Assembly: GCA_030533005.1 (NCBI GenBank)
Contig: JAUNJX010000007.1
Coordinates: 1 to 64,000, forward strand
Length of the DNA stretch: 64,000 bases
From: Clostridia bacterium
Lineage (GTDB): Bacteria > Bacillota > Clostridia > Christensenellales > CAG-138
Direction of reading: 5' to 3'
Under the pieces are notes generated by a model. It had not been told where the DNA came from. It was given only the letters and a program-made list of their open reading frames with translations, and ran no database searches. Within the stretch, counting starts at the first letter, position 1, and every line of letters starts with the position of its first letter. Of the stretch, positions 1-64,000 are shown one piece after another. The translations under genes were made by a program, and so were the position numbers.

Positions 1-1
1 C

Positions 2-634
2 GCACAGCCCCTGCCCGTGATCAACGGCGTCACCAAGGTCACGGCTACCGCCAGCGCCAGCAGCAAGGTGGTCAACGTCGGCGACGACTGCACCTTAAGC
101 TTTACCGCCAACAACTGTGGCACCAACAACGTGACCAACGTCAAGATCATGATCGACAATATCGTGTACGCCCGCTCCGGCTCGCTGCCCGCAGGGCAGT
201 CCGCCACCTACCGCGTGAATCTGCCCATCAGCGGGCCCGTCAGCTTCCAGCCCGTCATCTGCTATACGGAGCCGGATGGCAATGAGATCGCACAGAAGCT
301 CAACACGATCAGCATCTCCTGCCCCAGCAACGACCTTGCCATCAGCGTACAGGCCAGCACCACCAATCCCGGCCCTTACGAGGATGTGCTTTTCCATCTG
401 ACGCTGACCAACAACGGCAACGACGTGATCCAGCGCGTGCAGCTTTATGACTGCGACCATCAGCCTATCGGCGGCCCGCTCGATGCGCTCTACCCCCGTC
501 AGGTCGTGGAAGCGGATCTGGAGGCGCCCATCCATCTTGCCACCAACGTCGTGTTTTATGTGGAAGCGCTGGAGAGCGGCGGCCGCGTAGCCGCGCAGTC
601 CAACATGATCAAGATCATCCCCAGCATTCGCTAA
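2..634 (+). CDS. C-terminal part of a cell-surface protein with CARDB-like repeats (5' end outside window)
   Basis: The reading frame is open through the left edge, so only the last 210 or so residues are present. They form two tandem beta-rich modules of about 95 residues, each with the pattern 'V-x-V-G-D/P-x-x-x-x-x-F-x-x-x-N-x-G-x-N-x-V' (VVNVGDDCTLSFTANNCG and TTNPGPYEDVLFHLTLTNNG). This resembles CARDB/DUF11-type adhesion modules found in exported proteins. No sorting signal or membrane helix follows the second module, so any anchor must lie upstream. The module assignment rests on pattern only; the function is unknown. Confidence 0.6.
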   Translation, partial: AQPLPVINGVTKVTATASASSKVVNVGDDCTLSFTANNCGTNNVTNVKIMIDNIVYARSGSLPAGQSATYRVNLPISGPVSFQPVICYTEPDGNEIAQKLNTISISCPSNDLAISVQASTTNPGPYEDVLFHLTLTNNGNDVIQRVQLYDCDHQPIGGPLDALYPRQVVEADLEAPIHLATNVVFYVEALESGGRVAAQSNMIKIIPSIR

Positions 635-651
635 ATTCCATCGCACAGAAA

Positions 652-678
652 ACGAGCGTCCCATAGCGGGGCGCTCGT
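652..678. terminator. Bidirectional hairpin terminator between convergent genes
   Basis: Eleven-base arms ACGAGCGTCCC / GGGGCGCTCGT with one G-T wobble and a five-base loop lie between two convergent stop codons, followed by a T-rich stretch. It probably ends transcription of both the surface protein gene and the flavoprotein gene. Confidence 0.7.
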
Positions 679-690
679 TCGCTTTGCGCA

Positions 691-1365
691 TTATTTTTCT
701 TTAAGCTCCGTTTGCCAGTAGGCGCGCTCCACATCGTTCCATGTGTCGCCCGTGTGCATGCTTTTCATCACGCGCCACAAAAGCGCCGTTTTGATAGACG
801 GCTTCACCTGCCCGCAGCTTTGATTGATCCTGCGCGCGAGCGCATCGGCCTTCCTTTGAAACGCCGTCATGCGCTTCGGGTCGATCTGCTCCCAGTCTTG
901 CGCCCATATGGCAAAGGTCAGCGGGTATGTCCGACCCACAGACCACCAGCCCATCTGCCTGCGCAGGTTTTTAACCGCAGCGCCCGCACCCGCGCCCGCT
1001 GTGGTGGAGATCGCCACGCCGATCTTTTTACGCATGTCGGCGGGACGGTGGATCATCCAGCGATACGCCATATGATCGCAGAAGGTTTTCATCTGTCCCG
1101 TCATATCAAAGCAATAATTGGGGGAGGCAAGCACGATCACGTCCGCCGCCTCTATCGCCTCGATGATGGGCTGCGTCTGCGCCCTGTGCGGGCAAAGCTT
1201 CTCGTCCTTCATAATACAGGCATAGCAGCCAACGCAATGCGCTATGCCGTTGACGTAAAATTCCGAAATTTCCTCCGGCGTGCAGTGCAGCTTTTGCAGC
1301 AGCAGCTGTGCGGCGCGGTAGGTGCTCCCCTGATGCTGCTGGCCATAGATGACGGTGACCTTCAT
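691..1365 (-). CDS. NAD(P)H-dependent FMN reductase / iron-sulfur flavoprotein-like protein
   Basis: A 224-residue flavodoxin-fold protein. The N-terminus MKVTVIYGQQHQGST matches the FMN phosphate-binding loop of the FMN_red/flavodoxin_2 families, and VIVLASPNYCF follows the third strand. Cysteines are arranged C-x2-C-x2-C-x7-C (CVGCYACIMKDEKLC), the compact spacing known from iron-sulfur flavoproteins that hold a 4Fe-4S cluster, so it may be an electron-transfer flavoprotein. The start was set at the ATG before KVTVIYG, preceded by AAGGA; an in-frame start 63 bases upstream would add an unlikely leader. It has its own promoter. The substrate is unknown. Confidence 0.75.
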   Translation of the reverse strand: MKVTVIYGQQHQGSTYRAAQLLLQKLHCTPEEISEFYVNGIAHCVGCYACIMKDEKLCPHRAQTQPIIEAIEAADVIVLASPNYCFDMTGQMKTFCDHMAYRWMIHRPADMRKKIGVAISTTAGAGAGAAVKNLRRQMGWWSVGRTYPLTFAIWAQDWEQIDPKRMTAFQRKADALARRINQSCGQVKPSIKTALLWRVMKSMHTGDTWNDVERAYWQTELKEK

Positions 1366-1400
1366 GTTTTTTCTGTCCTTATCGTTTTTTTCGCCGCCAT

Positions 1401-1428
1401 CATATAATAAAAGCGCCGCTATTGTCAA
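1401..1428 (-). promoter_or_regulatory. Sigma-A type promoter of the flavoprotein gene
   Basis: On the minus strand TTGACA is followed after 16 bases by TATATG, about 35 bases before the start codon. The perfect -35 box suggests that the gene is transcribed independently of the methyltransferase gene just upstream. Confidence 0.6.
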
Positions 1429-1439
1429 CTTTTCTTATT

Positions 1440-2156
1440 TTACTTTTTTTGCAGGACTGCGGCGATGAAATTGAGGTATTTGCCCCCGCCCGCCTCCATG
1501 GACTTTCGGTCGTTAACGGCATATTCGTTATCGCAGGCGAGCCAATCGCGCCAAAGCTCCTCGTTCCCCTCCGTTTCGCGCAGGGAAAGGATTTCCGCGC
1601 CCTCGCTTTGGTGGAACATATCCCGCCAATAAGCAAGATCGTGCATGTAATCGAGCTGCTCGGGCGTCCACGAAAGCAAAAGCTCCGCCGGCAGGTCGTC
1701 ATGGCAGTCCCGCGTCATGCCGGGAAACACAAGATAGAGATAACCGCCCGGCTTGATAAAGGGCAGCAGGCAGGCGTCCAGATACTTAGGGTCGCGGCCA
1801 AAGTAGTTGTAGGAATCGACGCTGATCACCGCATCGAAGAATTCCTTTTCAAAGGGCAGCGCCATCGCGTCCGCCTTGACGGGTATGAGCCTGTCGCGCG
1901 GCACGCCCATCTCGTCAAAAAACCTCTGGTTTTCCGCCGGGTCGCTCCAAAGGTCGGCTGCGTAAACGCGAAAGCCGTATTCCTGCGCAAGAAACACCGA
2001 AGTCACGCCCTGCCCGCTGCCAAGATCCATCACCACGGCGTTTGCGGGGATCAGATTGTCCCGCAAAAGCTCCTCCTCCAATTTGATGGGGTTTGGCCCC
2101 ATGATCTTTTCCCGTATGAGAGGAACGTCGTATTTTTTGCTTTTTGTGTACTCCAT
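1440..2156 (-). CDS. Class I SAM-dependent methyltransferase
   Basis: 238 residues with a Rossmann-type methyltransferase core. Motif I is VMDLGSGQGVTSVFLA around residue 42, an acidic residue ends strand 2 (VYAADLW), motif II is FDAVISVDSYNYF, and motif III is LLPFIKPGGYLYLVF. These show SAM binding but not the substrate, which could be a small molecule, RNA or protein. The ATG follows AAGGAG by eight bases. It lies 12 bases downstream of rsgA and is probably co-transcribed with it and the TetR gene. Confidence 0.75.
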   Translation of the reverse strand: MEYTKSKKYDVPLIREKIMGPNPIKLEEELLRDNLIPANAVVMDLGSGQGVTSVFLAQEYGFRVYAADLWSDPAENQRFFDEMGVPRDRLIPVKADAMALPFEKEFFDAVISVDSYNYFGRDPKYLDACLLPFIKPGGYLYLVFPGMTRDCHDDLPAELLLSWTPEQLDYMHDLAYWRDMFHQSEGAEILSLRETEGNEELWRDWLACDNEYAVNDRKSMEAGGGKYLNFIAAVLQKK

Positions 2157-2168
2157 GGCCTTGTCTCC

Positions 2169-3212
2169 TTAGCGTTTTTTGTTCGTCTTATTGACCTTCG
2201 AGATATCCTTGCATTTTTGCTCCTTCTGCGCCAGATACGCCGCCGCGTCCGCAGCGTAAGCGGCCTCCTGCTTGAGCTTTTGGTAGGAAGCCCAGCGTTC
2301 CTCCGTCAATTCGCCGCAGCCGATCGCCCTTTTTACGGCACAGCCCGGTTCGTTCGTGTGGCTGCAATCGTGAAAGCGGCAGCGGGCAAACAACGCCTCG
2401 ATATCCGCAAAGGTCTTGTCTATCCCCTCGTCCGCCTCCCACATGCCCAGCTCCCGCATGCCCGGCGTATCGATCACCATGCCGCCGTCAGGCAGCAGCA
2501 AAAGCTCGCGCCGGGTGGTGGTGTGCCTGCCCTTGTCGTCGTTTCGCAGCCCGTTGGTGTCAAGCACTTCCGCGCCCAGCAAACGATTGATGAGCGTGGA
2601 TTTGCCCACGCCGGAGGAGCCGATGAACGCCACGGTCTGCCCGGGCGAAAGATAACGCTTCACCTGTTCGTAACCGTCCCGCGCCATGGCGGTCGTCACA
2701 AGCACGTCAGCGCCCACGGCGACAGACTGCACCTCACAAAGCCTTGCGGGCACGTCCTCGCTAAGGTCGGCTTTGGTCAGCACCACCACGGGCAGCGCCC
2801 CGCTGTTCCAGCCGATAGAGAGATACCGCTCCATCCGCCGCAGGTTAAAATCGTTGTTGAGGGACATGCATAAAAACACCGTGTCGATGTTCGCGGCCAC
2901 CACCTGCTCCGCGTTGGCCGTGCCTGCCGCCTTGCGGACAAACACGCTTTTGCGGGGCAGCACACGATGGATTACCCCATTGCCGTTTTCATCCGTGGCG
3001 CGATCCAGCAACACAAAATCCCCCACCGCCGGATAGTCCGCAGCCTCCCGCGCCGCAAAGCGGAATTTGCCGGACACCGCCGCCATCATGTCGCCTTGCT
3101 CGCCCGCCACGCGATACATATCCTTGCCTTGCGAAAGCACACGCCCCGCATGGAGCGTTGGATCGCTTGCGGCCTGCGCCGCCAGCCTTTCATTGAAGCC
3201 ATAGCCCAACAT
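2169..3212 (-). CDS. rsgA: Ribosome small subunit-dependent GTPase A (RsgA)
   Basis: Circularly permuted GTPase that assists late 30S subunit maturation. An N-terminal OB-fold (AVGDFVLLDR) is followed by the permuted G motifs: TKAD (G4), P-loop GSSGVGKS near residue 198, the 'GRHTTT' switch and DTPGM (G3). The C-terminal zinc motif is C-x4-C-x-H-x5-C (CRFHDCSHTNEPGC). The 347-residue length is somewhat above the family norm because of a Lys/Ala-rich tail. I chose the ATG because AAAGGGG lies five bases upstream; a GTG five codons earlier overlaps the end of the TetR gene but lacks such spacing. Confidence 0.93.
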   Translation of the reverse strand: MLGYGFNERLAAQAASDPTLHAGRVLSQGKDMYRVAGEQGDMMAAVSGKFRFAAREAADYPAVGDFVLLDRATDENGNGVIHRVLPRKSVFVRKAAGTANAEQVVAANIDTVFLCMSLNNDFNLRRMERYLSIGWNSGALPVVVLTKADLSEDVPARLCEVQSVAVGADVLVTTAMARDGYEQVKRYLSPGQTVAFIGSSGVGKSTLINRLLGAEVLDTNGLRNDDKGRHTTTRRELLLLPDGGMVIDTPGMRELGMWEADEGIDKTFADIEALFARCRFHDCSHTNEPGCAVKRAIGCGELTEERWASYQKLKQEAAYAADAAAYLAQKEQKCKDISKVNKTNKKR

Positions 3213-3223
3213 ACGAGCCCCTT

Positions 3224-3838
3224 TCACGCCTGCTGCAAGCCTGCAAAAAACCCATCGATGTGCGCGCTTGCCAGCGCCACCGTTCCCGCTTTGTCCGCCG
3301 TGCCGTCATACAGATTCATCAGCATGTAGACCGGCGCGTAAAACAAAAGCGCAAGCTGCCGGGGCTCCCTGCCCCGCCAATCATAAAACCTGCCCATCTC
3401 GCGGAACAGATCCTCCACATAGTCGATCACGCCGCCGGAAAGATACTGCTGATACAGCGCCATCATCTCGTCGCTGCGGTATTGCTCCAGCGTTAGCATG
3501 CGGCGGAAATCGGCGGCAAAATCATCCTCCACCCAATACAAAAACTGCGCGAAGGTATAGCGTTGTATGGTTTCGACCCGCATGCCCCTATAGGCCGCGG
3601 CATCGTCGGCCAAACGCGCTTCCGGCACCGCAAATGCCTGCGCCCTAGATAGATCCTCCGCCTGCATGCGGGAAACGATGCTCTCGAATATCGCGCGCTT
3701 GTTGGCGTAATGCTTATACAAGGCGCTTTGCGCGATCCCCAGCCGCCCTGCGATATCCCGCACCGATACGGCCTCATAGCCATTCCTCGCAAAAAGCTTC
3801 AGCGCCTCCTGCTGGATTCTTTCTCTGGTATTTTGCAT
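3224..3838 (-). CDS. TetR/AcrR family transcriptional regulator
   Basis: 204 residues. The N-terminal helix-turn-helix is typical: RIQQEALKLFARNGYEAVSV, then IAGRLGIAQSALYKHYANK. The remainder is a divergent ligand-binding domain rich in aromatic residues, so the inducer cannot be predicted. It is the first gene of a run leading into rsgA, and its promoter contains paired operator-like sites, which points to autorepression. No transporter or enzyme gene that would be an obvious target sits beside it. Confidence 0.85.
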   Translation of the reverse strand: MQNTRERIQQEALKLFARNGYEAVSVRDIAGRLGIAQSALYKHYANKRAIFESIVSRMQAEDLSRAQAFAVPEARLADDAAAYRGMRVETIQRYTFAQFLYWVEDDFAADFRRMLTLEQYRSDEMMALYQQYLSGGVIDYVEDLFREMGRFYDWRGREPRQLALLFYAPVYMLMNLYDGTADKAGTVALASAHIDGFFAGLQQA

Positions 3839-3861
3839 GCGCGGCTCCTTTTCTGCATCAT

Positions 3862-3911
3862 GGTTAACGTTCGTTCTCCTGTAGTATAGTTAACGAACGT
3901 TCACTTGTCAA
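3862..3911 (-). promoter_or_regulatory. TetR gene promoter with two embedded operator-like sites
   Basis: On the minus strand TTGACA and TATACT are separated by exactly 17 bases, and the spacer is filled by GTGAACGTTCGTTAAC. A second site, GTTAACGTTCGTT on the opposite strand, lies just downstream at the expected start of transcription. Both contain ACGTTCGTT and are centred on near-palindromic GAACGTTC. A repressor bound here would block RNA polymerase, so autoregulation by the adjacent TetR protein is likely. Confidence 0.75.
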
Positions 3912-3954
3912 TACACTTCCGCAAAAAAACCAACAAACGCGATAAAAAATCTCA

Positions 3955-3981
3955 TTGGCTTTCTGCAAAACGTGTTACAAT
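3955..3981 (+). promoter_or_regulatory. Probable promoter of the yesN-like regulator gene
   Basis: TGTTACAAT is an extended -10 box. TTGGCT lies 15 bases upstream, which is shorter than the optimum. The position suits transcription of the response regulator-kinase-lipoprotein operon. Moderate to weak match. Confidence 0.4.
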
Positions 3982-4027
3982 ATGAACGAAAGGTATTTCT
4001 TATATCTTGGGAAAGGGTTTGGGACAG

Positions 4028-5644
4028 GTGTTTAAGGTCTTTCTGGTTGAAGATGAGATCGTCGTGCGCGAGGGGCTGCGCAACAACATCCTTTGGGAGC
4101 AATACGGCTTTACCTATGCGGGCGACGCTTCGGACGGGGAAATGGCGCTGCCGCTGATCCGTGAGGTGCAGCCCGATCTTTTGATCACGGATATCAAGAT
4201 GCCCTTTATGGATGGTCTTGCGCTAAGCGAGCTTGTGCGTAAGGAGCTGCCCCACACCAAGATCGTCATCATCAGCGGCTACGATGATTTTTCTTACGCC
4301 CAGCAGGCGATCCGCATGGGGGTGGAGCAATATCTGTTAAAGCCTGTCACCAAGGACAAGATGGTGCAGGTGCTTGCGGAGCTGCAAAAGAAAATGCAGG
4401 CCGAGGAGCAGCAGCAGGAGTATTTGCAGCAATTTCAACGGGAGGCGCAGGCTTATGAAACCTTTTCCCGCAGGCGCTTTTTTGAGCAGGTGGTAAACGG
4501 CGACCTCACCGTTTCGCAGATCTATGAAACCGCGCAGGCCATGGACATGGATATCAACGCCCAGGCCTACAACATCGTGTTCTTTTCCCTCAACGGCATG
4601 GGGCACAAGGGCAGCATGCCGGACGCCTATACGGACGCGCTGGCAAGCGTGCAGGACAGGATCACGCAGTTTTTTGCAAGCCATGACGAGCTGCTGCTGT
4701 TCCGCTGGAATCTGACCACCTACGCCGTACTCGTCAAGGGCGCGCAAGGCGATATCGATGCGCGCACGGACGTATGTGTGGAGGGTATACAAAGGATATG
4801 CCAGGCAGTGGATGGCGAAATGCATTATTATATTGCCTGCGGCACGCCGGTCACGCGCATCAGCGCTCTGCCCGCCTGCTTTATGGAGGCAAACCGCATC
4901 ATTTCCTACCGCCATATCTGCCCCGAGGAGCATATCCTTACCGAAGCGAGCATCGATACCTTCCGCAAAGCCGAAAGCACGCAGGCCGACGCCGGAACAA
5001 GCGTTGTAGACCCCGCGCTCATCCACAACTTTTTGAGCGACGGCAGCGAGGAGGAGATCGACAATTTTGTGGAGCAGCTGCTTCGCTATGTGGGCAAGGA
5101 TACGGTAAAATCGCTGCTTTTCAGCCGCTATTTTACTATGACCATCTGCTTTGCGGCGGCGGAATATGTGGAAGGGCTGGGCTACGACCCCGAAGCCTTC
5201 TTAACGCCGGAGCTTAGAAGCCTCAGCCAGTCGGCACAGCCGGATACCGCCAAGGCGAACGTGCGCGAGCTTCTTAAGCAGGCGCTTGAGCTGCGCGACA
5301 GGGAGAGCAAAAAACAAAAGCGCGATCTTTTGGTGCAGACCATCGCCTACATCGACGAGCATTACGCGGACGAGTCCATCTCGCTCAACAAGGTCGCCAA
5401 GGAGGTCAACATAAGCCCCAATTACCTCTCTGCCATATTCAGCCAGGAGGAGGGACAGACCTTCGTGGAATACCTGACCGGCAAGCGCATAAGCGAAGCG
5501 AAGCGCCTGCTGCTGCACACGGACAAACGCTCCAACGAGGTAGCGTTTGCGGTAGGGTATAAAGACCCCCATTATTTCAGCTTCGTATTCAAGAAAACCG
5601 TGGGGCTCTCGCCCCGGGAATACCGCCGCAGGGGCGTGCAGTGA
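4028..5644 (+). CDS. YesN-type response regulator with AraC DNA-binding domain
   Basis: A cytoplasmic two-component regulator of about 538 residues. The receiver domain starts FKVFLVEDE; the phosphorylated aspartate is in LLITDIKMP near residue 54, and the conserved Lys is in YLLKPVT. A long linker of about 300 residues is typical of YesN proteins. The C-terminal AraC helix-turn-helix pair (ISLNKVAKEVNISPNYLSAIF and EVAFAVGYKDPHYFSFVFKK) binds DNA. I chose the GTG directly before FKVFLVEDE with AAAGGG ten bases upstream; an in-frame TTG 21 bases earlier is possible. It overlaps the kinase gene and probably activates the sugar transporter genes downstream. Confidence 0.88.
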   Translation: MFKVFLVEDEIVVREGLRNNILWEQYGFTYAGDASDGEMALPLIREVQPDLLITDIKMPFMDGLALSELVRKELPHTKIVIISGYDDFSYAQQAIRMGVEQYLLKPVTKDKMVQVLAELQKKMQAEEQQQEYLQQFQREAQAYETFSRRRFFEQVVNGDLTVSQIYETAQAMDMDINAQAYNIVFFSLNGMGHKGSMPDAYTDALASVQDRITQFFASHDELLLFRWNLTTYAVLVKGAQGDIDARTDVCVEGIQRICQAVDGEMHYYIACGTPVTRISALPACFMEANRIISYRHICPEEHILTEASIDTFRKAESTQADAGTSVVDPALIHNFLSDGSEEEIDNFVEQLLRYVGKDTVKSLLFSRYFTMTICFAAAEYVEGLGYDPEAFLTPELRSLSQSAQPDTAKANVRELLKQALELRDRESKKQKRDLLVQTIAYIDEHYADESISLNKVAKEVNISPNYLSAIFSQEEGQTFVEYLTGKRISEAKRLLLHTDKRSNEVAFAVGYKDPHYFSFVFKKTVGLSPREYRRRGVQ

Positions 5645-7080
5645 GCATGGCGATGGAAAAAAGCGCAAAGATGCGCATGCAGGGAAAGCTTTGGAACATG
5701 ATCCTGACGGTGGCGCTGCCGCTGATGCTCGTGATCGTTGTGATCGCGTCCATCGGCATATGGTATGCGTGGCAGTATAACGCCATACTCAACAACGTCA
5801 CCACAGCCTCCGATTTCAACCAGAATTTCAAGGACGACGTCGATCTTAAGATGTACTACTATGTGATCGACAGCCAGTATTCCGAGGGGCTTCCCATCGA
5901 GGAGGTACAAAGCGCCGAAGCGATTGCCCGCAAGCTCATCGACATGAGCACGGAGAAGGAAAGCATGCGCGCCATCACGAGCGTGCTGAACCTCTGCCAC
6001 AATCTGGAGGAAAAGATCCACCAGATCGCCGCCACGGAGGATTACGAAGCCCGGCAGGAGCAGCTGGAAAACAACATTTACATCCTCACGGACTTGATCC
6101 AGGAATACATGTACACCTATCTGTATTATGAAGCGGTGCACCTTGACACGCTGCAATCCCGCATGATATCCAGCATGATCGCGCTGATGACGGTCATTCT
6201 CATCATGGCGCTGATCCTGCTGGTGGTGCTGCTGAGCCGCTCCCGCAACCTGAGCCGCAAGATCGTCGATCCTGTGGATAAGCTGTGCAGGCGTCTGGAG
6301 GATATCGGCAGCGGCAAGCTTGCCGTATGCGACCCCATACAGGCGGACGTGGCGGAGGTGCAGCTCCTTTCCGACGGCATCGAACAGATGGTAGGCCATC
6401 TCCAGCGCTTGATCGCGGAGAACACGGAACAGGAGAAGCAGCGCCGGCACGCGGAGCTGGCGCTGCTGCAAGCGCAGATCAACCCGCACTTCCTATATAA
6501 TACGATGGATACCATCATCTGGCTCATCGAATCCGGCGACGTTGGCAAGGCCGTCACCATGATCAACAGCCTGTCAAACTTCTTCCGCTTTTCCCTTAGC
6601 CGTGGGCAGAGCATCATCACGCTTGCGGAGGAGGAGCAGCATATCCGCAGCTACTTGGAGATCCAGCAGGTGCGCTACCGCGACCTCATGGAATATGAGA
6701 TCGACATTCCGAACGACCTGAAGCAATATATGCTGCCCAAGCTTACGCTGCAGCCGTTGGTGGAAAACGCGCTGTACCACGGCATCAAGATGAAACGGCG
6801 CAAGGGCAGCATCCGCGTCAGCGGCAGCGCGCGCGACGGCAATATCTTTCTTGCGGTCAGGGACGACGGCACCGGCATGACGGCGGAAAAGCTCCACGCG
6901 CTGCAGGAATCCCTGACGGAGGGCGGGCGCGAAGGCTTCGGCCTTCGCACGGTGCACCAAAGACTGCAGATCCTATTCGGCAAGGCATACGGCCTGACGC
7001 TTGCAAGCACGCCGGACGAGGGCACGACCGTGACGGTAACGATCCCCATGCAGATGAACGACAAGGAGGCGGAGGCATGA
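5641..7080 (+). CDS. YesM/LytS-type sensor histidine kinase
   Basis: 479 residues. One membrane helix lies near residues 18-42 and a second near 176-202, enclosing an extracytoplasmic sensor region of about 130 residues. A HAMP-like linker follows. The kinase core has the His_kinase signature QAQINPHFLYNTMDT (phosphorylated His near residue 283) and a HATPase domain with N-box LQPLVENALYHG, DDGTGM and GFGLRTVHQRL. The GTG start overlaps the regulator stop by four bases and has AGGGG six bases upstream. The following sugar-binding lipoprotein overlaps its 3' end, so the three proteins are probably made together as a sensing complex. Confidence 0.9.
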   Translation: MSMAMEKSAKMRMQGKLWNMILTVALPLMLVIVVIASIGIWYAWQYNAILNNVTTASDFNQNFKDDVDLKMYYYVIDSQYSEGLPIEEVQSAEAIARKLIDMSTEKESMRAITSVLNLCHNLEEKIHQIAATEDYEARQEQLENNIYILTDLIQEYMYTYLYYEAVHLDTLQSRMISSMIALMTVILIMALILLVVLLSRSRNLSRKIVDPVDKLCRRLEDIGSGKLAVCDPIQADVAEVQLLSDGIEQMVGHLQRLIAENTEQEKQRRHAELALLQAQINPHFLYNTMDTIIWLIESGDVGKAVTMINSLSNFFRFSLSRGQSIITLAEEEQHIRSYLEIQQVRYRDLMEYEIDIPNDLKQYMLPKLTLQPLVENALYHGIKMKRRKGSIRVSGSARDGNIFLAVRDDGTGMTAEKLHALQESLTEGGREGFGLRTVHQRLQILFGKAYGLTLASTPDEGTTVTVTIPMQMNDKEAEA

Positions 7081-8063
7081 AAAGACTGACGATATGGGTA
7101 GCATGCATGCTGACCTTGGCCGGCTGCACGCTTGCGCCGGGTACTGCGGAGCCCGAGGACAGCGAGCTTATCGTAGTAGGCTTCTCGCAGGTGGGTGCGG
7201 AATCGGAATGGCGCGTGGCCAACACGGAAAGCATGCGCGCGGCGCTTTGCGAAGCAAACGGCTATGAGCTGATCTACGATGACGCGCGGCAGGAGCAGGA
7301 AAACCAAATCAGGGCCATCCGCAGCTTTATCCAGCAGGACGTGGATTATATCGTGCTCTCCCCCATTACGGAATCCGGCTGGAGCTCCATTCTCCAGGAG
7401 GCAAAAAGCGCGGATATCCCTGTCATTTTGGTGGATCGATGCATCGAGGTGGCGGACGAAAGCCTGTATACGGCCTATATCGGCTCCGATTTCAGCAAGG
7501 AGGGCGAAATGGCGGTACAATGGCTGGATGCGCAGCTTGAAAGGCAGGGGCGTACAAAGGAACCCCTCAACATCGTGCATATCCAAGGCACGCTCGGCTC
7601 CTCCGCCCAGATCGGGCGCTCCGGCGCTTTGGAAAACGCCGTGCGCAGCCACGCAAACTGGCGGCTCATCGCGCAGGAGGACGGCGACTTCACCCGCGCC
7701 AAGGCATACGAGGTCATGACGGACATCGTCAAAAAAGATGCGCAAATCGATGTGGTCTACTGTGAGAACGACGGCGAAGCCTTGGGCGCGATCGACGCGC
7801 TGGAACAGGCCGGTTACAAATGCAACGTGTGGGACGGCGTGATCGTGGTCGCCTTTGACGCGACCAACCTCGGCCTAAACTACTGTCTGGACGGACGCAT
7901 CAGCCTCAACGTCGAATGCAATCCCCTGCAGGGGCCTTATGTGGCGGATATCATCAGCGCCTTGGAGCAGGGCGCGCCCATCGAGAAGGTGCAGCATATC
8001 GACGAAACGCTGTTCGACTGCTTCACCATCACCCAACAGATCATCGACGCAAGAGCGTATTGA
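7077..8063 (+). CDS. Sugar-binding lipoprotein, probable sensor partner of the kinase
   Basis: 328 residues with a lipoprotein signal peptide (LTLAGC, lipid-modified Cys17) and a periplasmic-binding type I fold of the YtfQ/ribose-binding family. IRSFIQQDVDYIVLSPITESGW and VILVDR are typical of the first lobe, and SSAQIGRSGAL is shared with the transporter's own binding protein 280 bases downstream. It overlaps the kinase gene by four bases (ATGA) and a strong terminator follows it. Regulator, kinase and binding protein therefore form one transcript, separate from the transporter. This matches the known pattern in which a binding protein presents the sugar to a LytS-type kinase. The sugar is not certain. 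Confidence 0.8.
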   Translation: MKRLTIWVACMLTLAGCTLAPGTAEPEDSELIVVGFSQVGAESEWRVANTESMRAALCEANGYELIYDDARQEQENQIRAIRSFIQQDVDYIVLSPITESGWSSILQEAKSADIPVILVDRCIEVADESLYTAYIGSDFSKEGEMAVQWLDAQLERQGRTKEPLNIVHIQGTLGSSAQIGRSGALENAVRSHANWRLIAQEDGDFTRAKAYEVMTDIVKKDAQIDVVYCENDGEALGAIDALEQAGYKCNVWDGVIVVAFDATNLGLNYCLDGRISLNVECNPLQGPYVADIISALEQGAPIEKVQHIDETLFDCFTITQQIIDARAY

Positions 8064-8090
8064 TGTGCGTGTAAAAGCAAATTGCAAAAC

Positions 8091-8112
8091 GGCGCCGCAA
8101 GGCGCTTTTTCT
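8091..8112 (+). terminator. Intrinsic terminator after the sensor operon
   Basis: GCGCC-GCAA-GGCGC followed directly by TTTTT. The stable GCAA tetraloop and T-run separate the signalling operon from the transporter operon. Apart from the candidate promoter, the remaining bases up to the next gene show nothing else recognisable. Confidence 0.75.
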
Positions 8113-8247
8113 ATATTCATATACAAATGGTGGATATTTTACGATAGAGGTTGAAAAATCTACGCGCGCCAAAATACGGACAAACATAGGGATTGTCAGC
8201 ATTTTTTATGAGTTGGTGGACATTTTTACGCGCTTTGCCCAAAGCCC

Positions 8248-8276
8248 TTTCCATTCGATTTTTGATGTGCTATAAG
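8248..8276 (+). promoter_or_regulatory. Candidate promoter of the sugar ABC transporter operon
   Basis: TGCTATAAG is an extended -10 box with TTTCCA 17 bases upstream as a weak -35. A weak -35 is what one expects at a promoter that needs an activator such as the AraC-type regulator encoded upstream. Confidence 0.45.
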
Positions 8277-8342
8277 TGAGATACAGCAAATCGATACACA
8301 TTTGCGGCACATTCAAATTTTATTAGGAAGGGAACAAAAATC

Positions 8343-9389
8343 ATGAAGAAACACATTGCGATTCTCCTCGTTGCTTTGATGGCGCTCTCCCTCGTTGCCT
8401 GCGCCGCTCCCGCCCCCGCCGCCGCTCCCGCTGCGCCCGCAGCCGAGCCCGCCCCTGCTGCCGCCGAGCCTGCCGCTCCCGCAGCTGAGCCCGCTCCCGC
8501 CGCCGAAGGCCCCATCAAGGTCGGCATCATCAACAACGACCCCAACGAGTCCGGCTATCGTACCGCCAACGACAAGGATATGAAGGCCACCTTCACCGCG
8601 GAAAACGGCTATGACGCGTCCTTCGCTTACAGCCTGAAGAACGACGAGCAGATCGCCGCCGCACAGAAGTTCATTCAGGACGAAGTCGATTATCTTCTGA
8701 TCTCCGCTGCCGGCACCTCCGGCTGGGATTCCGTGCTGCAGGACGCACAGGCCGCCGGCATCAAGGTCATCCTGTTCGACCGCACCATCGACGCTGACGT
8801 AAGCCTGTATGAAGCTTCCATCGTTTCCGACATGGCGCTTGAAGGCAAGACCGCCGTTGATTGGCTAGCCACGCAGGGTCTTAGCGAGTACAACGTGATC
8901 CACATTCAGGGCGTTATGGGTTCCTCCGCACAGATCGGCCGTACCGGCGCGCTGGACGAAATGGTCGCCGCCAATGCCAACTGGACGCTCGTGACCCAGC
9001 AGACCGCCGAGTGGAACGCCGAGACCGCGCAGCAGATCGTGCAGGCCGTCATCGACTCCGGCAAAGCCTTCAACGTCATTTATGCTGAGAACGACGACAT
9101 GGCAAAGGGCGCCGTCGCAGCGCTCGACAAGGCGAACATCTCCCACGGCGTAGGCAAGGACGTTATCGTCATGGGCTTTGACTGCAACAAGTGGGCGCTC
9201 GAGGAGCTGCTTGCCGGCAACTGGAACTACGACGGTCAGTGCAACCCCTTCCAGGCTTCCTATATCGACAGCATCATCAAGGATCTTGAGCAGGGCGTAG
9301 CACCCGCCGAGAAGGTCGTCGTCATGGTGGAAAAGGGCTTTGACGCCAGCACCATCACCCAGGAGGACGTTGACACCTACGGCATCTAA
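8343..9389 (+). CDS. Sugar ABC transporter substrate-binding lipoprotein (YtfQ-like)
   Basis: 348 residues. The lipoprotein signal peptide ends LSLVAC (Cys20) and is followed by an Ala/Pro/Glu-rich spacer of about 35 residues that tethers the binding domain away from the membrane. The mature domain is a type I periplasmic-binding protein of the galactofuranose/ribose class (KFIQDEVDYLLISAAGTSGW, VILFDR, GSSAQIGRTGAL, VIYAENDDMAKG). It is a paralogue of the sensor lipoprotein upstream. GGAAGGG precedes the ATG. A large stem-loop separates it from the ATPase gene, consistent with binding protein being made in excess. Galactose-type sugars are a reasonable guess given galK and galM nearby. Confidence 0.87.
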   Translation: MKKHIAILLVALMALSLVACAAPAPAAAPAAPAAEPAPAAAEPAAPAAEPAPAAEGPIKVGIINNDPNESGYRTANDKDMKATFTAENGYDASFAYSLKNDEQIAAAQKFIQDEVDYLLISAAGTSGWDSVLQDAQAAGIKVILFDRTIDADVSLYEASIVSDMALEGKTAVDWLATQGLSEYNVIHIQGVMGSSAQIGRTGALDEMVAANANWTLVTQQTAEWNAETAQQIVQAVIDSGKAFNVIYAENDDMAKGAVAALDKANISHGVGKDVIVMGFDCNKWALEELLAGNWNYDGQCNPFQASYIDSIIKDLEQGVAPAEKVVVMVEKGFDASTITQEDVDTYGI

Positions 9390-9422
9390 ACGTATACTGT
9401 AGCTGCAACATCAATTGACTTG

Positions 9423-9476
9423 TACACGCGGTACGGCGAATATGGATAGTATGTCCGTGTATCCGCACCGCGTGTA
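9423..9476 (+). other. Stem-loop between binding-protein and ATPase genes
   Basis: Perfect ten-base arms TACACGCGGT / ACCGCGTGTA enclose a second smaller pair GGATA / TATCC. No strong T-run follows, so it is more likely an mRNA-stabilising or partly terminating structure than a full terminator. Such structures often keep the upstream binding-protein message in excess over the membrane components. Confidence 0.7.
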
Positions 9477-9556
9477 TTCTTTCACCGAAAAACACGCAAC
9501 GATACAAAACACCGCATACAGGCTCGACATTCGATGATGTAGGGAGGCAAAACGCT

Positions 9557-11071
9557 ATGCAAGAGGGCGCGATACTCGAGATGCGCGGCATCTCTAAATA
9601 TTTCCCCGGCGTGCGTGCCCTTCAAGATGTGGACTTTACCCTGCGCGGGGGCGATATTCACGCATTGATGGGAGAAAACGGCGCCGGAAAATCGACTTTG
9701 ATCAAGGTATTGACCGGCGTTTATCCGAAGGACGCGGGGCAGGTCTTTATGAAGGACAGCGCAAAGCCCGTATCCATCAAATCACCGCAGGATGCGCAAA
9801 AGCTGGGCATCAGCACCGTATATCAGGAAATTACGCTTTGTCCCAACCTCACGGTTGCGGAGAACATGTATATAGGAAGAACCAAGGGCGCGCTCACCAA
9901 CTGGAAGCAGATCAACGCGCGCGCGGGCAGCATGCTCGAATCCCTCGGGATACCCGCGGAACCCACACAGCAGCTTGCAAGCTGTTCCATCGCCGTGCAG
10001 CAGATGGTCGCCATCGCGCGCGCAGTGGACATGGAATGCAAGGTGCTGATCCTCGACGAGCCAACCTCGTCGCTGGATGAGCGTGAGGTCACCAAGCTCT
10101 TTACGCTCATGCGCGATCTCAAGGCGCGGGGCGTGGGCATCATCTTTGTCACGCATTTCTTGGAACAGGTCTACGAGGTGTGCGACCGCATCACCGTGCT
10201 TCGGGACGGCAAGCTCGTAGGCGAATATGTGATAGACGACCTGCCGCGCGTGCAGCTTGTTTCCAAAATGCTCGGCAAGGAGCTGGACGATCTTTCCGGC
10301 ATGCAGAAGGTTGAAACGGCATTTGCCGAAAAAGACGCGCAAGCCCCCGTGCTGGAGGCCGAACAGCTCGCAAGCATCGCGGGCGTCAAGCCCTTCGACT
10401 TTACGATACGCAAGGGCGAGGTCAACGGCTTTACGGGGCTTTTGGGCTCCGGCCGAAGCGAGTGCGTGCGCGCCATCTACGGCGCGGACAAAACCACGGG
10501 CGGCGTGGTGAAGATGAACGGCAAAAGGGTCAAAATCGCCAAGCCCCTGGACGCCATGAAAAACGGCATCAGCTATCTTCCCGAGGATCGCAAGCGCGAC
10601 GGGATCGTAGGCGATCTCTCCGTCCGGGAAAATATCATACTCGCCCTGCAAGTGATGAAAGGCTTTTTTAAGCCGTTTACAAGGGCGCAGGCGGAAGCCT
10701 TCGCGGACGAATACATCAAGCTGCTGGACATCAAGACGGCTTCCTCCGATACGCCGATCAAATCGCTTTCGGGCGGCAACCAGCAGAAGGTCATACTGGC
10801 TCGCGGCCTTTTGTCCAATCCCGTGTATCTCATTCTCGACGAACCGACGCGCGGTATCGACGTAGGCACCAAGGTGGATATTCAAAAGCTGGTGCTCAAG
10901 CTTGCAAGCGAAGGCAAAAGCATCACCTTCATTTCCTCCGAAACCGACGAAATGCTGCGCACCTGCTCACGCCTCATCGTCATGCGCGACCGCAGGGTCG
11001 TAGGCGAGCTTAGCGGCGCAGAGCTTACGCAAAACAGGATCATGACCACGATTGCCGGAGGTGACGAATAA
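9557..11071 (+). CDS. Sugar ABC transporter ATP-binding protein (MglA/YtfR type)
   Basis: 504 residues with two fused nucleotide-binding domains, as usual for carbohydrate uptake ATPases of this class. Domain 1 has Walker A GENGAGKST, Q-loop SPQDAQKLGISTVYQE and Walker B VLILDEPTSSLD. Domain 2 has the degenerate Walker A region GLLGSGRSECVRA typical of the family, signature SGGNQQKV and Walker B YLILDEPTRGID. It energises sugar uptake through the two permeases that follow. The stop codon overlaps the next start closely (TAATG), indicating translational coupling. Confidence 0.93.
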   Translation: MQEGAILEMRGISKYFPGVRALQDVDFTLRGGDIHALMGENGAGKSTLIKVLTGVYPKDAGQVFMKDSAKPVSIKSPQDAQKLGISTVYQEITLCPNLTVAENMYIGRTKGALTNWKQINARAGSMLESLGIPAEPTQQLASCSIAVQQMVAIARAVDMECKVLILDEPTSSLDEREVTKLFTLMRDLKARGVGIIFVTHFLEQVYEVCDRITVLRDGKLVGEYVIDDLPRVQLVSKMLGKELDDLSGMQKVETAFAEKDAQAPVLEAEQLASIAGVKPFDFTIRKGEVNGFTGLLGSGRSECVRAIYGADKTTGGVVKMNGKRVKIAKPLDAMKNGISYLPEDRKRDGIVGDLSVRENIILALQVMKGFFKPFTRAQAEAFADEYIKLLDIKTASSDTPIKSLSGGNQQKVILARGLLSNPVYLILDEPTRGIDVGTKVDIQKLVLKLASEGKSITFISSETDEMLRTCSRLIVMRDRRVVGELSGAELTQNRIMTTIAGGDE

Positions 11072-12186
11072 TGCCTTCCATGGAAAATAAACCCAAGGCG
11101 ACAGCCGCCGGAAAGCTTCCCGCTGCGCTGCTGGGGCTTGCCAAGCACCAGATATTCATCCCGATCGCGGCGCTTATGATACTCATACTCTTTAACCTGA
11201 TCGCCGACCCCTCCTTCTTTACGATCACGCTCGACCAAAACAGCGCGGGCGATCCGGTGTATTCAGGCTATCTGATCACGATACTCGACAACGCCTCCGA
11301 GCTTGCCATACTCGCCATCGGCATGACGCTTGTGACGGCCGCCTCCGGCGGACAGGACATCAGCGTGGGCTCCGCGATCGCCATCAGCGGCAGCGTGGTG
11401 CTGCGCGTGCTGTGCGGAACCAATTCGCGCCCGGATACCCTGCAAACACCCATCATCGTCGCGTTCCTCGTCTGCTGCGTGGTGGCGATGCTCTTTGGCG
11501 CGTTCAACGGGGCGCTCGTCGCCTTCTTCAAGATACAGCCCATGGTAGCGACGCTCATTCTCTTTACGGCGGGTCGTTCCATCGCCGCGTGGATCAACAA
11601 CAACGAGCTGCCCATCATCAGCGACGCGGCGTTTGGCTACTACGGCAACTTCATTCCCGGCATACCCGTCCCGACGCCCATCTTCATCGCCATCGCCTGC
11701 ATGCTCGTGATCGCGCTGGCGCTAAAGTTCACCAACCTTGGCCTCTACACGCAGTCCGTCGGCATCAACGCCGAATCGTCAAGGCTCAACGGCATCAATC
11801 CGACCTGGGTCAAATTCATCACCTATGTGATTTTGGGGCTTTGCGTGGCGGTTGCAGGCTTCATTAAGGTAAGCCGCTTCTCCACCATCAACTATTCGGT
11901 CGTGGCAAAGGACATCGAGATGGACGCGATCCTCGCCGTCGCCCTTGGCGGCAACGCGCTAAGCGGGGGCAAGTTCAACATGTCCGCCTCCATTCTGGGC
12001 GCGTACGTTATCCAGTTCCTCACGACCACCTTGTTCAAGTTCAACGTCGTCTCAAGCGCGCTGCCCGCGTATAAGGCTGTCGTGGTCATCCTTCTGGTCG
12101 TTTTAAGCGCGCCCATCGTCAGGGACAAGATCTCGCAGCTCTGGAAAAAACGCACGCCCGCAAAAACAGTAAAGGAGGCGAACTAG
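11071..12186 (+). CDS. Sugar ABC transporter permease (YtfT-like)
   Basis: 371 residues with about eight to ten hydrophobic helices of the RbsC/AraH (BPD_transp_2) family. Characteristic segments are LAILAIGMTLVTAASGGQDIS near the N-terminus and ILAVALGGNALSGGKFNMSAS towards the C-terminus. It overlaps the ATPase gene by one base and is followed two bases later by a second permease, so the membrane channel is probably a heterodimer, as in YtfT/YjfF. Confidence 0.9.
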   Translation: MPSMENKPKATAAGKLPAALLGLAKHQIFIPIAALMILILFNLIADPSFFTITLDQNSAGDPVYSGYLITILDNASELAILAIGMTLVTAASGGQDISVGSAIAISGSVVLRVLCGTNSRPDTLQTPIIVAFLVCCVVAMLFGAFNGALVAFFKIQPMVATLILFTAGRSIAAWINNNELPIISDAAFGYYGNFIPGIPVPTPIFIAIACMLVIALALKFTNLGLYTQSVGINAESSRLNGINPTWVKFITYVILGLCVAVAGFIKVSRFSTINYSVVAKDIEMDAILAVALGGNALSGGKFNMSASILGAYVIQFLTTTLFKFNVVSSALPAYKAVVVILLVVLSAPIVRDKISQLWKKRTPAKTVKEAN

Positions 12187-12187
12187 G

Positions 12188-13219
12188 ATGTCTCTACGCA
12201 ATAACAAGGCGCTAAGGAATCTTTCCGACACCAATTTGCTCCTTTTCATCACCATCGTCGTGTTTTTCGTCATGTACGGCTGTGCGGTCGTGTTCCTTGG
12301 CTCCGGCTTTTTAAAGCCGCAGACCTTCTTCAACATCCTCAACGAGAACGCCGCCCTCATCATACTCTCCTGCGGCATGAGCCTCGTCATGATCACCGGC
12401 GGCATCGATATATCCGTCGGCATGGTGACAGCACTCGTGTGCATGAGCTGTGCGGTGCATCTTGACTATAACGGCGGCAGCGTTCCTACGGCGATATTGC
12501 TTGCATTGTTCGTCGGCCTCATGTTCGGCCTCGTGCAAGGCTTTTTGATCGCCTATCTGGAGATACAGCCCTTTATCGTGACGCTTGCGGGCATGTTCTT
12601 TGCAAAAGGCATGACCACCATCGTCAACGCCACCCAGTTCAACGTGGAGCATGAGGCATTCAAGGCGCTAAAGGCCACGCGGATCACGGTTCCGGGCATG
12701 GGCTCCCTCAACAAGCTTGGCAACTATGTGCCGGCCTATGTGGAGATCGGCGTGATCGTGGCGCTCATCGTCGTCGTGGTGCTGTTTGTGCTTCTCAAAT
12801 GGGTGAAGCTTGGGCGCAACTTCTATGCGGTCGGCGGCAACAACCAAAGCGCGAACATGCTGGGCATCAACGTCAAGCGGACGAAATTCCTGGCGCATCT
12901 GCTTTGCGGCCTGCTTGCCGGCATCGGCGGGTTCGTCTACTTCCTGCACGTCGGCTCCGGCTCCCCCTCGCACGCAAGCGGCGCGGAGATGAACGCCATC
13001 GCCTCCTCCATCATCGGCGGCACGATGCTTACCGGCGGCGTAGGCAATATCATAGGCACCTTCTTTGGCGTGCTGTCGCTTAGCACCATCAAGAACATCG
13101 TATCCTCGCTGGGGCTGGACGAAGCATGGTGGACCAACATCACCGTGGCCGCCATGATATGCCTGTTCCTTCTTATCCAAAGCGTCGTTTTGTCGCGCAA
13201 GAACAAACGAAAGCTGTAA
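12188..13219 (+). CDS. Sugar ABC transporter permease (YjfF-like)
   Basis: 343 residues, the second permease of the system and a paralogue of the preceding one. It has LIILSCGMSLVMITGGIDISVG, the family signature loop AVGGNNQSANMLGINVKR, and AIASSIIGGTMLTGGVGN in the conserved C-terminal region. It is the last gene of the transporter operon; a strong terminator follows 20 bases later. Confidence 0.9.
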   Translation: MSLRNNKALRNLSDTNLLLFITIVVFFVMYGCAVVFLGSGFLKPQTFFNILNENAALIILSCGMSLVMITGGIDISVGMVTALVCMSCAVHLDYNGGSVPTAILLALFVGLMFGLVQGFLIAYLEIQPFIVTLAGMFFAKGMTTIVNATQFNVEHEAFKALKATRITVPGMGSLNKLGNYVPAYVEIGVIVALIVVVVLFVLLKWVKLGRNFYAVGGNNQSANMLGINVKRTKFLAHLLCGLLAGIGGFVYFLHVGSGSPSHASGAEMNAIASSIIGGTMLTGGVGNIIGTFFGVLSLSTIKNIVSSLGLDEAWWTNITVAAMICLFLLIQSVVLSRKNKRKL

Positions 13220-13237
13220 GCAGGCAGGAAAACACAA

Positions 13238-13265
13238 AACGCTCCGATTTTTCGGGGCGTTTTTC
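13238..13265. terminator. Terminator at the end of the sugar transporter operon
   Basis: Ten-base arms AACGCTCCGA / TCGGGGCGTT with one wobble pair, followed by TTTTC. It lies between convergent genes and may also act on the minus-strand DUF3795 gene. Confidence 0.8.
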
Positions 13266-13273
13266 TTTGCAGC

Positions 13274-13798
13274 CTATTTTTCCCGCGCGCCGCTGTCGCA
13301 CGCTTTATTGACGGTCTCCTCCACGAGTGCCTGAAACGCCTTCCCTTTCTCCTTTAGGTCGCCCGACAGACCCTCCGCCCGGCGCATGATCGTCTGCAAG
13401 GTTCCTATATCCTGCCGTATGAACAGCTCGCACAAATACCGTTTCATGCGCCCGTTGTTGTAGCGTTCCAGCGCCACGGTGAGCATATCGGCTCGCTTTT
13501 CATAGTCCCGATACCACGCTTCCAGCCCCTGCGCGGCGACCGTCCCACAATTGCGCAGCTTTGCGTGATCCGTATTGAAATCACGAAAGTCGCTCATTTT
13601 CCCCAGCCTTGCGCAAGGGAAATCGCCGCACTGCCCGCAGTGGAGCAGCTGCTTTTCCCTGCAGCAATGGTGCACCTTGCAAGGATCCGTGTAATAACCG
13701 TCATGCGAACAGCCCGGGCATCTGCTCGTCCCCGCCGCGCAATAGCGCGGGCACAGCGCGCAGGGCATCCCGCAGTAACCGTATGCGTATGCCGTCAT
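13274..13798 (-). CDS. DUF3795 cysteine-rich protein
   Basis: 174 residues. The N-terminal third is very rich in cysteine in paired spacings (YCGMPCALCPRYC, RCPGCSH, CGQCGDFPC), the hallmark of DUF3795. It probably binds zinc or another metal; the function is unknown. The C-terminal part is helical and charged. There is no clear ribosome binding site. The gene follows the EamA exporter by 22 bases and may be translated from the same message. Confidence 0.8.
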   Translation of the reverse strand: MTAYAYGYCGMPCALCPRYCAAGTSRCPGCSHDGYYTDPCKVHHCCREKQLLHCGQCGDFPCARLGKMSDFRDFNTDHAKLRNCGTVAAQGLEAWYRDYEKRADMLTVALERYNNGRMKRYLCELFIRQDIGTLQTIMRRAEGLSGDLKEKGKAFQALVEETVNKACDSGAREK

Positions 13799-13820
13799 GC
13801 TTCAAGCCACCTCGCGTTTC

Positions 13821-14729
13821 TTAAGCCTTTTCTGCTTCGCTTGCCTGCCGCTCGCGCCGCAAGCCCAGATAATTTTCCACAACCACGCACACCAGAATCA
13901 CCGCAGCCCCCGCCAAACCCATAAGCCCCAGCCGTTCCCCCAGCAGCAAAAAGGAGAACAGCGCCGTAAGGACGGGCTGCGTGCATTGGAGCAATGACAC
14001 CGCCGAGGCGGAAAGGCCGCTCAACGCCACGTTTTGCAGCACATAGGCAAGGCAGGAGCAGATCAGCGCCAGATACAGCACCACAAGCCACGCCTGCGGT
14101 TCCACGCGGCCAAGCGCCGCAACATCGTCAAAGCAAAGCGCGGCGGCTACGCTGATGATGGCTGTCACGCCGGTTTGCGCCGCAGCCATGGCAACGGGTC
14201 CCAGGCGTGTGATGGAACGCTCCGAAAGCACCAGCGTCCCGGCGATAGACAGGGCGCACAGAAGCGAAAGCGCCTCGCCCAAGCCAAAGGTAAACGTCCC
14301 GCCGCCGCAGCAGAGCATATACAGCCCCGCCACAACGGCAAGCTGCACGGGCAGAGAGCGAAAGGGATATTTCCTTTTAAGCAGGAATACGGAAAGTATA
14401 GGCGCAAACAGCACCGGCAGCGACATCAAAAACCCCACGTTGGTCGCGGTGGTCAGTCCCAACGCGAGATTGCAGGATATATACGCAACGGCCATGCAAA
14501 GGCTGTTGGGCAGCCATGCCCCAACACCTGCCGCGCGAAGCTGTGCCACGGCCTTTTTGCCGCCAAATGCGAGCAGCAGAAGCGACGCCAGCGTAAAGCG
14601 GACAGCCAGACACCACAAAACGGTGATGCTCGCAAAACCCACCTTGGTAAGCGGATTGCCCAGCCCGTAGACCACGCTTTGCAGCAGTATACAGGCGATA
14701 TAGAGCCACTTCCTGTCCGTTTTTTGCAT
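13821..14729 (-). CDS. EamA-family (DMT superfamily) transporter
   Basis: 302 residues with ten predicted helices in two homologous five-helix halves. The first contains GLGNPLTKVGFASITVLWCLAVRF and the second VMAAAQTGVTAIISVAAALCF. DMT proteins export amino acids or other small metabolites; the substrate is not predictable. GAGG precedes the ATG by nine bases. AT-rich sequence upstream probably holds the promoter, but no clear -35/-10 pair stands out. Confidence 0.85.
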   Translation of the reverse strand: MQKTDRKWLYIACILLQSVVYGLGNPLTKVGFASITVLWCLAVRFTLASLLLLAFGGKKAVAQLRAAGVGAWLPNSLCMAVAYISCNLALGLTTATNVGFLMSLPVLFAPILSVFLLKRKYPFRSLPVQLAVVAGLYMLCCGGGTFTFGLGEALSLLCALSIAGTLVLSERSITRLGPVAMAAAQTGVTAIISVAAALCFDDVAALGRVEPQAWLVVLYLALICSCLAYVLQNVALSGLSASAVSLLQCTQPVLTALFSFLLLGERLGLMGLAGAAVILVCVVVENYLGLRRERQASEAEKA

Positions 14730-14837
14730 GAAAGCATCCTCGTTTTGCTAATTTTTTATATCATATCATATTCGTTTCGCCATATCTACAGCGCAAAATG
14801 GCCGAAGCTTATAATTTTTCCTGCCTTGCCGGCCAAT

Positions 14838-14874
14838 ACAAAAATGCCGCCGTGTGGGGTACACACAGCGGCAT
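14838..14874 (-). terminator. Terminator of the serC-serA operon
   Basis: Read on the minus strand, ATGCCGCTGTGTG pairs with CACACGGCGGCAT (13 pairs, one wobble) and is followed by TTTTTG. It ends the serine biosynthesis transcript before the divergent region upstream of the EamA gene. Confidence 0.85.
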
Positions 14875-14893
14875 CTGCTGTTTACCTTTTCGC

Positions 14894-15802
14894 TTATTTT
14901 ACGAAGCCCTCGATGATGTCCACGATCTCCGCGCCGATGCGCTTCTGCGCTTCCTTGGTGGCAGCGCCGATATGCGGCGTGCAGGAAACGGCAGGATGGC
15001 TGTAGAGCGCCTTATTCTTGGCGGGTTCCTCCGCGTACACGTCCAGACCTGCCGCGCGAACCTTGCCGCTGTCCAGCGCCTCAATCAAGGCAGCCTCATC
15101 CACGTTGTTGCCGCGGGAGGTGTTGATGAACACCACGCCGTCCTTCATCTTGGCGATGGTCTCTGCATTGATGAGGGGCTTGCCGTCGATGGCGGGGGTA
15201 TGCAAGGAAATGAAGTCGGACTTTGCGAGCAGCTCGTCCATCTCCACATAGCGCATGGTGTCGCACGCCAGACCGTCCACCTTATAGATGTCGTAAGCGA
15301 GCACGGTCATGCCCAAACCCTGCGCCATGCGACCCAGCGCCTGCCCGATGCGGCCGTAGCCGATCACGCCCAAGGTCTTGCCGCCGATCTCGATGCCCTT
15401 GCCGTAAGCCTTCTTTTCCCACTTGTCCTCGCGCATGGTGTGACCCGCGATGGAGATGTAGCGCGCGCAGGAGAACATGTGCGCCAACGCCAGCTCCGCA
15501 ACGGAATTGCTGGAAGCGCGCGGGGTATTCTTTACGGTGATGCCGTTTTCCTCGGCATACTTGACGTCGATGTTGTCAACGCCCACGCCGCCGCGGATGA
15601 TGAGCTTAAGCTTGCCGCCCTTGGCCGCGTCGATGTGCTCCTTGCGAACCTTGGTGGCGCTGCGGACGACGCAAGCGTCAAAATCCTTGAGTGCCGCACC
15701 CAGCTCGGCGGGTTCGTAGAACTGCTCCACAACCTCATGACCCTTCGCCTTCAACGCGGCGATGGCGTCCTTATCCATACCGTCGGTAATCAAAATACGC
15801 AT
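14894..15802 (-). CDS. serA: D-3-phosphoglycerate dehydrogenase
   Basis: First step of serine synthesis: oxidation of 3-phosphoglycerate with NAD. The 302 residues contain the substrate domain, the nucleotide-binding fold GKTLGVIGYGRIGQALGRMA, and the catalytic residues of the D-2-hydroxyacid dehydrogenase family (Arg in INTSRGNNVDE, the following Glu, His in TPHIGAATKEA). It lacks the C-terminal ACT domain, so it belongs to the short form without serine feedback through that domain. The ATG was chosen before RILITDG with AAAGGAG upstream. serC lies 25 bases upstream in the same operon. Confidence 0.9.
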   Translation of the reverse strand: MRILITDGMDKDAIAALKAKGHEVVEQFYEPAELGAALKDFDACVVRSATKVRKEHIDAAKGGKLKLIIRGGVGVDNIDVKYAEENGITVKNTPRASSNSVAELALAHMFSCARYISIAGHTMREDKWEKKAYGKGIEIGGKTLGVIGYGRIGQALGRMAQGLGMTVLAYDIYKVDGLACDTMRYVEMDELLAKSDFISLHTPAIDGKPLINAETIAKMKDGVVFINTSRGNNVDEAALIEALDSGKVRAAGLDVYAEEPAKNKALYSHPAVSCTPHIGAATKEAQKRIGAEIVDIIEGFVK

Positions 15803-15827
15803 GTCGTTTTTCTCCTTTATGCCTTGT

Positions 15828-16925
15828 TTATGCCTTGTAGTTTGCTTCAAAGTCCTTGAGGAACTTCACCAGCGCCTCCACGCCCTCCTTGGGCATGGCG
15901 TTGTAGGTGGAGGCACGAAGGCCGCCCACGCTCTTGTGACCCTTGAGGTTGTCAAAGCCCGCTGCCTTGGTGGCCGCCACGACCTCCGCGTCAAGCTCCT
16001 TGCTCGCGGTAACGAAGGGGATGTTCATCCAAGAGCGGAACTCCTTCTCCACCGTACCATTGAACATCTGGCTTGCATCCAAGAAATCGTACATGATCTT
16101 GGCCTTTTCGATGTTGCGCTTGTCCATGGCCTCCAAGCCGCCGATCTTCTTGAGATACTTGAACACCTGGCCGCAGACGTAGATGGACCAGCAGTTGGGG
16201 GTATTGTACATGGAGCCGTTGTCCGCGTGCGTCTTGTAGCTGCAATAGGTGGGCACCCAGGTGGGGAGCTCCGCCGTATCGCGGATGAGATCCTCGCGGA
16301 TGATGACGATGACCATGCCCGCGGGGCCGATGTTCTTCTGCACGCCGCCGTAGATCATGCCGTAATCGGACACGTTGCAGGGCTTGGAGAGGAACATGGA
16401 GGACTGATCGGAAACGAGGATCTTGCCCTTGGTGTTGGGCAGCTTCTGATAGGTGGTGCCGTGGATGGTCTCGTTCTCGCAGATATATACATAGTCCGCA
16501 TCGGGGCTGATGGGAAGATCGGAGCAATCGGGGATATAGCTGTAGTTCTTATCCTCGCTGGTGGCTACCAGATTGATCTTGCCGTACTTCTTGGCCTCCT
16601 GATACGCCTTCTTGGACCAGTTGCCCGTCACGATGTAGTCCGCCACGCCGTTCTTCATCAGGTTCATGGGGATCATGGCGAACTGCAGCGTCGCGCCGCC
16701 CTGAATGAACATGACCTTATAGTTGTCCGGGATCGCCATGAGCTCACGAAGATCCGCTTCCGCCTCATCGATGATCTTCTGGAAGACCTTGGAGCGATGG
16801 CTCATCTCCATCACGCACATGCCGGAGCCTTCGTAATTGAGCAGATTGTCCCTTACGCTTTCCAACACTTCCTCGGGAAGTATGGAGGGGCCTGCGGAGA
16901 AGTTGTAGATGCGGTCGTACTTCAT
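15828..16925 (-). CDS. serC: Phosphoserine aminotransferase
   Basis: Second step of serine synthesis, a PLP enzyme of fold type I. The N-terminus YNFSAGPSILPEEVLE is diagnostic. The PLP-binding Lys is in YGGVQKNIGPAGM, preceded by SDQSSMFLSKP. The C-terminus has GHKSVGGLRASTYNAMP. It is 365 residues long. The ATG before KYDRIYNF is preceded by AAAGGAG at eight bases; an upstream in-frame ATG would add 16 polar residues. A consensus-like promoter lies 75-105 bases upstream. Confidence 0.95.
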   Translation of the reverse strand: MKYDRIYNFSAGPSILPEEVLESVRDNLLNYEGSGMCVMEMSHRSKVFQKIIDEAEADLRELMAIPDNYKVMFIQGGATLQFAMIPMNLMKNGVADYIVTGNWSKKAYQEAKKYGKINLVATSEDKNYSYIPDCSDLPISPDADYVYICENETIHGTTYQKLPNTKGKILVSDQSSMFLSKPCNVSDYGMIYGGVQKNIGPAGMVIVIIREDLIRDTAELPTWVPTYCSYKTHADNGSMYNTPNCWSIYVCGQVFKYLKKIGGLEAMDKRNIEKAKIMYDFLDASQMFNGTVEKEFRSWMNIPFVTASKELDAEVVAATKAAGFDNLKGHKSVGGLRASTYNAMPKEGVEALVKFLKDFEANYKA

Positions 16926-16998
16926 TGTGGTTTCTCCTTTGTTATCTGTTTTTTTAGGTGTGTTTTTCATCATTTCGTGTGGAACTGCTAACGTCTTT

Positions 16999-17028
16999 AT
17001 TATAGCCCATACGCTATAGGAAATACAA
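16999..17028 (-). promoter_or_regulatory. Promoter of serC-serA
   Basis: On the minus strand TTGTAT, 18 bases, then a perfect TATAAT. The leader of about 65 bases shows no riboswitch-sized structure. Confidence 0.7.
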
Positions 17029-17139
17029 TATGTCTTATTTAATAAACTTATATATTTTGTACGCCATACAAAAATTTTGTTTCCGCAGAAAATCCAAGAC
17101 GGATCAGCGTTTTTTGCTAGTGCTTTTCCCCTGCGCGTG

Positions 17140-17148
17140 TGCTATATT
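17140..17148 (+). promoter_or_regulatory. Extended -10 promoter of galK, probably giving leaderless mRNA
   Basis: TGCTATATT ends six bases before the galK ATG, so transcription should start at or next to the start codon. No Shine-Dalgarno sequence is present. The -35 region is poor. Confidence 0.55.
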
Positions 17149-17154
17149 TACCTT

Positions 17155-18333
17155 ATGAATAATGAAGAACTGCGTTCCGCCTTTTGTGCGCTGTACGGGC
17201 CCGGCCCCGTGCGTTTGTTCAAGTCCGCCGCACGCATCAATCTGATTGGCGAGCATATCGATTTCAGCGGGGGACTTGTTTTTCCCGCCGCCGTAGCGCT
17301 TCGTTCCGCCTGCGCCCTGCGCGAGCGCAGCGACGGGCTGATCCATCTTGCCTCCACCTCCTGCACGCACCGCGTGGAATGCAGGGTGGACGATTTGGAT
17401 GGGCACAGCGATCTGCCATGGGGCGGTTATCAGCTTGGCATGCTCTGCCTTATGCAGCGCGAAGGCTATACCATCACCGGCATGGACATGCTCTTTGACG
17501 AGACCGTGCCGCACGGGGGCGGCCTTTCCGCTTCCGCCGCCATCGAGCTGGCTACGGGCATTGCAGCCGCGACGCTATCCAATGAAAAATCCGGCACGCC
17601 GATAGACCGCGTGGCGCTTGCCAAGCTCGGGCAGCGCGCGGAAAACGAATATATGGGCATGAACTGCGGCATTATGGATCAGTTCGCCTCCGCCATGGGC
17701 AAAAAGGGGCAGGCGATGCTATTGGACACGGCGGCCGTCACCTGCGAATACGCGCCGGTGGATTTGGAGAAGGACGGCCTCTGCCTTTGCATCATGAACA
17801 CCAACAAGCCGCATAATCTCGTAAACTCCCCTTATAACGCGCGCCGCGCAGACTGCGAAGCCGCCTTGGCGGATATTCGGGCGATTCGCCCCTTGGAGCA
17901 CCTTTGCGATCTAAGCCCGGCGGAATTTGAAACGGTAAAGCATGCCATCAAAACGGAAAACGGGCTCAAGCGCGCCACGCACGCGATCTACGAAAACCAG
18001 CGCACCAAGGACGCATATCAAGCGCTGTGCGCCGGAGATATGCAGGGCTTTGGAAAAATATTGGTCGAGGGGCACGCCTCCATGCGCGATCTTTACGAGG
18101 CGACAGGGCCGGAGCTCGACGCCATCGTGGACGCCGCTTTGGCGCAGGAGGGCGTGCTGGGCGCGCGCATGATGGGCGGCGGCTACGGCGGCTGCGCCAT
18201 AGCGCTTCTCAGGGAGGAGAAGCTCGAAGCCTTCAAGGAAGCCGTAGCAAAAGCCTATACCGCGAAAACCGGCTTTGTACCCATCTTTTATCCCGCCCAT
18301 ATCGACGACGGCGCGATGGAGATCGTCGAATAA
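17155..18333 (+). CDS. galK: Galactokinase
   Basis: Phosphorylates alpha-galactose at C1 in the Leloir pathway. It is 392 residues long and a GHMP kinase. Signature 1 is RINLIGEHIDFSGG, the ATP loop is GGGLSASAAIE, the catalytic Asp lies in MNCGIMDQFASAMG, and motif 3 is MMGGGYGGCAIAL. The ATG was chosen at MNNEELR; an earlier in-frame start would add a non-conserved stretch overlapping the promoter. galM and a galactose-type ABC transporter lie elsewhere in the window, but galT and galE are not seen. Confidence 0.93.
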   Translation: MNNEELRSAFCALYGPGPVRLFKSAARINLIGEHIDFSGGLVFPAAVALRSACALRERSDGLIHLASTSCTHRVECRVDDLDGHSDLPWGGYQLGMLCLMQREGYTITGMDMLFDETVPHGGGLSASAAIELATGIAAATLSNEKSGTPIDRVALAKLGQRAENEYMGMNCGIMDQFASAMGKKGQAMLLDTAAVTCEYAPVDLEKDGLCLCIMNTNKPHNLVNSPYNARRADCEAALADIRAIRPLEHLCDLSPAEFETVKHAIKTENGLKRATHAIYENQRTKDAYQALCAGDMQGFGKILVEGHASMRDLYEATGPELDAIVDAALAQEGVLGARMMGGGYGGCAIALLREEKLEAFKEAVAKAYTAKTGFVPIFYPAHIDDGAMEIVE

Positions 18334-18353
18334 GTAGGCAACGGCACAAAAAA

Positions 18354-18384
18354 GGGCGTTCCCCGCATCGGGGGACGCCCTTTT
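18354..18384. terminator. Bidirectional terminator between galK and trpS
   Basis: GGGCGTTCCCC / GGGGGACGCCC with a five-base loop, flanked by A-run and T-run on the two sides. It serves both convergent genes. Confidence 0.85.
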
Positions 18385-18409
18385 CAACGCTTTTGTGTTT
18401 TTCGCCTTT

Positions 18410-19399
18410 TTATCCGTGCAGACCCACGCGATCGTACACCGCGCGCAGCGTTTGGTTCGCGTGCTCGCGTGCGCGCGCCGCGCCGCTTTGTATCATCTGG
18501 TTGAGATACGCCTGATCGTCAAGCAGGCGCTGGTATTCCTTCTGCACTGGCGTAAGCTCGTCGATCACGGCCTGCGCGACCTCGGTTTTCAGGCTGCCGT
18601 AGCCCTTGCCCGCAAAGCTTTGCACCGCATCCTCCATGCTTAGCCCCGTAAAGGACGTGAAGATGGAAAGAAGGTTGGATACGCCCGGCTTGTTTTCGGG
18701 ATCGTAGCGAATTTCGCCGTCGCTGTCCGTCACGGCGCGCTTGAATTTTTTGAGGATCACGTCCGGCGCGTCCATGATGGCGACGAAGCCGTTGGGATTG
18801 GAATCGGACTTGCTCATCTTCTGCAAGGGATCCTGCAAGCTCATCACGCGGCCGCCGAATTTGGGTATAAAGCCCTCCGGCACCTTGAAGGTCTCGCCGT
18901 AGGCGTTGTTGAAGCGGATGGCGATGTCGCGGGCGATCTCGATATGCTGCTTCTGATCTACGCCCACCGGCACCAAATCCGTCTGATACAGCAGAATGTC
19001 CGCCGCCATCAGCACGGGGTAGGTGAACAGACCCGCATTGATGTTGTCCGCATGCTTGGCGCACTTATCCTTATACTGCGTCATGCGGTTCAATTCGCCC
19101 ATGTAGGTGTTGCAGCACAGTACCCAGTTGAGCTCCGCATGCGCGGATACCTGCGACTGGATGAACAGCGCGGATTTTTCAGGGTCGATGCCGCACGCGA
19201 TCAGCAGCGCCACGGTCTCCATAGACCGGCGGCGGAGCGCTTCGGCGTCCTGCCGCACGGTGATGGCATGCATATCCACCACGCAATAATAGCAAAAACG
19301 ATCCTCGCCCTGGAGCAGCGACCAGTTGCGCAGCGCCCCCACATAATTGCCTAACGTCGGCGAGCCCGACGGTTGGATGCCGCTGAATACATACTTCAC
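18410..19399 (-). CDS. trpS: Tryptophan--tRNA ligase
   Basis: Charges tRNA-Trp. It is 329 residues long, normal for bacterial TrpRS. The class I HIGH-type motif is PTLGNYVGALRNW and the KMSKS motif is intact (LQKMSKSDSN). GVDQKQHIEIARDIA belongs to the tryptophan-binding pocket. The GTG start has a strong AGGAGG eight bases upstream. The short leader leaves no room for a T-box, although many Firmicutes control this gene that way. Confidence 0.95.
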   Translation of the reverse strand: MKYVFSGIQPSGSPTLGNYVGALRNWSLLQGEDRFCYYCVVDMHAITVRQDAEALRRRSMETVALLIACGIDPEKSALFIQSQVSAHAELNWVLCCNTYMGELNRMTQYKDKCAKHADNINAGLFTYPVLMAADILLYQTDLVPVGVDQKQHIEIARDIAIRFNNAYGETFKVPEGFIPKFGGRVMSLQDPLQKMSKSDSNPNGFVAIMDAPDVILKKFKRAVTDSDGEIRYDPENKPGVSNLLSIFTSFTGLSMEDAVQSFAGKGYGSLKTEVAQAVIDELTPVQKEYQRLLDDQAYLNQMIQSGAARAREHANQTLRAVYDRVGLHG

Positions 19400-19456
19400 T
19401 GTCGTTACCTCCTTTTTACAAAAATCGTTTATGTATACGCTTTACGCATCCCGAAC

Positions 19457-19485
19457 ATTATAAACCTTTGTCGCACGCTTGGCAA
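19457..19485 (-). promoter_or_regulatory. Promoter of trpS
   Basis: On the minus strand TTGCCA, 17 bases, TATAAT. Its -35 box lies nine bases from that of the divergent dnaX promoter, so the two polymerase sites are back to back. Confidence 0.75.
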
Positions 19486-19494
19486 CGGTTCACA

Positions 19495-19523
19495 TTGCAT
19501 GTGGAACAGAAAAATGGTATCAT
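19495..19523 (+). promoter_or_regulatory. Promoter of dnaX-ybaB-recR
   Basis: TTGCAT, 17 bases, TATCAT, about 32 bases before the dnaX start codon. Confidence 0.7.
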
Positions 19524-19554
19524 GGGCATAGAATTTTCACGATGGGGGTATAGG

Positions 19555-21180
19555 ATGTCCTATCAGGCGCTGTACCGCAAATACCGCCCCGCGACCTTTG
19601 ATGCGGTCGTCGGGCAGGATCATATCACCACCATACTCAAAAATCAGGTGCAGTCGGGGCATATCGCCCACGCGTACCTGTTTTCCGGCACGCGCGGCAC
19701 GGGCAAAACCACCACGGCGCGCATATTCGCCCGCGCCATCAACTGCCTTGACCCGCAAAACGGCGAGCCCTGCGGCAGGTGCGAGGCGTGCCTCGTGTCC
19801 GCCTCCGACAACGCGGACATCATAGAGCTGGACGCGGCCTCCAACAGCAGCGTGGACGATATCCGCTCGCTCGTGGAGAAGGCGCGCTATACGCCGCTGC
19901 AGCTTAAGACCAAGGTCTATATCATCGACGAGGCGCATGCGCTTTCCAGCTCCAATCAGGCGTTCAACGCGCTGCTAAAGACGCTGGAGGAGCCGCCCGC
20001 CCATGTCGTGTTCATACTCGCCACCACGGAGCCGCAGAAGCTCCCCGCCACCATACGCTCCCGCTGCCAGCGGCTGGATTTTCACAGGCTGCGCGTGGCG
20101 GACATGACGGCGCTGTTACGGGATGTGCTGCAAAAAAGCGGCGCTTCTATCGAAGAAGAAGGACTTTTATCCATCGCCCGGGCTGCCGACGGCGGCATGC
20201 GCGACGCGCTCTCCTTGGCGGATCAATGCCTCGCCTTTTGCGGGGATACCGTTTCCGCGCAGGACGTATATCGAGTATTGGGCAGCATGGACAGCGATTT
20301 TCTTTATCGCATCGCGGACGCGCTGATAACGGGCGACGCCGCTGCGGCGCTGACGCTGCTCGATCAGGTCATACGCGACGGGCGCGACCTTACCGTGTTC
20401 ACCCAGGACATGGCCCGGCACATGCGCGCGCTGCTCATCACCAAGGTCTGCGGCGAATCGGCGGAGCTGTTGGACTGCACGCCCGACGACGCGCACCGTT
20501 ATACGGAGCAAAGCGCCGCCTGCGGCGAAGCATGGCTTTTATACACACTAGAGCAGCTTTCCGCCGTGCAGGCGGAGCTCAAATGGCTCACCACCCCGCG
20601 CGCGCGGATCGAAAGCATGCTGGTGCGCATCGCGCGGCCGGATCAGGCGCGCTCACTGGACGATCTTACCGCACGTTTGGACGCGTTGGAGCAGCGCAGC
20701 CAAGCAGCGCCGCGTCCAAGCGTCTCCCCCGCGCCACAGCCCGCCGCACAGCAGGCCGCCCCGGAGGAAGCGCCGCCGTGGAACGACACGCCGCCCATGG
20801 AGGATGCGCCCCCATGGGATAACACGCCGGAAGCTGCAAAGCCCGCGCCCAAAGCGCCGCCCAAGTCGAAAACGGCGCCCGTGAAAGCTGCGGGAAGCGA
20901 CGCAAAGAACAAATGGAGCGCCGCGCTGGAAGCGCTCAAAACAGCCGATATGATGCTTTTCGCCATGGCGCGCCACGCCGCGGCGGAGGAGCGGGACGGG
21001 CATGTGCTGCTGCGCTTTGAAAAGGATATCTATGTAGACGCGGTCAAAAAGAACCACGAAAAGATCGAAGCGCTGCTGGGCTGCCCCATCGTGGTGGAGC
21101 TTCGCGGCGCAAGCGCGCAGGAAACGCCCGAGGCGCGCGCGCGCGCCCTCTTTGGCGATACATTGAAAATCACAGACTGA
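19555..21180 (+). CDS. dnaX: DNA polymerase III subunit gamma/tau
   Basis: Clamp-loader ATPase of the replisome. It is 541 residues long. The AAA+ domain has YQALYRKYRPATFDAVVGQD, Walker A GTRGTGKTTTA, a four-cysteine zinc motif (C-x8-C-x2-C-x2-C), Walker B VYIIDEAHAL and the sensor-1 segment ILATTEPQKLP with IRSRCQR. A Pro/Ala-rich linker near residues 395-450 leads to a C-terminal tau-like domain. The ATG at MSYQALY was chosen, with GGGGG upstream. It heads the operon with ybaB and recR, an arrangement common in Firmicutes. Confidence 0.95.
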   Translation: MSYQALYRKYRPATFDAVVGQDHITTILKNQVQSGHIAHAYLFSGTRGTGKTTTARIFARAINCLDPQNGEPCGRCEACLVSASDNADIIELDAASNSSVDDIRSLVEKARYTPLQLKTKVYIIDEAHALSSSNQAFNALLKTLEEPPAHVVFILATTEPQKLPATIRSRCQRLDFHRLRVADMTALLRDVLQKSGASIEEEGLLSIARAADGGMRDALSLADQCLAFCGDTVSAQDVYRVLGSMDSDFLYRIADALITGDAAAALTLLDQVIRDGRDLTVFTQDMARHMRALLITKVCGESAELLDCTPDDAHRYTEQSAACGEAWLLYTLEQLSAVQAELKWLTTPRARIESMLVRIARPDQARSLDDLTARLDALEQRSQAAPRPSVSPAPQPAAQQAAPEEAPPWNDTPPMEDAPPWDNTPEAAKPAPKAPPKSKTAPVKAAGSDAKNKWSAALEALKTADMMLFAMARHAAAEERDGHVLLRFEKDIYVDAVKKNHEKIEALLGCPIVVELRGASAQETPEARARALFGDTLKITD

Positions 21181-21196
21181 CGGAGGACACAAAACA

Positions 21197-21532
21197 ATGG
21201 CAAAAGGCGGATTTCCCGGAATGGGCGGTGCAAACATGCAGCAGATGATGCAAAAGGCGCAGCGGATGCAGCAGGAAATGGCAAAGCTGCAAGCGGAGCT
21301 TGAAACGCGTGCATTCACGGCGACCGTAGGCGGCGGCGTGGTCACGGCGGTGGCGTTGGGAAACAAGACGCTCCAATCCATCAAGATCGACCCGGCCTGC
21401 GTCGATCCAGACGATGTGGAAATGCTAGAGGACTTGGTGGTAAGCGCCGTAAACGAGGCGCTGCGCACGGCGGATGAGACCGTGAGCACGGAAATGAGCA
21501 AGATCACGGGCGGTATGAACCTTGGATTCTAA
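21197..21532 (+). CDS. YbaB/EbfC family nucleoid-associated protein
   Basis: 111 residues. The helical first half (MQQMMQKAQRMQQEMAKLQAELE) and following beta strands (VGGGVVTAVALGNKTLQSIKIDP) are typical of the tweezer-like YbaB dimer that binds DNA. GGAGG lies nine bases upstream of the ATG. Its place between dnaX and recR is the standard one for the family. Confidence 0.93.
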   Translation: MAKGGFPGMGGANMQQMMQKAQRMQQEMAKLQAELETRAFTATVGGGVVTAVALGNKTLQSIKIDPACVDPDDVEMLEDLVVSAVNEALRTADETVSTEMSKITGGMNLGF

Positions 21533-21566
21533 AATGCCCCGCTGTGAATGAAGGACGGCCTCTTTT

Positions 21567-22154
21567 ATGGATGCGATCAATAACCTGATAGCCCAGCTTT
21601 CCCGCCTGCCGGGCGTGGGCAGCAAAAGCGCGCAGCGGCTTGCCTATCACATTTTGGATATGCCGGAAAGCCACGCGCATGAGCTTGCCGCCGCGATCGA
21701 GACCGCGCGGGCAAACATACACTTTTGCCCCGTCTGCGGCAGCTATACCGAGCAGGATCCCTGCCCCATCTGTGCCGATCAGCGGCGCTCCGCTGCTTTT
21801 TTGTGCGTTGTGAAGGACGCGCGCGACGTGTTTTCCATGGAAAAGATGCGGGAGTTTCAGGGCAAGTACCATGTGCTCCACGGCACCATTTCCCCCATGG
21901 ACGGCATAGGCCCCGACGATATCGCCATCAAGGAGCTGCTGCAGCGGGTGGAGCAGGACGACGTGCATGAGGTGCTCATCGCCACCAACCCGGACGTGGA
22001 GGGGGAAGCGACCGCCACCTATATCGCGCGCCTGCTCAAGCCAAAGAACGTACGCGTGACGCGCATCGCCCACGGCATCCCCATAGGGGGCGATCTTGAG
22101 TATGTGGACGAGATGACGCTTTTGAAGGCCGTAGAAGGCCGAAGGGACATGTAG
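21567..22154 (+). CDS. recR: Recombination mediator RecR
   Basis: 195 residues. RecR helps load RecA at gaps with RecO and RecF. An N-terminal helix-hairpin-helix (LIAQLSRLPGVGSKSAQRLA) is followed by a C4 zinc finger (CPVC...CPIC) and a Toprim domain (LCVVKDARDVFSME, then VLIATNPDVEGEATATYIA). The C-terminal Walker B-like loop is ARLLKP...RIAHGIPIGGDLEYVD. Confidence 0.95.
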   Translation: MDAINNLIAQLSRLPGVGSKSAQRLAYHILDMPESHAHELAAAIETARANIHFCPVCGSYTEQDPCPICADQRRSAAFLCVVKDARDVFSMEKMREFQGKYHVLHGTISPMDGIGPDDIAIKELLQRVEQDDVHEVLIATNPDVEGEATATYIARLLKPKNVRVTRIAHGIPIGGDLEYVDEMTLLKAVEGRRDM

Positions 22155-22185
22155 AGCCGCCTTTTGCGGCTTCGGAGGATCGACC

Positions 22186-23136
22186 ATGCCAAAGGGTGTA
22201 CGCACCATCGCCATATTGCTTTGCGTGCTTTTGCTGTGCACCGGCTGCACCGCACAGGAGACGCTTGCCGATGAAAGCCGCGCGCTGTCTGCACTGCGCG
22301 TTTGCTATCGCAGCGCCAAGCTGATCGCTACAGGCGTGTGCACGCGGATGTATTACGGCGAAAACGGCGCCGTTCTTTCCGAATTTCGTCTTAGCGAGGT
22401 GCTTGCTGGACGCGGCGAGCCCGGCGACGTCATCACCTGCGAAACGGAGGCGATGACGCTGCAAGCGTCCTATTTGTGCTACTTCACTTATGATGCGGCA
22501 AACCGGGCGCAGGCCGTCTCTTTGGCGATCTGCCCATGGGATACCGACGCCAACGAAATACAATATGAAGAAAGTACCCTCTCCCTCACCGCGGTCCGCG
22601 AGGATATGGCGCTTTTGCAAAACGTCATCATTGCGCCGCCTGACACCTGGTACTATGGCAACATCCTGCAGCTTATGGAGGCGTGCACCGAGGTGTTCAT
22701 AGGGCGCGTCACACAGGTGCCGGCGCTTGCCGATACGGAATTCCGCGAGGAATCCGGCAGCGCCACCATCGAGCATACCATGCCCGCGAGCATCGTTCCC
22801 GTCACGGTATACGGCAGCATCAAGGGCACGCTGCGCTACGGCGAGGCCGTCTCCTTCGTCAACGTACCCGCCCACGCGGCGGATATGCTGGACGCAGCGA
22901 CGCTCACCGCCGTGCAGGCTGATGCGGCGTCTCTGCCGGCGCTTCGTGAGGGCGCATTCTGCATTTTCTTCCTGCTTCGCGGCCCGGACGCCAAGCAGGA
23001 AAGCTATTTTTGCGTCAATCCCCTGCAAGGCTTCATCCCCTTGGAGGAGGATATTCTGCTCGTGCCGCAGGGCAACGAGGCGTTTTCCTCCTGCGCAACG
23101 CTGCTGGATTTCCTGCACGCCATACAGAACGTGTAA
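22186..23136 (+). CDS. Lipoprotein of unknown function with two similar modules
   Basis: 316 residues. The signal peptide ends LLLCTGC, and Cys21 should be lipid-modified. The mature protein holds two segments of similar layout: SAKLIATGVCTRM...SEVLAGRGEPGDVITCETE and CTEVFIGRVTQV...YGSIKGTLRYGEAVSFVNV, each a surface-exposed beta unit of about 60 residues. I do not recognise the family. GGAGG precedes the ATG by seven bases, and it follows recR by 31 bases, so it may be co-transcribed with the recombination genes. Confidence 0.6.
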   Translation: MPKGVRTIAILLCVLLLCTGCTAQETLADESRALSALRVCYRSAKLIATGVCTRMYYGENGAVLSEFRLSEVLAGRGEPGDVITCETEAMTLQASYLCYFTYDAANRAQAVSLAICPWDTDANEIQYEESTLSLTAVREDMALLQNVIIAPPDTWYYGNILQLMEACTEVFIGRVTQVPALADTEFREESGSATIEHTMPASIVPVTVYGSIKGTLRYGEAVSFVNVPAHAADMLDAATLTAVQADAASLPALREGAFCIFFLLRGPDAKQESYFCVNPLQGFIPLEEDILLVPQGNEAFSSCATLLDFLHAIQNV

Positions 23137-23227
23137 TTTTTTTCGTTTTTATATTCCCCTTTTCCCATTTTTCTGCTATAGTAAATATATCATTTCACCT
23201 TAACAGGCCATTGAAAGGAGTTTACAC

Positions 23228-23599
23228 ATGGGAAAATTCGAGGTCAAAAAAGCAAAAACCGGTTTCGTGTTCAATCTGAAAGCAGGTAACGGTGAGATCA
23301 TCGGCGGTTCCGAGGTGTATGCCACGATGGGTTCCTGCAATAAGGGAATCGCTTCCGTGGCCAAAAATGCGCCCGTAGCCGGTGTGGAGGATCAGACGGA
23401 GCCTGACTTCAAGAAGGTCAAGCACCCCAAATTCGAGGTCTATAACGATAAGGGCAAGGAATTCCGTTTCCGCCTCAAGGCCACCAACGGCGAGATCATT
23501 CTCGCATCCGAAGGCTATACGGAAAAGGGCGCTTGCCTTAAGGGCATCGAATCCGTTCGCAAGAACGCCGCTTCTCCCACCGTCAAGGTCGAGGAGTAA
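23228..23599 (+). CDS. DUF1508 / YegP-like protein with two tandem repeats
   Basis: 123 residues made of two copies of the DUF1508 unit: FEVKKAKTGFVFNLKAGNGE...GSCNKGIASVAKNA and FEVYNDKGKEFRFRLKATNG...GACLKGIESVRKNA. The fold is a small beta-sheet plus helix. YegP proteins are abundant in many bacteria but have no settled function. AAAGGAG lies upstream of the ATG. An extended -10 box TGCTATAGT about 45 bases before the start gives it a separate promoter, and a terminator follows. Confidence 0.88.
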   Translation: MGKFEVKKAKTGFVFNLKAGNGEIIGGSEVYATMGSCNKGIASVAKNAPVAGVEDQTEPDFKKVKHPKFEVYNDKGKEFRFRLKATNGEIILASEGYTEKGACLKGIESVRKNAASPTVKVEE

Positions 23600-23618
23600 G
23601 CATCGAGCAGCATAGCCC

Positions 23619-23650
23619 GAACTGCGCCGCTTCACGCGGGGCAGTTCTCT
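23619..23650 (+). terminator. Terminator after the YegP-like gene
   Basis: GAACTGC / GCAGTTC with an inner CCGC / GCGG pair, followed by TCTTTTGTTT. Confidence 0.75.
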
Positions 23651-23654
23651 TTTG

Positions 23655-23683
23655 TTTACAAGCGGGGAAAAGTACCGTATACT
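23655..23683 (+). promoter_or_regulatory. Promoter of the RsbW-like gene
   Basis: TTTACA, exactly 17 bases, TATACT, 34 bases before the start codon; both boxes are near consensus. Confidence 0.75.
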
Positions 23684-23717
23684 AGATAAAAGCAACCTGC
23701 GAGAAGGAGGCGATCCC

Positions 23718-24137
23718 ATGGATGAAGCGCAGCGCGAGCTTCTCGTTCCCGCCCAAATCGAATACCTGGACGAGGTGCAGTCTTTTATCGATGACCAGCT
23801 TGCACAAGCCGGCTTCTCCACCAAGACGAAGCTTAAGATCGCCATCGCGGCCGAGGAGATATTCGTCAATATCGCAAGCTACGCCTACGCCCCCGCAAGC
23901 GGCGACGTGCGCGTTCGCTTTGGCTTGACCCCGGAGGGTGATGCACAGATCACCTTCCTTGACAGCGGCGTACCCTATGACCCTCTCTCTCGAAAAGACC
24001 CTGACGTTACGCTGGAAGCGGCGGATCGCGGCATCGGCGGATTGGGTATCTACATGGTGAAAAAATCCATGGACGATATGCGCTATGCCTATTGCGACGG
24101 CCAGAACAGGCTGACGCTGATAAAAAAGAAGGACTGA
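23718..24137 (+). CDS. RsbW/SpoIIAB-like ATP-binding protein
   Basis: 139 residues forming one HATPase_c_2 domain. The N-box is IAAEEIFVNIASYAY, the G1 box is FLDSGVPYDPLS, and the G2 region is RGIGGLGIYMVKKSMDDMRY. Such proteins act as anti-sigma kinases or bind partner regulators. Neither an anti-anti-sigma factor nor a sigma factor gene is adjacent, so the partner is unknown. GAAGGAGG precedes the ATG. It stands alone between its own promoter and terminator. Confidence 0.85.
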   Translation: MDEAQRELLVPAQIEYLDEVQSFIDDQLAQAGFSTKTKLKIAIAAEEIFVNIASYAYAPASGDVRVRFGLTPEGDAQITFLDSGVPYDPLSRKDPDVTLEAADRGIGGLGIYMVKKSMDDMRYAYCDGQNRLTLIKKKD

Positions 24138-24154
24138 ATCCTGCACACAACAAA

Positions 24155-24186
24155 AAAGGCTGCGCCCAAACGGGTGCAGCCTTTCT
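24155..24186. terminator. Bidirectional terminator
   Basis: AAAGGCTGCGCCC / GGGTGCAGCCTTT with an AAAC loop, flanked by A-run and T-run. It lies between convergent genes. Confidence 0.85.
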
Positions 24187-24219
24187 GCATGGCGTTAAAT
24201 CATCGTCCGGTCATAAACG

Positions 24220-25368
24220 TCAGTTGCCAACGACCGCAACGGGAATCGCGCCGGTGCCGATCGCGGGGGACGAATTGCTCACGACCGCAACGGGAACATC
24301 GCCGCCGACCACAGGCACAACGGGAGCGGTATTGCCGTAAACGACGGGTGCTACGGGGATGGAGCCGCCGTAATAGACGGGCTTATAGAAATAGGTAATG
24401 ACGGTATCGTTATAGACGGTGACGACGCCGCGATCCGACGACGAGCCCGTCACGGTGCAATAATCGTACACATACCCCTGTATGTTGGGCGCATTGAGCG
24501 CCATGGCGGAACCATAGGATACGGCGTTGTTGTAGAATTCGCGGAAAACACGGCCCGTACTCTCGTCCACACCGCGTACCAGCAACGTGGCGTCATGCGT
24601 AACGGGCTGCGTCCAATGGCTGGTGGTCTGATAATAGTAAACGATGGTGGTATCCCTCGTCAGCGCAACATCGGAGGACGTCGCTTTCACGCCGTTCACC
24701 GTAACGCCGGTGAATTGATATCCCTGCACCGTATGCCGGTAATTGCTGATATCCACATGCGTGCCGTAGGGCTTGTCCGCATTTTCAAGCAGAGTGAGCA
24801 CGGCGCCCGTTCCCTGATCCACAGACTGCACGCGCAGATGCACCATTTGGCCGGAAACCGGCACCACGGAGGAGGCGCTGCTGGCACGGTAGACCACCTT
24901 GATGGTCTTGCTGTCAGCGCGGATCACGCCGTTATTGGGATCGTCCACGCGCAAAAACGTGTATCCCGCAAAGTAAGGCGTATCCACGGTATAGCCCTGC
25001 CCTTCACGCCCGCTGATCGTTTTGGACGCGCCCAGCTTGTTGCCTTTTTCATCCACATATTTCACGGTGATCCCGTCTTGCTTTGCGTAGTGCGCGAGGA
25101 GGGTGACGTCCTTCTCGGGGAACACGAAGCTGTTCATCGTATTATGCGTAAACCCTATAAAGGTATAGCCGCTGATGTCCTTGAGATCCACCTGAAAATA
25201 TGCGCCCGGCACGCCGGTGATCCTTTCCGTATCGGCGATCTTGACGTTCTTGTCACCGGTAACATATTTGACGGTGACCGTCACCTTGGATGCAGCCAAA
25301 GCGGGGGCTGCAGCAGTCAGCAGCAGCATGGCGCACAATAGCAGCGCCAGCATTTTTTGTTTACGCAT
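24220..25368 (-). CDS. Secreted MucBP-like repeat protein
   Basis: 382 residues. A Sec signal peptide (LLLCAMLLLTAAAPALAA) is followed by about four beta-rich repeats resembling MucBP/InlB-type modules, for example ITVKYVDEKGNKLGASKTI...GYTFLRVDDPNNGVI. These modules bind mucins or glycans in other proteins. The C-terminus is Pro/Val-rich with short repeats (VPVAVV, IPVAVV) and has neither an LPXTG signal nor a membrane anchor, so the protein is probably released or held non-covalently. GAGGAGG precedes the ATG. Confidence 0.7.
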   Translation of the reverse strand: MRKQKMLALLLCAMLLLTAAAPALAASKVTVTVKYVTGDKNVKIADTERITGVPGAYFQVDLKDISGYTFIGFTHNTMNSFVFPEKDVTLLAHYAKQDGITVKYVDEKGNKLGASKTISGREGQGYTVDTPYFAGYTFLRVDDPNNGVIRADSKTIKVVYRASSASSVVPVSGQMVHLRVQSVDQGTGAVLTLLENADKPYGTHVDISNYRHTVQGYQFTGVTVNGVKATSSDVALTRDTTIVYYYQTTSHWTQPVTHDATLLVRGVDESTGRVFREFYNNAVSYGSAMALNAPNIQGYVYDYCTVTGSSSDRGVVTVYNDTVITYFYKPVYYGGSIPVAPVVYGNTAPVVPVVGGDVPVAVVSNSSPAIGTGAIPVAVVGN

Positions 25369-25484
25369 AAGGGAAATTCCTCCTCAGTCATTTTACAGCA
25401 TAGTACCATATTTTCGGCCGAAACACAAGATTCCGGGCAAAGCGACCCACACATCCCGAATTTAGCCGAATTTAACAGCCGGTG

Positions 25485-25513
25485 TTGTGGTTTGCAGGAT
25501 CGCATGCTATAAT
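25485..25513 (+). promoter_or_regulatory. Promoter of the c-di-GMP enzyme gene
   Basis: TTGTGG, 17 bases, perfect TATAAT with a TGC extension. This implies a leader of about 65 bases and argues against starts upstream of it. Confidence 0.7.
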
Positions 25514-25586
25514 AATGGAAAGTATTACAAACATATATCTTTCGCTGCTATACATCAATATTATATATGTCGGAAGGATTATCCGC

Positions 25587-28500
25587 ATGGCGCCACGCAC
25601 CAAGGGACGCAATTTTAAAGGTCTGCTTTCGCGTTTGCTGATCCCCTTGATCCTTATCATAGGGGTTCTATGCGCTATTCTCATCGTGCATGAAAAGGTG
25701 GAGGATACCACCCTTACGCGCGTAAAAAGCATACTCCGCACCGCCTCTGAAAACCACGCGCAGGTGATGAGCGCCACCCTTGAAGGCAAATACGGGGTGC
25801 TGGAATCCTTTGCGGACGAATTGGCATGGGTGGACAACTATGACATACCCGAGCTTCAAAAACGCATGGACGCGGTCAAGCAGGCTGCGGGGTTCGACCG
25901 CATCTTCGTGCTGGACGCCTATGGCAAGGGTCTGACCAATGACGGCAGGGTCTTTACCGCCGCCCAAAGGGAGTATTTCAGCAAATCCATGCACGGCAGG
26001 CGCGCGCTGGATTTCGTGGAAACGTCCGTGTTCGATAATCAAAGCTGTTTTGTGCTTGCCGTGCCCATCAGGGACGATAGGGGCGCCAAATCCGTGCTGG
26101 CGGGCTCCTATATGCAGGAGGGACTACGCAAGCTGCTCATATCCAACGCCTACGGCGAAGAAAGCTACGCCTATGTCGTGGACGCGGACGGGCATATCAT
26201 CATCGGCGCGGACGGCGACTACTTCGACGGCAAAAGCAGGACGATCGACGAGCTTCTCAGCGACGCCACATTTTCCGAAGGCTATTCTCTGGACAAAATA
26301 CGCAATGCGTTACAAAGCAACAGCGGCGGGGATTTTTCCTATTCCAAGGGCGGCCGGCAGATGTATTGCTTTTTTCAGCCCGTAACAAGCCGGACGCTTC
26401 CCCTAAACGACTGGTATATCGCGGAGGTCATCCCCGCGCAGGTCATCAGCGACGATGTGCGCACCACCACCAGCAGCATAGCGATCCGCTTGGGGCTGAT
26501 ATTCCTGCTCGCCCTGCTCCTCATTCTTTTCAGCTACTATACCACCTCGCGCAACGAGCGGGCGCTGGCCGACGAGACCATCGCCAAGCGCGTTGCGGAG
26601 CAAACCGCGTCCGAGCTCCGCGCGGGCTGGGAGCAGGCGCGCATCGCGCTTGCCCACAGCAGCCGCATCATCATGCGCTATAACGTCAAGACCGGCACGC
26701 TGTATTATTTTTCCGACGCCTCTCCCACCTACACGCACTATGTTAAGAACGTGCCGGACGCGCTGATCGAAAACGGCGAGGTCGCGCCCGAGAGCGCGGA
26801 GGATTTCATCGCCTTCTGCGACGCGATCAAGCGGGGCGAGCCCAACGGCTCCGTGGAGGTCAGCGCACGTTGGCAGGACAGCGAAAATTACATTTGGGTG
26901 CGGGCGGATTATACGCTGCTGCTGGACGACGAGGGACGCCCGGATATGGCCGTGATCTCCGCGGGCGACGTTACCGCCCAGATCGAAAAGGAGCTTGCGT
27001 ACAGGCGTTGGCGCAAATCCATTGAGCTGCTGCCGGAAAACGATTACGCCATCTACGAATACAACCTCTCCACGGATACGCGCGTGAACTACGAAGGCCA
27101 CCTTTTTGATTTGGTGGAGGTGCCGCGCGAGCTTGATTTCGACGGGCGCACCTATTTCTATGCCAGCAAGACCGTCCATCCCGACGACCGTGACGAATAC
27201 ATCGCGCTCATGCAGCGCGACCGGCTCATTGCAGCCTTCTATGAAGGCGCGCCCAATTCCAGCATGGATTTCCGCCTGTTCATCGAGGGGCGCGACATGC
27301 ACTGGGTTCGCCTTACGGCACAGCTGACGCAATACCCCAATTCCAAGGAAATCAAGCTGTATCTTCTGTATCAGGACATCGATCCGGAGAAGCGCAAGGA
27401 GCTTGCGCTCAAGGATCGCGCGGAGCGCGATTCCCTCACCAGCGCCTACAACCGGCAAACCTTTTTTGAACGCGCCAACGCCGCCATCGCCCAAAGCGGC
27501 CCCGATACGCGCCATGCGCTGCTCTACATCGATTTGGATCACTTCAAGATGCTCAATGACACCCTGGGGCACGCCGCAGGGGATGAAGCGCTCATACAGG
27601 CGGCCGCCTCCATTCGTTCCGTCCTTCGCACGGGCGATTTGGTCGGGCGCATCGGCGGTGACGAATTTGCTGTTTTTCTCCAAAACATCCCCTATAACGC
27701 CGTGATGGAAAGACGCGCGCAGCAGATATGCAGCCTGCTTCGCAAAACCTATAACAATACGGTGCAGCTCTCTGCAAGCATAGGCGTCGCCATCTACCCC
27801 GACGATGGCGAAACGCTGGACGATATCGCCTTATCCGCTGACAAGGCGCTCTATTATGTAAAGGATCGCGGCCGCGACGGCTATCAGTTCTGCATGGGCG
27901 AAGCCGCCGATCTTCCTGCCGTGGGTGAAACGGTACAGGGTCATACAGGCAAAAAGCTCATTCTCGCAATCGATAATAACGCCGCCTCTCTCCACGCCAT
28001 CGAACGGGCGCTGGGCGACGCCTATCATTTGGAAACCGCGAGCAACAGCCTGGATGCGGAGCGTATACTCAAGCGGTATGGCTCCAGCATCTCCGTCGTG
28101 CTGCTGGACATCCATATGCCGCAGGTGGATGGCGTGGACTTTTTGATGCGGCGTAAATCCAATAAAGAATTTTCCATGGTGCCGGTCATTGCCATGTGCG
28201 ACGAGCCCGAAAAAGAGGATATCCAGCGTGCGCTGCGCGCCGGTGCATGGGTATTTTTGAGCAAGCCCTTGGATATGGAGCTGCTCAACATGCACATAGA
28301 AAACGCCATCATCCGTACGGAAAACGATCAGGCACGTTTACAGGACGGATATTTGCAGCTGCAGGACAGGGAGGAAGCCCGCTACCGAAGCGTGATCGCC
28401 AGCACCAAAACGGTGGTATTTGAGGCGGATCTGATCAACAACGTATATACCTACGACGCCTTGACGGGCGCATTGCTTTCCGGCAATTACGATTCGCGGC

Positions 28501-30035
28501 CGCTGTGGACCATCCTCAGCACGGACGGCGTTGCGGATGAAAAGACCATACTTGACATGCAGCGGCTCATGGAGGAAACGGCTGAGCTTGGCACGGATGA
28601 GGTCAACAGCATGGACGTGCTGCTCAAGACGGCTTCGGGCGAGCACCGCTGGTTCAAAATGAACGTCGTGCGGCAGGGCGATACGGAAACGCTTTCCAAA
28701 CGCCTGTTTTTGACCCTTAACGACGTGAACGAGGAAAAGCTCTCCAACGAGCATTTGCGCTATCTTGCCGAGTACGACGAGCTGACCAGCATCTATAACC
28801 GGGCTGCCTTCCTGCGCCATACGCGGGAAATGATCGACAAAGCGCCCAACGAGACCTATGCCTTCATCTATTTCGATATCGACCGCTTCAAGGCCATCAA
28901 CGAGGTCTATGGCCACGCCGAGGGTGACCGCCTGCTTTGTCTTGTGGCAAACACCCTACAGGAGCTTATAGGCGATCTTGGCATTTGCAGCCGCATTTCA
29001 GGCGATCTGTTCGCAGCCTTCGTGCGCTATACAAAGCCCTCGCTGCCCACGGAGCTATTGGGCGGCTTCAACCGGCGCATCATGCAGTTCCACCTTCCCT
29101 TTGAGTTCACCTCCAGCTTCGGCATCTATGTGGTGGACGATCCTTCGCTGCCTACGGACGTCATGATAGACAAGGCCGCCTTGGCGCAAAAGAGCATCAA
29201 GGGCAGCTATATCACGCGCATCGCCTACTACGACGACACCATGAACGCACAGGTGCTGGAGGAGCAATCCATCACCGCACAGATGGAAGCCGCGCTGCGG
29301 GACGGTCAATTCGTTCCCTTCCTTCAGCCCAAGGTGGATTATACCAGCGGCGACGTTGTGGGCGCGGAAGCGCTTGTGCGGTGGCTGCACCCCGAAACGG
29401 GTCTGATCCCGCCGGGCAAATTCATCCCGCTGTTTGAACGGAACGGCTTCATTTCCAAACTCGATCCCTATATTTGGGAGCAGGTGTGCAAGCTGCTTCA
29501 CGCGTGGATGGAGCAAGGCCGCAGCGTGCTCCCCATATCCGTCAACGTATCACGGCTGGATCTGCAAAACATCAACATTCTGGAAGTAATGTGCGATCTG
29601 GTGGAAAAGTATGATATCCCGCCCGCGCTTTTGCATCTTGAGATCACGGAAACCGCTTATGTGGATAACCCGGCGCTGCTCAATAAGGCGCTGGCTTCGC
29701 TGCGTACCAAGGGCTTCATCATCGAGATGGACGACTTTGGCAGCGGCTTCTCCAGCCTCAACACCCTGCGGGACGCGCCGGTGGATATCCTGAAGCTGGA
29801 CACCATGTTCGTTTCCGACGGCAGGCAGGACGCGCGCGGCGCGCAGATCCTGCGCAGCATCATTGAGCTTGCGCAAAGCCTGCGCCTGGGGCTTATCGCA
29901 GAAGGCGTCGAATCCGAGGATGTGGCGGAGCAGCTCTGCGCCATGGGCTGCAGGCACATGCAGGGGTATTATTTCTCCAAGCCCGTAGACGTTGACGAGT
30001 TCGTTGCCCTGTTGAGCACGGCCAATAAGGCGTAA
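25587..30035 (+). CDS. Multidomain membrane c-di-GMP enzyme (sensor-PAS-GGDEF-REC-PAS-GGDEF-EAL)
   Basis: 1482 residues. Two membrane helices (near residues 14-32 and 300-320) enclose a Cache-type extracytoplasmic sensor. PAS-like segments follow, then a complete diguanylate cyclase domain (DSLTSAYNRQTFF, VGRIGGDEFAVF near 690). A receiver domain (about 788-910, with LLDIHMPQVDG) and another PAS-like region lead to a second GGDEF domain whose active-site loop is degenerate (RISGDLFAAF). An EAL domain with the catalytic motifs intact follows (GAEALVRW, NVSR, EITE, DDFGSGFSS, LKLD, IAEGVE). It may therefore both make and break c-di-GMP. I chose the ATG after GGAAGGA. Confidence 0.88.
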   Translation: MAPRTKGRNFKGLLSRLLIPLILIIGVLCAILIVHEKVEDTTLTRVKSILRTASENHAQVMSATLEGKYGVLESFADELAWVDNYDIPELQKRMDAVKQAAGFDRIFVLDAYGKGLTNDGRVFTAAQREYFSKSMHGRRALDFVETSVFDNQSCFVLAVPIRDDRGAKSVLAGSYMQEGLRKLLISNAYGEESYAYVVDADGHIIIGADGDYFDGKSRTIDELLSDATFSEGYSLDKIRNALQSNSGGDFSYSKGGRQMYCFFQPVTSRTLPLNDWYIAEVIPAQVISDDVRTTTSSIAIRLGLIFLLALLLILFSYYTTSRNERALADETIAKRVAEQTASELRAGWEQARIALAHSSRIIMRYNVKTGTLYYFSDASPTYTHYVKNVPDALIENGEVAPESAEDFIAFCDAIKRGEPNGSVEVSARWQDSENYIWVRADYTLLLDDEGRPDMAVISAGDVTAQIEKELAYRRWRKSIELLPENDYAIYEYNLSTDTRVNYEGHLFDLVEVPRELDFDGRTYFYASKTVHPDDRDEYIALMQRDRLIAAFYEGAPNSSMDFRLFIEGRDMHWVRLTAQLTQYPNSKEIKLYLLYQDIDPEKRKELALKDRAERDSLTSAYNRQTFFERANAAIAQSGPDTRHALLYIDLDHFKMLNDTLGHAAGDEALIQAAASIRSVLRTGDLVGRIGGDEFAVFLQNIPYNAVMERRAQQICSLLRKTYNNTVQLSASIGVAIYPDDGETLDDIALSADKALYYVKDRGRDGYQFCMGEAADLPAVGETVQGHTGKKLILAIDNNAASLHAIERALGDAYHLETASNSLDAERILKRYGSSISVVLLDIHMPQVDGVDFLMRRKSNKEFSMVPVIAMCDEPEKEDIQRALRAGAWVFLSKPLDMELLNMHIENAIIRTENDQARLQDGYLQLQDREEARYRSVIASTKTVVFEADLINNVYTYDALTGALLSGNYDSRPLWTILSTDGVADEKTILDMQRLMEETAELGTDEVNSMDVLLKTASGEHRWFKMNVVRQGDTETLSKRLFLTLNDVNEEKLSNEHLRYLAEYDELTSIYNRAAFLRHTREMIDKAPNETYAFIYFDIDRFKAINEVYGHAEGDRLLCLVANTLQELIGDLGICSRISGDLFAAFVRYTKPSLPTELLGGFNRRIMQFHLPFEFTSSFGIYVVDDPSLPTDVMIDKAALAQKSIKGSYITRIAYYDDTMNAQVLEEQSITAQMEAALRDGQFVPFLQPKVDYTSGDVVGAEALVRWLHPETGLIPPGKFIPLFERNGFISKLDPYIWEQVCKLLHAWMEQGRSVLPISVNVSRLDLQNINILEVMCDLVEKYDIPPALLHLEITETAYVDNPALLNKALASLRTKGFIIEMDDFGSGFSSLNTLRDAPVDILKLDTMFVSDGRQDARGAQILRSIIELAQSLRLGLIAEGVESEDVAEQLCAMGCRHMQGYYFSKPVDVDEFVALLSTANKA

Positions 30036-30067
30036 AGCGGCAGAAACGAACCGCATATGGCAGCGCA

Positions 30068-30100
30068 AAGGCGACCCGGCCAAGCCGGGTCGCCTTATTC
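30068..30100. terminator. Bidirectional terminator
   Basis: Thirteen perfectly paired bases AAGGCGACCCGGC / GCCGGGTCGCCTT with loop CAA, between convergent genes. Confidence 0.8.
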
Positions 30101-30122
30101 TGCGTACGCGCATTTTTCGCGC

Positions 30123-30701
30123 TTATTTCTTTCCGTTATACCGCAGCAGCTTTATGCCGCCGATGATGGGCAGCGGCTCCATGCTCCCGCAAAAAACGCG
30201 TATCATGCCCAGCACCATCAAATAGAACAGGCCGCCGAAAAAGCCCATGCAGATGGAATACATCACGGGCGAATCGCCCAGCATGTTGACAGCCACGACG
30301 CCCACGGCCAAAAGAAGCAATATCACAAGCCCCTGATTCGCGTGGAAGGTCGCGTATTCCTTGTTCTTGCAAGCTCTAAGCGGCACAAAAAACAGCAGTC
30401 CCGTATAGGCCGTCGCCGCGAACAATTTATGCTCGCGTATCTTTTCCCGCCTGCCCTCATCCGAGGCATGCAGCTCGGCAGCGGGATCGTCCGGCGCAAG
30501 CGCCGCCTGTGCGGCGCGCTCCGCCTCCGCCTGTTCCCGCGCGATACGCTCCGCCTCCGTTTCCGCCGCTGTCTTTTTATGGCGGGACTGGCGCAGGGTG
30601 GGAAATATCGCCTCGTCAGGCGGCGTAATGGGCGTTTTGCATTTGGGGCAGACGGTACAGGTATCCTTTACATTGTTTCCGCAGAAAGCACAGACTTTCA
30701 T
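30123..30701 (-). CDS. Zinc-ribbon membrane protein (DUF4870-like)
   Basis: 192 residues. An N-terminal zinc ribbon (CAFCGNN...CPKCKTP) is joined by a charged Ala/Glu/Arg-rich linker to a membrane domain with about three helices. That domain contains FHANQGLVILLLLAVG, a motif seen in DUF4870/Tic20-like proteins. The role is unknown. GAAAGGGG precedes the ATG. It follows galM by 18 bases on the same strand. Confidence 0.7.
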   Translation of the reverse strand: MKVCAFCGNNVKDTCTVCPKCKTPITPPDEAIFPTLRQSRHKKTAAETEAERIAREQAEAERAAQAALAPDDPAAELHASDEGRREKIREHKLFAATAYTGLLFFVPLRACKNKEYATFHANQGLVILLLLAVGVVAVNMLGDSPVMYSICMGFFGGLFYLMVLGMIRVFCGSMEPLPIIGGIKLLRYNGKK

Positions 30702-30719
30702 CGCGTTCCCCTTTCTTGA

Positions 30720-31745
30720 TCAGGCTTTTGTCGATACGCTGAACGCATATTGGGTCACTGTTTCACACGTCTCTCCCGGCGCAAGCAGCACCGAGGGCAG
30801 CGCGGGCAGGTTCATGGCGTTGGGATATCCCTGCGTTTCAAGGCACAGGCCGCCGCGCGCCTCATGCACGCGATCCTTCCCCTGCTTTGGCGGCAGGAAG
30901 TTTGCTATGTAAAGCTGTACGCAGGGCGCGTCGGTCAGCACGTCCATCACGACGCCGTTCTCCGCCGACAGCCTCGCCGCATGGCGCAGTCCGTCGCCGC
31001 GCAGGACGAAATTGCAGTCGTAGCCGCCGCCGATCTTGATCAACGCATGCGGCTTATCGATATCCCGCCCCACCTCTTTGGGCGTGCGGAAATCAAACGG
31101 CGTACCGTCTACGGGCAATAGCTCCCCGTGCGGGATGAGCATTTCATCCACCACCGAAACGGCGTCCGCGTCGATGGAAAGCGTATGTTGCAGCACCGTG
31201 CCCTTGCCCATAAGATTAAAATAGGTGTGATTGGTCATGTTGACGGGCGTTTTTTGATCCGTTTGGGCATGATACGCAAAGGTCAGCACGTTATCATCGG
31301 AAAAGGAGAGGCGCACGGTGGTCTTGAGCGTGCCCGGAAAGCCGTCCTCGCCGTCCGGCGACAGGCAGCTTGCCAGCAGCGCGCCGTCCGCTTCCGTCAC
31401 ATCCCAAATCCTCTCGTTGAAAATGCTGCCGCCATGCAGACAATTACAATTGTCGTTCACGGGAACATGATAGGTCGTCCCATCGATGGTAAACTGCGCA
31501 TTCTGGATGCGGTTGGCGACGCGCCCCACGGTAACACCCACAAAGGAACCGTCCATGGGCGTGGTAGGATCGGGATAGCCCAGCACCACATCCACGAGCG
31601 TACCCTTTCCATCCGGCACGCAAAGGCTGTAGAGCGTAAGGCCGTAATCCAAAAAGGTGGCCTTGCTTCCGTTCTTATTGGTCATGCAATAGGCTGTGAT
31701 GCTTCTTCCGTCATTTGTCTTGCCGAATTGATAGGTGCTGATCAT
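30720..31745 (-). CDS. galM: Aldose 1-epimerase (galactose mutarotase)
   Basis: Interconverts alpha and beta anomers of galactose or glucose, feeding GalK. It is 341 residues long. Family motifs are VGRVANRIQNAQF, NDNCNCLHGG, the catalytic-His segment VNMTNHTYFNL, and the C-terminal ARGGLCLETQGYPNAMN containing the catalytic Glu. The ATG before ISTYQFGK has AGGAGA upstream. A TATAAT box lies about 32 bases upstream of the start, divergent from the QueG-like gene. Confidence 0.93.
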   Translation of the reverse strand: MISTYQFGKTNDGRSITAYCMTNKNGSKATFLDYGLTLYSLCVPDGKGTLVDVVLGYPDPTTPMDGSFVGVTVGRVANRIQNAQFTIDGTTYHVPVNDNCNCLHGGSIFNERIWDVTEADGALLASCLSPDGEDGFPGTLKTTVRLSFSDDNVLTFAYHAQTDQKTPVNMTNHTYFNLMGKGTVLQHTLSIDADAVSVVDEMLIPHGELLPVDGTPFDFRTPKEVGRDIDKPHALIKIGGGYDCNFVLRGDGLRHAARLSAENGVVMDVLTDAPCVQLYIANFLPPKQGKDRVHEARGGLCLETQGYPNAMNLPALPSVLLAPGETCETVTQYAFSVSTKA

Positions 31746-31776
31746 GTTTTTTTCTCCTAGTATGTGCAATGTAGAT

Positions 31777-31809
31777 ATTATACCGCAAAGCGCAGGATTA
31801 TGCTATACT
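31777..31809. promoter_or_regulatory. Divergent -10 boxes for galM (-) and the QueG-like gene (+)
   Basis: TATAAT on the minus strand (31777-31782) serves galM. TGCTATACT on the plus strand (31801-31809) is an extended -10 ending only six bases before the QueG-like ATG, with no ribosome binding site, so that message is probably leaderless. The -35 boxes of both are weak. Confidence 0.55.
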
Positions 31810-31815
31810 ACAACC

Positions 31816-32646
31816 ATGTTTGATGCGATGAAAAACTTGGCCGCGGCTCACGGCTTTGCGCGATTCTACGCGCTGCCTCCCGTCGATCTTTCCCAATGGC
31901 GTGAAGATGCAACGAAGGCCTATGTGGGCGTGCAGCTTCCCTATGCCCTGCCCGCGCTGTTCCCTTGGGCGCGCAGCATACTGCTGCTCGTTTACGCCTA
32001 CGCGCCTTACCCGCCCGATTGCCGCATCCCAGCTTACTACATTGCCTCCAACCACGCCTATCACGCGCATAAAGCGCTTGCAAAGCAGATCGCGGCGCTG
32101 GGCTGCCGCTGCGAGCCGATCGAACCGCCGCTTCGCGCGCTGTGCCTCGCCTCGGGCGTGGGCGTCCAGGGCAAAAACGGGCTATTGCGCATCGATCCAT
32201 TCGGCTCTCGCATCGTGCTGTTTGCGCTGCTTACGGACGGCTGCGCGCCCGTGCCCGTGACCGACGCGCCGTCCGTGCCCTGCCCGGAAAGCTGCACAGC
32301 CTGCATCAATGCCTGCCCTCCGCACGCCATCCATCCCCACGGCCTGCCCGTATCGCAGATCGTGCAGGAGGAGTGCATGCGCTATTATATGGACGACGCG
32401 CCCTATCCGCCCATCGTGTACAGGTTACAGCAAAAACATATGGGGTGCGAAATCTGCATGGACGCCTGCCCTTTTAACGCGTGCAACGCGCCGGTAAGTC
32501 CCGCCGCTGAAATCAGCGCGGCCTTTGCGCTTCCCCGCCTTGCTTCGGGGGACGATACGGAAGCCCGCAGGCTTGTTGGAAAGAATATGACGCGCCACGG
32601 CAAGCTGACGCTGGAAGCGCAAAATTTCCTTTCCCGCCAAGAATAA
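31816..32646 (+). CDS. QueG-like double-cluster iron-sulfur protein
   Basis: 276 residues, shorter than the about 380 of E. coli QueG because the C-terminal HEAT part is missing. The segment SGVGVQGKNGLLRIDPFGS matches the QueG loop 'AGLG-x-x-GKN', and two ferredoxin motifs follow (CPESCTACINACP and CEICMDACP), as in epoxyqueuosine reductases. The place where QueG has its catalytic Arg-Asp-Tyr-His reads ASNHAYH here, so the aspartate is apparently not conserved. It may be a QueG-type reductase with another substrate. No other queuosine gene is nearby. Confidence 0.7.
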   Translation: MFDAMKNLAAAHGFARFYALPPVDLSQWREDATKAYVGVQLPYALPALFPWARSILLLVYAYAPYPPDCRIPAYYIASNHAYHAHKALAKQIAALGCRCEPIEPPLRALCLASGVGVQGKNGLLRIDPFGSRIVLFALLTDGCAPVPVTDAPSVPCPESCTACINACPPHAIHPHGLPVSQIVQEECMRYYMDDAPYPPIVYRLQQKHMGCEICMDACPFNACNAPVSPAAEISAAFALPRLASGDDTEARRLVGKNMTRHGKLTLEAQNFLSRQE

Positions 32647-32649
32647 AGG

Positions 32650-32678
32650 TTGCAATCCCATCCCATGCTATGTAAAAT
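32650..32678 (+). promoter_or_regulatory. Promoter of the SRP RNA gene
   Basis: TTGCAA, 17 bases, TAAAAT; the -10 ends about 19 bases before the start of the RNA's closing helix and the -35 begins three bases after the preceding stop codon. Confidence 0.7.
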
Positions 32679-32696
32679 AGAGAACAGTCAGAAAGT

Positions 32697-32968
32697 TTGC
32701 CGCGCTAGGCGGGGAGTCAGCGGTGCCCTGTACCTGCAATCCGCTATAGCAGGGCTGAATTCCCGTGCCGAGGCAAACATCTGTGGGGCTGGTGCCGTCA
32801 TGCGGTGCTGAGGGCCGGGTCCCGTGCAATCGACGTCTGTGAACCATGTCAGATCCTGACGGAAGCAGCATTAAGCGGAATCGTCGATGTGCCGCGGGTT
32901 TACCTGGCCGGAGCCGTACGCCGGCGTGCCGCCCATGGATGCTTTGTCCAAGCGCGGGTGCGCGGCAA
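32697..32968 (+). ncRNA. ffs: Signal recognition particle RNA, large bacterial type
   Basis: The RNA guides membrane-protein translation with Ffh. The ends TTGCCGCGC and GCGCGGCAA pair to close the molecule. The 5' part carries the Alu-like domain characteristic of Firmicutes (GCGGTGCCCTGTACCTGC, CAATCCGCTATAGCAGGGCT). Helix 8, the Ffh binding site, is seen at 32845-32880 as GTCAGATCCTGACGGAAGC followed by AGCATTAAG, with a TGAC tetraloop. The size of about 270 bases fits. A promoter and a strong terminator flank it. Exact ends could shift by several bases. Confidence 0.93.
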
Positions 32969-32976
32969 TTTATTTT

Positions 32977-33010
32977 CGGCCAAGATCAAATGATCTTGGC
33001 CGATGTTTTT
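32977..33010 (+). terminator. Terminator of the SRP RNA gene
   Basis: Twelve perfect pairs CGGCCAAGATCA / TGATCTTGGCCG with a two-base loop, followed by ATGTTTTT. Confidence 0.9.
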
Positions 33011-33016
33011 CCTCAT

Positions 33017-33145
33017 TTTGACTATGCCCTGTGGGCATGGCCGTCAAAACGAGAAAGGGGGCGGCCACATGGGCCTATCCGTTCCATCGGCAAAGCCGAT
33101 GGAGCCGGAATATAGTCAAGGGGACTGCCCCTTGACAATCCCCTT
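33017..33145. repeat. Non-coding block of three hairpins, partial relative of the 42/50 kb repeat
   Basis: Three palindromes follow one another: TTTTGAC-TATGCCC / GGGCATGGCC-GTCAAAA, CCATCGGC-AAA-GCCGATGG, and GTCAAGGGG-ACTG-CCCCTTGAC followed by AATCCCC. The last unit matches the terminal module of the repeats near 42.3 and 50.7 kb. There is no coding potential. The last hairpin may also help end the minus-strand aminotransferase transcript, although no T-run follows. Confidence 0.6.
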
Positions 33146-33167
33146 GCAATAAAAGGTTTATACAAAT

Positions 33168-34355
33168 TTATTTTTGTAACTCGCGGATGGCGTCGCCCAA
33201 TATCTTCATGCCCGCGTCGATCTGCGCTTCGGTGCTGTTGGAATAGTTCAGGCGCATGGTGCGCACGCCGCGATCCTTCTCGTAGAAGGGGTCGCCCGCC
33301 ACCACCAGCAGACCCTTCTTGATGGCGACATTGCCCACGTCCACTGCCTTGACGCCTTCGGGCATGGTAGCCCAGATGAACATGCCGCCCTCGGGCTTGG
33401 TGTAGGTAGTTCCCTCGGGGAGATATTTATCCATCGCGGCCATCATCACATCCGCCTGATGCTGATAGAGCTTCTTGATCTTCTCCATATGCTCGTCCAG
33501 ATCGTTATCCGCCAAATACTGCGCCAGCACCATCTGGCAGAAGATATTGGTGTGCAGATCCATCACCTGCTTATAGGCCATGAGCTTGTCGCGCAGCGCC
33601 TTGTTCTTGCAGCACACCCAGCCGATACGCATGCCGGGGGACACGGTCTTGGAGAAGGTGCCCATCATGCAGCACTGTTCGCCCAGATAATGCGCGAACG
33701 AATAGCCGCCCTCGCCGCGGAAGCGGAGCTCGCCATAGGGGTTGTCCTCGATCATGAGGGTGTTGCTCTTTTTCATCAATTCCGCCGCCCTTTCGCGGGT
33801 CGCCACGGAATAGGTAAGACCCGTGGGGTTTTGGAAATTGGGGATGGCGTAGAAGAAGACCGGCTTGACGTTTTGCAGGATATCCGCAAGCTCGTCGCAG
33901 TTGCAGCCCGCTTCGGTCAGCTCTACGGTGTGCACGGTGGGATCGTACAGATGGAAGGTCTGCAGCGCGGCCAAATAGCTCGGGCGCTCCAAAAGAATGG
34001 GATCGCCGGGGTTGAGCATGACGGCAGCGAACATATCCAGCGCCTGCTGCGAGCCGTTGGTAATAATGATCTCATCCGCCGTGGCCTCTACGCCAATGCG
34101 CGCGTAGCGCTTGGCAATGTACTCGCGCAGCGGCGCATAGCCCGCCGTGGTGCTGTACTGCAAGGCCTGCACGCCGTTCTTTTCCAAAACCTTCGCAACC
34201 GCATCCTCCATTTCATGTATGGGGAAGGATATGGGGTTTGGCAGCCCACCGCCAAAGGAAATGAGGTCGGGCGACGCTGCGGCTTTGAGTATCGCGTCAA
34301 CGAACTCGCCTTGGAAATCCGGCTTGGTCATGCGATCTGAGATCTGAAATTGCAT
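33168..34355 (-). CDS. PLP-dependent aminotransferase (class I/II, LysN/Aro8-like)
   Basis: 395 residues, fold type I. Motifs are ITNGSQQALDMFA, the substrate/PLP region YAIPNFQNPTGLTYS, the PLP-phenol-binding Asp in LMIEDNPYGELRF, and the Schiff-base Lys in MMGTFSKTVSPGMRIGWV. These match the 2-aminoadipate/aromatic/branched-chain aminotransferase group without the MocR DNA-binding domain. It has its own promoter and is the last gene of the amino acid-oxidation locus. It is a close paralogue of the next gene. AGGGAGG precedes the ATG. Confidence 0.88.
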   Translation of the reverse strand: MQFQISDRMTKPDFQGEFVDAILKAAASPDLISFGGGLPNPISFPIHEMEDAVAKVLEKNGVQALQYSTTAGYAPLREYIAKRYARIGVEATADEIIITNGSQQALDMFAAVMLNPGDPILLERPSYLAALQTFHLYDPTVHTVELTEAGCNCDELADILQNVKPVFFYAIPNFQNPTGLTYSVATRERAAELMKKSNTLMIEDNPYGELRFRGEGGYSFAHYLGEQCCMMGTFSKTVSPGMRIGWVCCKNKALRDKLMAYKQVMDLHTNIFCQMVLAQYLADNDLDEHMEKIKKLYQHQADVMMAAMDKYLPEGTTYTKPEGGMFIWATMPEGVKAVDVGNVAIKKGLLVVAGDPFYEKDRGVRTMRLNYSNSTEAQIDAGMKILGDAIRELQK

Positions 34356-34394
34356 CTGTGTGTCCTCCCTGCGAAATTTTTAAACTTAACAGGA

Positions 34395-34423
34395 ATTGTA
34401 TCACTTTATAGGAGGAAACACAA
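34395..34423 (-). promoter_or_regulatory. Promoter of the distal aminotransferase gene
   Basis: On the minus strand TTGTGT, 17 bases, TACAAT, about 40 bases before the start codon. Together with the terminator just upstream it makes the gene a separate unit. Confidence 0.65.
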
Positions 34424-34471
34424 GAATGGGTTTCGCCCATAATAGAAATTTTATATAACGTATATCACAAA

Positions 34472-34499
34472 AATGTCCCCCGGCAAGGCCGGAGGACAT
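34472..34499 (-). terminator. Terminator after the proximal aminotransferase gene
   Basis: On the minus strand ATGTCCTCCGGC / GCCGGGGGACAT with a CTT loop and one wobble pair, followed by TTTTTG. Confidence 0.8.
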
Positions 34500-34590
34500 G
34501 TGGTGCGCGATCCTGCCCCGCCCTCATGCTTTGGAGTGCAATACAAAGCATGGCGCTGAAAAGGATACGGCAACGAAATAGCAGGTCAGC

Positions 34591-35772
34591 TTAGCAAAGC
34601 TCGTTAAGAACCTCGCCCAAGCGCTTCACGCCCTCGACGATCTTCTCGTCGGGCATGGCGGAATAGTTCATGCGGAAATGGTTGGCGTTGCCGCCGTTGG
34701 GATAGAAGGGCTCGCCCGCGACAAAAGCCACCTTCTTTTCCATGGCCTTTTTGAACACGTCGGTGGAATCCATGCCCTCGGGCAGCGTGACCCAGAGGAA
34801 CAGACCGCCGTTGGGGTAGGTGTAGGAAACGTTCTTGGGGAAGTATTTCTTCATCGCGTCCACCATCACGTCCCTTCTGCCTCGATACACCTCGATGATC
34901 TTCTTGATATGCTCGTTGATCTCATACATATCGAAGAATACGGCGCACTCGCGCTGGGCAATGGTGCTGCACTGAAGATCCGCGCCCTGCTTGATAAGGT
35001 TGAACTTGTTAAGTATGGCGGGGGCTGCATAGATCCAGCCGATACGCATGCCGGGGCAGAAGATCTTGGACATGGTGCCAAGATAGATCACGCGATCCTC
35101 GGTGTCAAAGCTCTTGATGGCGGGATGGATCTCACCCTCAAAGCGAAGCGAACCGTAGGGATTGTCCTCCACGACGCAAACATCGTACTTGTTGGCAAGC
35201 TCAACGAGCTTTTTCCGTCTTTCGATGGTCATGGTGCGGCCGGTGGGGTTCTGGAAATCGGGAATGGTATAGATAAACTTGACGTTTTCGTTGGCACGAA
35301 GCGCCTCCTCCAGCTTATCCATGAGCATGCCTTCCTCGTCCATCTCCACCTCGACGAACTTGGGCTCATACGCCTTAAAGGCATTGAGCGCGCCAAGATA
35401 GCTGGGGCTTTCGGTGATGACCACATCGCCGGGATTGACGAAAAGCTTGGCGCAGAAGTCAAGCCCCTGCTGGGAGCCTGCGGTGATGAGAATGTCCGCG
35501 GGATCGGCCTTGAAGCCCTGCGGCTCCATCAGCTTGCAGATGTGCTCGCGCAGCGGCAGGAAGCCCTCGGTGGAGCTATATTGCAGCGCCTTGCGGCCGT
35601 CCTCCTCAAGCACCTTCTTGCTTACGATCTCCATGCCCTCCACGGGGAAAAGCTCGGGCGCGGGAAAACCGCCCGCGAAGGAGATAACGTCGGGCTTATC
35701 GGCAATTTTGAGAAGCTCGCGGATGGCGGAACCCTTAAGTCCATCCATTCTGGATGCAAATTGTATGGCCAT
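34591..35772 (-). CDS. PLP-dependent aminotransferase, second paralogue
   Basis: 393 residues, same family as the gene downstream. Motifs are ITAGSQQGLDFCAKLF, YTIPDFQNPTGRTMT, CVVEDNPYGSLRF and the PLP Lys in YLGTMSKIFCPGMRIGWI. The ATG at AIQFASRMDG is preceded by AGGAGG at ten bases. It lies 143 bases downstream of the oxidoreductase gamma subunit and may be read through from that operon. It probably supplies the 2-oxoacids that the oxidoreductase consumes. The preferred amino acid cannot be read from sequence. Confidence 0.88.
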   Translation of the reverse strand: MAIQFASRMDGLKGSAIRELLKIADKPDVISFAGGFPAPELFPVEGMEIVSKKVLEEDGRKALQYSSTEGFLPLREHICKLMEPQGFKADPADILITAGSQQGLDFCAKLFVNPGDVVITESPSYLGALNAFKAYEPKFVEVEMDEEGMLMDKLEEALRANENVKFIYTIPDFQNPTGRTMTIERRKKLVELANKYDVCVVEDNPYGSLRFEGEIHPAIKSFDTEDRVIYLGTMSKIFCPGMRIGWIYAAPAILNKFNLIKQGADLQCSTIAQRECAVFFDMYEINEHIKKIIEVYRGRRDVMVDAMKKYFPKNVSYTYPNGGLFLWVTLPEGMDSTDVFKKAMEKKVAFVAGEPFYPNGGNANHFRMNYSAMPDEKIVEGVKRLGEVLNELC

Positions 35773-35870
35773 GGCTGGTGATCCTCCTATATGATGATTA
35801 TGATGTTGTCTTTTGTTGGCAAAAGATGATATTGACAAAATGATGGAAAGGATATGGGCTTGTAACGCAT

Positions 35871-35906
35871 TTCCCGGGGAATGCCCCTGCGGGCATCCCC
35901 CGGGAA
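35871..35906 (-). other. Stable intercistronic stem-loop without T-run
   Basis: Sixteen-base arms TTCCCGGGGAATGCCC / GGGCATCCCCCGGGAA with one mismatch and loop CTGC. The absence of a T-run suggests mRNA stabilisation or partial termination rather than full termination. Confidence 0.6.
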
Positions 35907-35915
35907 GGTATCAGC

Positions 35916-36452
35916 TTATTTTACGAACGCTGCGCCGCGCTTGAGGGCCTCGATATTGAGATCCACCAGCTTGGCCTTGGGGCCGGTGAACATATGCACC
36001 AGCATTTCCTTGATGGTATCGGTGGAAAGGTTCTTCATCGCCTCTATGTAGGCGCCCAGCATGACCATGTTGGCCACCTTGGAATTGCCCAGCTCCTCTG
36101 CCGTCTTGATGCAGTCCACATAGATCGCGCGCACGTCCGTGCGGGTGACCTTTTCGGAAATGACGGAGCTGTTGACAAAGATGGTACCGCCCTTTTGCAC
36201 CGTCGGCTCGAACTTGATGAGCGACGGCAGGTTCATGGCGATCAACTCGCTGGGTTCCAGCACGATGGGGGAAACGATAGGCTCGTCGGAAACCACGACG
36301 CAGCAATTGGCCGTGCCGCCGCGCATTTCGGGACCATAGGAGGGCAGCCAGGATACTTCCTTGCCCTCTTTCATGCCGGCCTCCGTCAGCGTCTTGCCGA
36401 TAGCCATAACGCCCTGTCCGCCAAAGCCGGAGATAATAATATCATTCGTCAT
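35916..36452 (-). CDS. vorC: 2-oxoacid:ferredoxin oxidoreductase, gamma subunit
   Basis: 178 residues of the POR_gamma family ([18 protein letters not shown] at the N-terminus, [17 protein letters not shown] in the middle). This subunit completes the CoA-dependent oxidative decarboxylase complex. The start codon follows the beta subunit stop after one base, so the genes are translationally coupled. The symbol follows the VOR-type alpha subunit; the pyruvate or 2-oxoglutarate versions of this subunit look similar. Confidence 0.85.
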
Positions 36453-36453
36453 G

Positions 36454-37203
36454 TTACTTCACCTCCGCAGTATCTTTGTATACGCCTAAGGGATAATAGG
36501 GGATCATGTTTTCCTTGAGCCATTCCACCGACTTGATGGGCGTTTTGCCCCAGTTGGTGGGACAGGCGGCAAGGATCTCCACAAAGGTGAAGCCCGCGTT
36601 CTTCTGCTGCAGCTCGAAAGCCTTTTTGATGGCCTTCTTGGCGTTGTTCAGGTTGGGGATATCCGTCACGCACACACGCTCCGCATACACGCAGCCGTCG
36701 ATGGTGGAGAGAAGCTCGCACATCCTGATGGGGGAACCGTAATGCTCCTTGGAACGGCCAAGCGGGCAGGTGGTGGCCTTCTGACCCACGAGCGTCGTGG
36801 GCGCCATCTGGCCGCCGGTCATGCCGTAAATGGCGTTGTTGATGAAGATGGTGGTGAACTTTTCACCGCGCATGGCGGCATGGACGATCTCCGCAGTGCC
36901 GATGGCGGCCAGGTCGCCGTCGCCCTGATAGGTGAACACCGTGGTACCCGGAGGGGACACGCGCTTGATGCCGGTCGCAACGGCGGGCGCGCGGCCATGG
37001 GCGGCCTCGTGCATGTCGCAGGAGAAGTAATCATACGCGAACACCGAGCAGCCGACCGGCGCTACGCCGACGGTGGTGCCGATCACACCCAGCTCCTCTA
37101 GCGTTTCTGCCACCAGCTTGTGCGCGATGCCATGCGTGCAGCCCGGGCAGTAATGCAGTTCTTTATCTGTTAAGCCCTTGGATTTCTGATATACAATAGC
37201 CAT
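36454..37203 (-). CDS. vorA: 2-oxoacid:ferredoxin oxidoreductase, beta (TPP-binding) subunit
   Basis: 249 residues. The thiamine diphosphate motif is TYQGDGDLAAIGTAEIVHAA followed by TTIFINNAIYGMTGGQ. The N-terminal HYCPGCTHGI contains the cysteines that bind a cluster in this family. It binds TPP and passes electrons to the ferredoxin subunit encoded in the same operon. It lies five bases downstream of the alpha gene. Confidence 0.88.
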   Translation of the reverse strand: MAIVYQKSKGLTDKELHYCPGCTHGIAHKLVAETLEELGVIGTTVGVAPVGCSVFAYDYFSCDMHEAAHGRAPAVATGIKRVSPPGTTVFTYQGDGDLAAIGTAEIVHAAMRGEKFTTIFINNAIYGMTGGQMAPTTLVGQKATTCPLGRSKEHYGSPIRMCELLSTIDGCVYAERVCVTDIPNLNNAKKAIKKAFELQQKNAGFTFVEILAACPTNWGKTPIKSVEWLKENMIPYYPLGVYKDTAEVK

Positions 37204-37208
37204 TCTTC

Positions 37209-38270
37209 TTACCTCCCGATTGCCTTTTTGGCAGCGTCCGCGACCTCGCGCGGGGTCGGTACGATACCGCCTGCTCTGCCGATAAAGGAGATGGGCTTGC
37301 AGCCCTCCAGCGCGATCTTGACGTCGTCGATCATCTGACCCATGGAAAGCTCCACGTCCACGATACCCTTGACGCTCTTGCGCTCGGCGGCGTTACGCAG
37401 CTGCGCATAGGGGAAGGGCCAAACGGTGACGGGGCGGAACAAACCGGCCTTGATGCCTTCATCGTTGAGCAGCTTCATGGCGGCCCGGCATACGCGGGAC
37501 ATGGTGCCATAGGCTACGAACAGGATCTCGCAGTCGTCGGTATCCACTTCTTCAAAGCGGACTTCCTTCTCCTCGATCAGCTTATACTTCTTATCCAGCT
37601 TTTCGTTGTGCTCCGCACAGGGCTCGGGCTGGATGTAGAGGGAGTTGATCACGTTATGCTCCCGCTTGTTCTGTGTGCCGGTGGTGGCCCAGGGCTTGGC
37701 GGGAAGCTCGCGCTTCTCGATATCGTGCCACTCAACGGCTTCCATCATCTGGCCGATCATGCCGTCTGCAAGCACCATAACGGGGTTGCGGTAAATATCC
37801 GCGATGTCGAAAGCCATGCGGACGAAGTCCGCCGCTTCCTGCACGTTGGCGGGCGCAAGCACGGGGGTACGATAGTCGCCGTTGCCGCCGCCGCGGGTCG
37901 CCTGGAAATAGTCGCCCTGCGCAGGCTGGATGGTGCCCAGACCCGGGCCGCCGCGCATGACGTTGATGATGACGCAGGGAACCTCAGCGCCGCAAAGATA
38001 GGTGATGCCTTCCTGCTTCAGGCTGATTCCGGGAGAGGAGGAGGAGGTCATTACGCGCACGCCACAGCCGCCCGCGCCATAGACCATGTTGATCGCCGCT
38101 ACTTCGCTTTCAGCCTGCAGGAAGCAGCCGCCGATCTCGGGAAGATGCAAAGAGAGGTACTCCGGCACCTCCGTCTGCGGTGTGATCGGATAACCGAAGA
38201 AATACTTGCAGCCCGCGCGTATGGCGGCTTCTGCGATGGCTTCATTGCCTTTCCAAAGTTCTTTTTCCAT
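37209..38270 (-). CDS. vorB: 2-oxoacid:ferredoxin oxidoreductase, alpha subunit (VorB-type)
   Basis: 353 residues. The N-terminal part KGNEAIAEAAIRAGCKYFFG and the segment GYPITPQTEVPEYLS are typical, and MTSSSSPGISLKQEGITYL and MRGGPGLGTIQPAQGD are conserved in the 3-methyl-2-oxobutanoate (branched-chain) type. The enzyme converts a 2-oxoacid and CoA to acyl-CoA, CO2 and reduced ferredoxin. The ATG at EKELWKG has AAGGGG upstream; a longer frame upstream overlaps the ferredoxin gene and is not real. Specificity for branched-chain over 2-oxoglutarate is inferred. Confidence 0.88.
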   Translation of the reverse strand: MEKELWKGNEAIAEAAIRAGCKYFFGYPITPQTEVPEYLSLHLPEIGGCFLQAESEVAAINMVYGAGGCGVRVMTSSSSPGISLKQEGITYLCGAEVPCVIINVMRGGPGLGTIQPAQGDYFQATRGGGNGDYRTPVLAPANVQEAADFVRMAFDIADIYRNPVMVLADGMIGQMMEAVEWHDIEKRELPAKPWATTGTQNKREHNVINSLYIQPEPCAEHNEKLDKKYKLIEEKEVRFEEVDTDDCEILFVAYGTMSRVCRAAMKLLNDEGIKAGLFRPVTVWPFPYAQLRNAAERKSVKGIVDVELSMGQMIDDVKIALEGCKPISFIGRAGGIVPTPREVADAAKKAIGR

Positions 38271-38284
38271 TTTTGTTCCCCTTC

Positions 38285-38497
38285 CTACAGTCTTTCCACC
38301 GTGATGATCGAATCCGGGCAGATCTTCGCGCAGCTCGCGCAGCCGATGCACTTGTCCATCTCCTTGACCGTCGCGGGATGATAGCCCTTGCGGTTCGTCA
38401 CGTCCTGATCGATGGCGATGATCCCTTTGGGACAGACGCTGACGCATAGCTCGCAGCCTTTGCATCTGTCTTGGCAAAACGTTACTTTTCCAGCCAT
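38285..38497 (-). CDS. vorD: Ferredoxin-type delta subunit, 2 x 4Fe-4S
   Basis: 70 residues with two complete cluster motifs, CKGCELCVSVCP and CIGCASCAKICP. It is the electron-carrying subunit of the oxidoreductase and heads the four subunit genes. GAGGAGG is the ribosome binding site about 12 bases upstream of the ATG. The alpha gene follows after 14 bases. Confidence 0.9.
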   Translation of the reverse strand: MAGKVTFCQDRCKGCELCVSVCPKGIIAIDQDVTNRKGYHPATVKEMDKCIGCASCAKICPDSIITVERL

Positions 38498-38522
38498 AAT
38501 TACAAAGTTCCTCCTCTTTAAT

Positions 38523-39197
38523 TTACAAGCCGAATTCCCAAGGCTTGCACATGTATATATCGATGGGCAAAAGCTCTCCCTCACCCAACTGATACCGTAC
38601 CTGATCCACGAATTTGCGCTCCACCGCATGATAGGCGACGGGTACGCCCGTTTCCTCCGAAACCGCCCGCGTAAGCGCCACGCCCTTCAGGATGTCCTCT
38701 ACGCCGGTATCCCGGCACAGGTGTGTGTTGTTGACAAGACCCGTTACCTTAAGCCCGCTTGCCACCTCGATGGCCTTAAGATACAGCGCGGCCTTTTCGG
38801 GGGTCTTGGTTTCCGGCCGGTTAGCGTTAAGGACGCAGAGCACATCGTAATCCCCGCGCGCAAGCTGACGCTCAAAGCGCCCCAGCACATGCGCCCCTTC
38901 GGGATCGCCGCCCATATCGATCACGCCCTTGTAGCTCGGATCGTCAAATATCGCCAGCACCTCCGGCGTGATCGCGGGAAGATCCACATAGCCCGAAAAC
39001 GAAGTGGAGATCACCCGTACGCCATGCTCCTCCAGCAATGCCCGCCGCTCGGTGGAACGGAAATAGGGGTTAACGATGTCCAAGTCCGCCAGCGCGGTCT
39101 TGAGACCCGCCTTGGCATACTTGAGCGCCAGATTGACGGCGAATTCCGTCTTGCCGCTGCCGTAATGCCCGGTGATGATCTGTATGCGTTTCTCCAT
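38523..39197 (-). CDS. P-loop ATPase of the ParA/MinD-CobQ class, function unknown
   Basis: 224 residues. The N-terminal Walker A is ITGHYGSGKTEFAVNLALKYA, followed by LADLDIVNPYFRSTERRALLEEHG and VIDMGGDPEGAHVLG (Walker B region). This is a SIMIBI-class nucleotide-binding protein related to CobQ/CobB/MinD. The gene sits between butyrate kinase (start and stop share one base, TGATG) and the ferredoxin subunit, so its product probably serves this pathway, perhaps in cluster or cofactor delivery or enzyme assembly. That role is an inference only. Confidence 0.75.
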   Translation of the reverse strand: MEKRIQIITGHYGSGKTEFAVNLALKYAKAGLKTALADLDIVNPYFRSTERRALLEEHGVRVISTSFSGYVDLPAITPEVLAIFDDPSYKGVIDMGGDPEGAHVLGRFERQLARGDYDVLCVLNANRPETKTPEKAALYLKAIEVASGLKVTGLVNNTHLCRDTGVEDILKGVALTRAVSEETGVPVAYHAVERKFVDQVRYQLGEGELLPIDIYMCKPWEFGL

Positions 39198-40270
39198 CAG
39201 TATGTTTTGACCCCTTCCTCGCCGGTGAGCACGCGCAAGGCGCCAGCCGCAAGCGCACCCATCTCATCCTCGCCGGGATAGACCTTCACGGGCGCAATAA
39301 ACTGCACCTTTTCTTCAATCCAGCCCATGAGCATCTTGTCATAGGCAAAGCCGCCGGTAAGCAAAATCGCGTCCACCTCGCCGCAGAGCACCGCGGACAT
39401 CGCGCCGATCTCCTTGGCGATCTGATAGGCCATACCGCGATACACAAGCTCCGCTTCCTTATCGCCCGCCTTGATGCGCTCGCCCACCTCGATGCCGTTG
39501 TTGGTGCCAAGGTATGCGATCAGCCCGCAGCGGGATGTAAGGGTGCGCTTCATGGCGGCATAGTCGCCAAGCTCGCCGGAATCCATCACCCGCATGACCT
39601 CCAATACAGGGAGGCCGCCCGGACGCTCGGCGGAATACGGCCCTTCGCCGTCCAGCCCGTTGTTCACGTCGATCACGCGCCCCTGCATGTGCGCGCCCAC
39701 CGTCACGCCGCCGCCCATGTGGGCAACGATCAGATTAAGCTCGTTATAGGGCACGCCGACCTCCGCCGCGTAGCGCTTGGCGATCGCCTTTTGATTGAGC
39801 GCATGGAAGCAGGTGCGGCGCTTGAAGGAGGGATGGCCGGAAAGCCTTGCGACATCCTCCATCTCATCCACCACAACGGGGTCTACGATGTAAGCGGGCA
39901 CGCCGATCTCGGAGGCGATCTCGCTTGCGAGTATGCCGCCCAGATTGGAGGCGTGCGAGCCGTATTTGCAGCTTGCAAGGTCGTCAAGCATCGCCTGATT
40001 CACGGCATAGGTGCCGCCCGGGATGGGGCGCATCAGGCCGCCGCGCCCGACCACCGCGTCAAAGCTCTTGATATCGACGTCGTTATCCTTCAAAAAGTTC
40101 AGGATGAGGGGCTTGCGGAACGCCGCATTGTCGGCCATGGTCTTGATAGCACCCATCTCCTCCTGCGTATGGCGAAGCACCTGCTCCATCTTCTGTTCGC
40201 CGCCCTCAAACACCGCAAGCTTGGTGGAGGTGGAGCCAAGGTTCAACGCGAGTATTCTATAATTCTTCAT
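39197..40270 (-). CDS. buk: Butyrate kinase
   Basis: 357 residues of the acetate/butyrate kinase (ASKHA) family. The N-terminal phosphate loop is ILALNLGSTSTKLAVF, and VAHMGGGVTVGAHMQGRVIDVNNGLDGEGPYS and AILLTGGFAYDKM are the second phosphate and adenosine regions. It transfers phosphate from butyryl- or branched-acyl-phosphate to ADP, giving ATP. The ATG at KNYRILALN has AGGAAAG upstream. Adjacent ptb makes its substrate. Confidence 0.93.
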   Translation of the reverse strand: MKNYRILALNLGSTSTKLAVFEGGEQKMEQVLRHTQEEMGAIKTMADNAAFRKPLILNFLKDNDVDIKSFDAVVGRGGLMRPIPGGTYAVNQAMLDDLASCKYGSHASNLGGILASEIASEIGVPAYIVDPVVVDEMEDVARLSGHPSFKRRTCFHALNQKAIAKRYAAEVGVPYNELNLIVAHMGGGVTVGAHMQGRVIDVNNGLDGEGPYSAERPGGLPVLEVMRVMDSGELGDYAAMKRTLTSRCGLIAYLGTNNGIEVGERIKAGDKEAELVYRGMAYQIAKEIGAMSAVLCGEVDAILLTGGFAYDKMLMGWIEEKVQFIAPVKVYPGEDEMGALAAGALRVLTGEEGVKTY

Positions 40271-40286
40271 GCGTGCTTTCCTTTCC

Positions 40287-41192
40287 TTACGCTTTGTGCT
40301 GCGCCACGGCGATCGCCAGAGCAATGGAATTGAGCTTGGTCTCGTCGCTGTCCGCACGCGAGGTCACGACCACGGGAGCCTTTGCGCCCACGATCATGCC
40401 CGCGTTGTGCGCTTTTGCCATATAGGTGAGGGATTTATAGAAAATGTTGCCCGCCTCGATAAAGGGAACGAGCAGGATATCCGCCTTGCCCGCGTTGGGA
40501 TCGCTGATGCCCTTATGCTTGGCCGCCTCCTCGCTGATGGCGTTATCCAGCGCCAGCGGGCCGCAAACGGTGCAGCCGGTGATCTCGCCGCGCTGGTTGC
40601 GCGCCACAAGCTCCGCCGCATCCAGGGTCGCCTGCATCTTGGGATTGACCTTCTCCACAGCGCACAGGCAGGTCACGACGGGGTTGTCGTTTCCCAGCGC
40701 GTGCGCCACCTTCACGGCGTTGCCGATGATGTGCGCCTTTTGCTCGACATCGGGCGCGATGCACATGGCGGAATCCGTAACGTAAAGGAGGCGATCAAAC
40801 CCCTCTACGCTAAAAACGGCCACATGCGACAGCACGGGCGCGTCCCTAAGGCCGATCTCCTTGTCCAATACGGCCTTCAATATAATGGAGGTATCCACGA
40901 TACCCTTCATCACCACATCCGCTTCCCCGTCGTGCACGAGCTTGACGGCCTTGCGGCACGCTTCCACCTTGTCAGGCTCATCCAGTATCGTCATGCCGGT
41001 AAGCGGCACGTCGATGGCCTTTGCAATGCTGCGTATCTCCGCTTCGTCGCCCACGAGGGTGGCGTTGACGATGCCCAGCTTGCAAGCCTCGTTCACGGCA
41101 AGAAGCACTTCCTCATCCTGCGCCACGGCCACGGAAATACGCCTGTTTGCGCCCTTGACGCTCTCGATCAATTCATCAAAAGAATGAAGCAT
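40287..41192 (-). CDS. ptb: Phosphate butyryltransferase
   Basis: 301 residues of the PTA_PTB family. It swaps CoA for phosphate on butyryl-CoA or related acyl-CoAs. Conserved segments are ADVVMKGIVDTSIILKAVL, FDRLLYVTDSAMCIAPD and ADILLVPFIEAGNIFYKSL. The ATG before LHSFDEL was chosen with AGAGGAG ten bases upstream; a TTG two codons earlier sits too close to that site. First gene of the catabolic operon, with a repressor-type operator at its promoter. Confidence 0.92.
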   Translation of the reverse strand: MLHSFDELIESVKGANRRISVAVAQDEEVLLAVNEACKLGIVNATLVGDEAEIRSIAKAIDVPLTGMTILDEPDKVEACRKAVKLVHDGEADVVMKGIVDTSIILKAVLDKEIGLRDAPVLSHVAVFSVEGFDRLLYVTDSAMCIAPDVEQKAHIIGNAVKVAHALGNDNPVVTCLCAVEKVNPKMQATLDAAELVARNQRGEITGCTVCGPLALDNAISEEAAKHKGISDPNAGKADILLVPFIEAGNIFYKSLTYMAKAHNAGMIVGAKAPVVVTSRADSDETKLNSIALAIAVAQHKA

Positions 41193-41301
41193 TTCCAAAT
41201 TTCTCCTCTGTCCTTTGTTGGTTGTATTCTGTTATTCACGGTTCTGAATATTGTGCGCTGAAAAAATATGCTTGCCACAACTTGTCTGACGTTGTATCAT
41301 A

Positions 41302-41343
41302 TTGTATGACAACAGATTACACCATATGCACGTCCTTTGTCAA
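41302..41343 (-). promoter_or_regulatory. ptb operon promoter and FadR-type operator
   Basis: On the minus strand TTGACA, 18 bases, TAATCT. Directly downstream, over the expected start site, lies TTGTATGACAA, which fits the GntR/FadR operator pattern T-N-G-T-N3-A-C-N-A. A second near-match TTGTCTGACGT is 20 bases farther. The FadR-type regulator is encoded divergently 65 bases beyond the promoter, so it very likely represses this operon. Confidence 0.7.
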
Positions 41344-41408
41344 TGTTCGGGGAGACAAAAACGATCAAATTGCGCGAAAATCCCGCAATATATTTATAGG
41401 AGTTTATT

Positions 41409-42089
41409 ATGGCCGCAAAAAGCTTATCAGAGCGCACCGCCGACGCGCTCTACGACATGATCATGACGGAAAAAGCCTTTCTTCCCGGCGATAAGCTCCC
41501 CAACGAAAACGAGCTTTCCGACCGTCTTGGCGTAAGCCGCGCCACGCTGCGCGAAGCCATACGTTCCCTTGTGGCGCAGGGCATTTTGCGGGTGCATCGC
41601 GGCAAGGGCACCTTCATCACGGACAACGTGTATGAAAGCGCCTTCGGCTTTGACCAGCTCGACCGGGCACGGGTGCGCTTGAAGGATCTATACGAAATGC
41701 GCCTTATATTCGAGCCGCAGTGCATTGCATTCGCCTGTGTGCGCGCTTCCGACGAGGAGATCGAGCACATATGCCGGCAGGGCAACAAGGTAATACGGGA
41801 AATAGAGACGCAGGACGCGAATTGGCCGGAAAGCGACCAGCGTTTCCACATGCTTATCAGCAAGGCCTCCCATAACGAATTCATCATCCAGCTTTTCCCC
41901 ATCATCAATTCCGCCGTGCACGAGACCATGGAGATCGCCAACAACCAGAAGGTGCTGGAGGATTTAACCATCTCGGATAACCGGCTTATCATGGAATTTC
42001 TGACACGGCGGGACGCGAAGGGCGCAAGCTGTGCCTTGAACCTGCACATGCGCCATACCATTAACGCCTTGGGCTTAGACAAAAACTGA
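41409..42089 (+). CDS. FadR-subfamily GntR transcriptional regulator
   Basis: 226 residues. The N-terminal winged helix (LPNENELSDRLGVSRATLREAIRSL, GILRVHRGKGTFI) is followed by an all-helical FCD effector domain with the metal-ligand pattern (Asp/His in SDQRFHMLISKASHN and HMRHT). FCD regulators respond to small organic acids. Its position divergent from ptb, with a matching operator between, points to control of the amino acid-oxidation operon. TAGGAG precedes the ATG. Confidence 0.9.
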   Translation: MAAKSLSERTADALYDMIMTEKAFLPGDKLPNENELSDRLGVSRATLREAIRSLVAQGILRVHRGKGTFITDNVYESAFGFDQLDRARVRLKDLYEMRLIFEPQCIAFACVRASDEEIEHICRQGNKVIREIETQDANWPESDQRFHMLISKASHNEFIIQLFPIINSAVHETMEIANNQKVLEDLTISDNRLIMEFLTRRDAKGASCALNLHMRHTINALGLDKN

Positions 42090-42104
42090 CATTGCGGGCA
42101 TAGA

Positions 42105-42136
42105 AAAGGCGTACGGAGGGATTCCGTACGCCTTTT
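42105..42136 (+). terminator. Terminator hairpin, first of two identical 32-base copies
   Basis: AAAGGCGTACGGA / TCCGTACGCCTTTT with a GGGAT loop. It ends the FadR-type gene. The identical 32 bases recur at 42337-42368, with the repeat element in between. Confidence 0.8.
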
Positions 42137-42141
42137 AGCTT

Positions 42142-42318
42142 ATCGACAAAGGTCATTCGACCTTTGTCGATGGTTACAATTTGCAACTGTTCGCTACTCT
42201 CACGGTCGTTGCAAATTGCAGAGAAACCCTTGCTGCGCAAGGCCTTCCGCCCTCACCGCACATGTCGCTTCGGGCGGTTGAAAGTCAAGGGGTTTCGACC
42301 CCTTAACAATCCCTAAGG
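42142..42318 (+). repeat. Modular hairpin repeat, copy A
   Basis: The block starts with a perfect hairpin TCGACAAAGGTC / GACCTTTGTCGA. Next is a conserved stem built on TTTGCAAC / GTTGCAAA, then CTTGCTGCGCAAG, a CCGCCC...GGGCGG stem, and a terminal GTCAAGGGG / CCCCTTAAC hairpin ending in AATCCC. It has no coding potential. It matches copy B (50.7 kb, opposite strand) over about 140 bases, with 26 consecutive identical bases beginning CCTTCCGCCCTCACC. Confidence 0.75.
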
Positions 42319-42336
42319 GGGTTTGTCGATGGTCTG

Positions 42337-42368
42337 AAAGGCGTACGGAGGGATTCCGTACGCCTTTT
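42337..42368 (-). terminator. Terminator hairpin, second identical copy
   Basis: Same 32 bases as at 42105. Here it lies 11 bases beyond the stop of the minus-strand surface protein gene and probably ends that transcript. Confidence 0.7.
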
Positions 42369-42379
42369 CTGTTCAAGCA

Positions 42380-43996
42380 TTATCTGTCTTTTCGCCGTTT
42401 CAGCACGGGGATCGCGCCCGCAAGCACAAGCAGCACCATGCCGCATGCCGCGCCGCCCGTAGAGGGCACGCCCGCAACGGGCGTTTTGCCAAGCTTTTCT
42501 TCCTTCAGCCTTTTCGCTTCCGCTTCGCGTTCCCGCCACGCCGCAAGGTCAAAATCCGTAAAGCCGCTGTTGATCGCGCGGCTCGTGCCGCTTCCGCCGC
42601 CCGATCCTCCACGCTGCACGATCATGAAGGGGCTGCACGCCGTTATGGTCATCTCTAAGCCCGTGCCGTCCGCCGCTACGCGCATGTCCTCATAGACGAT
42701 GCTGCCGTTCTGCAATTTATGCGCCGCCTTGTAGACTGCACCGCTCACTACGGCATAGGGTATTTTGACCGTCTCCGCCTTGGGCAAGGTATAGATGATA
42801 CCCCGCGCCGGGTCGTTCGCGTCGCTGCGCGCGCCCGACCATGCCTGCAGCTCGAATTTTTCGCCAAACGCGCTGTAGCCAGCGGCGGCAGCCGCACGTT
42901 CAAGCTCTGCGCCATCGGCGGCGTTAAGCAAGGGACGCTTCACGATGGTGACCTTGTCCGCGTCCGCCACAGCATCGCCGTTGGGGTCATGATTGCCGCC
43001 CGCGTCCCATGTAAGGTCGGAATAGGATATTAAGCCCACCGCGCCGTCGCCGTCGATATGTCCGACCAATTCGTCTGTCAGCATGCTCTGCTCCGTTGCG
43101 ACGATCAAGCCCTCGTTATGGATCGCGCCGTTGGGGCCGATCTCAAGGGCTGCACTTTTGCCGGGCGATGCAAATAAATTCAGATACCCGCCGCGCGTGA
43201 TCACCAGCGTCCCCTCGATACGAAGCGTCGTGTTGCCAAGGCTCCATATCATCCTGTCGGGTATGATAAGGCGCGCGCCCGCAGGCACCGTCAGCACGTT
43301 GCCGCCACCGTAATTCGCCGCCTCGTAGATCATTTTATGCCCCAGCTTGCCGGGTACGCTGGTGAATATGGCGTAGTATTCGTTGCCGGCGCTCGCGTAA
43401 CGCTGCATCAAATCAAAGGCGGGCTTGACATACTGCGGCATCATGATGGAAAACGGCCACTCCCTGTTGCCGATGGTCACCGGGTCACCGTCATAATTCA
43501 CCGCATTGCCGCGCCTGTTTTGTATCGTCACGGGTATCACCGCCTGCTTGCCCATTTGATCCGTGATGGTCACGTTCGCCGTACCCGCACCCATGGCAAT
43601 CAGCACCACATGCGGATATTCAAAGCCTATCCAATCCACATGCACGACGTTTTCGTTGCTGGAGGTTATGGCCGTGGGGCGCACGCGCGCCGCCGTCGTT
43701 GACGGATCATAATCCGGCATGGGCCAGCCCTGTCCCGCGCTGTCCAGGAAACCGCCAGAGGACACCGGGGTCGCGCCGCTTGAATCGATGGTGAAATGCG
43801 GCAGCACGCGCAACGCAGCGCCATAGCCGTTAGAAAACGAAGCCACTGGCAATCTGCTTGCCTGCCCGTTTGCCGGGTGCGTATCGCCGCCAAGCGGCCA
43901 AAGCTCGTGCAGCACCAGCGTGCCTGCAGCGCTCGCGCTCACGGCGACGCCAAGGACGAGAACGACCGCCAGGCAAAGCGAAAATATCCTGCGCAT
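42380..43996 (-). CDS. Cell wall-anchored surface protein with VPSTG sorting signal
   Basis: 538 residues. A signal peptide (FSLCLAVVLVLGVAVSASAAG) starts the protein. The middle includes a beta region with Big-like character (AITSSNENVVHVDW...GTANVTITDQMGKQAVIPVTI) and a right-handed repeat-like stretch (LVITRGGYLNLFASPGKSAALEIG). After a charged coiled-coil-prone linker (WREREAEAKRLKEEKLGK) comes a sorting signal: VPSTGG, a hydrophobic helix, then KRRKDR. A sortase should attach it to peptidoglycan. The function is unknown. It lies downstream of the kinase and XRE genes, with its own promoter and a hairpin over its ribosome binding site. Confidence 0.75.
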   Translation of the reverse strand: MRRIFSLCLAVVLVLGVAVSASAAGTLVLHELWPLGGDTHPANGQASRLPVASFSNGYGAALRVLPHFTIDSSGATPVSSGGFLDSAGQGWPMPDYDPSTTAARVRPTAITSSNENVVHVDWIGFEYPHVVLIAMGAGTANVTITDQMGKQAVIPVTIQNRRGNAVNYDGDPVTIGNREWPFSIMMPQYVKPAFDLMQRYASAGNEYYAIFTSVPGKLGHKMIYEAANYGGGNVLTVPAGARLIIPDRMIWSLGNTTLRIEGTLVITRGGYLNLFASPGKSAALEIGPNGAIHNEGLIVATEQSMLTDELVGHIDGDGAVGLISYSDLTWDAGGNHDPNGDAVADADKVTIVKRPLLNAADGAELERAAAAAGYSAFGEKFELQAWSGARSDANDPARGIIYTLPKAETVKIPYAVVSGAVYKAAHKLQNGSIVYEDMRVAADGTGLEMTITACSPFMIVQRGGSGGGSGTSRAINSGFTDFDLAAWREREAEAKRLKEEKLGKTPVAGVPSTGGAACGMVLLVLAGAIPVLKRRKDR

Positions 43997-44003
43997 AAGA
44001 AAA

Positions 44004-44038
44004 GCCCCCCTATGTATCCATATGGGGGCAGTATAGCA
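44004..44038 (-). promoter_or_regulatory. Promoter -10 and Shine-Dalgarno-masking hairpin of the surface protein gene
   Basis: On the minus strand an extended -10 TGCTATACT is followed at once by GCCCCC-A-TATG-GATA-CATA-G-GGGGGC. The mRNA should begin inside or just before this stem, and the right arm holds the only ribosome binding site (GGGGGG) before the ATG. The fold would therefore block translation until opened. Confidence 0.55.
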
Positions 44039-44069
44039 AATCGCAGCCTGACTTTGGTATGCAGGCTGC

Positions 44070-45452
44070 TTACCGCAACCCGTTTTCGTAGGCTTTTGCG
44101 GCATTCGCCATAATGACGGCAAGCTCGCCCATGGTGTAATGATCGTGCTTTCCTACGCCGTCAAAGATCCCGTTTTCCGCAACGAAGGGCTCCGCGACGC
44201 GGATACCCGGATATTCGCCCGTATCCTCCTTGCCCATCAGCGATTCCCAGTCCCCCACACGCGCCGGCCAGAAGAATTTCACCACGCAATAGGTAAGGAT
44301 GCGCTTATCCACGCGGTCGTCATCCTCCATGATCCAAGGAAAGAAGCTGTGATCCGATTCATGCGGATAGCGCGGCTCCGGCTCGGGCAGGTTCTGCATA
44401 TAGACGCCATCCAGCCCAAACACCCGCACACCCATGTCGCGGATGGTTCCGTTTGTGACATAGCCCGCCTCCTCGCCGTCAGCCGTAAAGAAATCCGTGC
44501 CGAATTTTTCATTGAGATACGCAACGGATTCTTCTATCAAGGCAGGGTCGGCGTCCGTTACCCACATGGCGTCGTCCACGCCGAACACATGGGCGGGCTT
44601 TTTGCTCTCCCCGATGCGTATGCCGATAAGCAGCGCCGCAGTCAGGCTCAACAGCGCCGCAGACGCAATGACAAGGCCGCGCAGCAGCCTTCTTTGCGGA
44701 CGAAGCTGCAAAAGCGCGCGCTGGAAGGCGGCGGCGCTCGCATAGCGATCCTTGGGCGCAAAGGCGGTGCTTCTTCGCACGACCTCCGCCACCTCTTTTT
44801 TCCGTATCCGCGCATACGCGTCCGGCAGCGTGATCTCCCCCGTGAGCATATACAGCAACACCATGCCCAACGCGTATACATCCGTACGCGCGTCCGTCTG
44901 CGCATAGCCGTACTGCTCCGGCGGGCAAAACGCCGCGGTGCCAAGGGCCTGCGTGTCGCGCCTGCTGTCGGGATCGTATTCTCTTGCAATGCCAAAGTCG
45001 ATCAGATACGGACGCTCGTCCATCCCAATGATGATGTTCTGCGGCTTCACATCTCTATGGATCACGGGCGGCTGCTGCGCATGCAGATACGAAAGCGTAT
45101 CGCAAAGCGATATGGCGATAGACAGCGCCTGCTTTTCGCCCGGATGCCTTTCCTCCCTATAGCGATCAAGCGGGCAGCCCTCGATATAATCCCGCACAAG
45201 GTAACAGCATGTCCCGTCCGTATAGGTATCGCGCCATTTGGGAATAAGCGGATATGCCAGGCGCGATAAAATTCCCCCCTCCTCGGCTTGCGCGGCGTCC
45301 TTGGCAAAGCATTTCACGATGCAGCTTTGGCCGCTTTCGCGCGCCCTTGCCAGTATGGTTTCCGCGCCGTCCTCTTTTTTTGAGAGCAGCTCCAACAGCT
45401 CATATTTTTCCAGCAGGGCAGAAGGATACGTCCCTGTAAAATCCATCGTCAT
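44070..45452 (-). CDS. Membrane serine/threonine protein kinase
   Basis: 460 residues. A Hanks-type kinase domain fills residues 15-260: invariant Lys in CIVKCFAKD, catalytic loop IHRDVKPQNIII, DFG as LIDFGIAREYD, and a P+1 region GTAAFCPPEQYG. The glycine-rich loop is poorly conserved. One membrane helix (LVIASAALLSLTAALLIGI) follows, then an extracellular domain of about 170 residues without PASTA repeats, which I do not recognise. The ATG overlaps the XRE gene by four bases, so regulator and kinase are coupled. Confidence 0.88.
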   Translation of the reverse strand: MTMDFTGTYPSALLEKYELLELLSKKEDGAETILARARESGQSCIVKCFAKDAAQAEEGGILSRLAYPLIPKWRDTYTDGTCCYLVRDYIEGCPLDRYREERHPGEKQALSIAISLCDTLSYLHAQQPPVIHRDVKPQNIIIGMDERPYLIDFGIAREYDPDSRRDTQALGTAAFCPPEQYGYAQTDARTDVYALGMVLLYMLTGEITLPDAYARIRKKEVAEVVRRSTAFAPKDRYASAAAFQRALLQLRPQRRLLRGLVIASAALLSLTAALLIGIRIGESKKPAHVFGVDDAMWVTDADPALIEESVAYLNEKFGTDFFTADGEEAGYVTNGTIRDMGVRVFGLDGVYMQNLPEPEPRYPHESDHSFFPWIMEDDDRVDKRILTYCVVKFFWPARVGDWESLMGKEDTGEYPGIRVAEPFVAENGIFDGVGKHDHYTMGELAVIMANAAKAYENGLR

Positions 45453-45892
45453 TCTTTTCTCTCTCCCAGAAGCGTCGCGCCTCTTTCATGAAGCAGCTCC
45501 TGCGTTTGGAAAATGTCATAGTGGTTGCTGATCGCAAAAAGCAGCGCCGCGTCCCGCTCTATACGCGGATACAGCGCGGGCTTTTGCGCGGACGAAAGCA
45601 TATGCTGGCTCTCCTCCACGTCCAGCCCCAGCCCTATGCAAAGCTGCACGACCTTATCGCGGCCCGGCGCGCGCACGCCAGAAAGAAGCTGATAGCCATA
45701 TACGCGTTCGACGCCGCTTTTGGCGATCAGCTGTTCCTTGGTCATGCCGGTTCTTTGCAGATGCGCCGCCACCCGCTCCTGAAAGGACGCGACATGCAGC
45801 GCATCCCGATTTTCCCTTACAAAGCATGAAAAATCGCGGGACGCGAAGATGCGGTTGAGCAGCGCCCCGGTGGTAAGCCGTTTTTGTTCCAT
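45449..45892 (-). CDS. XRE-family helix-turn-helix protein
   Basis: 147 residues. The central HTH (FQERVAAHLQRTGMTKEQLIAKSGVERVYGYQLLSG, shown by its pattern around residues 45-80) is of the Cro/CI type. The flanks are unfamiliar; the C-terminal part is helical (ALLFAISNHYDIFQTQELLHERG). The ATG at EQKRLTTG has GGGAG seven bases upstream. It sits 18 bases after dnaB and overlaps the kinase gene, so it may be a substrate or partner of that kinase. Confidence 0.75.
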   Translation of the reverse strand: MEQKRLTTGALLNRIFASRDFSCFVRENRDALHVASFQERVAAHLQRTGMTKEQLIAKSGVERVYGYQLLSGVRAPGRDKVVQLCIGLGLDVEESQHMLSSAQKPALYPRIERDAALLFAISNHYDIFQTQELLHERGATLLGERKE

Positions 45893-45909
45893 GGCGATCT
45901 CCCTGTGCG

Positions 45910-47235
45910 TCAATATTCCTCGCGCCCGGTCGCGTTGGTGAATTTGGCGACGTTATCGATCCACGCAAGATGCACCGTGCCTGTGGGGCCGTTTCGGTGC
46001 TTGGCGACGATCAGCTCCGTATCGTTATCGTCGCTTTCGCCATAGACGGCGGGGCGGTAGAGCATCATAATGATATCCGCGTCCTGCTCGATGGCGCCGG
46101 ATTCACGCAGATCCGCCATCATGGGGCGGTGATCCTTACGCGCCTCGGGGCCGCGGGAAAGCTGGGAAAGCAATATAATGGGGATATTCAGCTCGCGCGC
46201 CATGATCTTGAGGGAGCGCGTGATCTCGGATATCTCGAGCACACGGTTGTCCGATTTGCCGGAAGTCTGCATCAGCTGCAAATAGTCGATGATGATAAGA
46301 TCCAGCCCCTCGCGGGACTGCAAGCGCCTGCACTTGCTGCGAATGCCCGCAACGCCTGCCGCCGCGTTGTCGTCGATATAGATGTTGCAGCCCGAAAGTG
46401 AGGGCAGCGCGTCCGCGATGCGCAGCAGCTCATCGTCCTCCACGCTGCCGCTGTTGACGTGCTGCATGTCTACAGCCGCCTCGGCGCAGAGCATGCGCTT
46501 GACGAGCTGCTCGGCGGACATTTCCAGGCTGAATATGCATACCGTGGCGCCCTTGAGCGCCGCGTTTTGCGCCAAATTCAGCGCGAACGCCGTTTTGCCC
46601 ATGGAGGGGCGTCCCGCGATGATGATGAGGTCGCTTTTTTGCAGGCCGCTTGTCATGGCGTCCAAGTCCGTAAAGCCCGTGGGCACGCCCACAAGGCTAC
46701 CCTTATGCTTGATCAGCTCGCCTATGTGATCATAGCTTTCGATCAGGGTATCGCTGATGTGCACCAGCGTATCCTGCTTTTTGCCCATGGAGATGTTGTA
46801 AACGGCGCGCTCCGCGTCGTCGAGCATCTGTTCAAGCGGCTTTGCGCCCTCCATCGCGTCATGGACGATGCCGCCGCCCGCTTCCGCAAGCCGCCGCATG
46901 ATGGAGCGTTCCTCCACGATCTCGATATACTTTTCCACGTTGGCAGCCGTGGGCGTTACCATGGAAAGCTCCGCAAGGTACGCCAAATTGCCAGCCATCG
47001 TGAGCTTTCCGTCGCGCTGGAGCATCTCGGCGAGCGTCACCACATCCACGATGCTGCCCTTTGCCGCGACCTTTGCCATGGCGTCAAAAATGACCTGATG
47101 GCGCGGCTGGAAAAAGTCGCTGACGACCAGGCGCTCCAGCGCCGTCTCCACAGCGCTTTGCGCCAGAATCATGCTGCCCAGCACCGCGCGTTCGGCCTCC
47201 TCGTTGCGGGGCATGGTGTTTGTGCCTGTGAGCAT
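45910..47235 (-). CDS. dnaB: Replicative DNA helicase
   Basis: 441 residues. The N-terminal domain begins PRNEEAERAVLGSMI, and the RecA-like C-terminal domain has Walker A IIAGRPSMGKTAFALNLA, Walker B GLDLIIIDYLQLM and the conserved QLSRGPEARKDHRP-type loop with DLRESGAIEQDAD. The hexameric helicase drives fork movement. AAGGAG precedes the ATG. rplI lies five bases upstream, the standard Firmicutes arrangement. Confidence 0.96.
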   Translation of the reverse strand: MLTGTNTMPRNEEAERAVLGSMILAQSAVETALERLVVSDFFQPRHQVIFDAMAKVAAKGSIVDVVTLAEMLQRDGKLTMAGNLAYLAELSMVTPTAANVEKYIEIVEERSIMRRLAEAGGGIVHDAMEGAKPLEQMLDDAERAVYNISMGKKQDTLVHISDTLIESYDHIGELIKHKGSLVGVPTGFTDLDAMTSGLQKSDLIIIAGRPSMGKTAFALNLAQNAALKGATVCIFSLEMSAEQLVKRMLCAEAAVDMQHVNSGSVEDDELLRIADALPSLSGCNIYIDDNAAAGVAGIRSKCRRLQSREGLDLIIIDYLQLMQTSGKSDNRVLEISEITRSLKIMARELNIPIILLSQLSRGPEARKDHRPMMADLRESGAIEQDADIIMMLYRPAVYGESDDNDTELIVAKHRNGPTGTVHLAWIDNVAKFTNATGREEY

Positions 47236-47239
47236 GGGA

Positions 47240-47689
47240 TTACTCCTTTATCGGCAGTACCTCTACCTTGAATTTGCTGTCGGTCTTTTCGTATAGATGC
47301 GCCGTCACGTCCGTAATGCCAAGGGTCTTGATGGGCTCGTCAAGGCGTATCTTTTTCTTATCCACCTCGATATCGTACTGCTCCTTTAGCGCCTGCGCGA
47401 TCTCCGCAACGCCTATGGAGCCGAACAAGCGCCCCTGCCCGGCCTTTGCATAGACCTTCACGGTCAGGCCGCTCATCTCGTTGGCAAGCGCCTTGGCGTT
47501 TTTGCGCTGCACCTCCAGCCTGTGCTGATCCGCGCCTTTTTTGAGGGTGGCCGCGTGCATGTTATTGGCGTCCGCCATGACCGCAAGACCCTGCGGGATG
47601 AGGAAATTGCGGGCATAGCCGTCGTTGACGTTGACGATCTCGCCGTTTTTGCCCTTGCCCTTTACATCCGCCGTTAATAGTACCTTCAT
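47240..47689 (-). CDS. rplI: 50S ribosomal protein L9
   Basis: 149 residues. The N-terminal RNA-binding domain [34 protein letters not shown] is the L9 signature, followed by the long helix and C-terminal domain ([15 protein letters not shown]). The start overlaps the gdpP stop by four bases (ATGA). Confidence 0.96.
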
Positions 47690-49638
47690 TTGATATCCGC
47701 CTCCTGTAAATATGATTGTATGGCAGCCGTAAGCTGCTCTATCGCCTCATCGATGGTCACGTTTCTCAGCTGCGCGCCCGCTACCGTCATGTGTCCCCCG
47801 CCGCCAAGCTTCTCAAGTATCAGCTGCACGCTTATAACGCCCGTGCTGCGCCCGCTGATCATCACCACGCCGTTGATGTTGGAGAGTACGAACGCCGCCG
47901 AAATATCCCGTATGGTGATCAGCTCATCCGCTGCCTGCGCAGCGATCAGCTGCGCGTCCGACATGCCGTCGGGGCAGGTGGAGATGGCAATGCCCTTTTC
48001 CATGATCAAGGCGGACTGCACCACGCGCGTGCGCTCCCGGTACACCGCCATATCGTCCTGAAACATCATCTTGACCGCGCTGTTGTCCGCGCCGCTGCGC
48101 TTTAGGTAGCTCGCCGCCTCGAAGGTGCGCGCGCCCACGTTGAACACGAACCGCTTGGTGTCAAGCGTGATGCCTGTAAGCAGCGCACCGCACTCAAAGG
48201 TGGTGGGCTTTACGTTATCGTCAAAATACTGGATGACCTCGGTGACGATCTCGCAGACCGACGACGCGCCCGCCTCCATATAGCTTAACGTCGGGTTCGC
48301 CAGCGCGTCCACGGGCCGCCTGTGATGATCGATGATGACGGTCTTGCCCGCCCGCTCGTAGAGCGACTTATCCATGACCGTCGTGGAGCGCTGCGTATCC
48401 ACCACCACCATCACCGCGTCCGGACGCATGATGGCATGCGCCTGCTCCGGCGTGAGGATGCGTTCATGGTATATCTTATTGGCGCGCATGGTATCAAGCG
48501 CCGCGCGTATGGTGATATTGGGCGCATCCAGCACCATATAGGCAAATTTGCAGTTGACGTGGTTGGCACAGCGCATTACGCCAAGGGCTGCGCCCACGCA
48601 GTCCATATCCGAATTCTTGTGCCCCATCACAAACACCTGATCGGTATTCTCGATAAGCTGCCGCAGCGCGCGGGCAAAAAGGCGTATCTTGACCCGGCTG
48701 TAGCGCGTTGTCACCATCTTGTTACCGCCGTAGAACACGAAGTTGGAGCCTTTTTTTACGACCGCCTGATCGCCGCCGCGCCCCAGCGCCAGCTCCATGC
48801 TCTCCCGCGCCGCCTCGTCCGACGCGTTCATGCGCTCCGCAGCGCCTATGGCGATGGAAAGCGTGACGGACTGGTTGGTGCCCGTGTCGATTCCGCGGAC
48901 GCTGTCGAGCAGCGGAAAGCGTTTCTTTTCAAGCTCCGCCAAGCGTTTCGCCTCAAAGAGCACATAGAACTTGGCGTTCTCATAGCGGCGATAGACGCCC
49001 TCAACGCCCTGCACAAACTCCTTGACCTGCTTTTCCACCTCCGTCAGCACGGAATTGCGGCGGAACTGCTCGTTGGCGGCAAGATCCTCGTAGTTATCCA
49101 CGCTGATGATGGCGACCGTAGGCATCTGTTCCTCATAAAGGCGGGAATAGTGCAGCGCCTCCGTACGATCGATCCAGTATTGGAAGGTAAGGGGTCGCAT
49201 CTTGGCGTTCCGGCGCTTGACATGCATGTTGGTCACGGTAAAGCTGCGGCCATTGCGCTCGGTAATAAGCGTTTTTTGCGGTATGGGCAGCTCGATGTTA
49301 GGCAGCGTCTGCTTGATGTCCTTGCCCGCATACATCGCGCGCAGGGCTTTGTTTTCCCAAAGGATGCGTCCGTTTGCATCAAATATGCAGGCGGGAATAT
49401 CCACGCGGCTGATCACGCTGCCCGCAGCGGACTGGTTGTCGCGGAAAACATCATCGTAAAGCGCCTGCGCCTCCTTGCGATAGCGTATGCCCTGCCCCAG
49501 CGCGAGCAGCAGCAGCGCGATGACCGCAACAGCCGCAAGCAGGCCGTAAAGCGGCCGCACGTCCTTAGCAAGCGCCGCGCAGCCCAGCAGCGTCGTGCAG
49601 GCAAAAAGAACGGTTATAAAGATAGGCGGTTTTCGCAC
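47686..49638 (-). CDS. gdpP: Cyclic-di-AMP phosphodiesterase GdpP
   Basis: 650 residues. Two N-terminal membrane helices are followed by a PAS-like domain, a degenerate GGDEF domain, and DHH ([26 protein letters not shown]) plus DHHA1 ([13 protein letters not shown]) domains that hydrolyse c-di-AMP. The GTG start has GGAGT upstream. The order yybS-gdpP-rplI-dnaB is conserved in Firmicutes and suggests co-expression with replication and ribosome genes. Confidence 0.93.
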
Positions 49639-49654
49639 GTCGTTACTCCTTTAC

Positions 49655-50578
49655 TCATTCCTCCGGCCCGTTGGTAGGCAGGTTTTTCAATCGGTCGCGC
49701 AGGTTGAAAACGCATTCCGCAATGCCCGTAAGGCAAAGCACAATGAGGCTGTAAGGGAAAAACAGGACATAGAGCACATAGCGCAGCGCCTGCCGCCCGC
49801 TAGACTGCCGGACGAACACGCGGGACATATACTCGCTGTAGCAAAACCCGTTCAGGGCAAATTCGCCCAGCAGGATCATTTCGATGGTAACGACGATGGC
49901 TCCTGCGTTTTTGAGGGACAGCAGCCGCACCGCGATCGCGCCCGCGACCAATATGCCAGCCCCCATCAAGGATTCCTTTGTCAGCCGCCAGTCCCAAAGC
50001 TTTGCCATGGGTCTAAGCTTTGCGCCGCCCTTTAGGGCTATCCACCTTAAGAGCAGCACATCCGCAAAGGCATAGGCCATGGCGGTCGCCATGACGGTGA
50101 TCATGGTCAATTGCGGCGTCATATCCAAAAGCACGGCGGAAAATGCCGGGGGCAGACTGTACCCCACCACCTTGCCCATGGCCTCATAGAGTGTTAGCAC
50201 CTGACCCGTCAGCTCCCGCATGGCGGCGTAAGCGTCCTCGCCCGCAAGCAGGGAGGGCAGGCAAAGCTCCAGATAATAGGCAACGGCAAAAAGCGCCGTC
50301 AGGCAGCCCACGGCGGAACGATATGGGCTTTGGTTTTTAAAAAGCAGTACGAGCGCCGCGGCGGCGGGCAGCAGCATAGCGATCGCATAAGGCGCCTGCA
50401 CGCCCGTAACAAGACCCACGCCCGCACAGGCTGCGACAAAGGCCGCCACCGTATACATACCGCCCCAGCACAGCGCCACATACGCAAGCGCCACGGGCAA
50501 AAGCAGCAGCACAGGCACAAAAATGCCGCCCGCAGCGCCCCAAAGCCCCAAGGCGATTATGACCAGTATTCGTTTCAT
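49655..50578 (-). CDS. DUF2232 (YybS-like) membrane protein
   Basis: About 307 residues with eight hydrophobic segments. The position directly upstream of gdpP and the layout fit YybS/DUF2232, a transporter-like membrane family without proven function. The ATG at KRILVIIALG was chosen because it starts the first helix; an in-frame ATG 33 bases upstream is possible but has its GGA directly against the codon. Neither start has a good ribosome binding site. Confidence 0.75.
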   Translation of the reverse strand: MKRILVIIALGLWGAAGGIFVPVLLLLPVALAYVALCWGGMYTVAAFVAACAGVGLVTGVQAPYAIAMLLPAAAALVLLFKNQSPYRSAVGCLTALFAVAYYLELCLPSLLAGEDAYAAMRELTGQVLTLYEAMGKVVGYSLPPAFSAVLLDMTPQLTMITVMATAMAYAFADVLLLRWIALKGGAKLRPMAKLWDWRLTKESLMGAGILVAGAIAVRLLSLKNAGAIVVTIEMILLGEFALNGFCYSEYMSRVFVRQSSGRQALRYVLYVLFFPYSLIVLCLTGIAECVFNLRDRLKNLPTNGPEE

Positions 50579-50733
50579 GGGTATGTTTGTTTCCAATTTT
50601 ATATCCTTCATCCTTTTCGGCTATTGTCTACACATATTTTATTGTAGCGCAAGCGGGGGCAGATTACAACAAATTCGTACATGAACTCATGCGTACAGTA
50701 TAAGCATAACTGTTTTAACGTAACCATAGCTTC

Positions 50734-50902
50734 GGGATTGTCAAGGGGCCGCGGCTCCTTGACTTCCAACCGCCCGAGGCGACATGTGCGGTGAGGGCGG
50801 AAGGCATTGTTTTGCAATGCCCTCTTTGCAATTTACAACGACCGTGAACGATAGGGAACAGTTGTAAATTGTAATCTCAGGCAAGGTCGCAGACCTTGCC
50901 TG
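50734..50902 (-). repeat. Modular hairpin repeat, copy B (inverted relative to copy A)
   Basis: Read on the minus strand, the block runs from the hairpin CAGGCAAGGTC / GACCTTGCCTG through a TTTACAAC / GTTGTAAA stem, GCATTG...CAATGC, a CCGCCC...GGGCGG stem and a terminal GTCAAGG / CCTTGAC hairpin ending in AATCCC. The module order is the same as in copy A. The opening and internal stems differ in sequence but keep pairing. It fills the gap between rpsR and yybS; I see no gene in the surrounding 400 bases. Confidence 0.75.
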
Positions 50903-50911
50903 AAGAACGCA

Positions 50912-50937
50912 AAACAGCCGTCATAAGACGACTGTTT
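50912..50937 (-). terminator. Terminator of the rpsF-ssb-rpsR operon
   Basis: On the minus strand AAACAGTCGTC-TTAT-GACGGCTGTTT then a short T-run, 38 bases past the rpsR stop. Confidence 0.65.
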
Positions 50938-50974
50938 GACATTCTAACGTTCTTCTGTGAAGTGGATTTTTGTT

Positions 50975-51226
50975 TTACTCTGCTACGTAGGGCAGCAGCG
51001 CCATAATGCGGGCGCGCTTGATGGCGATGGCCAGCTCGCGCTGGTGCCGTGCGCAAACGCCGCTCATACGGCGGGGCATGATCTTGCCGGACTCGGTAAC
51101 AAACTTGCGCAGCCTGCTCACGTCCTTATAATCGATATGCTCAACCTTATCTACGCAGAAGCCGCAAACCTTGCGGCGGCCCTTGCGGGGACGGGGTCTC
51201 ATGTTTTTGCGTTCTTCCATGGTCAA
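50975..51226 (-). CDS. rpsR: 30S ribosomal protein S18
   Basis: 83 residues with the S18 core [21 protein letters not shown] and the C-terminal [19 protein letters not shown] four-cysteine-like N-terminus is reduced to CGFC. Last gene of the rpsF-ssb-rpsR operon; S18 binds the ribosome together with S6. Confidence 0.96.
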
Positions 51227-51256
51227 ACTCCTTTCTCGGTAATATAGCCCCGTTGT

Positions 51257-51679
51257 TTAGAACGGGAGCTGATCGTCCTCGATATCCGTGAAGCCTTCCG
51301 CCGCGGGCGGCGTGTTGCCGGCCGGGGCAGCTTCGTACGAGGGCGTGTAATTTCCGGAACCTTCGCGCGGCGTGAGGAATTCCACATCGTCCGCGATGAT
51401 CTCCGTTACATAGCGTTTCGTACCGTCCTTGGCGTCGTAAGTGCGGGTCTGGATCTCACCGATCACGGACACCTTGCGTCCCTTGGCAAGATACTTGGCA
51501 CAATTTTCGCCCAAGCCGCGCCACGCAATGATGTTGAAGAAATCGGTCTCTCTTTCGCCCTGCTGGTTCGCCCTCCTGCGGTTGACCGCAATGGAAAACG
51601 AGCACACGCTTACGCCGTTGGGCGTGGTGCGCAGTTCGGGATCACGGGTCAGGTTGCCAATCAATATCGCTTTGTTCAT
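51257..51679 (-). CDS. ssb: Single-stranded DNA-binding protein
   Basis: 140 residues. The OB-fold begins MNKAILIGNLTRDPELRTTPNGVSVCSFSIAVNRR and continues WRGLGENCAKYLAKGRKVSVIGEIQTR. A Pro/Gly/Ala linker leads to the acidic tip DIEDDQLPF that binds partner proteins. Placed between rpsF and rpsR as usual. Confidence 0.96.
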   Translation of the reverse strand: MNKAILIGNLTRDPELRTTPNGVSVCSFSIAVNRRRANQQGERETDFFNIIAWRGLGENCAKYLAKGRKVSVIGEIQTRTYDAKDGTKRYVTEIIADDVEFLTPREGSGNYTPSYEAAPAGNTPPAAEGFTDIEDDQLPF

Positions 51680-51727
51680 CTTCCTTATCTTCCTTTCCCA
51701 ACACGGTTCTATGCTTGTACGATGTGA

Positions 51728-52015
51728 TTACGCTTCGCGGCGCACGACCATGTAACGCATGATGTTCTCGTCGTTCTTGAAGTTACGCTCGAGCTCACGG
51801 GGGAGTTCGCTCGCCGCCTCAAAGTGCACGAGTACATAGTAACCTTCCGTCTTGTAATCGATGGGATAGGCGAGCTTTTTCTTTCCCCACTCATCCGTCT
51901 TTTCGATCACACCGCCGTTGGTGGCGATGATGCCGGCAAACTTGTCGATAACGGCACGATTGGCCTCCTCCTCAAGTTCCGGCGTGATGACGTACATTAC
52001 TTCGTATTTATTCAC
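51728..52015 (-). CDS. rpsF: 30S ribosomal protein S6
   Basis: 95 residues (NKYEVMYVITPELEEEANRAVIDKF, GKKKLAYPIDYKTEGYYVLVHFEA). The GTG start has AAGGAGG upstream and fits the family N-terminus; a longer frame upstream runs into the leader hairpin. The leader contains a strong GGGGGG/CCCCCC hairpin near the ribosome binding site, but I could not fit the known S6-S18 binding motif to it with confidence. Confidence 0.95.
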   Translation of the reverse strand: MNKYEVMYVITPELEEEANRAVIDKFAGIIATNGGVIEKTDEWGKKKLAYPIDYKTEGYYVLVHFEAASELPRELERNFKNDENIMRYMVVRREA

Positions 52016-52092
52016 GCTTTTCACCTCCTTCTGGTCTAGTGGCCCCCCTTGGGGGGGCAAGAAGCACGTTAGCTTTCCAATATTATCACAAA

Positions 52093-52117
52093 AAAAAGCC
52101 CTTTGCAAGGGCTTTTT
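52093..52117 (-). terminator. Terminator of gltX
   Basis: On the minus strand AAAAAGCCCTT-GCA-AAGGGCTTTTT followed by more T. It lies just upstream of the rpsF start region, where an extended -10 TGTGATAAT follows directly. Confidence 0.85.
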
Positions 52118-52126
52118 ACGCTATTT

Positions 52127-53572
52127 TCAGTTCAGCTTTTCCCGACCCAGCCGCAAGCGCCGAAGCGTCTCCGCTTTACCCAGCAGCACGGCGATCTCGA
52201 TGGCGCCGCCGGGGGTGACGGTCTTGCCCGCCATGGCGATGCGCACCGGCCATAAAAGCGTGCCGTTTTTCATGCCCTGCGCCTCCGCCATGCCGATGAG
52301 CAGGTCGTGGATGGCCGTTTCACTCCAATCCGCAAGCGCGTCCAGCGCCGGGATGACCTTATCCAGCACCTGTGCGGAAACCGCCGCGTCCGTCTTGGAC
52401 TTTTTGTTGGTGAACAGCTCTATGTCATATTCGGGCAGCGCTGCAAGGAAATCCACCCGCTCGGGCAGATCCGCAAAGTATTCGACCCTGGGCTGCAAAA
52501 TGCGGCAGAGCACGTCTTCGTCCATGCCGCCCACGCCCGCTTTTTCATACCATGGGCGGGCATGCGCCGTAAAAGCTTCCGGCGTAAGCCCGCGGATGTA
52601 CTCGGCATTCATCCATGTAAGCTTGTTCACGTCGAATATGGCGGGGGATTTGCTCATGCCGGACACGTCGAAGGCCTCGCAAAGCTCCTCCAGCGTGAAG
52701 AATTCCCGCTCGTCGCCCGGATTCCAGCCCAAGAGCGCCACATAATTGAGCAACGCTTCCTTTAAATAGCCCTTGTCGATGAAATCCGCGTAGGACGCAT
52801 CCCCGTCCCGCTTGGACAGCTTATGCTGCGCGTCCCGCATGATGGGGGTCATATGGATGTACTGCGGTATCTCCCAGCCAAACGCTTCATATAAAAGGTT
52901 GTATTTAGGCGTAGATGCAAGATACTCCATGCCCCGCATGACATGCGTGATCGCCATAAGGTGGTCATCCACGACGTTGGCGAAGTTATAAGTGGGCATG
53001 CCGTCCGCCTTGATGAGCACGTTGTCGTCCAGCTCGCTGTTGTTGACGGTGATGGTGCCGAAAATGAGGTCGGTAAAGCTGGTCGTCCCTTCGGTGGGCA
53101 CATTCTGGCGGATGACATAGGGCTGCCCCTCCGCCATGCGCCGCTGCTGCTCCGATTCGCTCATGTGCAGGCAGTGCTTATCGTACTTGAAGGTTTCGCC
53201 CTTGGCGGTGGCTGCGGCGCGGCGCGCGTCCAGCTCCTCCTTGGTGCAAAAGCACCGATAGGCATGACCGCTTTGGATCAGCTGCTCGGCGTAGGGCATA
53301 TACATGCGCTTTCGCTCGCTTTGGACATACGGGCCGTAATCGCCGCCTATGTCCGGGCCCTCGTCCCAGTTCATGCCCACGTCCTTGAGCGTGCGATAGA
53401 TCAGCTCCGTCGCGCCCTCGATGAATCGCTCCTGATCCGTATCCTCGATGCGCAGCAGAAATTTACCGTGGTTGTGTTTGGCAAAAAGATAGGCGTACAA
53501 GCCGCTTCTAAGATTGCCTATGTGCATATACCCCGTAGGCGACGGGGCAAATCTCGTCCTTACTTCCTTCAT
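52127..53572 (-). CDS. gltX: Glutamate--tRNA ligase
   Basis: 481 residues, class I synthetase. HIGH motif in RFAPSPTGYMHIGNLRSGLY and KMSKS-type motif KLSKRDG are intact; FCTKEELDARR belongs to the zinc/stem region and YLASTPKYNLLYEAFGW is conserved. It charges tRNA-Glu. The ATG at KEVRTRFAPS has GGGAG five bases upstream. It lies 64 bases downstream of glnS. Confidence 0.94.
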   Translation of the reverse strand: MKEVRTRFAPSPTGYMHIGNLRSGLYAYLFAKHNHGKFLLRIEDTDQERFIEGATELIYRTLKDVGMNWDEGPDIGGDYGPYVQSERKRMYMPYAEQLIQSGHAYRCFCTKEELDARRAAATAKGETFKYDKHCLHMSESEQQRRMAEGQPYVIRQNVPTEGTTSFTDLIFGTITVNNSELDDNVLIKADGMPTYNFANVVDDHLMAITHVMRGMEYLASTPKYNLLYEAFGWEIPQYIHMTPIMRDAQHKLSKRDGDASYADFIDKGYLKEALLNYVALLGWNPGDEREFFTLEELCEAFDVSGMSKSPAIFDVNKLTWMNAEYIRGLTPEAFTAHARPWYEKAGVGGMDEDVLCRILQPRVEYFADLPERVDFLAALPEYDIELFTNKKSKTDAAVSAQVLDKVIPALDALADWSETAIHDLLIGMAEAQGMKNGTLLWPVRIAMAGKTVTPGGAIEIAVLLGKAETLRRLRLGREKLN

Positions 53573-53636
53573 CGGTTCTCCCTTACTGTCTCCCTGTTTG
53601 TCTGTCCGTGCAGCGCACACGCACGATTATGAATCG

Positions 53637-55277
53637 CTAATTCGCCTTAAAGCTGTCCTTCAAGCCCACCGCGCGGTTGAACACGGGCTTTTCCTTTGTA
53701 TAATCCAAATCGGCACAGAAATAGCCCACCCGCATGAACTGCGCGCGATACCCCGGCTGCACCGCCGCGAGCGCGGGCTCCACAAAGCCCTGCCGCACGA
53801 TGAGGGAATCGGCGTTGAAGCGCTCCACGAAGTCAAGCTCCGCGTTTTCCTCGTTCACGTCCTGCATCATGGGCTCATAAAGGCGGAATTCTGCGGGCAC
53901 GGCGTCCGCGCAGCTTACCCAGTGGATGGTGCCCTTGATCTTGCGCTCGCACTCGCCGCCCTTGGTTTCGGGGTCGTAGGTGCAATACACCGTCGTCACG
54001 TTGCCCTCTGCGTCCGTTTCATAGCGCGTGCACTTGACGACATACGCGCCCTTTAAACGCACCTCGCCGTCCGGCTTGAGGCGGAAATACTTCTTAGGGG
54101 GATCATAGGAGAAATCCTCCCGCTCGATATAAAGGTCTCTGCCAAAGCGCACGGTGCGCGTTTCTTCGCTGCCGGGCAGGTTTTCGACCTGCACGTCCTC
54201 GAATTTTCCCGCCTCCCAGTTCTCGATCACGACCTTGATGGGGTCTAGCACCGCCATCATGCGGGGCGCATGGGCGTTGAGATCCTCCCTAAGGCAATGC
54301 TCGAGCATGGCGCTGTCCACCACGGAATCCGCTTTCGCCACACCCACGCGGGTGAGGAAATCCTTGATGGCCTCCGGCGTGTAGCCCCGGCGGCGCAGGG
54401 CGCAAAGCGTGGGCATGCGCGGATCGTCCCAGCCCGAAACATAGCCCTCCTCCACCAAACGGCGCAGGTAGCGCTTGCTCATGATGGTGTTGGTAAGATT
54501 TAATCTGGCAAACTCGATCTGGCGGGGCTTATGCTCGAATTCGCACTGCTCCACCACCCAGTTGTACAGGGGTCTGTGCGCCTCGTATTCCAAGGAGCAC
54601 AGGGAATGGGTCACGCCCTCGATGGCGTCCTGAATGGGATGCGCAAAATCGTACATGGGATAGATGCACCACTTGTCCCCCGTGTGATGATGGGACATGT
54701 GGATGATGCGATACATCGCGGGGTCGCGCATGTTCATGTTGGGGGAGGCCATATCGATCTTGGCGCGAAGGGTGCGGGAGCCGTCGGGGAATTCGCCGTT
54801 CTTCATGCGCGCAAACAGATCGAGATTCTCCTCGACGCTCCGCTCCCGCCAGGGGCTGTTCTTGCCCGGCTCCGTAAGCGTGCCGCGATATTCGCGCATC
54901 TGATCCTTATCCAAATCGCAAACGTAGGCCACGCCCTTTTTGATGAGCTTGACCGCCAGATCGTAGCAGGTATCAAAATAGTCGCTGCCGTAGAACACGT
55001 TGTCCCAATGGAAGCCCAGCCACGCGATATCCTCCTGAATGGCGTCCACAAACTCCTCGTCCTCTTTGGTAGGATTCGTGTCGTCATAGCGCAGGTTGCA
55101 CTTGCCGCCGTACTTCTCCGCCATGGAAAAGTCGATGAACAGCGCCTTGGCGTGGCCTATATGCAAATAACCGTTAGGCTCTGGCGGGAACCGCGTTTGG
55201 ATGCGGTTTTCCTTGGTCGCCATATCCTCCTCGATAAAAGCCTCGATAAAGTTTTTCGTGGTGCGTGCTTCTTCCAT
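53637..55277 (-). CDS. glnS: Glutamine--tRNA ligase
   Basis: 546 residues. HIGH motif in RFPPEPNGYLHIGHAKAL, GlnRS-type YDDTNPTKEDEEFVDAI (instead of the GluRS pattern) and KMSKS as TIMSKRYLRRLV mark a true GlnRS, followed by the C-terminal beta-barrel anticodon domains. It charges tRNA-Gln directly. The ATG at EEARTTKN is nine bases after GAGG; earlier ATGs sit on that site. A consensus promoter precedes it. Confidence 0.93.
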   Translation of the reverse strand: MEEARTTKNFIEAFIEEDMATKENRIQTRFPPEPNGYLHIGHAKALFIDFSMAEKYGGKCNLRYDDTNPTKEDEEFVDAIQEDIAWLGFHWDNVFYGSDYFDTCYDLAVKLIKKGVAYVCDLDKDQMREYRGTLTEPGKNSPWRERSVEENLDLFARMKNGEFPDGSRTLRAKIDMASPNMNMRDPAMYRIIHMSHHHTGDKWCIYPMYDFAHPIQDAIEGVTHSLCSLEYEAHRPLYNWVVEQCEFEHKPRQIEFARLNLTNTIMSKRYLRRLVEEGYVSGWDDPRMPTLCALRRRGYTPEAIKDFLTRVGVAKADSVVDSAMLEHCLREDLNAHAPRMMAVLDPIKVVIENWEAGKFEDVQVENLPGSEETRTVRFGRDLYIEREDFSYDPPKKYFRLKPDGEVRLKGAYVVKCTRYETDAEGNVTTVYCTYDPETKGGECERKIKGTIHWVSCADAVPAEFRLYEPMMQDVNEENAELDFVERFNADSLIVRQGFVEPALAAVQPGYRAQFMRVGYFCADLDYTKEKPVFNRAVGLKDSFKAN

Positions 55278-55315
55278 TGTTGGCATCCTCTTTTCTTCCA
55301 ATATCACGTCAGTTT

Positions 55316-55344
55316 ATTATCGTTAATCTTCCTGCTTCTGTCAA
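55316..55344 (-). promoter_or_regulatory. Promoter of glnS-gltX
   Basis: On the minus strand a perfect TTGACA, 17 bases, GATAAT. The leader is only about 30 bases, too short for a T-box. Confidence 0.75.
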
Positions 55345-55354
55345 GAAAAACGCG

Positions 55355-55870
55355 CTAATCTTCTTCGGTTTCGGCGGGTATATCCAAGATGCGCACGGTG
55401 TTGCCCGTGCTTTTGATAAACTTCATCAGATCCCCACCCGTGATCGCCAGCGAAGCCGTGGATACGCACGGGTGCACGCAGACCATGGGAAACTGCGCTA
55501 CCTCCGAATCCACCACCACCGTCACGTCCTTGGCGTTGGGGCACAACAGACCCAGCGCCGTCACGCTGCCCGGCAATAAGCCAAGCTTGTCCATGAGCTG
55601 CTCCGCGTCGCAAAAGGACAGGCGGGACACGCCAAGGAGCTTTGACACCACGGCGGTCTTGAACTTCTTGTCGCCGCGGATGAGCACGAGATAAAAATCC
55701 GTTTTCTGCCTGTTGCACAGGAAAAGGTTCTTGCAGTGGCGCGCGCCCACGTCCGCGCCGATATCCGTGCAGTCCTCCATGGTCAGCGCACAGGCGTGCT
55801 CATAGCGCTTATAGGGTATGGCAAGACTATCCAATGCGGCCAGCGCCGGTCTTTCCCTCTCGTCGATCAT
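55355..55870 (-). CDS. ProX/YbaK-family prolyl-tRNA editing protein
   Basis: 171 residues of the prolyl-tRNA synthetase-associated (YbaK/ProX) family. The conserved Lys is in GARHCKNLFLCNRQKTDFYLV, with LSFCDAEQLMDKLGLLPGSVTALGLL and the C-terminal VCVHPCVSTASLAITGGDLMKF. Such free-standing domains hydrolyse Ala-tRNA-Pro mischarged species. GGAGGGGGG precedes the ATG. It lies upstream of two tRNA synthetase genes on the same strand. Confidence 0.85.
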   Translation of the reverse strand: MIDERERPALAALDSLAIPYKRYEHACALTMEDCTDIGADVGARHCKNLFLCNRQKTDFYLVLIRGDKKFKTAVVSKLLGVSRLSFCDAEQLMDKLGLLPGSVTALGLLCPNAKDVTVVVDSEVAQFPMVCVHPCVSTASLAITGGDLMKFIKSTGNTVRILDIPAETEED

Positions 55871-55959
55871 ACAAAAATCCCCCCTCCAAAATTCTTAATT
55901 ATTAGCATATGACAAAAAACTGCATTTTCCCGTGCCGCAAATTAGCATATTCCAGTAAC

Positions 55960-56439
55960 TTATTTGTGATAGGGCTCGTTGCGAAGGATTTTAAAGCACC
56001 TGTAAATCTGCTCCAGCAGCATCAGCCGGAATATCTGGTGGGAAAAGGTATTCTTTCCAAAGCAAAGCGCATAGTCCGCCCGCCGCAACGCCGCCTGCGA
56101 CAGCCCCAGCGACCCGCCGATCAGAAAAACGACGCTGCTTTTTCCCTCGTTCATGCGATCCTGCAAAAAGTCCGCCATCTCGTCGCTTGCAAGCGCCTTG
56201 CCGCCCAAGTCCATGGCGATCACATAATCGCCCGGCTGAATGCGCTCGAGCATCCGCGCGCCCTCCGCGTCCTTGACCTGCTGTTTTTGCGCGTCTGACA
56301 TGCTCTCGGGCGCTTTTTCATCCGCCACCTCGAGCACCTTCGTTTGCGCATAGCGGGACAGGCGCTTTACAAACTCCGCGCATGCGTCCGCATAATATTT
56401 TTCCTTCAGCTTGCCTACGCAGATCACCGTAATATTCAC
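55960..56439 (-). CDS. rlmH: 23S rRNA (pseudouridine-1915-N3) methyltransferase RlmH
   Basis: 159 residues, a SPOUT methyltransferase. It starts MNITVICVGKLKEKYYADAC and has the knot motifs VIAMDLGGKALASDEMADF, VVFLIGGSLGLSQ and the C-terminal FSHQIFRLMLLEQIYRCFKI, all highly conserved in RlmH. The start overlaps walJ by four bases, the usual neighbour. Confidence 0.96.
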   Translation of the reverse strand: MNITVICVGKLKEKYYADACAEFVKRLSRYAQTKVLEVADEKAPESMSDAQKQQVKDAEGARMLERIQPGDYVIAMDLGGKALASDEMADFLQDRMNEGKSSVVFLIGGSLGLSQAALRRADYALCFGKNTFSHQIFRLMLLEQIYRCFKILRNEPYHK

Positions 56440-57221
56440 AGCACGAACACCCCCGTAATGCGATCCCGGTGCGCCACCGTCAGCTTGAATTCCTCATCGG
56501 GTATATCCTCCATGCGCAATTCGCTGCGCACGGTCTCCATGGCAAGCTGCTCATAGTTGTTTTCCTTGGATAAATGCCCCAATATGGCGCAGCGCACGCC
56601 GCGCTTATAGAGCTTGCAGAGCGTTTTGCCGCAGTTTTCGTTGGATAAATGCCCCTGATCGCTCAGAATGCGCCGTTTGAGCGGATACGGATAAGGACCG
56701 ACCTTGAGCATTTCCTCGTCATGGTTGGATTCGATCAAAAGAAGGTCGCTTCCTTCCACCGCGTCCAGCAGTCCCTCGTGGATATAGCCTACGTCCGTCA
56801 TGACGGAGGCGCACCGTCCCTCCGCGCTGAAGCAATAGCCCACGGGCTCCCGCGCGTCGTGCGGCGTTGCGAAGGGCTGCACGAGCAGCTTGTCCACAAA
56901 AAAAGACCGCCCCGTTTCAAACATGCGCATATTGCAAAGCGCGATGGGTCCAACGTCCGCCTGCATGCCCGCCCATGTGCCGGCGTTGGCGTACACGGGC
57001 AGGTTCAGCTTACGCGAAAGCACGCCCACGCCGCGCGTGTGGTCGGTATGCTCATGCGTCACAAGAATGCCGGTAAGCGTTTCGGGCAGCACGCCCGCGG
57101 CCGAAAGCGCGCCTTCGATGGTGCGCCCCGGCAGGCCGGCGTCCACCAATAAGCGCACGCCGTCCGCCTCAATGAGTATGCAATTGCCGGAGGAGCCGGA
57201 AAACAATGGGATCAGGCGCAT
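56436..57221 (-). CDS. walJ: MBL-fold exonuclease-like protein (WalJ/YycJ)
   Basis: 261 residues. The metal motif H-x-H-x-D-H is in VTHEHTDHTRGVGVL; further ligands are in VMTDVG and LLIESNHDEEML, and ILSDQGHLSNENCG plus LGHLSKENNYEQLA are typical of YycJ. It is thought to act in DNA repair or cell-wall coordination in Firmicutes. No walK/walR genes are present here. Confidence 0.88.
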   Translation of the reverse strand: MRLIPLFSGSSGNCILIEADGVRLLVDAGLPGRTIEGALSAAGVLPETLTGILVTHEHTDHTRGVGVLSRKLNLPVYANAGTWAGMQADVGPIALCNMRMFETGRSFFVDKLLVQPFATPHDAREPVGYCFSAEGRCASVMTDVGYIHEGLLDAVEGSDLLLIESNHDEEMLKVGPYPYPLKRRILSDQGHLSNENCGKTLCKLYKRGVRCAILGHLSKENNYEQLAMETVRSELRMEDIPDEEFKLTVAHRDRITGVFVL

Positions 57222-57230
57222 AGAATCACG

Positions 57231-57803
57231 CTACATCGCAAACACGATACCCGCCACGGCAGCAAGGCCGATATAGGCGAGAGGGTGCAGGTCCTTCTTT
57301 TTATATTTGAGCCAATAGGAAAGCCCCAGCAGCACAAGCAGCAGCACTGCGGGCTTTAGCAGCGCCGGGGAAAACGCGGCAGCCGCCTGCACGGGTGCGA
57401 TCACCGCCATTTGCAGCACGGACCAGCCCGCCGCCGCGATCAGCCCCGTCACCGCCGGGCGAAGACCCGCAAACGTGTCGTTGACGAGCTTGCTTTCCTT
57501 GTATTTCTGCAAAAAGCCGAAGATGATGCAAATGATGATATAGCTTGGCAGGATGAGCGCGAGGGTCGCCGTAAGCGCGCCGGGAATGCCCGCCGTTTTA
57601 AAGCCTACATAAGTCGCGCAGTTGACGCCGATAGGCCCGGGCGTGCTCTCGCCCACGGCGATCATGTCCGCAAGCTCCGTGAGCGTAAACCATCCGCGTT
57701 TATTGGAGATATCCGTCAAAAAGGGAATGGTGGCCAAGCCCCCGCCCACGGCGAACAGGCCGGCCTTAAAGAACTCGTAGAAAAGCAGAAACAGCGTATT
57801 CAT
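57231..57803 (-). CDS. Chromate transporter, second half-size subunit
   Basis: 190 residues with five to six membrane helices of the CHR family: FFKAGLFAVGGGLATIPFLTD and ADMIAVGESTPGPIGVNCATYVG. Short-chain CHR proteins work as pairs; this one overlaps the upstream half by four bases. The ATG at NTLFLLFYEF was chosen; earlier in-frame codons lie within the neighbour. The real substrate may be another oxyanion. Confidence 0.88.
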   Translation of the reverse strand: MNTLFLLFYEFFKAGLFAVGGGLATIPFLTDISNKRGWFTLTELADMIAVGESTPGPIGVNCATYVGFKTAGIPGALTATLALILPSYIIICIIFGFLQKYKESKLVNDTFAGLRPAVTGLIAAAGWSVLQMAVIAPVQAAAAFSPALLKPAVLLLVLLGLSYWLKYKKKDLHPLAYIGLAAVAGIVFAM

Positions 57804-58354
57804 GCCTGTTTCCCCCATCTTCCCCGTCCGACGCCCACAAGCGCCGCGCCCAGCACCACATAGACGGGTGAAAGCTTGAAAAGCGCCACGCAAACGAACG
57901 CAGCGACGCACAGGGCGATATCCCAGCCGTTTTTGACGCTGCTTTTGTACAGCTTCACCACGGCGTTAAAAATGAGCACCGCCACCGCTACGCGAATACC
58001 CGCAAACGCATGCTGCACCGCGGGGATGTGCGCGAAATTGGCAAGCAGGGAGGCGATCACCAATATAATAAGGATACTGGGGGTGACGACGCCCAGCGTC
58101 GCAACCGCCGCACCCAAAATACCCCGCTGCGAGCAGCCCACGAAGGTGGCCGTGTTCACCGCGATCACGCCCGGCGTGCATTGGCCGATGGCGAAGAAAT
58201 TCAGCAGCTCCTCCTGCTTGACCCAAGGATGCTTCTGCACGCACTCCCTCTCCAGCATGGGCAGCATCGCATAGCCGCCGCCGAAGGTGAACGCGCCAAT
58301 GCGGAAAAAGGCCGTATACAGTTCCCAAAGGGACGTTGTTTTCTTATCTTCCAT
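57800..58354 (-). CDS. Chromate transporter, first half-size subunit
   Basis: 184 residues. FFRIGAFTFGGGYAMLPMLE and FFAIGQCTPGVIAVNTATFVG are the CHR family repeats, closely parallel to those of the following gene. No ribosome binding site is visible, and TATAAT ends eight bases before the ATG, so the transcript is probably leaderless or nearly so. Confidence 0.88.
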   Translation of the reverse strand: MEDKKTTSLWELYTAFFRIGAFTFGGGYAMLPMLERECVQKHPWVKQEELLNFFAIGQCTPGVIAVNTATFVGCSQRGILGAAVATLGVVTPSILIILVIASLLANFAHIPAVQHAFAGIRVAVAVLIFNAVVKLYKSSVKNGWDIALCVAAFVCVALFKLSPVYVVLGAALVGVGRGRWGKQA

Positions 58355-58362
58355 AGTGTAGT

Positions 58363-58368
58363 ATTATA
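58363..58368 (-). promoter_or_regulatory. -10 box of the chromate transporter operon
   Basis: A perfect TATAAT on the minus strand, eight bases before the start codon; no convincing -35 box. Confidence 0.5.
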
Positions 58369-58405
58369 ACAAAGAAAGCACAAAAATGCCATGGGGGAAT
58401 ACGAT

Positions 58406-58792
58406 ATGTTGGAAATCGGCCTGAAAGGCTGCGCGCAAACCACCGTCGGCACGGAAAACATCGCCTCAACCTATTCCTCGGGCTCGCTGCCCGTGTTTGC
58501 CACCCCTGCCATGCTCGCGCTGATGGAACAGGCGGCGCACACATGCGTGCAGCCCTATCTTGAGGAAGGGCAGGGCACCGTAGGCACGCTGCTCAACGTA
58601 AAACACCTTGCCGCCACACCGCTAGGCATGGGCGTGCGCGCGGAGTGCGAGCTGATCGAAGTGGATCGCCGCCGCCTCGTTTTTACCGTTTGCGCCTATG
58701 ACGACGTAGAGCGCATCGGCGAGGGCGTGCACGAGCGCTTCATCATCGACGACAGCCGTTTTATGGAAAAGGCGCGCACGAAGATCAAATAG
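58406..58792 (+). CDS. FlK-like hotdog thioesterase
   Basis: 128 residues with a hotdog fold of the fluoroacetyl-CoA thioesterase type. PVFATPAMLALMEQAAH, VGTLLNVKHLAATPLGMGV and GEGVHERFII hold the Thr, Glu and His positions of the family. The natural substrate is unlikely to be fluoroacetyl-CoA; it could remove an inhibitory acyl-CoA. The second ATG was chosen because GGGGGA lies seven bases upstream of it; the first ATG overlaps that site. Confidence 0.82.
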   Translation: MLEIGLKGCAQTTVGTENIASTYSSGSLPVFATPAMLALMEQAAHTCVQPYLEEGQGTVGTLLNVKHLAATPLGMGVRAECELIEVDRRRLVFTVCAYDDVERIGEGVHERFIIDDSRFMEKARTKIK

Positions 58793-58819
58793 CGTCTGCC
58801 ACGCACAGGATCGCACAGA

Positions 58820-58856
58820 AAAAAACAAGGCCGCCAACCGGCGGTCTTGTTTTTTG
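58820..58856. terminator. Bidirectional terminator
   Basis: AAAAAACAAGGCCGCC / GGCGGTCTTGTTTTTT with an AACC loop, one wobble pair. Between convergent genes. Confidence 0.9.
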
Positions 58857-58874
58857 TGTTTGCTGGACGTTTGT

Positions 58875-60290
58875 TTATGCGTCTTCCTTCTTGTTGGACT
58901 CGCCAAGGCGCACGCCGGCGAAGTACTCTCTGGTGAGCTTGAAGACCACCGGGGAGAGTGCAAGCAGCGCTACCAAGTTGGGCAGTGCCATCAAGCCGTT
59001 GAGGGTATCGGCGATATCCCAAACAGCCTGCAGAGGCACAACCGCGCCGACCACAACGATCAGGCAGAACAGGATCTGATAGGGCTTAATGACCTTGGTG
59101 CCCAAGAGATACTCGGTGCAGCGGGTACCGTAGAGGCACCAGCTGAGGATGGTGGACACTGCGAACAGCGTGATACCAACAGCAACCAGGATGCCGGCAA
59201 ACTTCGCGCCATAGGTCATACCGAAGGCAGCGATGGTGAGGCCGGTGCCCGCGCTCTCGCCAAAGGCGATGGGCGTGCCGCTCATGAGGATAGCCAGAGC
59301 GGTCAGGGTGCAGATCACGATGGTGTCCATGAATACTTCAAAGATGCCCCAGAGGCCCTGACGAACGGGGCTGTCCGTGTCAGCAGCAGCGTGGGCGATA
59401 GGCGCGGAGCCCAAGCCAGCCTCATTGGAGAAGATACCGCGGCTGATACCACGGCGCATGGCCGTCGAAATGCCAACGCCTACCAAGCCGCCGCCCAGCG
59501 CGGAGGGATTGAAAGCGCCCACGACGATGTCGCGGAGAACGCCGCCGATGTTGCCGATGTGCGTGATGACAACGATGATCGCAGCCACGATGTAGATCGC
59601 CGCCATGGCGGGAACCAGCTTTTCAGTGGTCTTAGCGATGCTCTTCAAGCCGCCAAGCACGACAGCAGCGGTGAAGATCGCAACGACGATACCAACGATC
59701 AGATGCACGGTGTTCGTATTGATGTTGGGATTGAACTCGGCGATGGTGCCGGAGATGGAGGTCGCAATGGTGTTGATCTGGGTCATGTTGCCGATACCGA
59801 AGGCGGCAAGCGCTCCAAACACGGAGAATACGACGGCGAGCCATTTCCAGCTCTTGCCAAGGCCGTTGGAGATGTAGTACATGGGGCCGCCGACCCAGTC
59901 GCCCTTTTCGTTGCGCTCGCGGTAGTTGACCGCCAGCACGACTTCGGCGTACTTGGTGCACATGCCCAGCAGTGCGGAAACCCACATCCAGAAGACGGCG
60001 CCAGGGCCGCCCAATGCGATAGCGCCAGCGACGCCAGCGACGTTACCGGTACCAACCGTTGCCGCAAGAGCCGTTGCAAGTGCCTGGAAAGGCGTGACAG
60101 CGCCTTCGCCCGCCTCTTTCTTCTCGAACATCTTCATCAAGGTGTTCTTCATCGTGTAACCGAATTTGCCAAACTGCATGCCCTTGGTGCGCAGCGTGTA
60201 ATACAGGCCGGTGCCAAGAAGCAGGATCATGCCGGGCCAACCCCAGACGATACCGTTCAGCCAAGAGTTGAAACTGAGGAATCCATCCAT
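58875..60290 (-). CDS. AGCS-family sodium:alanine/glycine symporter
   Basis: 471 residues with about eleven helices. FQALATALAATVGTGNVAGVAGAI, FWMWVSALLGMCTKYAEVVLA and GIFSNEAGLGSAPIAHAAA are the diagnostic AGCS segments. It imports alanine or glycine with sodium. GAAAGGAAAG precedes the ATG. It is divergent from the branched-chain amino acid transporter operon, across a 500-base regulatory region. Confidence 0.93.
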   Translation of the reverse strand: MDGFLSFNSWLNGIVWGWPGMILLLGTGLYYTLRTKGMQFGKFGYTMKNTLMKMFEKKEAGEGAVTPFQALATALAATVGTGNVAGVAGAIALGGPGAVFWMWVSALLGMCTKYAEVVLAVNYRERNEKGDWVGGPMYYISNGLGKSWKWLAVVFSVFGALAAFGIGNMTQINTIATSISGTIAEFNPNINTNTVHLIVGIVVAIFTAAVVLGGLKSIAKTTEKLVPAMAAIYIVAAIIVVITHIGNIGGVLRDIVVGAFNPSALGGGLVGVGISTAMRRGISRGIFSNEAGLGSAPIAHAAADTDSPVRQGLWGIFEVFMDTIVICTLTALAILMSGTPIAFGESAGTGLTIAAFGMTYGAKFAGILVAVGITLFAVSTILSWCLYGTRCTEYLLGTKVIKPYQILFCLIVVVGAVVPLQAVWDIADTLNGLMALPNLVALLALSPVVFKLTREYFAGVRLGESNKKEDA

Positions 60291-60459
60291 AAATGTTTCT
60301 TTCCTTTCTGATTACTGAATTTTTCTTTTGGTGATTTGAACTGGAAGAAGCTAACGTCCTGTTTACATAAAAGTGTTTGCGAGAAAAGATGATATTAGGC
60401 TATCTGTATTGTGGACGGACGCATAGCGACTCTTCGCAGCACATCCAGCTTCGCATATC

Positions 60460-60641
60460 TTAACATGCTGTGTTAATAAACGTCAATGGGTTTCTTTTGC
60501 CAAACGCCCAAAAATCATCGTCACAGCAGAGAAAAATGCTTATTTTCTCTGGATTTTCCGGTCAAGATTTTTACGCTTGCGCCATCCGCGGCCTCGCGCC
60601 CTCGTTTGTTGTTATATTATATAATGAATATTATACATTGT
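60460..60641. other. Palindromes in the divergent symporter / amino acid transporter region
   Basis: The 500-base gap contains no gene. TTAACA-TGCTG-TGTTAA at 60460-60476 is a perfect operator-like palindrome. An AT-rich patch at 60612-60641 holds overlapping palindromes ATTATATAAT, ATAAT-GAAT-ATTAT and TACA-T-TGTA. They could bind regulators of one or both divergent units. No riboswitch is recognised. Confidence 0.45.
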
Positions 60642-60695
60642 ATTGTATCCAACCTGTATCTACAAATAAAAGACCCTATGCGCCGCATCTGGCAG

Positions 60696-60724
60696 TTGCA
60701 ATCCCCGTCCCGGTTATGTATAAT
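60696..60724 (+). promoter_or_regulatory. Promoter of the branched-chain amino acid transporter operon
   Basis: TTGCAA, 17 bases, perfect TATAAT; it gives a leader of about 60 bases before the lipoprotein ATG. Confidence 0.75.
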
Positions 60725-60793
60725 GGCTTTACCATAATGTATGCTTTTGTGATTATGCAGAAGCATAAATCTGATTTGGAGGATAAAAGGAAC

Positions 60794-61984
60794 ATGAAAA
60801 AAACTTTCGCCATCCTTCTGGCACTGTGCCTGATCGTCGCCATGTTTACCGGCTGCGCTTCTCAGAGCGCTTCCGCTGGCGGTGACGTCGTAAAAATCGG
60901 CGTCTATGAACCCGCTTCCGGCGATAACGGCGCAGGCGGCAAGCAGGAGACCCTCGGTATCCAGTACGCCAACAGCCAGGTCAACACCGTCGAGATCGGC
61001 GGCAAGACCTACACCGTAGAGCTCGTGATCGTGGACAATGAGTCCAGCAACGACAAGGGCCCCACCGCCGCTTCCAATCTGGTATCCGCGGGCGTATCCG
61101 TGGCGTTGGGTTCTTACGGCTCCGGCGTCTCCATCGCGGCAAGCGATGTTTTCGCCAAGGCGGGCATCCCCGTCATCGGCGTTACCTGCACCAACCCGCA
61201 GGTCACCGAGGGCAACACCCACTATTTCCGTATCTGCTTCCTCGATCCCTTCCAGGGCACGGTTCTTGCGAACTTCGCGGCGGGCGACTTCGGCGCCAAG
61301 ACCGCTTACAGCCTTGCCAAGCTGGGTGACGATTATTCCGTAGGTCTGTGCAACTATTTTAATGAAGCTTTTGAAGCGCTCGGCGGCACCGTCGTTTACG
61401 AAACCTTCCCCGAGGGCAACAGTGACTTCACCTCTTACCTGACCACCGCTGCCAACAGCGGCGCGGACGTATTCTTCGCCCCCGTCTCCACCGAGGCTGC
61501 TGCGCTCATCATCGACCAGGCCGCTTCTCAGGGTCTTGCAGCCCCCATCCTGGCCGGCGACACCTGGGACAGCAACGTCATCACCGAAGCTGCCAAGGGC
61601 AAGAACGTTGACGTATACGTCACCACCTTCTTCGACGAGGGCGACACCTCCGAAGCGGGCGTAGCGTTCGTTACCGGCTTCAAAGAGTGGCTCAACGCCA
61701 ACCCCAACATGCTGACCAACAACGGCGGCAATGACGCCGTGGCAGCCGTTTCCGCCATGGGCTATGACGCTTACATGGTCGCCCTCGAGGCTCTCAAGGC
61801 CGCCGGCTCCACCGAGCCCGCCAAGGTCAACGAGGCGCTTTGGGGAACCACCCACACCGGTGTTTCCGGCGCCATCGCGTTTGATTCCACCACCGGCGAC
61901 GCCATCCGTGACGTTGCGTTCATCAAGCATGCCAACAACGAGACCGGCACTTGGGAGTTCGTCCGCATTCAGGGCGTTTCTTAA
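60794..61984 (+). CDS. Branched-chain amino acid ABC transporter substrate-binding lipoprotein
   Basis: 396 residues. The lipoprotein signal peptide ends MFTGC (Cys21). The mature part is a LivJ-type periplasmic-binding protein (Peripla_BP_6): VKIGVYEPASGDNGAGGKQ, ALGSYGSGVSIAASDVFAKAG, FRICFLDPFQGTVLANFA and AYDAYMVALEALKAAG-like C-terminal pattern. AAAGGAAC precedes the chosen ATG; upstream in-frame codons lie before the promoter and are not used. The permeases follow. Confidence 0.9.
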   Translation: MKKTFAILLALCLIVAMFTGCASQSASAGGDVVKIGVYEPASGDNGAGGKQETLGIQYANSQVNTVEIGGKTYTVELVIVDNESSNDKGPTAASNLVSAGVSVALGSYGSGVSIAASDVFAKAGIPVIGVTCTNPQVTEGNTHYFRICFLDPFQGTVLANFAAGDFGAKTAYSLAKLGDDYSVGLCNYFNEAFEALGGTVVYETFPEGNSDFTSYLTTAANSGADVFFAPVSTEAAALIIDQAASQGLAAPILAGDTWDSNVITEAAKGKNVDVYVTTFFDEGDTSEAGVAFVTGFKEWLNANPNMLTNNGGNDAVAAVSAMGYDAYMVALEALKAAGSTEPAKVNEALWGTTHTGVSGAIAFDSTTGDAIRDVAFIKHANNETGTWEFVRIQGVS

Positions 61985-62031
61985 GAGATTGCAGGTCTAA
62001 GGCAAAACACAAGCACATCCTGATTATCTAT

Positions 62032-62070
62032 GGCGGCGGGAAGCCTCTTGCCTCCCGCCGTCTTATTTTT
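62032..62070 (+). terminator. Partial terminator between binding protein and permease genes
   Basis: GGCGGCGGGA / TCCCGCCGTC with an 11-base loop and TTATTTTT after it. Read-through would supply the permeases, while most transcripts stop after the binding protein. Confidence 0.65.
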
Positions 62071-62120
62071 GAGAGCAGCTCAATCTCGTAACGCTCCATA
62101 ATGACGGAGGTAAACAGCAT

Positions 62121-63005
62121 ATGGATTTCTTGCATGCCAATCTGCCCTATATTCTCGCGGGTATTTCCGTGGGCGGGCAGTACGCACTGATCGCCATCGG
62201 CTACACCATGGTCTATGGCATATTGCGCCTTATCAATTTCGCGCACGGCGACGTATTCATGATTGCGGGTCTTGTGATGATCTACGCCGCGGCCTCCATG
62301 CCGCTTTACATCGCGCTGCCGCTTACCGTGATCGTGACCGTGCTGATAGGCTTCATCATCGAACGCGTCGCCTACAAACCGCTTAGAAATGCACCGCGTA
62401 TGTCGGTCATGATAAGCGCCATCGGCGTATCCTATCTTTTGCAAAATCTCGCCCTGTATGTCACGGGCGGTCTATCCAAAATGTATCCCACGATCCCGGG
62501 AATCAGCAATTCCATCACCATCTTCGGCGCCACGACCAAGGTCGTCACCGTCGTCACGCCGGTTTTGACGCTGGTGCTGGTCATCGCGCTGGTGCTCTTC
62601 ATCCAGAAAACCAAGATCGGCATGGCCATGCGCGCAGTCTCCAAGGATTTTGAGACCAGCCAGCTCATGGGCATCAAGATCAACTCGGTCATCAGCGCCA
62701 CCTTTATCATAGGTTCGCTGCTCGCCGCGGTGGCATCTTTCCTCTATTTTTCCAATTACGCCGCCGTCGTCCCCACCTCCGGCGCAATGCCCGGCCTTAA
62801 AGCCTTCGTTGCGGCCGTGTTCGGCGGTATAGGCTCCATCCCCGGCGCCGTGATCGGCGCGTTCATCATCGGCATATGCGAGAACATCATCAAGGGCCTC
62901 GGTTGGACGACCTTCTCCGACGCTTTCACGTTCGCGCTGCTCATCATCATCCTCATTGTGAAGCCCACCGGCCTGTTCGGTGAACGCGCTTCCGAGAAAG
63001 TGTAA
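62121..63005 (+). CDS. livH: Branched-chain amino acid ABC transporter permease LivH
   Basis: 294 residues with about eight helices. ISVGGQYALIAIGYTMVYGILRLINFAHGD is the LivH signature, and GMAMRAVSKDFETSQLMGI and KAFVAAVFGGIGSIPGAVIGA are conserved. It forms the membrane channel with LivM. GGAGG precedes the ATG by ten bases. Confidence 0.93.
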   Translation: MDFLHANLPYILAGISVGGQYALIAIGYTMVYGILRLINFAHGDVFMIAGLVMIYAAASMPLYIALPLTVIVTVLIGFIIERVAYKPLRNAPRMSVMISAIGVSYLLQNLALYVTGGLSKMYPTIPGISNSITIFGATTKVVTVVTPVLTLVLVIALVLFIQKTKIGMAMRAVSKDFETSQLMGIKINSVISATFIIGSLLAAVASFLYFSNYAAVVPTSGAMPGLKAFVAAVFGGIGSIPGAVIGAFIIGICENIIKGLGWTTFSDAFTFALLIIILIVKPTGLFGERASEKV

Positions 63006-63015
63006 GGTGACGCAT

Positions 63016-64000
63016 ATGGATCAGAAAAAGAAACAGGATTTGATCGTTTCGGCATGCCTTATCGCCTTCATACTGGTCGTGCTGTTCGTGCTGGAAAAGA
63101 TCATGCCGTCGGGCAACATGCTTTTCGTCGTATTGAAGAAGGGCGCCATCTACGCGCTGGTCGCGGTCTCCATGAACCTGCTGAACGGCTTTACGGGGCT
63201 GTTTTCGCTGGGTCAGGCGGGCTTCATGCTCATCGGCGCGTATACCTACGCCATCTTTACCATTCCGCCGGATCAGCGTCTGGCCGTTTACCAGTACTTT
63301 GACGGCGGCGTCGTGCAGTTCACCGTGCCGATCATCGTCGCGTTTTTGCTGGCCGCAGCCGTGGCGGGGCTTTTTGCCTTCCTCATCGGCTTGCCCGTGC
63401 TCAGGCTCAAAAGCGACTATCTGGCGATCGCCACGCTGGGCTTTGCCGAGATCATCCGCGCGTTCTTCCAGTGGGACGTTCTTGGTCCCATCACCAACGG
63501 CTCCAACCTCCTTCGCAAGTTCCCAACGTTTGATTCGGTGCTCTTTCCCTTCATTGTATCGGGCATATGCATCGCCATCATCGTATTGCTGATCAATTCG
63601 TCCTACGGGCGCGCCTTCAAGGCCATCCGCGACGATGAGATCGCGGCGGAGGCCATGGGCATCAACCTCTTTAAGCACAAGGAGATGGCCTTTGTCATAA
63701 GCTCCGCCTTCGCGGGCGTTTCCGGCGCACTCCTTGCGATGTATCAGACCACCGTGCAGGCCGCAGCCTTCAAATCGGCCATGACGTATGAGATTTTGCT
63801 CATCGTGGTCATCGGCGGCATCGGCTCCATCACGGGAAGCTGCCTCGCCTCCTTCCTGTTCGTTGCGTGCAGCGAATGGTGGCTGCGCTTCCTCGATAAC
63901 GAAACCTTCATAGGCGCGTGGCAGGTACCTCTGCTTCGTTCCGGCTTCCGCAAGGTCGTATTCTCCGTCATCATCATGATCATGGTGCTTTTCTACAACC
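63016..64000 (+). CDS. livM: Branched-chain amino acid ABC transporter permease LivM (3' end outside window)
   Basis: The frame is open to the right edge, giving 328 residues. It starts MDQKKKQDLIVSACLIAF and has the LivM segments SMNLLNGFTGLFSLGQAGFM, LKSDYLAIATLGFAEIIRA, RAFKAIRDDEIAAEAMGIN and ILLIVVIGGIGSITGSCLAS. It lies ten bases after livH. The ATPase genes livG and livF probably follow outside the window. Confidence 0.92.
   Translation, partial: MDQKKKQDLIVSACLIAFILVVLFVLEKIMPSGNMLFVVLKKGAIYALVAVSMNLLNGFTGLFSLGQAGFMLIGAYTYAIFTIPPDQRLAVYQYFDGGVVQFTVPIIVAFLLAAAVAGLFAFLIGLPVLRLKSDYLAIATLGFAEIIRAFFQWDVLGPITNGSNLLRKFPTFDSVLFPFIVSGICIAIIVLLINSSYGRAFKAIRDDEIAAEAMGINLFKHKEMAFVISSAFAGVSGALLAMYQTTVQAAAFKSAMTYEILLIVVIGGIGSITGSCLASFLFVACSEWWLRFLDNETFIGAWQVPLLRSGFRKVVFSVIIMIMVLFYN

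Follow-up and report, generated by a model that had tools for sequence, protein, structure and literature searches.

The window analysed here is the 64,000-nucleotide stretch at positions 1 to 64,000 of contig JAUNJX010000007.1 (Clostridia bacterium, assembly GCA_030533005.1). A frame on its forward strand (25587-30035) runs uninterrupted through 1482 codons, which agrees with the length given in the original prediction, and encodes a protein of the bifunctional c-di-GMP enzyme type (Table 1). Above the Pfam cut-offs, it matches dCache_1 (residues 41-278), GGDEF in two stretches (the best at 613-764), Response_reg (792-904) and EAL (1233-1466). Pfam, AlphaFold2 models and motifs together give the domain order dCache-PAS-PAS-GGDEF-REC-PAS-degenerate GGDEF-EAL, in which PAS-like folds were assigned by reading the secondary structure of the models. 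Every domain named in the original prediction was recovered, but one PAS domain had been overlooked, as two precede the first GGDEF. The best-scoring NCBIfam model is DibA (NF045675), whose 388.9 bits lie below its curated cut-off of 980. No compositional seam was seen between the halves of the gene (GC3 of 0.737 versus 0.747), and no Rfam element was found at the gene at the gathering threshold; the sole Rfam match of the window at that threshold is an SRP RNA (32700-32965).

Table 1. Features of the gene and its product (window coordinates; residues of the encoded protein).
Feature	Residues	Coordinates	Strand	Evidence
Whole gene, bifunctional-type c-di-GMP enzyme	1-1482	25587..30035	+	Open frame; orthologue L112, 82% identity over 1-1482
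Likely ribosome-binding site, GGAAGG		25572..25577	+	Sequence; ends 9 bases ahead of ATG at 25587
dCache_1 sensor	41-278	25707..26420	+	Pfam, 68.3 bits; AlphaFold2 model
PAS1	about 350-475	26634..27011	+	PAS-like stretch in AlphaFold2 model (about 360-461); home-made HMM finds a similar module in paralogues
PAS2	about 480-602	27024..27392	+	PAS_3 (527-591), 24.7 bits, just under cut-off of 25.6; PAS-like stretch in AlphaFold2 model (about 487-597)
Active-type GGDEF	613-764	27423..27878	+	PF00990, 142.9 bits; motifs
Receiver domain	792-904	27960..28298	+	PF00072, 63.7 bits; quintet DNDCK; model
Continuous helix, end of REC to PAS3	about 897-940	28275..28406	+	Helix 303-346 of the 595-1482 model
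PAS3	about 916-1045	28332..28721	+	PAS-like stretch after receiver in AlphaFold2 model (about 943-1046); home-made HMM match in paralogues and distant homologues
Degenerate GGDEF (SGDLF)		28767..29180	+	PF00990, 82.5 bits; motif; identity to orthologue
EAL phosphodiesterase	1233-1466	29283..29984	+	PF00563, 222 bits; motifs; alignment with MorA (4rnh)

In the AlphaFold2 model, the dCache_1 sensor is flanked by long helices (residues 10-79 and 284-323) that probably hold two membrane segments, a putative membrane placement and topology that we infer for the whole protein. The first GGDEF appears to be of the active type, as had been proposed: the GG(D/E)EF motif expected of a bifunctional diguanylate cyclase/phosphodiesterase is intact as GGDEF at 690-694, and an RTGD I-site lies at 681-684. 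The same can be said of the EAL domain, in which all seven of the catalytic motifs checked are kept (EAL, VNVS, LEITE, DDFGSG, ILKLD, AEGVE and QGYYFSKP), suggesting an active-type phosphodiesterase. Such a complete EAL set would also suit a protein that in practice is a phosphodiesterase only, its first GGDEF sensing product or GTP and its net output always being c-di-GMP breakdown, which is among the several outcomes that the part of PMC9756655 on proteins with GGDEF and EAL domains describes. We consider this quite improbable, however, because the first GGDEF is the genome's best PF00990 match, with motif and I-site intact, and agrees with that of the orthologue at all but 21 of 166 residues.

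The second GGDEF is degenerate, reading SGDLF as had been noted, and it is the most conserved domain of the protein, with 92.7% identity to the orthologue over residues 1047-1210. Between the window protein and that orthologue, 12 of 164 residues have changed in this domain versus 257 of 1318 elsewhere (Fisher p=5.7e-5). This conservation suggests an allosteric, perhaps GTP-sensing, role for the degenerate domain.

The receiver between the two halves alternates strands and helices in the model of residues 595-1482, and the motif LLDIHMPQVDG is present as described, with Asp841 as the acceptor. Its five catalytic positions are D796, N797, D841, C871 and K893, alike in the window protein and the orthologue; the acceptor and the lysine are kept, while Asn replaces one acidic residue of the metal site and Cys replaces the switch Ser/Thr. 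This set departs from the complete DD, D, T/S and K of a typical two-component receiver, and the presence of Asp841 sets the domain apart from aspartate-less receivers. PMC12632262 (published 2025), in its definition, counts as a pseudo-receiver any recognised receiver in which one or more of the five residues is missing, and the domain, recognised by PF00072 at 63.7 bits with two of the five replaced, falls in that class. The same source, in what it says of these substitutions, states that pseudo-receivers retaining the aspartate may work less efficiently and that phosphorylation can survive changes at DD, T or K. Purifying selection acts on the receiver (pN/pS of 0.196 versus 0.174 overall); relaxed selection was not significant, its conservation not being significantly lower than that of the rest (p=0.33). 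Either a coupler or a working receiver could show this pattern. A close kinship with the receivers of the paralogue C83 and of L152 was set aside because tree support was only 56.

The original prediction held that the aspartate could set the direction of the enzyme, towards c-di-GMP synthesis or degradation; in that case a kinase or HPt protein encoded elsewhere would phosphorylate Asp841. The retention of Asp841 and Lys893 speaks for such a switch, as does the tolerance of phosphorylation to DD, T or K substitutions, and the genome offers candidate partners: of its 33 HATPase_c matches, 32 lie outside this contig, as do all five Hpt matches. The contig itself has a single match to PF02518 (kinase-type ATPase), about 18.5 kb upstream (6748-7053), so that the predicted lack of an adjacent partner kinase holds for PF02518 and Hpt matches. 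A HATPase_c_2 protein at 23652-24137 is one that we take to be anti-sigma-like. The comparison with the paralogue C83 weighs against the switch: C83 carries an intact second receiver (E, D, D, S, K) and lies between a hybrid kinase, about 1.3 kb ahead, and an HPt protein, about 0.2 kb behind, whereas the window gene has neither beside it. The Asn and Cys replacements, shared by both orthologues, count against it as well. We regard the switch as unlikely, if by no means far-fetched; with two of the five residues gone, the receiver is more probably a link between the halves than an efficient phosphorylation switch.

An artefact, in which a sequencing or assembly error joined two genes, is refuted by an orthologue in a genome of the same genus that is equally long, 82% identical over residues 1-1482 and set between like flanks; three further genera also yield more distant proteins that share the core order, and we give such an error practically no credence. 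Nor is the architecture unique, an idea that we rejected, since at least 11 distinct proteins, spanning four genera and two families, have the core order PAS-PAS-GGDEF-REC-(PAS)-ggdef-EAL. It is nevertheless seldom met. Of the best 80 loci, selected for their similarity to the window protein, none but that of the orthologue (L031) has the core order; at least 2 of 103 genomes, the window's included, match over residues 1-1482 in the family search; in the order search, only one genome (G260) among 396 matched apart from the window's own, a lower bound; and the class search of 391 genomes gave no further core-order genome among the candidates scored. These rarity counts are lower bounds, because only the best 2 to 12 candidates were scored per genome and E-value limits were strict (1e-60 to 1e-150). 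The home-made domain models were built up from the window protein over the fetched loci and therefore lean towards its relatives.

The predicted origin, in which a cyclase became fused to a response regulator-phosphodiesterase, gains support from neighbouring unfused genes. In a genome of another family (G393, locus L168), a REC-PAS-PAS-GGDEF gene (1287-3005) is followed, 32 bases on, by a REC-PAS-ggdef gene (3038-4261), the EAL of which comes after an in-frame TAA. At the class level, L225 and L228 begin with a receiver, followed by a ggdef-EAL pair. Among the 11 core-order proteins, the acceptor Asp is kept in nine and all five receiver residues in three (L214, L215 and L217), the other eight lacking at least one; the position can therefore be phospho-active in relatives, which also favours the Asp841 switch. 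The tree of the EAL halves requires only two changes between intact and worn receivers, so that the eight worn receivers represent few events. Wear is not tied to fusion either, since the second receiver of the unfused G393 pair is also worn (D, S, E, I, R) and the receiver of L225 has Arg at the Lys position. The same tree gives no firm support to a single origin of the 11 fusions, with 9 of 17 inner branches under 80; taken alone, the 11 split across one branch into those with and those without the third PAS, and unfused rows are interspersed. L166, of the full architecture, pairs with L151, which has no GGDEF-REC, at 100/100, a pairing that requires at least one loss or gain of the GGDEF-REC modules.

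A wider pattern may also exist. In 46 clostridial frames of the order REC-ggdef-EAL-REC-GGDEF, taken from the loci selected for similarity to the window protein, the middle receiver has Ser for Asp in 29, and the first keeps its Asp in 43. In a control on loci L031-L110, again a set selected for similarity to the window protein and here without the rows that have quintet gaps, 16 of 46 receivers between GGDEF/EAL domains are intact and 28 have Ser for Asp (1 of 47 dropped), compared with 63 of 69 intact before such domains (2 of 71 dropped) and 93 of 94 in frames with no GGDEF or EAL (1 of 95 dropped). Receivers after GGDEF/EAL domains are also worn (8 of 15 intact), which argues against wear being peculiar to sandwiched receivers, and the tree of 118 control receivers requires only five changes of Asp state, so that the control counts reflect few events. 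We speculate, with considerable doubt, that in clostridial cyclase-phosphodiesterase fusions of either order the sandwiched receiver tends to lose its phosphorylation chemistry and to become a mechanical or c-di-GMP-binding coupler that prevents simultaneous opposing activities, the window protein being a stage with the Asp kept and the pocket lost. The pseudo-receiver of ShkA is described as binding c-di-GMP.

On the observed domain order, motifs, conservation and unfused relatives we build, with moderate confidence, a model of a membrane-anchored, sensor-coupled bifunctional c-di-GMP enzyme. It would have arisen when a dCache-PAS-PAS-GGDEF cyclase fused to a REC-PAS-ggdef-EAL response regulator-phosphodiesterase. 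An extracellular ligand would act through the Cache and PAS domains on the state of the first GGDEF dimer, and the RTGD I-site would impose product inhibition on the cyclase. The receiver, with its incomplete phosphotransfer set, would act chiefly as a coupler, whether structural or by dimerisation, or would accept phosphate slowly at best, and it would pass the state of the cyclase half through the long helix to PAS3. The degenerate GGDEF may bind GTP without turnover and tune the EAL domain. It has long been asked how proteins that both make and break c-di-GMP keep from wasting GTP. The related genomes form a comparable set: some encode fused proteins, with either an intact or a worn receiver, and some have the genes side by side and unfused, while in others a different, GAF-like domain stands where the receiver would be, or both the receiver and the first GGDEF are missing. 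The role of the middle domain is thereby testable by comparison. The easy inference that a receiver Asp by itself means a working phospho-switch is also corrected.

The spelling 'GGDEF-REC' together with EAL and c-di-GMP was not found in the open PMC literature. By sequence and fold matches, MorA (4rnh), PA0575 (5m3c), PA0861 (5xge) and DosP have the GGDEF-EAL or PAS-GGDEF-EAL order of the C-terminal half of the window protein; the solved pieces, going by their entry titles, contain neither a second active GGDEF nor a receiver before the PAS. The clostridial REC-ggdef-EAL-REC-GGDEF proteins have the same modules and a receiver between opposing enzymes, but the enzyme order is opposite, and none of the 46 frames matches the Cache model grown from the window protein. 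In PleD (REC-REC-GGDEF), the second receiver is an adaptor beside the GGDEF, as we propose here, but PleD has no EAL and its adaptor precedes the cyclase. Lpl0329 of Legionella, reportedly a bifunctional enzyme controlled by the kinase Lpl0330, likewise joins cyclase and phosphodiesterase under two-component control, whereas the window gene has no adjacent kinase and its receiver lacks two of the five residues. FimX, given as REC-PAS-dGGDEF-dEAL in the domain description of PMC10333796, has the domain order of the C-terminal half, including the REC-PAS-dGGDEF series. The EAL of FimX is degenerate and FimX is a c-di-GMP receptor, whereas the window protein has intact EAL motifs and carries a complete cyclase ahead of this half.

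The 1482-codon frame of the window gene is open and starts at an ATG preceded by GGAAGG. A sequencing error joining two genes, which the original prediction had named as a possible flaw, is ruled out by a protein of another genome in the same genus (G013), which aligns with the window protein across residues 1-1482 at 82% identity, and by the DNA of the two genomes, which is similar far past the gene on both flanks (from about 20920 to 36000 of the window, in stretches of 79-85%). A further protein, from Eubacteriales bacterium STF1_245 (a MAG, L031), is identical to that of G013, and therefore the two count as one orthologue. The domain architecture is genuine and conserved; it is rare, yet not unique.

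Features with coordinates, in residues of the window protein or in nucleotides
Feature	Coordinates	Remark
Window gene	25587-30035 (+)	
dCache_1	residues 41-278	Pfam
GGDEF, first	residues 613-764	Pfam
GGDEF, second stretch		Pfam
Response_reg	residues 792-904	Pfam
EAL	residues 1233-1466	Pfam
HATPase_c_2 protein	window 23652-24137	about 1.4 kb upstream of window gene
MucBP-repeat protein	window 24220-25368	divergent from window gene; neighbour kept beside orthologue
Bacterial large SRP RNA	window 32700-32965	209 bits
c-di-GMP-I riboswitch	G000:C34:10006-10087	own genome
c-di-GMP-I riboswitch	G000:C41:9999-10080	own genome
REC-PAS-PAS-GGDEF gene	L168 1287-3005	G393
REC-PAS-ggdef	L168 3038-4261	G393
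Phosphodiesterase gene	L168 3038-5833	G393; in-frame TAA splits ggdef from EAL

The reading of the protein as a fusion of a cyclase with a response regulator-phosphodiesterase stands. In a genome of another family (G393), a REC-PAS-PAS-GGDEF gene is followed after 32 bases by REC-PAS-ggdef (ggdef denoting a degenerate GGDEF domain), and the EAL domain sits in a frame that opens after an in-frame TAA; Pfam also places the receivers and GGDEF domains of this pair, the first receiver being intact (D, D, D, T, K) and the second worn (D, S, E, I, R). Elsewhere in the class, two proteins (L225 and L228) carry an N-terminal receiver ahead of ggdef-EAL and match the profile in one piece from the receiver to past the EAL domain, the intervening PAS giving home-made matches of just 8 and 10 bits; the five catalytic residues are complete in L228, and Lys is replaced by Arg in L225.

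The original prediction also proposed that a phospho-acceptor Asp switches the enzyme's direction. The Asp is indeed kept; the full catalytic set is not, the five positions reading D, N, D, C, K in both the window protein and its orthologue. PMC12632262 defines a pseudo-receiver as lacking any one of the five catalytic residues, puts the Asp-less share of receivers at 2.0% (3,111/152,269) and states that some Asp-retaining pseudo-receivers may be less efficient; PMC4395418 reports an enrichment of Asp-less receivers in combination with GGDEF domains. Eleven proteins of the order PAS-PAS-GGDEF-REC-(PAS)-ggdef-EAL were compared: the window protein, L112, L166, L167, L212, L213 (taken from a frame opening after a stop, its Cache domain lying in the preceding frame) and L214-L218, where the third PAS was not detected. 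All five residues occur in three (L214, L215 and L217), and nine retain the Asp, with Ser in L166 and L167; on the EAL-half tree, two changes between intact and worn states are required. A phospho-switch is a possible reading, not the likeliest.

Receivers adjoining these enzymes often lose their chemistry. Among 46 clostridial REC-ggdef-EAL-REC-GGDEF frames (loci L031-L110), the phospho-Asp position of the middle receiver is occupied by Ser in 29 cases and by Asp in 17, that of the first by Asp in 43, the remainder being two gaps and one Arg. On the tree of 118 receivers, five changes in the Asp state are needed, and wear is also frequent among receivers placed behind the enzymes (8/15 intact), so that the loss took few events and is not confined to the middle. 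In Treponema genomes (L033, L038, L052), ggdef-EAL proteins reach 44-46% identity to the window protein over their best segment, which equals the level of the clostridial proteins in the same list; gene transfer is a possible explanation.

Between window protein and orthologue, 12/164 residues differ in the degenerate GGDEF and 257/1318 elsewhere (Fisher p=5.7e-5; 4.6e-4 when multiplied by eight, for eight domains whose boundaries are those on which its high identity was first noticed), and 26/121 differ in the receiver (p=0.33). The pN/pS values are 0.075, 0.196 and 0.174 for the degenerate GGDEF, the receiver and overall, respectively.

At E up to 0.001, the window's own genome (84.85% complete) has 30 GGDEF, 48 receiver, 16 EAL, 33 HATPase_c and 5 Hpt matches; none of these HATPase_c or Hpt matches adjoins the window gene, in agreement with the predicted lack of an adjacent partner kinase. 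Two c-di-GMP-I riboswitches and one PilZ match above cut-off indicate that c-di-GMP receptors exist at the level of the genome. Contig C41 also carries a PilZ match and several receivers.

Paralogues in this genome (C86, C83, C63, C74) and the related L151 vary around the receiver. The C86 protein has a dCache-PAS-PAS-GGDEF-REC-PAS front that continues into the ATPase domain of a kinase and then another receiver; its GGDEF reads GNDRF, and its first receiver scores just 18 bits and aligns at the Asp, Thr and Lys positions, not at the acidic pair. The C83 protein (locus L143), 1796 aa long and of the order REC-ggdef-EAL-PAS-PAS-GGDEF-REC-PAS, ends after its GGDEF-REC-PAS part, in which the receiver is intact (E, D, D, S, K). 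A hybrid kinase is encoded some 1.3 kb ahead of it and an HPt roughly 0.2 kb behind it; the three possibly form a phosphorelay acting on c-di-GMP. C63 and C74 have a different domain at the receiver position, matching GAF at 17 bits in C63 (cut-off 22.4) and called GAF by eye in C74, where Pfam gave no GAF match; L151 is without the first GGDEF and the receiver.

The window protein was modelled as residues 1-604 (mean pLDDT 78.3) and 595-1482 (82.5), with pTM so low (0.45 and 0.44) that the models do not establish the spatial arrangement of domains. The predicted domain order agrees with the original prediction except that one PAS was overlooked, since the models suggest two PAS-like stretches ahead of the first GGDEF and one behind the receiver, joined to the receiver's end by one unbroken 44-residue helix in the second model. 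Judged by motif, as had been proposed, the protein appears to combine one active-type cyclase (RTGD and GGDEF), one degenerate GGDEF (SGDLF) and one active-type phosphodiesterase, whose EAL domain has all seven motifs searched for, in the register of MorA. The top PDB matches by Foldseek are PAS-GGDEF-EAL and GGDEF-EAL proteins, namely PA0861, DosP, MorA and PA0575.
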